A stretch of 30,539 nt of DNA from a virus: positions 1 through 30,539 of the IMG/VR virus record IMGVR_UViG_3300020202_000186; one strand, given 5' to 3'. Of the stretch, positions 1 to 30,539 are shown piece after piece; within the stretch, counting starts at the first letter, position 1; every line of letters begins with the position of its first letter. Position numbers and translations under genes: made by a program. A model generated the notes under the pieces. It did not search any database and was not told the origin of the DNA. It saw only the letters and a program-made list of their open reading frames with translations.

Positions 1-228
1 AGGGCGTCCACCGAGAATGGCCCGGCCTGTCCGGGTCATGAAGCCGGCCGAAGTGCCGGAGTCCCAGCCGAACGCGGTGTCCAACTCGTTCGCGGAGTAG
101 CCGCGTTCCTTCGCCACGTCGTAGATGCGGCCGGCAAATGCATCGTTGTCGACGACGTACTCGCCGCGCTCGTTGGGCCGGAAGCCGTTCGCGTTCGCGA
201 ACTCGCGGATTTGCTGATTGGTCGCCAT
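1..228 (-). CDS. Partial tail-region protein, N-terminal 76 residues
   Basis: The gene starts at ATG 228 and runs off the left edge with no stop, so only the amino end is visible. Its start overlaps the stop of the next gene upstream (TGATG arrangement), the usual coupling in this operon. The visible part begins MATNQQIREFANANG and contains a short helical segment (VAKERGYSANELDTAFGW) followed by a Gly/Thr-rich stretch. Similar helix-plus-Gly starts occur in long proteins placed after tail fibre genes of short-tailed phages, such as internal virion or ejection proteins. That link is inference from position; no catalytic motif can be seen. Confidence 0.6.
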   Translation of the reverse strand, partial: MATNQQIREFANANGFRPNERGEYVVDNDAFAGRIYDVAKERGYSANELDTAFGWDSGTSAGFMTRTGRAILGGRP

Positions 229-707
229 CAGGCCTTCTCGCTGTCTTGGATTTCGGCGTCGAGGATTTCGAGCGCGCGGCCTTCGCCGATGACGCCAGCG
301 GACTCCAGCCCCTGCACGCGCGCGCGGGTGTCCGCCTTGTCCAGGTCGATGAAGTTGGCCGACTCGACATCGCGCAGGCTTGCCCGCAAGGCGGCCGCCT
401 GCTCGCGAAGCGCCATGACGGCCAGCGGGTTGTCGAGCGCCGCAAGCTCGATGGCGACCTTTTCGGCCGTGGTGAACCGGTTGCGGAACGCCAGCGGCGT
501 GATGTGCCGCGCGACCGGTGCCGCAGGCGGACTGGCGGGCGGCTCGGCGTAGGCCTTCACCTCCCACACGTACCCGGTGAAGTTCGCCCGCTGCTCGCCA
601 GGCGTCGTCGTCGTGCTCAGCGTCGGCGGCTCCAGCAGCGTCGAGCGCGGCGCGCCGTCGGCCACCTCGCCGGCATACCAGCCGTAGAGGTCGAAGGAAT
701 AGGCCAT
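228..707 (-). CDS. Small fibre-associated protein (tail fibre assembly-like), 159 aa
   Basis: I start it at ATG 707 (MAYSFDLYGWYAGEV) because the longer open frame runs backwards through the fibre gene, and 707 lies just after the fibre stop at 712. The N-terminal half (residues 1-65) is aromatic and beta-rich, with a Pro/Ala linker around 53-66. The C-terminal half (about 70-159) is helical and acidic, with a segment (ITPLAFRNRFTTAEKVAIEL) and the pattern ESANFIDLDKADT near 120. This two-part design beside a fibre gene resembles short phage proteins annotated as fibre assembly or fibre-tip proteins. It could be a chaperone or a minor fibre component; the family assignment is from memory of similar proteins and is moderate at best. 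Confidence 0.6.
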   Translation of the reverse strand: MAYSFDLYGWYAGEVADGAPRSTLLEPPTLSTTTTPGEQRANFTGYVWEVKAYAEPPASPPAAPVARHITPLAFRNRFTTAEKVAIELAALDNPLAVMALREQAAALRASLRDVESANFIDLDKADTRARVQGLESAGVIGEGRALEILDAEIQDSEKA

Positions 708-711
708 GGGG

Positions 712-2001
712 TCAGCTCGTGAAGATGGCAGTGGCGGCCGAGCCCTCGGCCGGGGCGATGCGCCCGATCTGGCCCGTCGTACCAGCGCCGTGTGGAACCA
801 GAAAAACCGTGCCGTCGCCGTTCTTTGCAAATCGACGCAGCCCCATGCTCGAAGTGATGGAGACGCTTGGTGTGCGACGTACCCAATTGCCGTTGTGGTA
901 GGTCGCTGCCTCGCCGAAAGTCGTTGAAAAGTAGGCGTAGATGCCATTGATGGAAACGACGGGGCGGTTTGCTCCGCTCGTTGTCAGGGTCAGCGACTGC
1001 AGCGTCCAGTTGATGCCATCGGTGGTGCGGTAGTACTCCGTACCGCCAGAGGCCTGAATCCATAGGGAGCCGTCGAAGTCTTGCCACGCCACGGCAGGCG
1101 TAATCGGCAGCGTCCGCGCGGTCCACGAGCTTGTGGCGCCGGTGGCGCTGGTGTATGCGGTGGTCGTCGCGCTCCAGTACCAGAACAATCCGCCGACCAC
1201 AAACGGGGCGCAGTTGCCGGCATTCGCAGGCAACGTCTGTGTGCTCCAGCTCGTGCCGTAGTTGCTCGATGTGTACGCCGTGGCCGCCGTATTGCTCAGC
1301 ACAAAGCAGGTCGTGCCAAGGAACACCGGAATGCAGTGCGTCGCCTTGCATGCCGCAGGCAGCGCTGTCGTAGACGACCATGATGTGCCGTTGGCGCTCG
1401 TTGCGGTCCCTGTGCCGCCATCAATGACCCCGACGAACTGAAGCCCGTCCGTGCCAACGTGCCACGCCGCGGTCGATGGCATCGCACGAAGCGTCCACGT
1501 CAGGCCGTCGGCACTGGATGCGACGTTCGCATTGGAGCCAGTGCCGCCCGCAGCGATGAACAGTGAGTTCCCGTAGATGATCTGCTGGCACGCCGTCGCG
1601 AGGCCAGAGGCAGTGAGCGTGTTTTCCATGCGCTCAAGCGCAGACACCGCAGTGAGTGTTGCGGTCGATGCGCTAAAGATGCTGTAGGTCTGGATCGGCA
1701 ATGCTTCCCACGAAGCGGACGATCCGTTCGTCTTCAGCCACTTTCCTGCGTGCCCTGTTTGCACCGGCAGGTTTCCGAGCGCCCCGCTCAGCACGTCATG
1801 CACGAAGGCCGTGGTGGCCAGGCGTGTCGAGTCGTCGGTGATCGCCCGGGTAAGCGCGCGCGCATCGCCAGTGAAGGTCGGGTCGACCAGCAGCGAGGCG
1901 ATGGCCGTGGCAATCAGGTCCAGTTCATAGTTGAACTTGGCGCTGCGCCGGCTCGACGCGAACAGGGCGAAGTCGGTGCTGCGGGTGTAGGCCGTGCTCA
2001 T
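712..2001 (-). CDS. Tail fibre / receptor-binding protein with Asp-box-like repeats, 429 aa
   Basis: Residues 1-100 look like a fibre shaft attachment region, with the phrase RLATTAFVHDVLSG that recurs in phage fibres and an adjoining Gly/Ser-rich stretch. From about residue 150 onward, several segments follow the Ser-x-Asp/Asn-Gly-x-x-Trp pattern of Asp-box (BNR) repeats: SADGLTWTL, SANGTSWSS, SSNYGTSWST and TTDGINWTL. Such repeats build beta-propellers in sialidase-like and carbohydrate-binding proteins, so a glycan-binding receptor domain is a fair inference. No catalytic set of Arg/Tyr/Glu can be assigned by eye, so enzymatic cleavage is not claimed. The start ATG 2001 overlaps the stop of the nozzle-like gene by 4 nt (ATGA). 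Ser, Thr and Ala are very frequent, typical of fibres. Confidence 0.75.
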   Translation of the reverse strand: MSTAYTRSTDFALFASSRRSAKFNYELDLIATAIASLLVDPTFTGDARALTRAITDDSTRLATTAFVHDVLSGALGNLPVQTGHAGKWLKTNGSSASWEALPIQTYSIFSASTATLTAVSALERMENTLTASGLATACQQIIYGNSLFIAAGGTGSNANVASSADGLTWTLRAMPSTAAWHVGTDGLQFVGVIDGGTGTATSANGTSWSSTTALPAACKATHCIPVFLGTTCFVLSNTAATAYTSSNYGTSWSTQTLPANAGNCAPFVVGGLFWYWSATTTAYTSATGATSSWTARTLPITPAVAWQDFDGSLWIQASGGTEYYRTTDGINWTLQSLTLTTSGANRPVVSINGIYAYFSTTFGEAATYHNGNWVRRTPSVSITSSMGLRRFAKNGDGTVFLVPHGAGTTGQIGRIAPAEGSAATAIFTS

Positions 2002-4061
2002 CGCGATTGCCTGCGCATGTGAAAGTAGTGCGTGATCGCCGTCACCTCGTGGCTCAACTCTGTTGCGCTCTCACCGCCCAGCAGGACGGCGACGTTCTCG
2101 CCGACGCCGGGACTGCGCACGCGCAGCCGGCTGATGTACTTGCCGTCCCATGAGCCGACATCCCAGTCGCCCATGTCGAGCGCGCCGTCAGGACCGTCCA
2201 CCGGCGTGTTGTTCGCCAGGGCCGGCGCGTTCTCATCGATGGCCGTGTCGCCGTAGCTGTAGTCCGGCTGCACCGTCAGCGACCCCGCCGAGTCGCCACG
2301 GATTTCAATCTCGATGCTGCGAAACGCCTTGCGCCGTGTGGGGCTGCCAAGATGCGCAAAAGCAGTCTTGAGCCATGCGCTGATCGCTGTCCCATCGAAG
2401 GAGCGGCCCTTGTCGCACTCGTACACATAGCCGCTCTCGTCTCCGACGAAGATCGACGACACCCCACTGATTTCCCATTCACTCGCCACCTCGACGGTGA
2501 ACGGGTAGCGACAGAACATCCACGTCCAGCGTTTGCCGGGGAAGCCCGACAGCCACGTGCCGTCGTCGAAGAAGATCCGATACCGGCCGCCGGCTCGATC
2601 TACCGCCGAGCCCGTCGGCGTCTTGCCGGCGATGCGGGATCGAATGTGGTCCGTCAGCGTGTTGAAAACGAAGTTGCCGAACGCGTTTGTTGGCGAGTAG
2701 CTTCGAACGCCCTGCTCGTCGAACGCAACAAGCTGGCCAATGACTTGCGCGCTGTACGCCTTTGCGCCCACCTCTTTGCTCAGCGGGACCAGATTCCAAT
2801 CGGTTGAGTCGTTGCCGTAGAGGATGTAAGTGCGGTCGCGGCAGAGGATCGCCATCGCGCCTTCGTCCTGGCTGCCCTGGATGGAAACCATTTCGTTCGG
2901 CAACGCGCCAACTTGCAACTCGCCAGCGCCACTGACAACGGTCCAGTCGTAAGGATCACCGATTGCCGAATGCTGGATGGACGTGTAGCGGTAGACGACA
3001 AAAAGATGGTTCTTGTGGCACTCGATGCGATGGGGGCTATCGATGCCGCCGGCCGTCAGCGGCGCAATGATCGTCCCATCGAACTCGATGAAGTTGCCGC
3101 CGCCGATCGGCGTGCCGGCCGAGTTGTCTACCCGATCGACACCATAAACCGGGGTGACCGTGTTGCGCGTGAGCGAGAAGCGGTAAGGCTTGAATACCCA
3201 TCTGCCAGACGCACCGAGCGTCACGTCCTGATAGGTCGTGGAGTCGAGGGACACCGTACCAAAGCCGCCGCTCAGCGTCGCGGCGCCACTGGCGAACACC
3301 GCTGGCGCAGGCGCGTCGATGATCATCGATCCAGCAGCGTCGCCGCCTGCGAAGCTGCCGGACTCGACCATGATCTTGTAGGCTGTCGTCGAGTTGGCGC
3401 CCTGAGTGATCGTGACGGTGCCGTGGGTGTACGTGCCCGACCCCGTTGTGAAGCGAATGCGCTTCTTCCTCGGGACGATCACCCACCCGGATGACGTTGC
3501 CCGATAGCACTCCTGCCCCGTGCCACCAGCGTTGTTGCGGAAGGCGTACACCGTGTTGTTGATGACGCAGATGCCGCACACCGGCCCGCTGCCAGGAACG
3601 GCCGTGATGTCCGCGCGGTAGATCGTCGCCGCGGCGGCGTACATCGCATTGGCCTGCAGCTCGGTGATGCTGGGCTCGTAGATCACGACGCCCTGGCTCA
3701 CCGCCGACACAAGCAGGTTCTCGCCGTTGACCCACGTTCCCGTGACCTTGGTCAGCGCCAGGTACGTTCCGGAGACGTAGGCGATGACCCCCGTGGCGCC
3801 GCTACTGCTTCCGGTGGCGGTTGCGCCGACCACTGCGCTCGCGCCCCAGCTCGTGGCCACACCCAGCACGACGATCACGGCAGCGCTCGGCTTCGTGCGG
3901 CCGTCGTATCGCTCCACACCCTTCACGCGCTGGTATCCGCCCTGCATGCGGGGCTCGTAGTTCTCCGATCCGATGACGTGGCCTGGCGCCAGCGCCAGCG
4001 GTGCGGTGGCCGTGTCCAGGCCACCGACCAGCGTCACGATGGCCGTTTGCTGGTCGCTCAC
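1998..4061 (-). CDS. Tail nozzle-like beta-propeller structural protein, 687 aa
   Basis: The reading frame stays open to 4361, but the upstream part is a shadow of the adaptor gene. GTG 4061 (reading VSDQQTAIVTLVGG) overlaps the adaptor stop by 4 nt (GTGA) and is the likely start. The early phrase SENYEPRMQGGYQRVKGVER marks a conserved N-terminal region of short-tail phage proteins. Later segments are rich in short beta strands with Trp/Tyr and Gly turns (DPYDWTVVSGAGELQVG, RTYILYGNDSTDWNLVP), which fits a propeller like the nozzle proteins T7 gp12 or P22 gp10. The length and position, next to the adaptor and before the fibre, agree. The role would be to close the DNA exit channel and connect the adaptor ring with fibres. 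Function is by analogy; the fold should be confirmed. Confidence 0.65.
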   Translation of the reverse strand: MSDQQTAIVTLVGGLDTATAPLALAPGHVIGSENYEPRMQGGYQRVKGVERYDGRTKPSAAVIVVLGVATSWGASAVVGATATGSSSGATGVIAYVSGTYLALTKVTGTWVNGENLLVSAVSQGVVIYEPSITELQANAMYAAAATIYRADITAVPGSGPVCGICVINNTVYAFRNNAGGTGQECYRATSSGWVIVPRKKRIRFTTGSGTYTHGTVTITQGANSTTAYKIMVESGSFAGGDAAGSMIIDAPAPAVFASGAATLSGGFGTVSLDSTTYQDVTLGASGRWVFKPYRFSLTRNTVTPVYGVDRVDNSAGTPIGGGNFIEFDGTIIAPLTAGGIDSPHRIECHKNHLFVVYRYTSIQHSAIGDPYDWTVVSGAGELQVGALPNEMVSIQGSQDEGAMAILCRDRTYILYGNDSTDWNLVPLSKEVGAKAYSAQVIGQLVAFDEQGVRSYSPTNAFGNFVFNTLTDHIRSRIAGKTPTGSAVDRAGGRYRIFFDDGTWLSGFPGKRWTWMFCRYPFTVEVASEWEISGVSSIFVGDESGYVYECDKGRSFDGTAISAWLKTAFAHLGSPTRRKAFRSIEIEIRGDSAGSLTVQPDYSYGDTAIDENAPALANNTPVDGPDGALDMGDWDVGSWDGKYISRLRVRSPGVGENVAVLLGGESATELSHEVTAITHYFHMRRQSR

Positions 4062-4705
4062 CAGCAAACCCCCCACTCGATTTCGGCGTGGTCGGTGATG
4101 CCCATCGCGGACAGCACCTTGCGGTACTCGGCCTGCGCGTGGTTGTAGAGCACCTGCGCTTCGTCGTGGCCGGCATACAGCATCACCGCGCGCCAGACGA
4201 TGAGCATGTGGTGCTCGCTCGGGATGCCCTGAGGCGTCCCGGTCGTCGCATCCGAATCCGTCGTCATGGCGGTCGGGTTCTTGTAGCGCTCCACGCTGTA
4301 CGTGGTGTTCGTCGTCGGCTTGGCGTTGACGGCAAAGGACTTGTCCGGGCGGATGGTCCACGTGCCCGGCGTGCCGGCGGCGATCTGTGCCGTCGGGTAG
4401 GCCAAGCGGAAGTCAGCCCAGGGCAGGTAGGACAGCAGCGTGCCGGTCGAGTCGCGCACGCAGTCCTTCAGGTAGCGCGACGCCGGGATCGTGCCGGAGG
4501 TCACCGACGTGTTCGCGGTGATCGTCACCGTCGACGCCTCCCACAGCCAGTCCCAGTTGCGCGAGGACTGGATGCGCTCCCATGCGGTGTCGACCCAGTT
4601 CACCACCTGCAGCATCTCGCCGGTCTGGCTGATGGTCGTGCTCGGGCCGGAGCCACCGAGACCCATCTCGGCGCGGGCTCGTTGGCAGAGCTGCAAGCGG
4701 TTCAT
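4058..4705 (-). CDS. Head-to-tail adaptor protein (SU10 / gp4-like), 215 aa
   Basis: The start MNRLQLCQRARAEMGLGG followed by STTISQTGEMLQVVNWVDTA and WERIQSSRNWDWLW is the characteristic opening of phage adaptor proteins: an N-terminal helical bundle that docks under the portal, with a conserved Trp cluster near residues 42-55. Residues 56-160 are beta-rich (VTITANTSVTSGTIP, WTIRPDKSFAV). The last 50 residues are again helical (HHMLIVWRAVMLYAG, AQAEYRKVL). The length fits the family. It lies immediately upstream of the nozzle-like gene and overlaps it by 4 nt, so the two are translationally coupled. The expected role is a ring that joins the portal to the tail nozzle and retains packaged DNA. 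Confidence 0.75.
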   Translation of the reverse strand: MNRLQLCQRARAEMGLGGSGPSTTISQTGEMLQVVNWVDTAWERIQSSRNWDWLWEASTVTITANTSVTSGTIPASRYLKDCVRDSTGTLLSYLPWADFRLAYPTAQIAAGTPGTWTIRPDKSFAVNAKPTTNTTYSVERYKNPTAMTTDSDATTGTPQGIPSEHHMLIVWRAVMLYAGHDEAQVLYNHAQAEYRKVLSAMGITDHAEIEWGVCW

Positions 4706-4709
4706 GCGC

Positions 4710-5225
4710 TCAGTTCTCCATCACGATCCGGCGCGCCCACTCGGCGCCGCGCGGGCTGGGGTCGCTGATGATGGTCAAGGGGAACCGGCGCGAGACGTAG
4801 CGGCGGACGAGGTTGCGCTCTTCGCCCTGGCCCTTGATCACCTCGGTCTGCACGCGGAACGGCTGGGACCGGAGGATGGCCTCGACGAACTTGCGCTTGA
4901 CGCTCTCGACTTCGCCCGGACGCAGCCACACCTGGCGGCCCTGCACGCCGAAGGGCCCGTAGGCCATCACCGGCTTGCTGTCATCGCCGACGCTCTGCGG
5001 CGATTCGAGACGGACTTCCAGCACGTCTTCGTTGAACTTCAGTTCGGCGAGTTCTTCTTCGCTCGGGATTCCTTTGCCGGTGGTCACGATGGACTGGTTC
5101 ATCGGCACATCCACCAGGCTCACGGTCTCGCGCTCGACGGATGCGTTGCCGTGGGTGATGTCGAGCGGTGGCTTCTGCGGCAACCGCAGGTCATCGGGTG
5201 TGAGTTCTCGTCCGCGTCGCGTCAT
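4710..5225 (-). CDS. Conserved phage structural-region protein of unknown function, 171 aa
   Basis: It starts at ATG 5225 with a clear Shine-Dalgarno sequence (AGGAG, 4 nt before the ATG) and is the first gene after the terminator at 5238-5277. It is charged and soluble, with no signal or membrane segment. Residues 75-125 (LEVRLESPQ ... YGPFGVQGRQVWLRPGEVES) look like a compact beta domain, followed by a basic amphipathic region (VKRKFVEAILRSQPFRV) and RYVSRRFPLTIISDPSPRG. Its place between capsid and adaptor genes suggests a minor virion or head-completion protein, but I recognise no family. Confidence 0.6.
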   Translation of the reverse strand: MTRRGRELTPDDLRLPQKPPLDITHGNASVERETVSLVDVPMNQSIVTTGKGIPSEEELAELKFNEDVLEVRLESPQSVGDDSKPVMAYGPFGVQGRQVWLRPGEVESVKRKFVEAILRSQPFRVQTEVIKGQGEERNLVRRYVSRRFPLTIISDPSPRGAEWARRIVMEN

Positions 5226-5237
5226 GTCGCGCTCCTG

Positions 5238-5277
5238 AAAAGAAGCGGCCCCGAAGGACTTGCCTGCGGGGCCGCTT
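5238..5277 (-). terminator. Intrinsic terminator between head and tail genes
   Basis: A 10-bp perfect stem (5243-5252, AAGCGGCCCC, with 5268-5277) closes a 15-nt loop. Read on the minus strand, the stem is followed by CTTTTC. It lies after the 129-aa head gene and before the 171-aa gene. It would lower, not abolish, tail gene expression relative to capsid genes, since no strong promoter is seen directly after it. Confidence 0.75.
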
Positions 5278-5331
5278 GAGGTTGGCGCTGATCAAGCGCC
5301 GAGAGATCGCCCTGGCCGGGCGAATGGGATG

Positions 5332-5721
5332 TCAGCCGAAGGCGACCCAGTTCAGCACCTTGGATGCCACGACGACAGCCAGGGTGGCGTTCTGCGAGAC
5401 CTTGAAGCACCGGCCGGCCGTGTTGGCCGTGCCGTCGCTGTCGCACACGGTGATGCCCTTGTTGGTCGTCTCCAGGGTCTGCGTGCCGGCGGCCGCGGTC
5501 TTCAGGCAGGTGTCGTCCGCCATGCCGGCATGCCACTCGATCGTGATGCGATCGGTGACGTTCCAGAAGCGGACGTAGCGCGGCGTGAAGCCGCAGGCCT
5601 GCAGCAGGTAGTCCGTGGCCGTGATGGAGTCGGCCGGCATGGTGATGCGGCCCGCAGCGAACTGCGGAGCATCGGCGGCCTGCGAAGACGCGGATTGCGT
5701 GTAGGTGGTGTTGATGGCCAT
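5332..5721 (-). CDS. Small virion-region protein (possible head decoration), 129 aa
   Basis: Start ATG 5721 is preceded by AAGGAGCGCC, a good ribosome site. The protein opens MAINTTYTQSASSQ, is Ala/Thr-rich, and has several beta-strand-like segments (ATDYLLQACGFTPRYVRFWN, DRITIEWHAGM, ATLAVVVASKVLNWVAFG). Cys residues are scattered. It has no transmembrane segment. Two small genes of this type directly after a capsid gene often encode decoration or head-stabilising proteins; here that is inference from position only. It is the last gene before the terminator at 5238-5277. Confidence 0.6.
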   Translation of the reverse strand: MAINTTYTQSASSQAADAPQFAAGRITMPADSITATDYLLQACGFTPRYVRFWNVTDRITIEWHAGMADDTCLKTAAAGTQTLETTNKGITVCDSDGTANTAGRCFKVSQNATLAVVVASKVLNWVAFG

Positions 5722-5733
5722 GGTTGGCGCTCC

Positions 5734-6252
5734 TTACTTGACCGCGAGCGACGGATCGAAGACGCCGCCGAACGTGTTGATGTAGACCGCGGTCGGAACG
5801 ACGGTGGCGTCATCCAGTGCCGTGGTGCCGCCGACGAAGTTGCCGGTGCCAGTGGGGTTGATGATCACGAACCCGATGAGCGCTTTGCCCTCGGGAATCG
5901 GCGGGAACTTCACCGCGGCGAGCGTCGCACCCTCCACCCCCATCGCGCTCGTGCCGGTGCCGGCGCGGTCGAGGAAGAAGCAGAAGACGTTGAACTTCGC
6001 GTTGGTGACCGTGCCCGACAGCGCGGCCTGGTCGGTGTTGGCTGCGACGGTGACGAGGCGGTCGCCGACCCAGGCGTAGAACGCCGAGCCAGCCTTGACG
6101 AGAACGCCGCCGCCCGCCTTGATGGCGAGCCCAGGCGTGGTCAGCGCCTTGCACGACTGCCGATCGCCCAGCGCACCCAGCACGGCCCGAAGGCCTGCCT
6201 TGGCGCGGGTGTCGGCAATGCCGTCCAGCCACCGAAAGATGGTGCCCTTCAT
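5734..6252 (-). CDS. Small virion-region protein, 172 aa
   Basis: The open frame continues upstream to 6300, but ATG 6252 (MKGTIFRWLDGIADTRAKAG) has AAAGGA at the right distance and is chosen. The rest is beta-rich and hydrophobic without a true membrane helix: GVLVKAGSAFYAWVGDRLV, KFNVFCFFLDRAGTG, ALIGFVIINPTGTGNFVGG, TAVYINTFGGVFDP. This pattern fits a jelly-roll or decoration-type virion protein. It directly follows the capsid gene (53-nt gap) and precedes the 129-aa protein, so a head component is likely. No named family is claimed. Confidence 0.6.
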   Translation of the reverse strand: MKGTIFRWLDGIADTRAKAGLRAVLGALGDRQSCKALTTPGLAIKAGGGVLVKAGSAFYAWVGDRLVTVAANTDQAALSGTVTNAKFNVFCFFLDRAGTGTSAMGVEGATLAAVKFPPIPEGKALIGFVIINPTGTGNFVGGTTALDDATVVPTAVYINTFGGVFDPSLAVK

Positions 6253-6304
6253 GATGGTCCTTTCGTTTGTTGGGAATCCGGCGGTGTTACCCGCCGGCAT
6301 GCCA

Positions 6305-7387
6305 TCAGTTGGTCAGGTTGGTGCGGCCGACTTCGAGAACGGCCATCCAGCCGTCGTTCTCGATCATTCCGCCCTTCCACCAGTTCGCGCCCACGTAGCC
6401 GCGCTGGCCGCCCGGGTCGGACTTGTCGCGCTTGGTGTGGGGGATGTGGAACGGCTCCATGCCGCGCAGGCCGCGAACGGCCACCTGGCTGTGCGCGTCC
6501 TTGGCCATCACGATGACCTGGTACACGTCCGGGTTGGTGCCGCCGGTCGAATACAGGTCGTAGGTGCTGGCCGTCACGGACGTGGCTGCGTCGAAGATCG
6601 GCACGAGGTCCGGGCTGCGCATGAACCGGAACTCCTCGCAGGCGCCCAGCTCGTTGTCGCGCGGCGAGCCGCTGGCGTACTTCTCCGCGGGGGTGAAGTG
6701 CTCCAGGTCGCGCACGTCGCTCGACAGATCGGTGCTGATGTAGACATCGAAGCCGGGGGCGATGGGGCTCGTGTTGAACTTGCCCGAGGCGTCCAGCACG
6801 CGATTGACCATCTTCCCGTGGTTCGCCATCAGCACGCGGGCCACTTCACGCAGGAGGTTCAGCGTGATGGGGCCGTTCACGGTGGCGCGGCTGGTGCCGG
6901 TGCCGCCATAGAACTTGTTCGTACCGGCCTTTAGGATGCCGTACATGAAGGCTTCGTTGACCAGCGTGATGCGCTCAGCCGTCAGTTGCTCTTCCTGCTC
7001 GGGGATGTCGTCCTCGCCGAACTCTGCCGTGTGGTCGGTGTAGCCGTAGAGCACCATGAACTGCTGCATGGTGCAGCTCACGTCCCACGGCGTCACCGAG
7101 TCGGGGCTCGGGGTCACGCCTTCAGTGGCCCTGTGCGCGTTCACGATCGCAGCAGAACGATCGACGGCAGTGGTGGTGCCGAAGAACGTGTTGCGCGTGC
7201 TCGCGTTAGTGCTGGCCGCGCCGTAGGGCAGGAACAGCCGCGCGGTGTAGGTCTTGCTGCTGTTCTTGGGGTACTCGACCTGGCGGCCGGTGCGCGACAG
7301 GCATTCCGTCGGCATGGCGCGGCCGAGGATGCGGCCCTTGAACTCGTCAATCCGCCAGGCGGCGGAACCGTACTGGTGCATCGTCAT
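6305..7387 (-). CDS. Major capsid protein, N4-gp56 family, 360 aa
   Basis: The order of elements is that of the N4-gp56 capsid family: an early basic segment and RTGRQVEYPKNSSKT near residues 32-46, an extended-loop region around residues 47-110 with VTPWDVSCTMQQF near 98-110, a spine helix with ITLVNEAFMYGILKAGTNKFYGG at about 140-162, the central PITLNLLREVARVLMANHG, and the C-terminal VYQVIVMAKDAHSQVAVRG plus GGQRGYVGANWWKGGMIEND. The length is typical. It would form the capsid shell as an HK97-fold protein. It sits directly downstream of the scaffold-like gene, the usual order, and should be the most strongly expressed late gene. The start could also be the ATG two codons in. Confidence 0.9.
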   Translation of the reverse strand: MTMHQYGSAAWRIDEFKGRILGRAMPTECLSRTGRQVEYPKNSSKTYTARLFLPYGAASTNASTRNTFFGTTTAVDRSAAIVNAHRATEGVTPSPDSVTPWDVSCTMQQFMVLYGYTDHTAEFGEDDIPEQEEQLTAERITLVNEAFMYGILKAGTNKFYGGTGTSRATVNGPITLNLLREVARVLMANHGKMVNRVLDASGKFNTSPIAPGFDVYISTDLSSDVRDLEHFTPAEKYASGSPRDNELGACEEFRFMRSPDLVPIFDAATSVTASTYDLYSTGGTNPDVYQVIVMAKDAHSQVAVRGLRGMEPFHIPHTKRDKSDPGGQRGYVGANWWKGGMIENDGWMAVLEVGRTNLTN

Positions 7388-7417
7388 GATGCGCTCCTAT
7401 GGGATGTTGGGCTGCCG

Positions 7418-8281
7418 TCAGCGCGCGGCGCCGACCTTTCGCAGTCCCGCGGTGAATGCTTCGTCCCGCGACGGAGGCGGCGCCGACATGGGCGACGAGC
7501 CGCGGGGGTTGACGTTGGAGTTCAGCCGTTCGCGTCGGGCAGCGGCGTCATCGTCCGCAGCCTTCTTCGAGTCTTTCCACTTGGACAGGGCCGCGCCGAT
7601 GACGCGGTAATCCCACTCTTCCGAAGCCTTGGCCAGCTTGTTCATGTACTCGTCGCCCTGCGCTTTCACGAAGGCGGCGAATTCAGTGCTGTTGGCGTCG
7701 TCCTGCCAGTTCTCATGCGTCTCGGCCAGGCGCTCGGCGCTGAGGCGCCTCCACGCGCGCTGTTCCGCGGCTGCAATGAGTTGGTCCTGAGAGGGCTTGA
7801 GCTTTTCCTCGACCGTTCGGGCCACGGAGTCAGGATCGAACGCCGGCACCTCGGTGGCCTTGGCCATCGCTTCCAGAAGTTCAGCGACTTCCGGGAGGTC
7901 TGCGCGCAAGGCGTCGAGCTTTTCCTGCGGCAGGCTGATCGCTCGCCGCTGGTTGATGCTGCGCTGCAGCCCGCCGATCGTTCCGTAGATCGCATCCCGA
8001 TCGCGCTTGCGCTCTTCGTCGATGGTGTCGACGCGAGAGGCCTTGGCGGTCAACTCGGAATACTCGTCCTCGGTCAGTTGGCGGATGCGCGGCGCAGGCG
8101 GCGTCTCTGCCGCGGGCGCGCTGGCGGTCTCTTGGCTGGGCTGCTCAACCGGCTCGGACGGCGTTTCCGTGGTCCGTTTGCCGGCGAGGCCCGCTTCGAA
8201 GGCGGCCATGCGCTGCTCATCGCTTTGCTCGGTGCTGTGGTCTTCCTGTTCCAGGCCGTCGGCCGGGGAGTCCTGTGCCAT
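7418..8281 (-). CDS. Capsid assembly scaffolding-like protein, 287 aa
   Basis: The protein is highly charged and without hydrophobic core segments. Residues 1-65 are acidic and Pro/Ala/Glu-rich, probably disordered. Residues 70-140 form a charged helix (RVDTIDEERKRDRDAIYGTI) and residues 150-240 are helical (FDPDSVARTVEEKLKPSQDQL). The C-terminus is short, with basic residues (RRERLNSNVNPRG; AFTAGLRKVGAAR). Scaffolds share this acidic, coiled-coil, basic-tail layout, and the gene lies between portal and capsid genes as scaffolds do. No protease domain is visible. It would direct capsid assembly and then leave the head. Confidence 0.75.
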   Translation of the reverse strand: MAQDSPADGLEQEDHSTEQSDEQRMAAFEAGLAGKRTTETPSEPVEQPSQETASAPAAETPPAPRIRQLTEDEYSELTAKASRVDTIDEERKRDRDAIYGTIGGLQRSINQRRAISLPQEKLDALRADLPEVAELLEAMAKATEVPAFDPDSVARTVEEKLKPSQDQLIAAAEQRAWRRLSAERLAETHENWQDDANSTEFAAFVKAQGDEYMNKLAKASEEWDYRVIGAALSKWKDSKKAADDDAAARRERLNSNVNPRGSSPMSAPPPSRDEAFTAGLRKVGAAR

Positions 8282-8299
8282 GTGGTGTGGCTCTCCAAC

Positions 8300-8324
8300 G
8301 AAAAAGCGCCCTCAAGGGGCGCTC
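8300..8324 (-). terminator. Intrinsic terminator between small head gene and scaffold gene
   Basis: Read on the minus strand, AGCGCCC (8323-8317) pairs with GGGCGCT (8311-8305) around a 5-nt loop and is followed directly by TTTTT/TTTTTCG (8305-8301 and on). It lies in a 118-nt gap after the 72-aa gene and only about 20 nt before the scaffold start. A downstream promoter within the remaining gap is not obvious, so partial termination or antitermination is likely. Confidence 0.8.
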
Positions 8325-8399
8325 GGGTCGCAGCGGCGCCCTCGGGCGTGGCTGCTCGCATTGCCGTGGCCCCGCGGGCGGCGGCGAATAGGATTGGCG

Positions 8400-8618
8400 T
8401 CAGTCCTCGGTGGACTGGCGCGGGTTGTTCAGGCGCTGCAGTTGAAGCAGCGCGGCAATCTCACCGCGGATGCGCGCGGTGTCCTCGGCCGTGTTCGCCG
8501 GGCTGTCGTTGGTCTGGCGCAGCGTCGCGATGCGCTGCTCGAAGTGCGTCATGAGGCGCAGCCACAGCGCGGTGTTGCGCTCTTCCTGCGTCAGCGCAAA
8601 GGGTGCGCGGCGATCCAT
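8400..8618 (-). CDS. Small conserved protein between portal and scaffold, 72 aa
   Basis: The sequence MDRRAPFALTQEERNTALWL continues into a helix with MTHFEQRIATLRQTND and then RIRGEIAALLQLQRL. It is wholly alpha-helical, amphipathic and soluble. Short genes with an F(A/S)LTxEER opening are often found right after podovirus portal genes; their function is unknown to me. The start at 8618 follows the portal stop at 8622 closely. A head-assembly or connector helper is possible. This is the last gene before the terminator at 8300-8324. Confidence 0.7.
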   Translation of the reverse strand: MDRRAPFALTQEERNTALWLRLMTHFEQRIATLRQTNDSPANTAEDTARIRGEIAALLQLQRLNNPRQSTED

Positions 8619-8621
8619 GCG

Positions 8622-11015
8622 TCAGGCCTGGAAGGCTTGTCCCTCTGGCGCTCGACCTTCCGGCTCCACCTTCGGCGTGGCCACCTGCGGCCCCTTGCCG
8701 TCGGCGCCGGCCAGTTCCATCTGCGCCCGCAGTTCCATGGTCAGCTTGGCCAGGTCGACCTTCGCGTCGTCCAGGCTGATCTGCCGACGGTTTGCATGTT
8801 CCATCACCGCCAGTGCGGTGCGCTGCTCCAGCTCCGTCATGCGCTGCACGTGCTGCGCGGCGTCGCGGCGTTCCTGCGAGACGACGTGCGCGGTATCGCG
8901 GTCGGTGTCGACTCGGATCTTCTCGGCCATCAGGCTGTCGCGGCTCGCGGCGATGTTCTCGCGGCTCTTGGCGTTGATCTGGGCCACTGCAATCTCCGGC
9001 GGCGGTGGCACCGGCTGCTTCTTGCGCGCCTCGTACTCCTCGTCCGACATCATCAGGTCCGACGGGTTGATGCGCTTGATGCGGATCCAGGTCTTCGCGT
9101 ACTTGCGCTTGTCGAAGCCGAACTCCGGGTCCGACACCAGCGGGTGCAGCATCAGGATGGCCTGGTCCTGCAAGGCCTTCTCGATCAGGGCAATGCCGGC
9201 GTTTGCGTCCACCTGCATGTTGCTCTTCTCGTCGTCCGGCACATCAGGGTCCAGCAGCAGCATCTCGTAGTAGTCGGTCACGAGAGGGTTGGTGATGCCC
9301 TCGCACACGCTGTATCCCACGTCCCGCAGGAGCTGCATCGCGTTGGAGTCCTGGAGCTGCTGGCCACCGAAGGTGTCGGGCGTGCTCTTGCCGCTCTGGC
9401 CTTGCGTGACCAACGGAATGTTCGTCGTCTCCTCGGCGATGCGGAAGGCAAGCTCCACCCACAGCAGCATCTGAGGGGTGACGTTGGGCACCTGGAATGC
9501 CGACATCGCCGCCCGGATATCGAACGGGCCGGTGTGGTCCGGGTTCCGGCGCACGATCGTGTCAGGCACGATCGTCCAGGTGCTGTTGGGCCACTCGAGC
9601 ACTGTGTCGTCGATGCCGATGATGCTGCCGGCGCTCTTGGCCGCATTGCTCATTCCGGCGCGCACCGCGGCGTTCAACAGCTTCTGAGGGAAGGACAGTT
9701 GCTCGGCCACGCCGATGCCGGCCCAGTGCCCCGAGCGGCGGCGCCACGAGGCGGTGCGGTACGGGAACCGGCCGGACTGCTCCAGCGGGTTCAGCGTGAC
9801 CCGGATGGGCGTGTCGTTGACCATGGTCACGATAGAAAACACCATGTCGGTGTCCTTCGCGCCCTTGGCTTTCAGGCGCTCGGCCTCCTTCGGGTTGGCG
9901 AGGTTCAGCTCCTTGATCGTGATGCTGCCGTGGAAGTACCAGATCTCGAACTGGTTCTTCTTGCCGGTCACGGCGCCGCGCGGGTTGCCGGACTCGACCT
10001 TGTTCACGCGGTCGGGGCCTTCCTCCAGCACCTTGTCGATGGCCCACGGCAGGTAGAAGCGGCGCTGCTTGAGCTTGCCCAGTTTCCCGTAGCCCATGAA
10101 GTCGCGCTCGAAGAAGTAATCCCCGTCGTGGATGTCCTCGCCGCACGCCGGATCAGGGAACGCATTCCAAGGGTCAATCCAGCGATCGGCCGGCTGGGTC
10201 TTGCGCTCGACCTTGATGGCCATCTGCCCTTGACCCTTGCTCACGGCCATCGCGGTGCGCTCGTCAGGGAACGGACCCTTCAGCACCCCTACGCCCAGGC
10301 GCGCCATGTCGAACTCCACCTTGCGCATCTGCGCAGGGTGCTGGCACTCGACCATCCAATCGTGGATGCGCGTCTCGGCCTTTTCGGCCGACTCTTCGGC
10401 CATCTCGATCTGGTGCCGCGCCAGGTCGCCAACGGTCAGCGGCTTCGGCTCGGGCGGGGGCGGCATCGTGCCGTCCGGGCCCGGCTGCGGCATCTCGGCC
10501 TCGGTCGGCGCGCGCATCACCGGCTGACCGTCTGGGCCGGCGTATGGCGTTTCGTCGTCCTTCATGGCCACGGCATCCGGCACCGGCGTGGCCTTCATGC
10601 TGAAGGCCTTGCCGTCCACCGGGATGGTGATCTCGGACACCTTGGCCGCGCCCGCGTCGACGTAGCGGCTGGTGAGGCGCACGAAGCCCGTGCTCTGCGG
10701 ACGCTTCTTGTCCGTATCGCGCGTGAGGGAGCCCGACATGGCCGTGGGCTTGGTCCACACGTTGCCGCTCAGGCCACCTCGGAACTCGTGCCGGTTGGTG
10801 TCGTCGATCCCGTGGTATGCCTCTTCAGCGGCGGCCCAGGTGTCTTCGATGCCGGACTCTTTGCGGCCGTCGATCGCCTCTTTGCGCTTGGCGCAAATGA
10901 GGTTCGCGAAGGCAGCAAAGTCCTCTTCGTACCGCTGCTTCTCGTCTTTTTCTTCCTGCTCGCCTTGGCCGCTGTACGGCTCGTCGTCGGGCAGGCCTTG
11001 CGGCATCTGTGACAC
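8622..11015 (-). CDS. Portal protein, 797 aa
   Basis: The large size and the block order fit portals of short-tailed phages: an acidic N-terminus (residues 1-30), helical segments with FRGGLSGNVWTKPTAM near 80-95, a clip/stem region around residues 120-400 with FERDFMGYGKLGKLKQRRFY, then the wing region FPYRTASWRRRSGHWAGIGVAE and the conserved crown-side helices NVTPQMLLWVELAFRIAEET. The C-terminal 150 residues are a long charged coiled coil (MAEKIRVDTDRDTAHVV, RRDAAQHVQRMTELEQR) that could form the barrel. Portals form the dodecameric DNA channel used by terminase. GTG 11015 is the longest start; ATG 11006 (MPQG) has a better-spaced AGGTG and may be the true one. Confidence 0.9.
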   Translation of the reverse strand: MSQMPQGLPDDEPYSGQGEQEEKDEKQRYEEDFAAFANLICAKRKEAIDGRKESGIEDTWAAAEEAYHGIDDTNRHEFRGGLSGNVWTKPTAMSGSLTRDTDKKRPQSTGFVRLTSRYVDAGAAKVSEITIPVDGKAFSMKATPVPDAVAMKDDETPYAGPDGQPVMRAPTEAEMPQPGPDGTMPPPPEPKPLTVGDLARHQIEMAEESAEKAETRIHDWMVECQHPAQMRKVEFDMARLGVGVLKGPFPDERTAMAVSKGQGQMAIKVERKTQPADRWIDPWNAFPDPACGEDIHDGDYFFERDFMGYGKLGKLKQRRFYLPWAIDKVLEEGPDRVNKVESGNPRGAVTGKKNQFEIWYFHGSITIKELNLANPKEAERLKAKGAKDTDMVFSIVTMVNDTPIRVTLNPLEQSGRFPYRTASWRRRSGHWAGIGVAEQLSFPQKLLNAAVRAGMSNAAKSAGSIIGIDDTVLEWPNSTWTIVPDTIVRRNPDHTGPFDIRAAMSAFQVPNVTPQMLLWVELAFRIAEETTNIPLVTQGQSGKSTPDTFGGQQLQDSNAMQLLRDVGYSVCEGITNPLVTDYYEMLLLDPDVPDDEKSNMQVDANAGIALIEKALQDQAILMLHPLVSDPEFGFDKRKYAKTWIRIKRINPSDLMMSDEEYEARKKQPVPPPPEIAVAQINAKSRENIAASRDSLMAEKIRVDTDRDTAHVVSQERRDAAQHVQRMTELEQRTALAVMEHANRRQISLDDAKVDLAKLTMELRAQMELAGADGKGPQVATPKVEPEGRAPEGQAFQA

Positions 11016-11029
11016 CTAACGGGCCCTCG

Positions 11030-11671
11030 TCAGATCGGCTCTTCCTGCCACAGGAAGGACGCAGCCAGCGAGCCGGCGCCCGACACGGTGGACGTGTAGA
11101 TCGCGACGTAGCCACCGGGCGGGATGACCGGGTGACCTTCCATCTGCACGATGCGGCCGCCTTGCGGTGCCGTGGTGATCGCGCCCGTCAGACCCTCGCC
11201 GAAGACCTGGTACAGGTACGGCGTGCCCACCAGCGTCGCGGACAGCGCGCAGCGGCCGACACCGACGGCACCATCCAACTTGCACGAGGCGCCAGGCGAG
11301 GCGGCTGCCGATGCGGTCACGATGCCGGCGGCGGCATAGCCGGCCAACAGGCCGATGGTCGCAGCGGCGGGGAATGCCACGAGGAACGAATAGCCCACCT
11401 GTTCCAGCAGCAGGTTCTTGCCGCTGTTGGCCGGGTTGTAGAGGCACAAGCCGGTGTAGGTCGTGGCCAGGGCCACCGTGGTCACGCTGGGCGTGGCGCC
11501 ATTCGAGCCGTAGTACAGCGTGCCGCGGCGCGCTGCCTCGGCCATACGGCCCTGCATGTGCGCCGTGATCACTTGGCCTTGACGCCCCATGCGCGGGGCG
11601 GCTGGCAGGCCGTCAGGCATGTTGCTCGACGCGGAGATGCCAGCGCCAATGACGCCTTGAATCACGCTCAT
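11030..11671 (-). CDS. Putative virion protein between terminase and portal, 213 aa
   Basis: The sequence MSVIQGVIGAGISASSNMPDG is followed by a basic QGQVITAHMQGRMAEAARRG and an Ala/Gly-rich middle that is unusually hydrophobic (residues 90-125: VGYSFLVAFPAAATIGLLAG, AAGIVTASAAASPGASCK). The end, VIPPGGYVAIYTSTVSGAGS, has a beta-sandwich look. The hydrophobic stretch may be buried beta rather than membrane, since Gly and Ala dominate. It is placed between TerL and portal genes and separated from portal by 14 nt, so a virion role such as decoration or head fibre is plausible. No family recognised. Confidence 0.6.
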   Translation of the reverse strand: MSVIQGVIGAGISASSNMPDGLPAAPRMGRQGQVITAHMQGRMAEAARRGTLYYGSNGATPSVTTVALATTYTGLCLYNPANSGKNLLLEQVGYSFLVAFPAAATIGLLAGYAAAGIVTASAAASPGASCKLDGAVGVGRCALSATLVGTPYLYQVFGEGLTGAITTAPQGGRIVQMEGHPVIPPGGYVAIYTSTVSGAGSLAASFLWQEEPI

Positions 11672-11739
11672 GGTTCGTTCCTTCGTGCCCGGGTTACTGT
11701 TTTGCGACCGCCTGCGGGCTTCAGGCGATCAGGGTCTGG

Positions 11740-13230
11740 TCACACCGCGCCGAGGAGGCCGGTGGATGAATCGATGACGGATGGGGCGTCGATGCGCTCG
11801 CGCTTGCGCTTCTCTTGAACCTTGGCGTGGCGAAGCATCATCACGGCGTACCTGGTGGCATCCATCAGGTCGTCGACTTCCTTGACGATCTTTCCGTCCT
11901 CACGGTGGTAGAGCCGGAACTCTTCCCACCAGTCTTCGAGGTGCCGAGCAACCTTGAAGCGGCCGGACTGCATGCGCTCAAGCATGCTCATCAGACCAGC
12001 CTCTACCGAGTTGCCGCCTTGCCCTTCCTCTTGGCCTTTTTCTGGATCGGGCGCGTGCGTGGCCTTTGCGGGAAGCATGTTCACGCCCAGGTCGCGGTAC
12101 TGCTTGGACAGTCCTTCGCCCCCGCCCTTGTCGTGCGCCTCGCCGTCGTGCGGCCAGGCCATCGGAATCCACTTGCCCTTGCCGGTGAAGGTGAGCGAGT
12201 GGACGGCGGGCGTCTGCTCCTTCACGCGATAGGCGTCGTACAAGTGAACTGTGTCGGTGTCGCGGTCCCAGGCCAGCCACACGGCTGCTGTGGGATGCGT
12301 CCAGCCGAAGTCGATCGCAGCGATGCGCGGCCAGTGCGGAGGGATCTGAATCGAGTTCTCGGCGATCGCCTCGTCCGCGACGGGGAAGATGCGCCCGGAG
12401 CCGAGCGTCGGAATGCCCTTGATGCGCGCCTCGCGCTCGTGCGCCGGGTAGGTCGCCACGATCGCGGCCCGCTGCTCAGGCGTGTAGTGGCCAGCATCGT
12501 CGATGGTCATCTTCGTGACCACGGTGCCGGCCGGTTTCTCCATGATGAACCGTCGCACCACGTTGCTCATGCCTTTCAGCGGCGTGAAGGTCAGCGTCAC
12601 GATGCCTTGGCGGGCATTCGTTCGGGTCAGGCCCTCGAAGTAGATGTCCTCTGGCGGTTCCTCGTCGAACCACACGAAGTCCAGCGTCTCGCCTTGCCAG
12701 CGCTCGCGGCCCTGGTCGTAGGTCTTGATCGTGATGCGGCTGAATCCGGCCTGCACATCCCCGCCGCCGCCGTGGCGCACGAGGATGGTTTCCACCGCAT
12801 CGGACACACCGTGCGCCGCCCGCTTGATCTCGCTGATGGCGTTCTTCGGGATCGCGCCTGTACCCCACGCGCCAGGCTGGCCCAGCAGGATCCGCTGCAC
12901 CGTGTCGCGTGTGCTCTGCGAGGTCTCCGAGGCTGCCCAGCCGATGACTGGCTCATCGAACGCAGCGCCAGCCCACCAGTCCGGGTAGCGCCCGGTGAGG
13001 TGCATCGCATGCTCGAAGCCGGCGCTCCAGGTCTTTCCCACCTGGTTGCCGGCCATGAGAAGCCGCTCGCGCGTTGTCAGCGGGCCGCCGCTGAGGTGGA
13101 ACTCTCGCTGCTTCGGGTACGGCTGGTAGTCAGCGAGCTTGTTCTCGCCGAGAAGCCGGCGAACCTCAGTGTTGAGTGCTGCCAGCGTTTCCGGCGACAT
13201 GCCCGCCAGAAACGAGAGGTCCAAGGGCAT
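11740..13230 (-). CDS. terL: Terminase large subunit (ATPase/nuclease), 496 aa
   Basis: Motor and nuclease motifs are visible in order. A P-loop-type GNQVGKT lies at residues 61-67, a Walker B-type hydrophobic strand ending in acidic residues at 184-191 (DFVWFDEE), and a coupling-motif-like TFTPLKG at 214-220. The RNase H-like nuclease begins near residue 303 (AAIDFGWTHPTA, candidate metal ligand Asp307) and continues through AWPHDGEAHD (358-367) to the last acidic site, DDLMDATRYA (453-462, Asp457). The length is typical. It cuts concatemeric phage DNA and drives it into the prohead through the portal. ATG 13230 has AAGAGG eight nt upstream and sits inside the TerS end, a 65-nt overlap. Confidence 0.93.
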   Translation of the reverse strand: MPLDLSFLAGMSPETLAALNTEVRRLLGENKLADYQPYPKQREFHLSGGPLTTRERLLMAGNQVGKTWSAGFEHAMHLTGRYPDWWAGAAFDEPVIGWAASETSQSTRDTVQRILLGQPGAWGTGAIPKNAISEIKRAAHGVSDAVETILVRHGGGGDVQAGFSRITIKTYDQGRERWQGETLDFVWFDEEPPEDIYFEGLTRTNARQGIVTLTFTPLKGMSNVVRRFIMEKPAGTVVTKMTIDDAGHYTPEQRAAIVATYPAHEREARIKGIPTLGSGRIFPVADEAIAENSIQIPPHWPRIAAIDFGWTHPTAAVWLAWDRDTDTVHLYDAYRVKEQTPAVHSLTFTGKGKWIPMAWPHDGEAHDKGGGEGLSKQYRDLGVNMLPAKATHAPDPEKGQEEGQGGNSVEAGLMSMLERMQSGRFKVARHLEDWWEEFRLYHREDGKIVKEVDDLMDATRYAVMMLRHAKVQEKRKRERIDAPSVIDSSTGLLGAV

Positions 13231-13702
13231 CGCGCAGCCTCTTCAGGTCGTCGTGCGGCAGGGTGTCCAGCGGGCCGGTGCGCACTTCCTTGCGGTCGAC
13301 GAACATGCCCATCTCCTTGCCGATCAACTCCAGCGCCTTGTTTGCGGCCGCCAGGTTCTGCTTGTACTCGCCGGCTGGGTTGCCTTCCTCGTCATAAACC
13401 GGCTCGGCTTGCATGCCCATCTCGGTTACCTTGACCAGCTTTGAGAGCACCCACGCCTTGTCGATGGCGGCCGATTCGACCGCCTTGCTGACCGCTTTCT
13501 CGTGCTTTGCTTCCTTCTGCTGACGCAGGTAAGCAATGCGCTCGCAAACGTCAGCGTTGGTCAGCAGCCTGGCGGCGGATTGTTTGGCCCCGCCTTCGCT
13601 GTAGCCGGCCAGCACATAGGCGCGCGTGGCTGATTCGCCGTTGCTGACCAGTTGAGCAAAATGCTCATGCTTGGCGTTGCGAAGCGTTGCGTTCCCACTC
13701 AT
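13166..13702 (-). CDS. terS: Terminase small subunit, 178 aa
   Basis: An N-terminal helix-turn-helix-like region (residues 5-60: KHEHFAQLVSNGESATRAYV, then GYSEGGAKQSAARLLTNADV) is followed by the helical linker RIAYLRQQKEAKHEKAVSKA. That is the layout of the terminase_2-type small subunits that recognise phage DNA. The C-terminal part (AAANKALELIGKEMGMFVDR) is the oligomerisation/TerL-contact region in relatives. It lies directly upstream of TerL and overlaps it by 65 nt in another frame, a coupling likely to fix their ratio. The DNA site it binds (cos or pac) cannot be located by eye. Confidence 0.85.
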   Translation of the reverse strand: MSGNATLRNAKHEHFAQLVSNGESATRAYVLAGYSEGGAKQSAARLLTNADVCERIAYLRQQKEAKHEKAVSKAVESAAIDKAWVLSKLVKVTEMGMQAEPVYDEEGNPAGEYKQNLAAANKALELIGKEMGMFVDRKEVRTGPLDTLPHDDLKRLRDALGPLVSGGHVAGNAGSTQH

Positions 13703-13716
13703 CGCCTAGGCCCGCC

Positions 13717-14016
13717 TCAGTGCGGGATCGCGTGCGCCCCGTCGCCCTCACGAGTGCCGAACATCGGCTCGGCTGAACCGTCTTCGATGGCCTTGCGCTC
13801 GGCGGCGGCGATGTTGTCGTAAAGGCGGCCGACAGTGACGGCGGTGGGGAGCGGTTCGCTGTCGGGCACCTTGGGGGCGATGCTCTCCAACTCCTTGATG
13901 GCGCGCCGCATGAGCTGGTGGGCGCGGCTGTTCTCGTCGAACTCACCCTCCCAGGACACGTGCACTTTGATGGCGGGGTCGGCTTCGTCCGACAGCATCA
14001 GGATGGCGTGGGCCAT
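13717..14016 (-). CDS. Hypothetical protein, 99 aa, upstream of terminase
   Basis: ATG 14016 has AAGGA 8 nt upstream; the longer open frame to 14400 is an artefact of reading opposite the next gene. The protein MAHAILMLSDEADPAIKVHV has a short beta-rich start, then SWEGEFDENSRAHQLMRRAIKELESI, a helix, and a Gly/acidic tail. It is soluble. Phage proteins with a similar 'H(V)xWEGEFDxxSxAH(Q)L' core are known from genome annotations, but I know no function. It lies between the lysis cassette and TerS. Confidence 0.65.
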   Translation of the reverse strand: MAHAILMLSDEADPAIKVHVSWEGEFDENSRAHQLMRRAIKELESIAPKVPDSEPLPTAVTVGRLYDNIAAAERKAIEDGSAEPMFGTREGDGAHAIPH

Positions 14017-14032
14017 TGTGGGATTCCTTGGG

Positions 14033-14605
14033 TCAGCGCCGGATCTGCACAGGACCGACCTTGGCGTCGCCTTGGCGGGGCTTAAGCACGACGCGCGGAG
14101 GCGGCGGGGCGTTGGGATCGACCTTGTACGCGCAGCCCGACAGCACCGGCTCCTCCGACCAGGTGCCGCGCACGCAGCGATACGTGGCGCGGCCGATGGT
14201 GTTGCCGAAGTCGTCTTGCAACTCCTGCTGACCGCCGTGAGGCGCCTTCTGGAGGATGTGCTTCGCCGGGTCGAGCGGCGTGCCGGGCGGGATGCTGTTG
14301 CACATGTCGCCGAACGGGCCGCCCCACTGCCGGTGACGCTGCTCAGGCAGGCAGCCTTGCTCCTCGGGCTCCGGAGGCTGGCAGTGCAGCCACACCCCAC
14401 CCTCCCCGAGCATCATCCCCGTGCACTTGTTCTCGGTGGCATCGCTGCCCCGGATCTGCTCGGTCTTGTCTCGGGACAGGCCGATGGTCCCCTCGGGCGG
14501 GTTGCAGGCGCCGATCTGGGCGGCCGCCGGGCCCACAGCAAAGAGGATGAGCAGCGCCGCGATCGCCAGGGCGAAGTCGATGATGCGGCTGAAGGTTGCG
14601 TTCAT
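14033..14605 (-). CDS. Secreted Cys-rich protein of the lysis cassette, 190 aa
   Basis: ATG 14605 has GAAGGA about eight nt upstream, giving an independent start. Residues 1-30 form a signal peptide or anchor (short N-region, hydrophobic FALAIAALLILFAVGPAAAQ; possible cleavage near residue 29-30). The mature part has seven Cys (34, 61, 75, 85, 102, 144, 158), a Pro-rich end (PNAPPPPR) and RATYRCVRGTWSEEPVLSGC (139-158), a spacing reminiscent of extracellular disulfide modules. A periplasmic or membrane-exposed role is likely; what it does in lysis is unknown. The frame is open upstream into Rz1 without any stop, see the Rz1 entry. It ends 16 nt before the 99-aa gene. Confidence 0.65.
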   Translation of the reverse strand: MNATFSRIIDFALAIAALLILFAVGPAAAQIGACNPPEGTIGLSRDKTEQIRGSDATENKCTGMMLGEGGVWLHCQPPEPEEQGCLPEQRHRQWGGPFGDMCNSIPPGTPLDPAKHILQKAPHGGQQELQDDFGNTIGRATYRCVRGTWSEEPVLSGCAYKVDPNAPPPPRVVLKPRQGDAKVGPVQIRR

Positions 14606-14878
14606 TGGTCGTCCTTCACTTGGGCCAGGCGCTGCGCAGTGCGCGAACGTCGGCAGCGAGATCTGCAGCAGTGCCGATGCACGCTGCATGAGCAGACAGT
14701 GCCTCGTCCAAAGCTCGTCCGAGCTTGGCGGCTCGCTCACTGGAGGCGAGGCCGGGATCGCCGGGGGCGCCACCGTCACCGGCGGCGTAGGCTTCGAGCT
14801 GGATGCGCAGCCGGTCACGATCACCAGCGATGTCAGCAACAGCGCGCGCATTGCGCTGGCGCTCCTTGGCTTGTGCAT
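14606..14878 (-). CDS. Rz1-like outer-membrane spanin lipoprotein, no own stop (91 aa to junction)
   Basis: Inside Rz in another frame, ATG 14878 has AGGAGG spaced 6 nt upstream. It encodes MHKPRSASAMRALLLTSLVI followed by VTGC: a lipoprotein signal with the lipobox Cys at residue 24. The mature part is Pro/Ser-rich (KPTPPVTVAPPAIPASPPVS) as Rz1 proteins are. That matches the o-spanin that pairs with Rz to fuse inner and outer membranes at lysis. Unusually, no stop codon occurs before ATG 14605 of the Cys-rich gene. Translation from 14878 would therefore continue in frame to 14033, giving a 281-residue fusion. I end the feature at the junction; the real product may be the fusion. Confidence 0.7.
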
Positions 14879-15110
14879 GTGTGGCCTCCTGGGCCATGCG
14901 GGCGAATTCCTGTTCGACGGCGCGGTGCTTGGCCTGGGCATCGGCCGCAGCGCTGATGAGCGTGGCGCGCTCGTCGTCCCATGCGGCTTGCACTTCGGCG
15001 CGGCCGTCGTCCTCGCGCTTCTCGCCCCAGGCCCATAGGCCGATGAGGATCACGAGGATGGCCCCGCCGATCAGCAGCAGGCGCGGCGAAAGGATGGGGT
15101 ACGGGATCAC
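14616..15110 (-). CDS. Rz-like inner-membrane spanin, 164 aa
   Basis: GTG 15110 is the start, overlapping the upstream stop by 4 nt (GTGA). Residues 8-29 form a single membrane anchor (SPRLLLIGGAILVILIGLWA) with the short tail inside and the rest in the periplasm. Residues 30-115 are a charged coiled coil (AEVQAAWDDERATLISAAAD, KERQRNARAVADIAGDRDRL). This is the i-spanin layout; the nested Rz1 frame in 14606-14878 confirms it. The C-terminal third contains a loop rich in Gly (AAGDGGAPGDPGLASSERAA) and two helices. Function: with Rz1 it disrupts the outer membrane in the last lysis step. Confidence 0.85.
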   Translation of the reverse strand: MIPYPILSPRLLLIGGAILVILIGLWAWGEKREDDGRAEVQAAWDDERATLISAAADAQAKHRAVEQEFARMAQEATHAQAKERQRNARAVADIAGDRDRLRIQLEAYAAGDGGAPGDPGLASSERAAKLGRALDEALSAHAACIGTAADLAADVRALRSAWPK

Positions 15111-15382
15111 GTGTTGGTCGGCGGCTTGATCATGCGACGGTGCCCGCGCGCCACGCGGCCGTCAGCCATGACGATAAAGACGTTGCCGTCGTCGTCCTCG
15201 GCCCAGCAACCTTCGGAGGTCGCGCCAGCCGGCGCCACCATCACGACACGCTGCGCGCCTTCAGGGCAACTCGCTTGCTCGTCGCAGAACTCGATGCGGA
15301 TCGAGCCAGCTTGGCCGACACCGATCAATGCCGCGGCTGCTGGCCCGGCGATGAACATCAGGACCAGAAGCAGCAGACGCAT
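15107..15382 (-). CDS. Small secreted protein in the lysis cassette, 91 aa
   Basis: ATG 15382 has GAGGT about eight nt upstream and begins a clear signal peptide, MRLLLLVLMFIAGPAAAALI, with a likely cut after residue 17 or 18. The mature part has three Cys (33, 39, 59), a beta-rich core (GSIRIEFCDEQASCPEGAQR, VVMVAP) and an acidic turn (WAEDDDGNVFIVMADGRVAR), then a basic C-terminus. It overlaps Rz by 4 nt and lies 16 nt after the endopeptidase stop. A periplasmic helper of lysis or an envelope modifier is possible. I recall similar small proteins beside M15 endopeptidases, with no known role. Confidence 0.65.
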   Translation of the reverse strand: MRLLLLVLMFIAGPAAAALIGVGQAGSIRIEFCDEQASCPEGAQRVVMVAPAGATSEGCWAEDDDGNVFIVMADGRVARGHRRMIKPPTNT

Positions 15383-15398
15383 GGCGATTACCTCGACA

Positions 15399-15818
15399 TC
15401 AGGGCCAAAAAACGCGCGCCCCACTGCGTGGGCTTTTGGTCTGAACGTGCAGCCAGCCTTTGGTTTTGGCTGGCGCTTCCATCCACAGCCCGAGGTCGCG
15501 CAGCACCGTGTTGGCGCTGGTCTCGGCCCAGGCGGCCAGGTAGCCTTTCGGGTCGTGCAGGTCGCACGCCTCGCCTGTCATGTGCAGGCTGCGACTGGCC
15601 GCACCCGCGGTGGCAGCGTTCACGCTCGGCGGACGCCAGCCGCTGTTCACCAGCGTGCCGTCGGGGCGCGGAATGATCGGAACGCCGGCCCCCTTGGCCA
15701 GGGCCAGGAGCTTGTTGACGATCTCGACCGTGCGTGACGCATTGCGCAGGATGTCGGGCGTGCATTCGAGGGCGTGGGAGACATCCCTGCCCATCATGAA
15801 TTCAGCCCGATCGATCAC
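15399..15818 (-). CDS. M15 (VanY-type) endopeptidase endolysin, 139 aa
   Basis: GTG 15818 overlaps the holin stop by 4 nt (GTGA) and gives MIDRAEFMMGRDVSHALECT, the family opening. The metal ligands of the M15 peptidase fold are visible: His79 in SLHMTGEACDLHD, Asp86 in the same run, and His124 in KGWLHVQ; SGWRPPSVNAATAGA precedes them. It would cut the D-Ala side of peptidoglycan cross-links or stems. It has no signal peptide, so it needs the holin to reach the wall. The order holin-endolysin-spanins is standard. Length about 140 residues is typical for the single-domain phage type. Confidence 0.9.
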   Translation of the reverse strand: MIDRAEFMMGRDVSHALECTPDILRNASRTVEIVNKLLALAKGAGVPIIPRPDGTLVNSGWRPPSVNAATAGAASRSLHMTGEACDLHDPKGYLAAWAETSANTVLRDLGLWMEAPAKTKGWLHVQTKSPRSGARVFWP

Positions 15819-16210
15819 GGCGCCGCATCCTTGAGCTGCTTGCGCACCTCGCTGGCGATCTCCACAAAGTCCCGGTCCTTGCGCCGCTCCAGGTAGGTGA
15901 AGAGCCACCTCACCACCGCCCAGGCCGGCAGGCCGCAGGCAAAGACCAAGCCGAGCACTCCAGCCAGACCGACGTAGGAGTCCATCCATGCATGCAAGCC
16001 GAAGTGCTGCACCACAGCGGCACCGCCGCAGATGCTGCCCACGACCGTAGACACGAGACCGACGGTCCATTCCTTCGCGCTGCGCGGCGTCATCATGCAC
16101 ATGACGACCAGCGCGGCCAAGCCAGCACCACCAGCGGCAAAGCCGGCAGCGCCACCAGCCAGCTTCCAGCCAGCCACAGCGCCCGCGGCGCTCGATGCGG
16201 GTTCGGTCAT
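15815..16210 (-). CDS. Holin-like membrane protein, 131 aa
   Basis: ATG 16210 is favoured over 16216 because AGGGA lies 9 nt upstream. Hydrophobic segments can be drawn at residues 13-37 (GAVAGWKLAGGAAGFAAGGA), 48-66 and 79-101 (VGLAGVLGLVFACGLPAWAV), and the end is a charged tail (ERRKDRDFVEIASEVRKQLK). The Gly/Ala-rich first helix and charged tail fit phage holins, but the exact class is not clear. It precedes the endopeptidase and overlaps it by 4 nt. It would form lesions that release the endolysin. Separated from the terminator at 16250-16276 by about 40 nt. Confidence 0.75.
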   Translation of the reverse strand: MTEPASSAAGAVAGWKLAGGAAGFAAGGAGLAALVVMCMMTPRSAKEWTVGLVSTVVGSICGGAAVVQHFGLHAWMDSYVGLAGVLGLVFACGLPAWAVVRWLFTYLERRKDRDFVEIASEVRKQLKDAAP

Positions 16211-16249
16211 CTGCATGATTCCCTGCGGGTGAATGGCACCACGAAATGC

Positions 16250-16276
16250 AAAAAGCCGCCTCGGTGGGCGGCTCGC
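16250..16276 (-). terminator. Intrinsic terminator ahead of the holin
   Basis: On the minus strand the stem AGCCGCC / GGCGGCT encloses the loop CACCGA and is followed by TTTTTGC. It would end transcripts coming from the early block, and also any started in the gap. Its position, promoter-terminator-lysis genes, resembles the lambda late control region. Confidence 0.8.
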
Positions 16277-16487
16277 TCTGTCGAATTTCGGGGGCACCTT
16301 GGGCCTGAAGTGGCCGGGTGTCGCTCTTTTTGGTTGCGCTCCGGTGGGCCGGAGGCTTGTCGCCCCGAACGGGGCGCTATCGCGACAGCGCGAATCGTAT
16401 CACTGCTTGACAGCGGGTGTATAGGGGTCTATCGCGCGATGGGTCCACTGTACCGGTGGCTGTCTGGGTTTTACTCTCCCGTGGGGT
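16277..16487. other. Regulatory gap before the lysis operon
   Basis: No gene fits here. It holds two GC-rich hairpins: CTCCGG/CCGGAG near 16339-16354 and CGCCCC/GGGGCG near 16360-16375. The octamer CTATCGCG occurs twice (16378-16385, 16429-16436), 51 bp apart. The candidate promoter is given separately. Confidence 0.5.
16394..16402 (-). promoter_or_regulatory. Candidate extended -10 promoter toward lysis genes
   Basis: Read on the minus strand the sequence is TGATACGAT, an extended -10 (TG-N-TACGAT) with the same TACGAT hexamer as the early promoter at 21356. I see no good -35 at 16-18 bp. A transcript from here would run through the terminator at 16250-16276 before the holin. Confidence 0.35.
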
Positions 16488-16913
16488 TCAGGAACTAGCC
16501 TTGGGCGCGCCGGCAAGCCGGCCGGGCTCTTGCTCTTCCTTGGGCGCGTGGCTGTCGCCACCGGGCCTCTCACCCTCCGGGCCGAGCCCTTCGGTCTCGG
16601 TGCTGCGCATTCGGTCCCTCGCGCGGGCCGCTTCGCGTTCCATCGCAACGTGACCAGTGAGCCGGAGCGCTTCGCCGACGACATCCGCGCCGCTGCGCTC
16701 GACCGCCATGTCGTAGAGCACGCTCATCCGCCCGACTAGCGTGCGCAGCGCGCAGCCCCTACCAATGGTCCCGTGCCCCACGGTCACGTCACAAGGCAGC
16801 GGCCAATCCATCGGGTCCGGGGTTCCGCCTGCGCTCAGGCGCCCCTTTTCGAAGCCGGCGTCATAGCCCGCCCGGCGGGCCGCAAGTTCTCTGGTCTGTT
16901 CTTCGGTCAGCAT
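16488..16913 (-). CDS. Early protein of unknown function with repeat-encoded tail, 141 aa
   Basis: It starts at ATG 16913 with GAGGAG nearby. Residues 1-95 are a helical, soluble domain (MLTEEQTRELAARRAGYDAG; CALRTLVGRMSVLYDMAVER). From about residue 97 on, the protein becomes a Gly/Pro/Glu-rich tail (TEGLGPEGERPGGDSHAPKE) encoded by the structured repeat at 16501-16625. The repeat therefore makes up the last third, and the true domain may once have ended earlier. It is the last gene of the second early block. Confidence 0.65.
   Translation of the reverse strand: MLTEEQTRELAARRAGYDAGFEKGRLSAGGTPDPMDWPLPCDVTVGHGTIGRGCALRTLVGRMSVLYDMAVERSGADVVGEALRLTGHVAMEREAARARDRMRSTETEGLGPEGERPGGDSHAPKEEQEPGRLAGAPKASS
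16501..16625 (-). repeat. Structured dispersed repeat, copy A (with partial second 3' end)
   Basis: On the minus strand the copy runs from CGCGCGAGGGA (16625) via GACCGAAGGGC and GCCCGG-hairpin-CGCGCCCA to a second AGCCCGG-hairpin-CGCGCCCAA (16529-16501). The hairpins are TGGC-GACA-GCCA (16549-16560) and CCGGC-TT-GCCGG (16510-16521). An internal stem, CCGAG/CTCGG, is at 16582-16586 with 16596-16600. It lies inside the end of the 141-aa gene. Confidence 0.75.
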
Positions 16914-16922
16914 CTCTACTCC

Positions 16923-17117
16923 TCAGTTGAACGGCCACGGCCAAATGCTGCGCCGCTGAATCACGACGGGAGGGCTCTGCACATGGAGCGCCCTTTCCAG
17001 CTTCTCGATTGCCGGGAAGGCGCGCTTGCGGAAGTCGTCCTTGAACTCCTGTAGCACCTTCTCGGCCTCTTCCCGCGCGATGGCACGGACTTGCTCTTCG
17101 CTCAGCGGCTCAGCCAT
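16923..17117 (-). CDS. Small hypothetical early protein, 64 aa
   Basis: MAEPLSEEQVRAIAREEAEK continues into a charged amphipathic helix (VLQEFKDDFRKRAFPAIEKL), so the protein is a short coiled-coil or helical hairpin. The start ATG 17117 shares eight nt with the upstream stop (ATGGCTGA), the coupling found at many junctions in this block. Its start region (EEQVRAIAREE) resembles the end of the zinc-binding protein before it (LTEEDVRRIVREELTRR), so the two may share a recently copied segment. Function unknown. Confidence 0.65.
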   Translation of the reverse strand: MAEPLSEEQVRAIAREEAEKVLQEFKDDFRKRAFPAIEKLERALHVQSPPVVIQRRSIWPWPFN

Positions 17118-17376
17118 TGGTATCTCCTCTGCGAGTCAGTTCCTCTCGGACGATGCGGCGCACGTCCTCTTCGGTGAGTCGCGGCGGGGCCACGGGCATG
17201 TGCCATAGGTGATGAGTGGGCGGCGGATTGGGCGGCAGATGCTGGAACGTTGCGGGGTAACTCGGCCCGCGCGTGCACTCCGGGTGATAGGCGTAGCCAC
17301 CGAGGTACACGGCCTCATTGGCAATGGGGCGGCCGCAGTGGGAGCAGTGCACCGGGACGAAGGTTCCTGCGCTCAT
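17110..17376 (-). CDS. Small zinc-site protein, 88 aa
   Basis: A Cys-x2-Cys pair (C11, C14; HCSHCGRP) and His31/Cys34 (YHPEC) near a short beta-hairpin form a likely single zinc site. The middle is Pro-rich (NPPPTHHLWHMPVAPPRL) and the end is a charged helix (TEEDVRRIVREELTRRGDTN). Small zinc fingers of this kind are frequent in phage early regions and usually bind protein or DNA. The start ATG 17376 overlaps the previous stop by 4 nt. Function is not known. Confidence 0.65.
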   Translation of the reverse strand: MSAGTFVPVHCSHCGRPIANEAVYLGGYAYHPECTRGPSYPATFQHLPPNPPPTHHLWHMPVAPPRLTEEDVRRIVREELTRRGDTNG

Positions 17377-17813
17377 GGGGTATCTCCTTCAGGGGCGGCG
17401 GGGAGTGGCGCCCAGTGCGTGGGCGCGAAGTGGTGCGGCCAGCGGGAGAACTCTCCGGCTGTGGCCTGCCAAACGCACCAGGGGTCCGTGGTGTAGGGCC
17501 TCCAGCCCGTGAAGCCGTTGGACACGTTGAAGGCGCGGACCACGAACATGCCTTTGCCAATCGGCGCAGTCTCGATCGGCTGCCGCCCGCTCCGCACTTC
17601 CCCCGCGTGAGGGATGGGAGTCGCTTGCGACGGACAGCTCGACGGCGAAGCCGGCACGCCCAAAGATTCGAGCGCTGCTCTTGCGCAGGCTTCACCGAAG
17701 GCGCGCATTTGGGCTGCAGTGAAGCACGACTCAGGGCGCCCTGCAAAAGCAGGCACGCGCAAAAGCGGCTCCGGCATCGGCACATCTACCAGCACTGCTT
17801 TGATGTCAGCCAT
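17373..17813 (-). CDS. DUF551-like early protein, 146 aa
   Basis: ATG 17813 (MADIKAVLVDVPMPEPLLRV) has a GGGGAGG site; the longer frame upstream is a shadow. The C-terminal 70 residues show the DUF551 pattern: RQPIETAPIGKGMFVVRAFN, FTGWRPYTTDPW, then THWAPLPAAPEGD. DUF551 is widespread in phages and its role is unknown; it often closes mosaic early proteins. The linker before it (VPASPSSCPSQATPIPHAG) is encoded by the opposite strand of a structured repeat copy (17604-17662). It starts in an 8-nt stop/start overlap. Confidence 0.7.
   Translation of the reverse strand: MADIKAVLVDVPMPEPLLRVPAFAGRPESCFTAAQMRAFGEACARAALESLGVPASPSSCPSQATPIPHAGEVRSGRQPIETAPIGKGMFVVRAFNVSNGFTGWRPYTTDPWCVWQATAGEFSRWPHHFAPTHWAPLPAAPEGDTP
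17604..17662 (+). repeat. Structured dispersed repeat, copy B, inverted relative to genes
   Basis: On the plus strand the copy runs CGCGTGAGGGAT, a hairpin TCGC-TT-GCGA (17621-17630), then AGCTCGA followed by CGGC-GAA-GCCG (17643-17653) and CACGCCCA. It has the same 5' and 3' ends as the other copies but lies opposite to gene direction. Confidence 0.6.
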
Positions 17814-18030
17814 TACGCCTCCCCTTCGTCGCAGCACACTGAAGGCCGTTGAGATAGACCCGCATCTGCCCGGATTTCGTGACGCGGACATCGATGAAGT
17901 GCTTTTCGGTCTTGATGCGGATCACCGGCTGGTTGTCTTTCCCGACGACGGCAATGAAGCCCACGTCTGCAGCGCCAACACGGAAGCCACTATCCGTGCG
18001 TCGGCCGCTGAGCGCTTCAGGTGCTGACAT
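17806..18030 (-). CDS. Small hypothetical early protein, 74 aa
   Basis: ATG 18030 is preceded by GGAG spaced 6 nt (GAAGGAGCCCGTA). The protein is a compact beta-rich unit: TDSGFRVGAADVGFIAVVGK, then NQPVIRIKTEKHFIDVRVTK and SGQMRVYLNGLQC. It has a basic end. The stop lies inside the start of the next gene (ATGGCTGA). The beta pattern could be a small DNA- or protein-binding fold, but nothing diagnostic is visible. Confidence 0.6.
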   Translation of the reverse strand: MSAPEALSGRRTDSGFRVGAADVGFIAVVGKDNQPVIRIKTEKHFIDVRVTKSGQMRVYLNGLQCAATKGRRNG

Positions 18031-18304
18031 TACGGGCTCCTTCAATGGCCGCATCGAGTACGCGGAGGATGTGTGCGTTGGCATCGGGGAACGACGACGG
18101 TAGGCACCGCAGCCGTTCGCCCACCGCAACCGCGAAGGCGAACCACTGAGCGTCACGCTCGGCCAGACGCTCCAAGTGCTGCATCGCGTGCTGGAGCAGC
18201 AATCCCGGGCTGTACTCGTGGCTTGCGATCTTGGCCTTGATCTCATCGATGGTGTAGAGGTCAGCTATCCGCTTGCCTGATGGTAGCCAGGGGATGTCAG
18301 CCAT
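18017..18304 (-). CDS. Hypothetical early protein, 95 aa
   Basis: ATG 18304 (MADIPWLPSGKRIADLYTID) lies in an 8-nt overlap with the previous stop. The protein is all-alpha, with a charged middle (KAKIASHEYSPGLLLQHAMQ, HLERLAERDAQWFAFAVAVG). It overlaps the 74-aa gene by 14 nt. No motif suggests function. The shared MADI/MAD opening with other genes of the block comes from the repeated start signal, not from homology. Confidence 0.6.
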   Translation of the reverse strand: MADIPWLPSGKRIADLYTIDEIKAKIASHEYSPGLLLQHAMQHLERLAERDAQWFAFAVAVGERLRCLPSSFPDANAHILRVLDAAIEGARNVST

Positions 18305-18701
18305 TGCGGTCCCTTTCGATTGCGGCACCTTCCGGCGGCAAATACTTGGCGGCTGCATGGATTGCACCAGCGAGACCAGCGTCCCACTGGTTCAGTTCGC
18401 GGTATGGGCTGTAGACGCAAGCCCCCTCGATGTTTCGCAGCCAGGACTGGAGTTGGTCCACCTTTTCGGTCATCCTCGCAACCTCTGCCTCAGCCTTCTG
18501 CATGCGCTCGATGTACATGGAGCACAGCGCCTGCGCTTCGCGGGTCGCAGCCAGCATGAACTCGCAGCTCTCGTGAAGCCTCCGAAGCTCGGACGCTGCC
18601 AACGTCATCGCTTCATCGCGCTCCATCGGCGCTGTGCCCGTCTCGTTCACCCACCAGTCCAGCACATCTGCCAGACGAAGCGCTTCAGGGATGTCAGCCA
18701 T
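18297..18701 (-). CDS. Hypothetical coiled-coil early protein, 134 aa
   Basis: MADIPEALRLADVLDWWVNE begins an alpha-helical protein. Residues 30-95 form a long coiled coil (DEAMTLAASELRRLHESCEF, MLAATREAQALCSMYIERMQ, KAEAEVARMTEKVDQLQSWL). The end, AGLAGAIHAAAKYLPPEG, is a short helix. Proteins with RRLHESCEFMLAA-like helices accompany many phage early genes. Starts and stops both use the 8-nt overlap. No enzyme motif is visible. Confidence 0.6.
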   Translation of the reverse strand: MADIPEALRLADVLDWWVNETGTAPMERDEAMTLAASELRRLHESCEFMLAATREAQALCSMYIERMQKAEAEVARMTEKVDQLQSWLRNIEGACVYSPYRELNQWDAGLAGAIHAAAKYLPPEGAAIERDRNG

Positions 18702-18873
18702 GGCGCATAAACCTTTCTGCGAGTTGCTTCAGGCAATCCTTCAGGCGCGCTTCTTCCACATCCGGGAAGTCTTCCTTGAGTGCCGCAAGTAGCTCCGCAG
18801 CCGTGCGATATCTTCCGGTACGCGCAAGACGGAAGGCGTGCATGAGGATTTCCACATCAGCGATGTCAGCCAT
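18694..18873 (-). CDS. Small helical protein, 59 aa
   Basis: ATG 18873 has GGAGG close by (GGAGGCTTTA). The protein MADIADVEILMHAFRLARTG plus RYRTAAELLAALKEDFPDVE and EARLKDCLKQLAERF folds as three short helices, a size suitable for a helix-turn-helix or protein-binding bundle. No recognition helix can be named with confidence. Both ends sit in 8-nt overlaps. Confidence 0.55.
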   Translation of the reverse strand: MADIADVEILMHAFRLARTGRYRTAAELLAALKEDFPDVEEARLKDCLKQLAERFMRHG

Positions 18874-19195
18874 TAAAGCCTCCAAGAGCAGCAGCAGCAC
18901 TGACGATGGCAAACCGCATCGCGCCGGCCGCGTCCGACCCTGCGTTTTGACCCCTCATGGCGCGGTTTGGCATGGCAGCGCAAGCCCTATCGCGATCATC
19001 GCGCGTCCATGTGAGGTCGAGTCGCAGCTTCACAGCAAGCTCCAGCGCATCGCCCGAGTTTGTGCGGGGATTCCATTCCCGCCCCGTCACCACGCCCGAA
19101 GGCTTGGCGACGTCCGTGAACAGAACCCCTGCAGACTCGCGAACGGTGATGCCGGCGGCCTTGGCGGCAGCCTTGAGCAAGTCGATGTCACTCAT
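18866..19195 (-). CDS. Hypothetical early protein, 109 aa
   Basis: ATG 19195 (MSDIDLLKAAAKAAGITVRE) follows AAGGGGATA. The N-terminus is helical, then a mixed middle, GVVTGREWNPRTNSGDALEL, contains an NPxTxxGDALxL pattern; phage proteins carrying 'W(N)PLxDxGDALRLAVKL' are common and of unknown function. The remaining part (AVKLRLDLTWTRDDRDRACA, RFAIVSAAAALGG) is helical. I recall this 'GDALELAVKL' module in many phage early genes, where it is annotated as conserved hypothetical. Confidence 0.65.
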   Translation of the reverse strand: MSDIDLLKAAAKAAGITVRESAGVLFTDVAKPSGVVTGREWNPRTNSGDALELAVKLRLDLTWTRDDRDRACAAMPNRAMRGQNAGSDAAGAMRFAIVSAAAALGGFNG

Positions 19196-19478
19196 GCCTA
19201 TCCCCTTCTCCAAGGTGCTCACGCAGCCGGGCGAGTTCTTCGTTCAGCCGCTCCACTTCAGCATGCAGACGGCGAAGTTCATCGCGGATTGCGATAGCGT
19301 CTTGCGCCTCCAGGCGGTCGGGTCCGTCGATGTGCGCTTGCAGCGCATCAGCCAGACGATCGGCCAGACGCGGTGCTTCGGCCGCGCGCGACGCACCAGA
19401 CAGCCTCAGTTGCCCGCCATCTCGGTTCGGGCACGTGAGCTTGTGCTCTGCGCTCTTGCAGATGGGGCAGTCAGCCAT
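19188..19478 (-). CDS. Zinc-site plus coiled-coil protein, 96 aa
   Basis: It opens MADCPICKSAEHKLTCPNRD: Cys4, Cys7 and Cys16 could hold zinc with a His (H12). Residues 40-96 are a long coiled coil (HIDGPDRLEAQDAIAIRDEL, RRLHAEVERLNEELARLREH). A small zinc knuckle on a coiled coil suggests an oligomeric adaptor. The upstream stop is inside its start (ATGGCTGA), and its own stop lies in ATGAGTGA of the next gene. Function unknown. Confidence 0.6.
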   Translation of the reverse strand: MADCPICKSAEHKLTCPNRDGGQLRLSGASRAAEAPRLADRLADALQAHIDGPDRLEAQDAIAIRDELRRLHAEVERLNEELARLREHLGEGDRHE

Positions 19479-19695
19479 TGCTTTCCTCCTTCTCGCGCCA
19501 CATCGGCACCAACACGATCCCGGCGTCGCTCATCATCGTGTCGGTGGGCGGCCGCTCGCCGGACAGGACGCGGCTGACGAATACCGATTGCACGCCCCAG
19601 GCCCTTGCGGCGGCGGCCTGAGTTCTGTACTTGCGCCTGATGTGGCCGCGTAGCATGTCGGAAAGCGTCTGCCTGAGCGCTGGCGAAAGCTTCAT
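19471..19695 (-). CDS. Small HTH DNA-binding protein (Cro/XRE-like), 74 aa
   Basis: ATG 19695 overlaps the previous stop by one nt (TGATG). Residues 22-50, YRTQAAAARAWGVQSVFVSR then VLSGERPPTDTMM, fit a helix-turn-helix of the lambda Cro/XRE type: TQAAAARAWG as the first helix, and VQSVFVSRVLSG as the recognition helix. The flanks are basic (RGHIRRKYR). Such small proteins usually repress or activate phage promoters. Which operator it binds is not shown; the palindromes at 21358 and 21392 are one candidate. Confidence 0.65.
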   Translation of the reverse strand: MKLSPALRQTLSDMLRGHIRRKYRTQAAAARAWGVQSVFVSRVLSGERPPTDTMMSDAGIVLVPMWREKEESNG

Positions 19696-20657
19696 CACCC
19701 CTCCTTCTCGCCAGGAGTGGGGCGAGGGCGCGCCTTGAACATCCTGCAATCGAACGGCACCGGAGCGCGGCAGAAGGACGTGACGCCTTCACCGCAGGCC
19801 ATGCAGTAACGAAGCGCCGGCTCAGGCGCAGGTGCTGGAGGGGTGGCGCGAGCGGCTTGCCAGACTTCCCACGCGAGTTTCCCTGACGGCGAATAGCCGG
19901 TGCGCCCAATGAGGTGGCGAGCGCGTGCCCACGCCTCGAAAGCCTCGCGCTCGCTCGCCGGCTCTGCGCTCTGTGTGTCTCCTGCCGGGTCTGTTTTGGG
20001 CGCGTCCTGCGGACCGGGCTCGGCGTGCTCCGCATTCGGCCCTGGCGGGCACTCACCCTTCGGGCTTGATCCCTCGCGCGGCCACCATCCGCGGCCGTCG
20101 CAGTCCGGGCACTCGGCCGCCGGGTCCGAATCGCCATACGCACTCAGGCGCATGTCGATCGTTCCCTTGCCTCTGCAGGTTTCGCACTCGCGTTCGTCGT
20201 CCGGCCGCTCGGGGTCGAATGGATGTAGTCTGCGAAGCGCGCCGCGCACCTTCCGGCCGTTCGGGCACGCGCAGTTCGGAGATGGCGGCAGCCCGCAGTT
20301 GATGCACTGGCCAGGGGCGAACGGCACGAATGGTTCGCGCCCGCCTGCTTGACAGTTCTCCGTGTTGAGATTGGGGCTCAGGCCCTTGCACGCCGCGTCA
20401 GCGATCGCAGGGAGCCCCGCGACCGGAGAGCGCGACGGCGAAGCCGGGACGCACACATCCGGTGTTGGCACAGCCGGCGTGGCGCCAGGGGCGGGAGTGC
20501 GGCGGTTCCAAGCTTCGACGGCCGCGGCTTCGTCGTCCCTCATAGGCCCCTCGGCGTGGCAGCCGTGGCACATGACCCAATGCCGATCCCCTCCCTGCGC
20601 AACTTCTAGGGCGGTATCGCCGCAGAAAGGGCAAGGCTTGAGGCTCGGCTCACTCAT
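19695..20657 (-). CDS. Four-zinc-site mosaic protein with Lar-like N-terminus, 320 aa
   Basis: ATG 20657 has AGGAG seven nt upstream. Four Cys clusters occur: C9/C12/C30/C33 (KPCPFCGDTALEV ... HGC, the pattern of restriction-alleviation Lar-type zinc ribbons); C118/C121/C129/C131; C158/C161/C183/C186 (CETCRGKGT and CPDCDGRGWW, DnaJ-type ribbon); and C285/C288/C296/C304. Residues 238-270 (REAFEAWARARHLIGR ... LAWEVWQAARA) match a module often seen in mosaic phage proteins. Linkers between them are encoded by structured repeats (copies C and D). The role may be nucleic-acid or host-protein binding; anti-restriction is suggested only by the first module. The frame is open upstream, see the fusion entry. 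Confidence 0.65.
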   Translation of the reverse strand: MSEPSLKPCPFCGDTALEVAQGGDRHWVMCHGCHAEGPMRDDEAAAVEAWNRRTPAPGATPAVPTPDVCVPASPSRSPVAGLPAIADAACKGLSPNLNTENCQAGGREPFVPFAPGQCINCGLPPSPNCACPNGRKVRGALRRLHPFDPERPDDERECETCRGKGTIDMRLSAYGDSDPAAECPDCDGRGWWPREGSSPKGECPPGPNAEHAEPGPQDAPKTDPAGDTQSAEPASEREAFEAWARARHLIGRTGYSPSGKLAWEVWQAARATPPAPAPEPALRYCMACGEGVTSFCRAPVPFDCRMFKARPRPTPGEKEG

Positions 20658-20933
20658 GGCTGTTCTCCTGCTGTTGAGAGGCGCGGCGATCTCTTCGCGC
20701 GCAACGTCTCGGGCGTGGTTGATGTCCCAGTTGAACAGGCCGTGCTTGGCGAACATGAAGTCGAACTCCGGAGCGCGGGTCGCCTTGACGTCGGTCCACT
20801 TCAGCCCGTAGCCAACGCCGTTGGCGGACGCCAGGCCGCGGCTGATGGCGTTGGCGCGGCTGGCCGCCATCGCAATGCCGGTGTCTTCCTGCCACGGGAT
20901 CACATGGACACGCCACGCGCGGGGCTCAGCCAC
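19695..20933 (-). CDS. Possible read-through fusion of a 92-aa protein with the zinc mosaic, 412 aa
   Basis: GTG 20933 has GAAGGAG upstream and shares eight nt (GTGGCTGA) with the previous stop. It encodes a conserved-looking unit: VAEPRAWRVHVIPWQEDTGI, then GYGLKWTDVKATRAPEFDFM, FAKHGLFNWDINHARDVARE. No stop follows before ATG 20657, so the frame continues as NSRRTAMSEP into the zinc mosaic. At other junctions of this block the upstream gene stops at the TGA inside the start signal. Here that TGA (20652-20650) is out of frame. The out-of-frame reading QQQENSHE-stop just before it looks like an ancestral end. A two-base change near 20670-20690 could have fused them. Confidence 0.55.
   Translation of the reverse strand: MAEPRAWRVHVIPWQEDTGIAMAASRANAISRGLASANGVGYGLKWTDVKATRAPEFDFMFAKHGLFNWDINHARDVAREEIAAPLNSRRTAMSEPSLKPCPFCGDTALEVAQGGDRHWVMCHGCHAEGPMRDDEAAAVEAWNRRTPAPGATPAVPTPDVCVPASPSRSPVAGLPAIADAACKGLSPNLNTENCQAGGREPFVPFAPGQCINCGLPPSPNCACPNGRKVRGALRRLHPFDPERPDDERECETCRGKGTIDMRLSAYGDSDPAAECPDCDGRGWWPREGSSPKGECPPGPNAEHAEPGPQDAPKTDPAGDTQSAEPASEREAFEAWARARHLIGRTGYSPSGKLAWEVWQAARATPPAPAPEPALRYCMACGEGVTSFCRAPVPFDCRMFKARPRPTPGEKEG
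19997..20080 (-). repeat. Structured dispersed repeat, copy C
   Basis: On the minus strand it runs from CGCGCGAGGGA (20080) via CCCGAAGGGTGA and GGGCCGAATGCGGAGCACG to GAGCCCGG, the hairpin TCC-GCA-GGA (20013-20005) and CGCGCCCA. The ends match copies A and E; the hairpin differs in sequence but still pairs. Confidence 0.7.
20405..20454 (+). repeat. Degenerate structured repeat, copy D, inverted
   Basis: The plus strand has CGCAGGGAG, then GCGCGA and CGGC-GAA-GCCG (20436-20446) followed by GGACGCACACA. It resembles copy B in its 3' half but has lost much of the 5' end. Confidence 0.4.
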
Positions 20934-21138
20934 GGCTGTTCTCCTTCGGGGGCTGCGTGGCGCGATCACGCATCGCAGACACGAACTGCTCCTGCCGGTT
21001 CGGGACCAAGGCGAATGCCCTGGCGCCAGGCGTGACGCCGCGGCGCTGGCGAGCGCACTTCTTCGTGTGGACGGCGAACATCCAGGCGCCATTGCCGAGG
21101 AAGCCGCGGTAGTAGCTGATGACGAGCTTTGCGCTCAT
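20926..21138 (-). CDS. Small hypothetical early protein, 70 aa
   Basis: MSAKLVISYYRGFLGNGAWM is beta-rich and basic, and continues FAVHTKKCARQRRGVTPGAR AFALVPNR. The positive charge suggests nucleic-acid binding, but nothing more can be said. ATG 21138 overlaps the upstream stop by 4 nt; its own stop lies inside GTGGCTGA of the next gene. Confidence 0.55.
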   Translation of the reverse strand: MSAKLVISYYRGFLGNGAWMFAVHTKKCARQRRGVTPGARAFALVPNRQEQFVSAMRDRATQPPKENSRG

Positions 21139-21332
21139 GCTGCGCTCCTGGTGCGGAGTTCGTAGACGAGACCGGGGTTGGCGCGCTGGATGCGGCGCAG
21201 CTCTTCGGCGGCGAACTGCTCACTCCACGTTTCACGGATTGCCCGCTCTTCACCCTGGAACCAGCACTGCAGATCCTTGCCGCCGTTGTCCGGGTCGTTC
21301 TTCAGCCAGAGTTGGAACATCGTGCGTGCCAT
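21135..21332 (-). CDS. First gene of the second early block, 65 aa
   Basis: MARTMFQLWLKNDPDNGGKD, then QCWFQGEERAIRETWSEQFA and AEELRRIQRANPGLVYELRT. The protein is a small helical, charged unit. ATG 21332 has AGGAG six nt upstream and lies about 17 nt after the likely start point of the minus-strand promoter at 21356-21384. First position after a divergent control region is typical of a gene expressed early after infection. Function unknown. Confidence 0.6.
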   Translation of the reverse strand: MARTMFQLWLKNDPDNGGKDLQCWFQGEERAIRETWSEQFAAEELRRIQRANPGLVYELRTRSAA

Positions 21333-21355
21333 GGTGTGCTCCTGTTGATGGCTAA

Positions 21356-21384
21356 ATCGTATATACGCAAATGAAGACCGTCAA
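21356..21384 (-). promoter_or_regulatory. Minus-strand promoter of the second early block
   Basis: TTGACG (21384-21379) and TACGAT (21361-21356) are separated by 17 bp, five and four of six consensus bases. Transcription would start near 21349, giving a short leader before ATG 21332. Operator-like palindrome 1 covers the -10. Confidence 0.65.
21358..21367. promoter_or_regulatory. Operator-like palindrome 1
   Basis: CGTATATACG is a perfect 10-bp palindrome. With flanks it is TCGTATATACGC, matching palindrome 2 in 11 of 12 bases. It overlaps the -10 of the minus-strand promoter, so binding should repress that promoter. Confidence 0.6.
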
Positions 21385-21391
21385 GCGTTTT

Positions 21392-21401
21392 CGTAGATAC
21401 G
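21392..21401. promoter_or_regulatory. Operator-like palindrome 2
   Basis: CGTAGATACG has perfect 4-bp arms (CGTA/TACG). Its centre lies 34 bp from that of palindrome 1. It abuts the plus-strand -10 (TATAGT) and lies upstream of the minus-strand -35, so a bound regulator could act on both promoters. Confidence 0.6.
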
Positions 21402-21402
21402 C

Positions 21403-21408
21403 TATAGT
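21403..21408 (+). promoter_or_regulatory. Plus-strand -10 (TATAGT) for the small regulator, leaderless
   Basis: TATAGT matches the -10 consensus in five of six bases and lies 6 nt before ATG 21415. The transcript would start at or next to the ATG, and no Shine-Dalgarno sequence is present. The -35 region (near 21380) is poor, so activation may be needed. Confidence 0.5.
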
Positions 21409-21414
21409 CGGCAC

Positions 21415-21600
21415 ATGGACCAAGAGAAGCCCCCGCCGCAGCGCGGCCGCAAGCCCATCAGCAAGACCGGCGAGGTGATGCTCGCGCGACCCATCCGCAT
21501 GACCGATGCCGAGTGGGAGAAATGCAAGGCCCTGGGCGGTGCAGCATGGGTGCGAGAGAAGATCAATCGCGCGAAGCCTCCGAAGTCGGGGGCTGGGTGA
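21415..21600 (+). CDS. Small putative DNA-binding regulator, 61 aa, only plus-strand gene
   Basis: The N-terminus is basic and Pro-rich (PPPQRGRKPISKTGE). The rest, VMLARPIRMTDAEWEKCKAL then GGAAWVREKINRA, has the strand-helix-helix layout of ribbon-helix-helix proteins: a short strand (MLARPIRM), a helix from DAEWEKCKAL and a second from AWVREKINRA. Divergent position, a leaderless-looking message and two nearby palindromes suggest an autoregulator controlling the minus-strand promoter. The last 38 nt overlap the end of the opposing 561-aa gene. The fold is inferred from pattern only; a mere ORF by chance is possible but unlikely given the promoter layout. Confidence 0.65.
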   Translation: MDQEKPPPQRGRKPISKTGEVMLARPIRMTDAEWEKCKALGGAAWVREKINRAKPPKSGAG

Positions 21601-23248
21601 GGGCCGCGCACGCCGCACGAAGCACGTCGCGGTGTAGGTAGTCGGCAATGCCGTCGCCGAAGTAGAAGCGCGTGCCATAGGGCTGCTTCTCCCAGAAGGC
21701 GTCCGCGTCGGCGAACGCCTGCAGACCACCAGCACCCTTGAACACGCCGTGCGCCTGGAGCGTTTGTGCAGCCGTCGCCTCCCGCTCATCCACCCGCCCG
21801 CCTGCGGGCTCTGCGCGAGCTACCTGTGGGGCTGCGTAGAGTGGCACCCATTCGCCCGGCTTCTCTTCGCGCAGCATCTTGCCGCGGACCGACTTGTGAT
21901 GGTGCGGCCCTTCATACAGGCCATCGCTCCACGGCCGATACCAGAACACCGGCTCGGCCGGCTCTGCGCGAGTAGCGGCGAGGGCTGCGCGGAGGGCGGC
22001 ATCTAGGGTTTCGAGCGCCTGGAAAGCGGCCACCGTGCGCGTCTGGAACCTATCGTCATCCGTTGCCAACGAGACTGCTTCGGCGAAACTCTTTGCCAGC
22101 CGCAATAAGTGCTGCACCTGGGCTTCATCGGTCAGCGGCACTACCCCTTTGCTCTGTGCGGGCACGTACTCGACATCGGGTCCGCCATCCTCCAGGCGCA
22201 GCCACACGCGACCCGCAACGCCTTCAGGCGCCGTGCCTCCGGTGTAGCGCGTGATGACGGGCCAGGGCCACGTCTTGCCAGCATTCGCCCAGGCCACCGT
22301 GCGCGCATGCGGGTCTACGGCGGGCCGGGCGGCGGCAAGAAGCGCGCGGCCGGCCCTGACGGCAACAGCGCGGATGTCGCTGATTTCGAGCGGCGTCAAC
22401 TCACGCTTGAGAACCCGCAGGATCGAACTGTCGCGAATGACCGTCATCACGATTGCGTTGATGTCGCGGTCAGTCAGCGGCACGTTCTCCTGTGCCATCG
22501 CCGCAGCCTCGGGCTTCTGTGGTGCCTGTGGGGTGGCGATCACAGCGTGGAACGCGCCGTCACCCATCCAAGCATCTACCACTTGGCCGGCCGGCGTCTC
22601 GGCCTGTGGTGCCTGCGGGGTGGCGGTCAGCGCCTGCAGGATTTCCCGCGCGAGGGGCGCAGCATCGTCCGGCCGGTAGTAGAGGCCGGTGTCCACCGTG
22701 ATGACGCGAGCGAAGCAGTCGTCTTCATCAAGGAAGCCGATTTCAGCCGTGCCATTGCTGTGCGCTAAGACGTGATTCAGCCTCCAGCCGCCCAGCAACT
22801 TCGCTTCGCTGGCCTGTGGTGCCTCCTGGGGTGCTGGCGCGCTGGAGCGTGAGGCGATCATCTGACGATATGCGGCCTGGATGTCAGGCGCCTCCTGTGC
22901 TGGTGTGGGGTGGGTGGCGACATCCCGGTAACGAACCCAAGGGCCGCGTGCCGACTCGTACATCAGGCCGTTGTCTGGGCTCAGTGCAAAGCGTGGCAGC
23001 ACTTCAGCCGGCACCCCCTCCTGTGCCCCGGCGGGTGATTCTGGGCGCGTGGCTTCGCCACCGGGCTCTTGCCCCTCCGGGGTTGCGCCCTTCGGTCGCA
23101 AGCCTTCGGCCGCCGATCCCTCGCGCGCGTGCTGCTTTCGCGCTTGGTCGATGATGGTGAACACGTCAGCGATGGCCGGTACGTATTCGGCGGCCTCAAT
23201 GCTGAGGGTCTGTTCAATGCGGGCGAGCGTGTCGAGAAGAAGGCTCAT
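21563..23248 (-). CDS. Large mosaic early protein, 561 aa
   Basis: ATG 23248 (MSLLLDTLARIEQTLSIEAA) overlaps the upstream stop by 4 nt; the longer frame is a shadow. It looks assembled from modules joined by Pro/Ala/Gln linkers. A helical start is followed by a repeat-encoded linker (EGLRPKGATPEGQEPGGEAT). Then come RFALSPDNGLMYESARGPWV, SEAKLLGGWRLNHVLAHSNG, DRDINAIVMTVIRDSSILRV, and FWYRPWSDGLYEGPHHHKSV ending GEWVPLYAAPQ, a common phage module. Linkers carry TPQAPQ twice, from a duplicated 26-bp DNA segment. No enzyme motif is evident. It ends the right-hand block, overlapping the plus-strand gene by 38 nt. Confidence 0.65.
   Translation of the reverse strand: MSLLLDTLARIEQTLSIEAAEYVPAIADVFTIIDQARKQHAREGSAAEGLRPKGATPEGQEPGGEATRPESPAGAQEGVPAEVLPRFALSPDNGLMYESARGPWVRYRDVATHPTPAQEAPDIQAAYRQMIASRSSAPAPQEAPQASEAKLLGGWRLNHVLAHSNGTAEIGFLDEDDCFARVITVDTGLYYRPDDAAPLAREILQALTATPQAPQAETPAGQVVDAWMGDGAFHAVIATPQAPQKPEAAAMAQENVPLTDRDINAIVMTVIRDSSILRVLKRELTPLEISDIRAVAVRAGRALLAAARPAVDPHARTVAWANAGKTWPWPVITRYTGGTAPEGVAGRVWLRLEDGGPDVEYVPAQSKGVVPLTDEAQVQHLLRLAKSFAEAVSLATDDDRFQTRTVAAFQALETLDAALRAALAATRAEPAEPVFWYRPWSDGLYEGPHHHKSVRGKMLREEKPGEWVPLYAAPQVARAEPAGGRVDEREATAAQTLQAHGVFKGAGGLQAFADADAFWEKQPYGTRFYFGDGIADYLHRDVLRAACAALTQPPTSEASRD
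22517..22629 (-). repeat. Direct repeat pair encoding TPQAPQ linkers
   Basis: The 26-bp segments 22517-22542 and 22604-22629 match at 24 of 26 positions (CTGTGGTGCCTG-T/C-GGGGTGG on the plus strand). A weaker copy begins near 22814. They join protein modules inside the 561-aa gene. Confidence 0.7.
23042..23127 (-). repeat. Structured dispersed repeat, copy E
   Basis: On the minus strand it runs CGCGCGAGGGATC, then TTGCG/CGCAA pairing around ACCGAAGGGC (23101-23083), CCCCGGAGGGG (23082-23072), GAGCCCGG, the hairpin TGGC-GAA-GCCA (23060-23050), and CGCGCCCA. It encodes the Gly/Glu-rich linker at about residues 40-70 of the 561-aa protein. Confidence 0.75.
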
Positions 23249-23463
23249 GCTGTTTTCCACTTCAGGTGATTGCGCCCGTAGACGATCCACAGCGCGAGGT
23301 TCATCGGCAGCAGGCCCCAGGCGCCAACGGTGACGATCCAGGCCAGCCACAGCGCCTGATTCAGCAGACCCCACAGCCACGCCTTCGGGTGCTTGTTGCC
23401 GGCCAGCAGCGTCATCCAGATGGTGATGGCAGACATCAGCCAGGGCAGGTAGTCGCGGATCAC
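23245..23463 (-). CDS. Small membrane protein, 72 aa
   Basis: GTG 23463 overlaps the upstream stop by 4 nt. Two or three hydrophobic segments are visible: YLPWLMSAITIWMTLLAG (5-22), the Trp-rich AWLWGLLNQALWLAWIVTVG, and WGLLPMNLALWIVYGRN. Positive residues near the loops support a helical hairpin in the inner membrane. I have seen the NQALWLxWI...GLLPMNLALW pattern as a conserved phage membrane protein without known function. It is not next to lysis genes, so a holin role is doubtful. Confidence 0.7.
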   Translation of the reverse strand: MIRDYLPWLMSAITIWMTLLAGNKHPKAWLWGLLNQALWLAWIVTVGAWGLLPMNLALWIVYGRNHLKWKTA

Positions 23464-23948
23464 TCCGCACTCCGCACGCTTGCGTCAGGGATCGTCGGAG
23501 CTTGCGACAGAGAGCCCGGCGGCGACGAAGGAGCCGAGACGCCCAGGTCTTGAGTGGCCCCGGCGGTTGATGCTGCGGGAGATGCGCGCTCGTTGCCGTA
23601 TGCGAGGATGGCCTGTCGCAGTTTCTCCCAGGCGTCGGCAGCATCGCCGCTGGGCGTGTCGTGCTGGCGGTTCTCCTGGCCTTCCTTGAAGGCACAGCCC
23701 CAGTACACAGCAGCGGCGTCAAGAATTCTGTTCGGCAGTCCGGCCGGCGCGCACACTGCTGTAGCAGCAGGAGGGGCGAGAGCGGCGCGGATGGCGGTTT
23801 CGAGGGCGGTGCTCGCAGCAACAAAGGCCGTCTGCGATGACGGGCTGTCGAACCACCGTTTGTGGTTTTCGCGCGCGTCAGCGTAGGCGGCGGCCAGCCG
23901 CATCAGTTCCTGAACTTGGTCTTCCGCTCCTGTGGGGGCGTGGTTCAT
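23460..23948 (-). CDS. Hypothetical early protein, 162 aa
   Basis: The first 55 residues are helical (AEDQVQELMRLAAAYADARE then NHKRWFDSPSSQTAFVAAST), the middle mixed (RILDAAAVYWGCAFKEGQEN; WEKLRQAILAYGNE), and the last 40 residues Ser/Pro/Ala-rich and probably disordered. The pattern of a helical head with a low-complexity tail is shared with other mosaic proteins here. ATG 23948 and its neighbours overlap by 4 nt. No function assigned. Confidence 0.6.
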   Translation of the reverse strand: MNHAPTGAEDQVQELMRLAAAYADARENHKRWFDSPSSQTAFVAASTALETAIRAALAPPAATAVCAPAGLPNRILDAAAVYWGCAFKEGQENRQHDTPSGDAADAWEKLRQAILAYGNERASPAASTAGATQDLGVSAPSSPPGSLSQAPTIPDASVRSAE

Positions 23949-24160
23949 GATTTCGTTTCCTCCAGCATGTGCAAGTCAGCATCCAGCACCTCGCACCAGA
24001 CGGCACGCGGGTTGTCGATCCGGCTGAATTGATGCCAAGAGCCGCGCTTTCCGAGGTAGATCAACCGATCGGACTGGTACTTCCAGTTGTAGCGGCCGTC
24101 GAGCTTCATCGTTGCGGGCGTCAACGCTGCCGCTCCTGTGGGGATGCTGTCGGGGGTCAT
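23945..24160 (-). CDS. Conserved small phage protein, 71 aa
   Basis: The core TMKLDGRYNWKYQSDRLIYL, GKRGSWHQFSRIDNPRAVWC and EVLDADLHMLEETKS is a compact beta-rich unit that I recognise as a common phage protein of unknown role. The opening MTPDSIPTGAAALTPA is probably a linker. Starts at ATG 24160, overlapping the upstream stop by 4 nt, and ends at a 4-nt overlap with the next gene. Confidence 0.65.
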   Translation of the reverse strand: MTPDSIPTGAAALTPATMKLDGRYNWKYQSDRLIYLGKRGSWHQFSRIDNPRAVWCEVLDADLHMLEETKS

Positions 24161-25020
24161 GCTTGGTCCTTCTTGGATGCGCGGTCCAGGCGCTCAATCT
24201 CGGCGAGGATCAGGGCGCCCGCTTTGATCAGGTCGCGCCGCGGGCTCTTGGGTCGCCACCACCCAGAACCCCAAGGCCACCAAGGAGGCGGCTTCTTCGG
24301 GCCGCCGTAGGGCATCCATTCAGGCTGCGGCCTTGCGTAGCAGAATGCATAGCAGACGGCCGCCAGCGCCATTTCCTGGTTGTCATGTTCGTCGTCATGC
24401 TCGAATGTCCAACCTTCTTTTTCGACCTGCCGGCGCCGCTCGGCCAGCACGTCGCGCGCGGCCTGGGTCTGCGCAGCATCGAGCGCATCCGCCTCTGGTG
24501 GTGCGGATGGGGTGGCGACGGCAGCCTCCCATGCTCGGGCCAGGAAGCGGAGGAACACCGGCAGGCCCGTCGCGTGCCCGCGCCTCTCGCACCACCACGC
24601 CCAGCGTTCCGCCGCCTGCTGGATCGTCTCGCCGGCCTGCATGCCGCTACACGTCGGCTCTACTGCTGCTGGAGGGGATGCGGAGAGGGCAGCGCACTCT
24701 GCGTTCGGCCCCAAGAATTCGCCGAAGTAGACCGGCACGCAGAATGTCGCGCTAGGCGTTGCGGTGATGACGGCAAGCTTCCCGGACTTCATCTCGTGAA
24801 TAAGCTCGTGAGTTGTCCAGGCCGCGGGCTTGCGCGCGTTTGTGCAACGGGCGGCGAGCATGGCTTTTTCGTCACGCACAAACCCGGCCCAGCCTAGGCC
24901 GTCGTCGGTGGTCTCGTCGATGTCGCCGATGGCGCACAAGTCCACGGCTTCCTGAAGCAGTTCCAGCGCTTCCCGCAGGCTCGGCACTGCTGGTGCTGGC
25001 TGTGCTTTGTCGGTGGTCAT
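24157..25020 (-). CDS. Mosaic early protein with ERRRQ-EGW-HDDEH module, 287 aa
   Basis: ATG 25020 follows GGAGA. An N-terminal helix (SLREALELLQEAVDLCAIGD) leads to a mixed region and then ETIQQAAERWAWWCERRGHA. The last 100 residues hold a widespread phage module: ARDVLAERRRQVEKEGWTFE, HDDEHDNQEMALAAVCYAFC, PWGSGWWRPKSPRRDL and IKAGALILAEIERLDR. The many Glu, His and Asp in HDDEH suggest a metal site; I do not know its chemistry. A GPNAECAA segment near residue 104 resembles the translation of part of the structured repeat (GPNAEHAE in the zinc mosaic). Confidence 0.65.
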   Translation of the reverse strand: MTTDKAQPAPAVPSLREALELLQEAVDLCAIGDIDETTDDGLGWAGFVRDEKAMLAARCTNARKPAAWTTHELIHEMKSGKLAVITATPSATFCVPVYFGEFLGPNAECAALSASPPAAVEPTCSGMQAGETIQQAAERWAWWCERRGHATGLPVFLRFLARAWEAAVATPSAPPEADALDAAQTQAARDVLAERRRQVEKEGWTFEHDDEHDNQEMALAAVCYAFCYARPQPEWMPYGGPKKPPPWWPWGSGWWRPKSPRRDLIKAGALILAEIERLDRASKKDQA

Positions 25021-25172
25021 GATGGGTCTCCGTGAATGGCGTGCTGCCAGAAGAAGCCGCGTTTGTAGGCATGCCACGCCCACTCAGGCCAAGCGAGCGT
25101 GCGGCGGATACTCAGCCTGCCTAGGCTCGCGTCTCGCCGGCCGAGCGATTCGAAGTACACGCGAGCGCGCAT
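25017..25172 (-). CDS. Very small early protein, 51 aa
   Basis: ATG 25172 has AAGGAGG about seven nt upstream. The protein MRARVYFESLGRRDASLGRL then RRTLAWPEWAWHAYKRGFFW is basic and aromatic. It is coupled on both sides (TGATG with the 42-aa gene, 4 nt with the next). The Trp-rich centre may lie at a membrane surface or bind nucleic acid. Nothing else can be told. Confidence 0.5.
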   Translation of the reverse strand: MRARVYFESLGRRDASLGRLSIRRTLAWPEWAWHAYKRGFFWQHAIHGDPS

Positions 25173-25300
25173 CACCCACCCTCCTTCTTGCCCTTGCGGG
25201 CACGGTCTATGGCGGTGTCGATGGCAGCAACCAACCCGCCGTTTTCGTTGTGCAGCGGCGCCGGAAGTTGCTTCGTCTCTTTCGTGGTGTCGGTGGTCAT
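25172..25300 (-). CDS. Very small early protein, 42 aa
   Basis: ATG 25300 has GAGGA upstream. The product reads MTTDTTKETKQLPAPLHNEN, then GGLVAAIDTAIDRARKGKKE. It is a hydrophilic start followed by an amphipathic helix with a basic end. The stop shares one base with the next start. The clear ribosome site and tight fit between neighbours support it as a real gene. Confidence 0.5.
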   Translation of the reverse strand: MTTDTTKETKQLPAPLHNENGGLVAAIDTAIDRARKGKKEGG

Positions 25301-25321
25301 GTTCTTCCTCGATCTTGTGCG

Positions 25322-25561
25322 CTACTCGAACTTCATCGCTTCCAGCTTCGCGATCTGCTTCTTGAGGCTGGCGATCTTCTTCAGGCGCATTTGCTCGGCG
25401 GCCTTGATTGCGGACTCGCGGGTTTCGTGGGCGCTCCTCCAAAGCAGCAGCGAGCCGTGCGACCCGATCGGATACACGTACCGAAGGTTCGACGCTGACT
25501 GACGAACCTCCGCCTCCTTGATCCCGCCGCTCAACGCATACTTGCTGATCCACACTTTCAC
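25322..25561 (-). CDS. Small conserved phage protein with C-terminal helix, 79 aa
   Basis: GTG 25561 has GAGGAG in place. The N-terminal half, MKVWISKYALSGGIKEAEVR, is a beta unit, then AHETRESAIKAAEQMRLKKI ASLKKQIAKLEAM is a charged coiled coil. I recognise this VWISKYALxxGIKE type of protein as frequent in phages; function is unknown. It is the next gene after the HNH-like one, with a 38-nt gap. Confidence 0.7.
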   Translation of the reverse strand: MKVWISKYALSGGIKEAEVRQSASNLRYVYPIGSHGSLLLWRSAHETRESAIKAAEQMRLKKIASLKKQIAKLEAMKFE

Positions 25562-25599
25562 GCTTTACTCCTCATTGGGCTCGATACATCGCGGACTGA

Positions 25600-26145
25600 T
25601 CAGTCGGAGACGCCCGCGGCGGCCATCGTGAAGATGCTGACCCCAGGCATGTGCTCGCGCCACCGCTCGCCGTTTCTGATGCGATAGATGTTGGACTTGT
25701 GCACGCCGTGCTCGCGCCCCAGCTCGGCCGCGCCCTTGTTGCTCTGGCGGATCTCACGGGCGATGTCGAGCGACAGCTTGATGTCCTTGGCGCTGCGTCG
25801 GATGGCGGTGTGGCGGATGGCCTCAGCGAGGTTCTTCTTGGCCTGCCCGCTGTCGCGGCGCCAGGCGCACCACTCAAGGCGGTTGCCGCCCTTCACGCAC
25901 AGCGGTGAGCAGCAGCCTGGGGTGAGGCATTCGGCCCAGGCTCGCTCAGGCAGGTTGTCGAAGACCGTCTTCGGCTTCGCGCCTTGCGCCAGTGCAGCGA
26001 CCACTCGGCGCACATCGACCATGTGCGTGCCGTTCCAGATGAGCGGAGTGCCCTTCTTGTTGAAGAAGCCCTTCCAGAGGAAATGATCGCCGTCCTTGGT
26101 GCAGCGGTCCTTGATCTTCGGGAGGGTGGGGATGGTGGCGGCCAC
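25600..26145 (-). CDS. HNH-like protein with C-terminal HTH, 181 aa
   Basis: The central segment CLTPGCCSPLCVKGGNRLEW resembles the zinc and core region of phage HNH nucleases (the ‘C..P.C.NP.H’ pattern), but the usual Asn-Pro-x-His catalytic pair is not seen here, so activity is doubtful. The last 60 residues, SLDIAREIRQSNKGAAELGR, EHGVHKSNIYRIRNGERWRE, form a helix-turn-helix of the type that follows HNH domains in homing endonucleases. It could be a DNA-binding remnant of a homing enzyme or a regulator. It lies 2 nt after the coiled-coil gene. Confidence 0.65.
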   Translation of the reverse strand: MAATIPTLPKIKDRCTKDGDHFLWKGFFNKKGTPLIWNGTHMVDVRRVVAALAQGAKPKTVFDNLPERAWAECLTPGCCSPLCVKGGNRLEWCAWRRDSGQAKKNLAEAIRHTAIRRSAKDIKLSLDIAREIRQSNKGAAELGREHGVHKSNIYRIRNGERWREHMPGVSIFTMAAAGVSD

Positions 26146-26147
26146 GA

Positions 26148-27677
26148 TCAGGCCTCCAGCGCCAGCGCAACCAGCGGGCGAAGCTCAGCGGCCGCAGCGC
26201 GGATCTCGCCCAGTTCGCCGGTTGCGCACAGTTCCAGGAACTCGGCGAACTCGGCCAGGAAGTCGAAAGACGGTTCGGGCGCGCGTTCTTCGGCGTGCGC
26301 GCCCTTGCCCTCAGACCCACTTGACGGGACATCAGCCGCTTCGGCCCCGCTGCTGGTACATGCGCCTGCTGCAGCAGGCAAACTGCCACTCTCTTGGGCG
26401 TTCGTGGTGATGGTTGCGGGTCTTTCCCCGCCGTCATGGGCCCCACTGTTCTCGCGGTATTCCTCCGAGCCGTCGGGCATAGCCACAGCTCGGGTTCCCT
26501 GATTGCCAGGCCACCCGTTCAGGGAGGCGCCCACGCCACCCATCAATTCAGTTGCCGGCTGGAGTGCTTCCAGCGCGGCAATGTAGTCGTCGATGTGCTC
26601 CTCGGGGCACACACGACCGGCGGGGTCAAGCGCGCGATACGCATCGCGCAGGGCATAGGTCCGCTCGGCGCCACAGCGCGCGAACGTAGCTTCGAAGGCC
26701 TGGTTCAGGCGCGCCTGCTGCAGGCTCTTGGCGCGGACCTTTTCATCGGCCACGCGGCGCGCTTCCGCATCGGCCTGCCGCTGGCGCAGTTCCGCGGCCT
26801 GGCGCTCGATCTCGGCGCGCTGCGCGGCAAGCTCGGCGGCCACACGCTCGTTCTCGATGCGCTCCTCGTCGGCCTTGCGGCGCTGTTCCGCGACACGCGC
26901 TGCCTCGGCGGCCTGGGCTTCCGCATCCTTGCGCTTCTGCTCGGCCTGCGCGGCGCGAAGCTCTTCCAGTTCCTTGCGCTCTGCCACCACCCGCGCCGCC
27001 TCGGCCTCGGTGTGCAGCGCGGCCTTGTGGGCCATCTCCAGCTTAGCAACAGCACTCGTGCGCGCGGCCTCGGCCTGGCCGATCATCTCCTGGAACACCA
27101 GGGGATCAATGACACGTGCGCGCATGTCAGCCAGCCGCTTCGCGATGAAGTCAGACGACCAGCCGGCCACGTTGGCTTCCATGGCCAGGTCGTGCAGCGC
27201 TTCCTGAATCGCAGTCAGGCGCGCGAACTCCGCGTCCGCCTTCTGGCGCTTGATCTCTTCCTTGCGCGCTTCCTCGGCCTTGATCTGCCGGTCCACCGGC
27301 TCTTCGCCAAGCAGCAACTGTTCTGTCAGCCAGGCGGCGCGGGCATCGATGTCCTTGCCGAGCGCCAGCACGGGCGCCTTCGCGATCTTGCGCACCTTCT
27401 CGACGTTGATGCGAGGCTCGCGCCAGGCCGCGCGGTGCGCCACAGCTTCGGCCATGCCCTTGGTGGATGTCGCGTCATAGACAAGATCCACAGGGAAGCG
27501 CGCATGCAGGTCGGCCAAGCCGGCGCTGATCCTGTCGAATTCGCTGATGGCCGACTCAACACGGTCGATGCTCGAACGAATGGCAACGGCCGACCGGTCG
27601 GTTGCGATTGGGAGCGGCGGCGTGACAGGCTCGCTGGAGACGAGCTGCACATCGTCGGCGATGTCGTCGTAGTTCAT
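26148..27677 (-). CDS. Large coiled-coil early protein (DUF1351-like), 509 aa
   Basis: Residues 25-140 are helical (VRKIAKAPVLALGKDIDARA, AWLTEQLLLGEEPVDRQIKA), and residues about 190-330 are a long Ala/Arg/Glu coiled coil (AEAARVVAERKELEELRAAQ, AEIERQAAELRQRQADAEAR). Then follow a compact helical domain (QAFEATFARCGAERTYALRD) and a disordered Gly/Ser part before a helical end. The N-terminal part resembles DUF1351-type phage proteins found with recombination genes; the match is tentative. It overlaps the recombination-like gene by 4 nt, so both are likely made together. It may be a nuclease partner or scaffold. Confidence 0.6.
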   Translation of the reverse strand: MNYDDIADDVQLVSSEPVTPPLPIATDRSAVAIRSSIDRVESAISEFDRISAGLADLHARFPVDLVYDATSTKGMAEAVAHRAAWREPRINVEKVRKIAKAPVLALGKDIDARAAWLTEQLLLGEEPVDRQIKAEEARKEEIKRQKADAEFARLTAIQEALHDLAMEANVAGWSSDFIAKRLADMRARVIDPLVFQEMIGQAEAARTSAVAKLEMAHKAALHTEAEAARVVAERKELEELRAAQAEQKRKDAEAQAAEAARVAEQRRKADEERIENERVAAELAAQRAEIERQAAELRQRQADAEARRVADEKVRAKSLQQARLNQAFEATFARCGAERTYALRDAYRALDPAGRVCPEEHIDDYIAALEALQPATELMGGVGASLNGWPGNQGTRAVAMPDGSEEYRENSGAHDGGERPATITTNAQESGSLPAAAGACTSSGAEAADVPSSGSEGKGAHAEERAPEPSFDFLAEFAEFLELCATGELGEIRAAAAELRPLVALALEA

Positions 27678-28507
27678 TGCTGTCCTTCGGTCTTGGGCTT
27701 GGCTGTGGCGACCTTCTTGTCGGCCGCGGCGCGGATTTCCTTCTCCGCTTCAACGTCATTGCGGATGCGCGTCTCTTCGAGCGCATAGGCCAAGATGCCC
27801 TTCAGCTCGCGGCCGGTCTTCGCGGCGGCGATGTTGGCGATCTGGTCATTGATCCACTCGCGACGGCGCGCGTCGCGGTCGTTCGCGGCGTCCTCGTCGG
27901 TGAGGTGGTCGCGCAGTTCTTCGGTCAGGTCTTCCAGGTCTTGCGTGAAGCAGTCGCTGGCCGCGGTGACGTTCAAGACCATGGCCATCTTGGCCCGCTT
28001 GCACGCCATCTTCAGGACGGTGTTCGCCAAGTCGGACGGCTCTGTGCGCACCTGGTCGATCGTGTAGAACGAACCGCCCTTGCCGCGGGCGTACTTCGTG
28101 CGGCGCATGCCGGCGGGCGTGGCTTCGAACTCCTCCCGGCACACAGCCTTGCGCCAGCGGTACTTCTCTTCGCCGGTACTGCCCTCGCCCATGCCGCTGC
28201 CAAGTTCGATCCCGGTCATCTGGTGGCGCCCGATGCAAGTCACCCGATAGCGCACCATGTCAGCCGTGCTCAAGTCCTCCGTGCGGTACTCGTCCGCGAT
28301 TCGGAACGTCATGCACAACTTCTCGGCGCCGGCCTTATACAGCGTTGGCTTGTCGGTGCCGGGGATCTTCCCGTAGTGCTCGCCTTCCTTCATCACGGCG
28401 CGCATCACCTCCTGCACGGCGATGGCGTGCTGGGTGACTTCGGCGACCGACATGCGGCCCTGCGCAACAAGCGTGCGCTGCTGCGGCATCTCGACTACAG
28501 CGTTCAT
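27674..28507 (-). CDS. Recombination-type protein (single-strand annealing candidate), 277 aa
   Basis: Residues 24-70 contain QHAIAVQEVMRAVMKEGEHY, then GKIPGTDKPTLYKAGAEKLC; residues about 160-195 contain DLANTVLKMACKRAKMAMVL plus NVTAASDCFTQDLEDLTEEL. The pattern NTxLKMAxKRA near an acidic run occurs in phage recombination-region proteins, some annotated as annealing proteins. A role in homologous recombination or replication restart is plausible; I cannot place it in RecT, Erf or Rad52. No exonuclease neighbour lies within the window. ATG 28507 follows GGAGA. Confidence 0.55.
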   Translation of the reverse strand: MNAVVEMPQQRTLVAQGRMSVAEVTQHAIAVQEVMRAVMKEGEHYGKIPGTDKPTLYKAGAEKLCMTFRIADEYRTEDLSTADMVRYRVTCIGRHQMTGIELGSGMGEGSTGEEKYRWRKAVCREEFEATPAGMRRTKYARGKGGSFYTIDQVRTEPSDLANTVLKMACKRAKMAMVLNVTAASDCFTQDLEDLTEELRDHLTDEDAANDRDARRREWINDQIANIAAAKTGRELKGILAYALEETRIRNDVEAEKEIRAAADKKVATAKPKTEGQQ

Positions 28508-28522
28508 GTTCTCTCCAGGGGA

Positions 28523-28735
28523 TCAGCGGATCGCGTCAATGCGCCGCTGCAGGTTGATGGCGTGCCGCTCGGCGATGGCGCGGCGTGTCAGCGCGTGCTC
28601 GGCCTGCTGGCGGTACGCTTCAGCGTCGTCCTTCGCGGCCTTGAGGCCGATGCGGAGATAAGCCACATAGCACGCGGCCACGAGGCGACGGAAGATCCGC
28701 GCCGGGGTCGGCGCAACGGTCGGAATCGTGTTCAT
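28523..28735 (-). CDS. Small helical protein, 70 aa
   Basis: The N-terminus is short and hydrophobic, then RLVAACYVAYLRIGLKAAKD and DAEAYRQQAEHALTRRAIAE form one continuous helix. A weak membrane-proximal segment is possible (residues 16-32). It overlaps the previous gene by 4 nt and is adjacent to the recombination-like gene. Function unknown. Confidence 0.6.
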   Translation of the reverse strand: MNTIPTVAPTPARIFRRLVAACYVAYLRIGLKAAKDDAEAYRQQAEHALTRRAIAERHAINLQRRIDAIR

Positions 28736-28914
28736 CGCTGCGGCTCGTCGTCAAACTCGCCGTAGCCGGACCCGCACTCAGCGAAGCGCGCCAACATCAT
28801 GTCGTCGATGATTGTTGTCGGCTCATCCTCAATCGATGGCGAGCGGTCAGCGCGCCACCAGAGGAACACTGCGATCAGTAGCAGAACGCCGAAGCAGATT
28901 GCGGTCAGCATCAC
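28732..28914 (-). CDS. Small single-pass membrane protein, 60 aa
   Basis: GTG 28914 followed by ATG 28911 gives a choice of starts. A single membrane segment, MLTAICFGVLLLIAVFLWWR, is followed by an acidic tail of about 35 residues (EDEPTTIIDDMMLARFAECG). That places the acidic part on one face of the membrane. It is the first of four tiny membrane proteins in a row. No function assigned. Confidence 0.6.
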   Translation of the reverse strand: MMLTAICFGVLLLIAVFLWWRADRSPSIEDEPTTIIDDMMLARFAECGSGYGEFDDEPQR

Positions 28915-29015
28915 AGTGCTCCCAGCAGCGCAGAGAACGACATCACTGCCACAGCAAGCAGTGCAACGTACCCAACGAGGGCCTTGCCCAGGCCGTCGAT
29001 TTCATGGTCGTCCAT
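28911..29015 (-). CDS. Tiny membrane protein, 34 aa
   Basis: ATG 29015 follows GGGAG spaced 6 nt. The sequence MDDHEIDGLGKALVGYVALL, then AVAVMSFSALLGAL, has an acidic start and one membrane helix. It overlaps the neighbours on both sides. Being short it could be chance, but the ribosome site and tight fit support it. Confidence 0.5.
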   Translation of the reverse strand: MDDHEIDGLGKALVGYVALLAVAVMSFSALLGAL

Positions 29016-29121
29016 CAACGTCTCCCATCAGGTCGGATGCGGCTGCAATGCACACAGCCACGCACTTGCACAAGCTCAGGAGCGCGAGCGCTGCAAGCGC
29101 CACGATCCAGGCGTCGTTCAT
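29002..29121 (-). CDS. Tiny membrane protein, 39 aa
   Basis: ATG 29121 gives MNDAWIVALAALALLSLCKC, then VAVCIAAASDLMGDVDGRP. One hydrophobic helix spans residues 4-27 and carries three Cys; the tail is acidic. It overlaps the 34-aa gene by 14 nt and the 31-aa gene by 4 nt. Confidence 0.5.
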   Translation of the reverse strand: MNDAWIVALAALALLSLCKCVAVCIAAASDLMGDVDGRP

Positions 29122-29213
29122 CCCAGGTATCCGGTGGAATAGGCCAGCAGGAACACGATGCCGATCAGGCTGATCCACCACGTTTCATGGAAGCGGTCGG
29201 GGTCGCGGCTCAT
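29118..29213 (-). CDS. Tiny membrane protein, 31 aa
   Basis: ATG 29213 gives MSRDPDRFHETWWISLIGIV, then FLLAYSTGYLG: a charged start and one membrane helix. It begins 3 nt after the 246-aa gene ends and overlaps the next gene by 4 nt. It completes a run of tiny membrane proteins. Confidence 0.5.
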   Translation of the reverse strand: MSRDPDRFHETWWISLIGIVFLLAYSTGYLG

Positions 29214-29215
29214 TG

Positions 29216-29956
29216 CTACGGCTCCGGCCAATCTGCGCCGACTAGGCGGGGGCCGCGCCAGCGGATATCAAAGTCGATGCCACCTCCAGAGTTCTGGCTG
29301 GCCGGGGTGCGCGCTACTCCGGCCTTCACGTCGGCTTCGAGGGATTCCGCTGTCGATATGCTCCAGGCCGATCCGTTCCAGAAGCGCACGAAGCTCACCA
29401 AGGCCAACCTGCGGTCGTACGAGTCTTGCGCACTAAACCACCCCACACTAGGCGGCGGCCCGCTCTGCCATTCGGTCGAAGCGGTGGGCTGGGTGAGGGG
29501 CTGGAAGTGCTTGCTGTCGAGGGCGCTGTTATCCCAACAGCTCGAATACCACTTCTGACTTTCGCCAGCCACGAAGAAGTCAGCGAACCTTCCGCGCCCC
29601 TTTCGATAGAAGTACCGGCCGGCGTGATGCGACTGAAGCGGGCTTCCGTCGAAGGTGCGCAACTGCAGATGCGTCGCCCCCTCCGGCACATCCGCAGCAG
29701 GAGCCGGCGCGGCAATGACGGCGGCGGCCTTCTCCGGCGCGGCTTCCGTCATCGCGACCGGCAACACAGGTGCCGGCACGTGGTCCTTGTGCGTCACCTC
29801 GCGAATGCCCTCTCGGGTGATGCGCTCCCGATAGTCGGGATGGCCTGAGCAGGGCTTCCACGGCGTTTCAGGCGAAGGCTTCGGCTCTTCCCGGCGGATC
29901 GGGGTGCCGAGCGGTTCGGTCGGCAGGGCGCTGTAGTCGATGAAGTGGCGGTTCAT
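29216..29956 (-). CDS. Hypothetical mosaic protein, 246 aa
   Basis: After an opening with PIRREEPKPSPETPWKPCSG and an Ala/Pro linker (AAAVIAAPAPAADVPEG), two beta-rich segments can be seen: ATHLQLRTFDGSPLQSHHAG, RYFYRKGRGRFADFFV, and SVGWFSAQDSYDRRLALVSF. It ends DFDIRWRGPRLVGADWPEP. Short modules with 'PEGATHLQL' and 'W..F' belong to a group of phage proteins related to host-takeover or assembly chaperones in name only. Function unknown. No signal peptide. Confidence 0.6.
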   Translation of the reverse strand: MNRHFIDYSALPTEPLGTPIRREEPKPSPETPWKPCSGHPDYRERITREGIREVTHKDHVPAPVLPVAMTEAAPEKAAAVIAAPAPAADVPEGATHLQLRTFDGSPLQSHHAGRYFYRKGRGRFADFFVAGESQKWYSSCWDNSALDSKHFQPLTQPTASTEWQSGPPPSVGWFSAQDSYDRRLALVSFVRFWNGSAWSISTAESLEADVKAGVARTPASQNSGGGIDFDIRWRGPRLVGADWPEP

Positions 29957-29959
29957 GAC

Positions 29960-30298
29960 TCAGCACCCCGCCCGCATGTCGTCGTACTGACGCTGCAGGT
30001 CGTTCTCGATCTGCGTGCGCCACACGTTCACCGTGGCCGGCGAGAACTCGCTCGGCTCGATCGGCTCGCAGCCGTAGATCACGATGCCCGTGATCTCTGC
30101 GTCCACTCCGTTGCAGATGGGGCGGAAGTGCACGTCCACCGGAAGCGGGCCCAGCTCGCAGCGCTTGACCCAGCGCTGACTGACCACCGGGATGCGCGGG
30201 CGGACCGCCGCGGCAATCGTGTGGCCAAGGGCGGCGTCAGCGGCGATGCACTCAGCGAGTTTGGGGGCGGACAACAGACTGTCGAGAAGTGCGCTCAT
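29960..30298 (-). CDS. Hypothetical protein, 112 aa
   Basis: MSALLDSLLSAPKLAECIAA starts a helical region (DAALGHTIAAAVRPRIPVVS), then a beta-rich centre, CELGPLPVDVHFRPICNGVD, AEITGIVIYGCEPIEPSEFS, and a helical tail (TVNVWRTQIENDLQRQYDDM). It is soluble. ATG 30298 overlaps the upstream stop by 4 nt. No known family. Confidence 0.6.
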   Translation of the reverse strand: MSALLDSLLSAPKLAECIAADAALGHTIAAAVRPRIPVVSQRWVKRCELGPLPVDVHFRPICNGVDAEITGIVIYGCEPIEPSEFSPATVNVWRTQIENDLQRQYDDMRAGC

Positions 30299-30539
30299 GA
30301 TGCCTCCACAATTTCGCCCGCTTCATTCACGCGATAGAACGTATCGGGCTTGATCCCGTTCTCGCCGACGATCGCTGCGCGGGCATGCACGATCTTTCGG
30401 TTCTCGTCGCGATAGACCAGGAACAGCGCACACCCGGCAGCGCCGCGCGCTCGGCCTTTTCGGCCGCTGGCCGTGGCCGCGCCGGAGTAGCCGCTGGCCG
30501 TGGCCGCGCCGGAGTAGCCGCTGGCCGTGGCCGCGCCGT
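30295..30539 (-). CDS. Partial repeat protein (beta-roll-like), C-terminal 81 residues visible
   Basis: The gene enters from the right edge, so its start is absent. Its frame reads GAATASGYS repeated, then ASGRKGRARGAAGCALFLVY and HARAAIVGENGIKPDTFYRV, ending EAGEIVEAS. The nine-residue repeats and the C-terminal domain match phage and bacterial proteins with long Ser/Gly/Ala/Thr repeat tracts ending in a short conserved cap; I recall such proteins, with no known role. Repeats of this kind often form a stacked beta-roll. Expansion by slippage is likely, since the DNA repeat is perfect. Confidence 0.6.
   Translation of the reverse strand, partial: GAATASGYSGAATASGYSGAATASGRKGRARGAAGCALFLVYRDENRKIVHARAAIVGENGIKPDTFYRVNEAGEIVEAS
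30464..30539 (-). repeat. 27-bp tandem repeat, at least 2.8 units
   Basis: Units at 30464-30490 and 30491-30517 are identical; a third starts at 30518 and matches 21 of the 22 bases visible before the edge. Each unit encodes one GAATASGYS-type step. The array may continue outside the window. Confidence 0.85.

Follow-up and report, generated by a model that had tools for sequence, protein, structure and literature searches.

Structured repeats in the early genes of the window

The window analysed here is a 30,539 nt stretch of viral DNA (record IMGVR_UViG_3300020202_000186, positions 1 to 30,539), and its early genes carry six copies of a structured repeat, A to F, all of which are matched by the covariance model that defines the window matches (R2, E values from 5e-12 to 5e-3). 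Copy A (16544..16624, minus strand; 65.2 bits, E 1e-10) is a full element in sense orientation near the 3′ end of the ORF at 16488-16913. Behind it, in tandem on the same strand, lies a 3′ half element (16501..16529) that can be read from the sequence as GAGCCCGG-CCGGC-TT-GCCGG-CGCGCCCAA. Copy B (17605..17659, plus strand; 32.7 bits, E 9e-4) is a short form with one inner hairpin, antisense to its gene. Copies C (20000..20079, minus strand, sense; 52 bits, E 8e-8) and D (20395..20452, plus strand, short form, antisense; 32.2 bits, E 1.2e-3) occupy residues 193-220 and 69-88, respectively, of a single Lar-like gene. Copy E (23045..23126, minus strand; 71.8 bits, E 5e-12) is a full, sense element near the start of the ORF at 21563-23248, a large gene for which a search for relatives found none. 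Copy F (23482..23542, plus strand; 29.1 bits, E 5e-3) is a short antisense form at the 3′ end of the ORF at 23460-23948, and was matched independently by a second covariance model (R1, E 5e-3).

The original prediction listed five repeats with a shared layout; all five are present, copy F had been missed, and the layout needs correcting in that the copies lie on both strands, in strict alternation (-,+,-,+,-,+). The repeat placed at 16501-16625 is real, but consists of the full copy A plus the half element. Reading frames run open across the copies, as had been proposed.

Two of the carrier genes are chimeric. The Lar-like gene (19695..20657, minus strand) comprises, in order, a Lar domain (residues 5-54 match PF14354, 5.5e-13), copy D, a zinc-finger-like body (20080..20394, minus strand), copy C and a C-terminal segment. 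The body, bracketed by D and C, has weak Pfam/PHROG matches (DnaJ/anti-TRAP/Q-like), and its residues 133-194 alone match a phage locus (L287) that lacks the element. Residues 1-90, 133-194 and 210-313 match three sets of phages, all without elements. Judged by these matches, the gene is a fusion of three domains, each of which stands alone in other phages, with D as the joint between the Lar domain and the zinc-finger-like segment and C as the joint between the latter and the C-terminal segment. The second chimera, a DUF551 gene (17373..17813, minus strand), is composed of a leader (residues 1-50), copy B and the DUF551 segment (residues 59-141); copy B, at residues 52-70, coincides precisely with the point where two segments meet that match different phages.

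A widespread element family

The window repeats are true members of a widespread, previously uncatalogued family of elements of approximately 80 bases. The covariance model found around 200 further copies in phage contigs (Microcystis phage Mvi-Yong1342-1 is among the carriers), in a sample that is skewed towards contigs fitting strict patterns and in which genes were called with our own simple caller. In an alignment of 139 copies, 95.7% of cells were paired, 25 of the 27 pairs showed changes on both sides, and the covariation score was 0.543, against 0.127 ± 0.006 for shuffled alignments and no more than 0.075 for slid partners. Covariation was also seen in the seed alignment of 19 sequences, which had not been fitted to the model (15 of 27 pairs; 0 of 500 shuffles), and the closing ends of the element themselves pair and covary (GCGCG/CGCGC, GCGTG/CACGC, GCGTC/GACGC). 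The selection on structure that had been suspected from the window copies alone is supported, covariation persisting in the larger alignment.

Searched with the Rfam covariance models at two thresholds, the window gave no match at the gathering level and only two snoRNA matches at the E-value level, both at chance level. Identity with the HEARO/IscB guide RNA or another Rfam family was rejected, as no covariance-model match was obtained. A tRNA scan found none, a Blast search of the region against named phages returned no match, and the papers searched gave neither the sequence nor a description of the element.

Copies occur chiefly on plasmids and phages, conjugative elements included. In Escherichia coli, the element is present in approximately 2,000 of 5,426 complete genomes, at 4,423 plasmid places versus 57 chromosomal ones, and where it is annotated at all it is as small hypothetical proteins. 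The ssDNA microvirus KT264808 carries an intergenic sense copy 4 nt past the VP1 stop codon. Among contigs of actinobacteria and other genomes, the model matched only about 19 of 80 loci from a pattern search, and most of the pattern matches there are attributed to chance. The presence of many copies per phage, as well as copies on plasmids and conjugative elements, speaks against the packaging site that was among the functions first suggested.

Orientation, bracketing and homology breakpoints

The position of the element within phage genes follows an orientation rule: 66 antisense copies lie in the N-terminal half and 61 sense copies in the C-terminal half of ORFs, versus 25 copies in the opposite arrangement. 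The two kinds bracket the same gene, with an antisense copy at its start and a sense copy at its end, in 46 cases, against a mean of 11.7 and a maximum of 22 in 2,000 permutations. Pairs at gene junctions were not in excess (11 versus 9.8 expected), and a junction-MITE unit, in which a C-terminal copy, a ribosome site and an N-terminal copy lie between two genes, was rejected.

Homology between phages breaks at the element. None of the 19 inter-phage alignments that hold an element runs through it, and most end 0-1 nt from its 5′ edge or 2-4 nt beyond its 3′ edge. Because similarity across the family can itself extend an alignment to the edge, most of these breakpoints mark joints, rather than the site at which a strand is cut. 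In one pair of loci (L011 and L056), the flanks are 88-91% alike and the difference lies exactly between element edges; the elements differ, yet the sequence is identical from CCCAACACC outward. In another pair (L230 and L231), a whole gene is common to both and is flush-bracketed in L231 only. The copies are not, as might have been feared, simply parts of one homologous protein domain, since the bodies that they connect are unrelated and some copies are intergenic.

Joints of this kind could be passive, with the homologous or single-strand-annealing recombination of phages (ERF, NinB, SSB) shuffling genes at any repeat and the fold being of minor importance; the boundary sequences of lambdoid phages have been proposed as such homology joints. 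The phages do encode ERF, NinB and SSB, and the joints are located at elements, but the sequence of the element drifts whilst its pairing is kept, and selection for homology would do the reverse. In addition, swapped segments bring their own, different element, and plasmids and ssDNA viruses carry the element too, so that we regard a passive homology joint as doubtful.

A selfish palindromic element, inserting independently, surviving only at gene ends and playing no part in cassette exchange, would account for in-frame copies near the ends of ORFs and for homologues without the element, and elements of the same kind are known in Rickettsia (PMC10969869). Against this, two copies share a gene four times as often as expected, outward orientation is strict and segments without relation meet at the element. 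Copies at the start and stop ends of genes are distinct lineages (the nearest neighbour has the same role in 107 of 150 copies, 74 expected), and closest relatives lie in other genomes: a copy from the same phage is the nearest relative in only 7 of 150 cases (4 expected), giving no sign of recent copying within a genome and leaving intragenomic amplification unsupported. We consider independent selfish insertion unlikely.

Frpo sites of conjugative plasmids

On the F plasmid, both Frpo1 and Frpo2 have a copy of the element, which in each case belongs to the transferred strand; the Frpo2 copy is 80 nt long (58093-58172). In F, R100 and other F-type plasmids, copies lie upstream of leading-region genes, again on the transferred strand, a setting that is absent from the window. 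The copies of F and R100 coincide with Frpo sites (PMC9849209, PMC7736820) and lie on the strand that is both template and transferred; we took the limits of these sites from the text descriptions, rather than from base coordinates. At R100 site 3 and in ColIb-P9, the Frpo block occurs without the element, and homology stops at the 5′ edge of the element; at the level of sequence comparison, the element is separable from the Frpo block. The Frpo hairpin restores the -35 and -10 boxes of a promoter, and, judged by where the homology ends, the element is probably not that hairpin.

The likeness to Frpo/ssi sites (Frpo1 and Frpo2 of F; ssi2 and ssi3 of ColIb-P9) is that of folded ssDNA on the transferred strand, with the element abutting the promoter hairpin block at both F sites. 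The element might belong to Frpo/ssi and, at all of its locations, prime the synthesis of DNA or transcription on an ssDNA template, as its exact position at Frpo1 and Frpo2, the uniform orientation of conjugative-plasmid copies and the intergenic copy of an ssDNA virus would suggest. Such a general role in initiation seems improbable to us: R100 site 3 and ColIb-P9 have the promoter block but no element, the element is upstream of that block where both occur, and phage copies bracket genes with no promoter block, the outward pairs of dsDNA phages, flush with both gene ends, being a misfit for an origin or promoter.

Fold of the element as single-stranded DNA

The consensus fold consists of an outer stem, P1, and an inner stem, P2, which encloses two or three hairpins; hairpin P6 is stacked on P1, and the 3′ CCA(A) tail is single-stranded. 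The consensus fold was the minimum free energy fold of 44 of 150 copies with DNA parameters versus 3 of 150 with RNA parameters. Within the window, copies A and B reach the consensus fold with DNA parameters and copy F comes near it; copies C and D fold poorly on their own. GNA triloops make up 332 of 475 hairpin loops (70%), with nine GNRA and no UNCG loops, and the main loop, C(GNA)G, is a DNA-minihairpin motif that lies on the element strand in mRNA-sense and mRNA-antisense copies alike. The element strand is stabler than its complement in 59 of 60 cases. About half of the copies are antisense to mRNA, yet the same strand keeps the A.G mismatches and GNA loops. The concentration of copies on plasmids and phages, together with their placement at the F plasmid Frpo sites, likewise argues against RNA. 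The family appears built to fold as single-stranded DNA.

A structured RNA that acts in the mRNA, on stability or translation, is very improbable: copies are transcribed inside genes and compensatory changes would fit RNA too, but the antisense half conserves its mismatches and loops on the same strand, RNA parameters recover the fold poorly and Rfam holds no match. The RNA-based control of expression first entertained is thus unsupported, DNA being the better match for the fold, the kind of loop and the distribution over strands.

A proposed joint for early-gene cassettes

Our data are most consistent with a model, which we think probable, in which an ssDNA-folding module caps the 3′ side of genetic units and is used as an in-frame cassette joint. 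A role for the element as a joint is well supported, and the mobile hairpin element or recombination site of the original prediction comes near to what the evidence supports. The element is a separable module that abuts a functional unit, flush, with its 5′ edge and turns its 3′ tail away from it, and would in this way cap the 3′ side of the unit on the folding strand. A gene or protein domain of a tailed phage would be capped on both of its strands, which would account for the antisense copy at its start and the sense copy at its end. Bracketed units from a shared pool would be brought together within the early region with their reading frames preserved, new genes and domain fusions arising at the elements. 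On conjugative plasmids, the transferred strand would carry one cap only, next to the single-stranded promoter Frpo.

The acting form would presumably be folded ssDNA, and joining may be aided by a trans factor, such as an ssDNA-annealing or recombination protein of host or phage, beyond chance recombination and selection. No candidate enzyme was found among the phage records examined: the Y1 transposase (PF01797) was present in 0 of 22, but could act from the host, ERF occurred in only 11, no protein family was common to ten phages and none was found in all carriers. More tentatively, the element could be a dedicated folded-ssDNA 3′ cap, common to tailed phages, conjugative plasmids and ssDNA viruses, that delimits transferable units and is recognized in trans, allowing phages to swap genes and domains in frame in the manner of integrons with no recombinase of their own.

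If true, the cassette-joint model would give a concrete account of early-gene mosaicism at the level of both genes and domains, with surviving reading frames, and a single ssDNA element would connect the mosaicism of phages with conjugation. The model would also put a name to a feature of about 2,000 of the 5,426 complete E. coli genomes, and make testable what acts, promoter aside, at the Frpo sites of the F plasmid.

Comparison with known systems

The early promoters of phage N4 are likewise DNA hairpins that have a function, lie close to early genes and carry loops of three bases; each is a single small hairpin read by the virion polymerase, with no cassette role. The boundary sequences of lambdoid phages are short and conserved, and lie at the gene borders where mosaics join. 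They share with our element a conserved border sequence at mosaic joints, whereas the element is approximately 80 nt, structured and portable among unrelated phages, plasmids and ssDNA viruses. REP/REPIN sequences and their RAYT (Y1) partners are also short hairpins in inverted pairs that are mobilized through ssDNA, but the tag and fold of our element are different and it brackets whole genes; membership of that system was rejected on the absence of Y1 transposase from the phage records.

Rickettsia palindromic elements are in-frame intragenic palindromes (PMC10969869), and a palindrome read in frame within unrelated proteins is found here too. By its features, the present family differs in not being limited to one genus, in its phage and plasmid location, and in its outward pairing and branched, covarying fold. 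Lastly, integron cassettes offer a parallel in that ORFs are flush with folded-ssDNA sites, diverse sites occur in one array and structure is held whilst sequence varies. Of 210 copies, no more than 33 have the attC R box, RYYYAAC (GTTRRRY), at the edge of the element, and we rejected attC membership on these grounds. Where attC is one direct, single hairpin, each bracketed phage gene here is framed by two inverted, multi-branched elements.

Fold of the element family

Two DNA-pattern scans found the hairpin repeat in about 50 IMG/VR contigs, at 1 to 15 copies per phage. A seed alignment of 19 copies supported a fold comprising an outer stem P1 (GCGCG/CGCGC), an inner stem P2 (GGG-A-TC/GA-G-CCC), hairpins P3 and P4, the latter with an A.G mismatch, an optional hairpin P5, and P6, which adjoins P1. 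In this seed, 98% of cells were paired and both-side changes occurred at 15 of 27 pairs, matched by no shuffle. The original suggestion of selection on structure was borne out by a larger alignment of 139 copies, fitted to the model and compared with shuffles that ignore the relatedness of copies, in which 25 of 27 pairs changed on both sides, P1 and P2 among them. Across 210 copies the 3′ tail read C (195), C (175), A (140), A (122), and the base preceding the 5′ edge was never G. Because neither Rfam nor the literature covered by our non-exhaustive search describes the element, we regard the family as new; part of its sequence has been present in F plasmid records for decades.

An RNA controlling expression had also been proposed, and our modelling points away from it, suggesting that the element folds as DNA. 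Under DNA parameters 44 of 150 copies had the consensus as their minimum-energy fold (≥85% of pairs), against 3 under RNA parameters, pair probability was higher with DNA parameters in 111 of 150, and the complement was less stable than the element strand in 59 of 60. GNA triloops, mostly C-G closed, made up 332 of 475 loops (GNRA, 9; UNCG, 0); the extraordinary stability of d(C-GNA-G) minihairpins is an established DNA property that contrasts with RNA. Half of the copies run antisense to the mRNA that contains them, yet the same strand is conserved, a pattern that an mRNA role leaves unexplained.

Element copies in the window and breakpoints between phages

The window record (30,539 bases) encodes a portal-like protein at 8622-11006 and is therefore a tailed-phage fragment; its named genes lie on the minus strand. 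A covariance model based on related copies in phages matched all three good and two looser copies first noticed (E < 0.002): A (16544-16624, −), B (17605-17659, +), C (20000-20079, −), D (20395-20452, +) and E (23045-23126, −). Copy A as first delimited holds one full element, its extra part being the 3′ half of another. A sixth copy, F (23482-23542, +; E 5e-3), had been missed, and strands alternate from A to F. A weak match to model R1 at 26678-26714 (+; E 0.05) extends over no more than the closing stem and P6 and could be either a remnant or a chance hit. At the record end (30463-30538), a 22-nt unit recurs in three exact copies at 27-nt spacing.

The Lar-like gene (19695-20657, −) comprises three segments, residues 1-90, 133-194 and 210-313, matched by different phages, in which our model search found no element; D spans residues 69-88 and C residues 193-220. 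The DUF551 gene (17373-17813, −) splits at B (residues 52-70), with residues 1-50 matched by phage locus L056 and 59-141 by L295. Since the segments of both genes match different phages, copies B, C and D are, judging from these sequence matches, domain joints.

None of 19 inter-phage alignments containing element and flank ran through the element; most ended within 0-1 nt of the 5′ edge or 2-4 nt beyond the 3′ edge, where family-wide element similarity can itself draw alignment ends. Loci L011 and L056 have flanks 88-91% alike and different bodies; their right-hand elements differ and the sequence is identical from CCCAACACC onward, which argues that the element moved together with the body there. 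In L231 a gene is flush-bracketed by elements, and its L230 homologue (72.6% alike) has none.

Plasmids and ssDNA viruses

The family is present on 658 PLSDB plasmids, and a plasmid copy used as query matched 2,064 of 5,426 complete E. coli genomes (4,423 plasmid versus 57 chromosomal places); the E. coli plasmid copies examined shared one orientation within any record. The F plasmid carries two minus-strand copies (58093-58172 and 63481-63560), about 5 kb apart with a hok-like gene in between. Copies in F and R100 are located upstream of ssbF and the ygeA/ygeB pair, the published positions of the ssDNA promoters Frpo2 and Frpo1, whose limits we took from text descriptions (PMC9849209). They occupy the strand opposite the leading genes, the one that serves as template and is transferred (PMC7736820). 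R100 site 3 has a 223-nt Frpo block that lacks the element, and ColIb-P9 has the last 69 nt of this block. Homology stops exactly at the element's 5′ edge, beyond which comes a different structured block, ~140 nt long and possibly an alternative cap. In two other plasmids the same Frpo site has the element. The ~140-nt block of R100 site 3 and ColIb-P9, at the same joint behind the Frpo hairpin block, was located in the 30091-29950 region of L286 and near 27884 and 34917 in L285.

In a gokushovirus, a sense copy begins 4 nt past the VP1 stop. A second microvirus, MH572438, has a weaker copy (2708-2776; E 1.5e-5) between its scaffolding and replication genes. Chromosomes of Bradyrhizobium genome G040, and of G041 and G052, carry up to 14 copies, nearly all co-oriented and probably on conjugative elements.

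Proposed mechanism and bracketed genes

One rule fits every closely examined setting: the element is attached by its 5′ edge to a unit and caps that unit's 3′ side. Capping would occur on the strand that folds, so that both strands of the unit would be capped in phages, the transferred strand in conjugative plasmids and the packaged strand in ssDNA viruses. Our best reading is that the element is a folded-ssDNA cap and also a joint for cassette exchange. Among 22 phages searched, none had a Y1 transposase and half had ERF; a protein family common to ten phages was sought and not found.

In 20-odd loci, elements bracket one small ORF in the order start codon, ~7 codons, antisense element, unrelated body, sense element and the next gene's ribosome site. 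Inside ORFs, 127 copies obey the rule of antisense in the N half and sense in the C half, and 25 break it. Both ends bore elements in 46 of 946 genes, from home-made calls and a phage sample biased by the search patterns, against a mean of 11.7 and a maximum of 22 in 2,000 within-locus permutations. Element pairs across gene junctions showed no excess (11 versus 9.8 expected), so the unit is the bracketed gene. In the public Microcystis phage Mvi-Yong1342-1, elements at 3371-3450 (−) and 4001-4076 (+) bracket the annotated hypothetical protein at 3340-4089.

In one phage, L235, two different bodies each lie between near-identical element pairs (97-98% alike; elements at 967-1051, 1581-1659, 6372-6456 and 6644-6722), the strongest indication of recent exchange. 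Copies at start ends and copies at stop ends fall into separate lineages, and the nearest relatives of a copy are usually found in other phages, which argues against copying within one genome and for a shared pool. The likeness to integron arrays lies here, in copies drawn from a shared pool and not copied within the genome.
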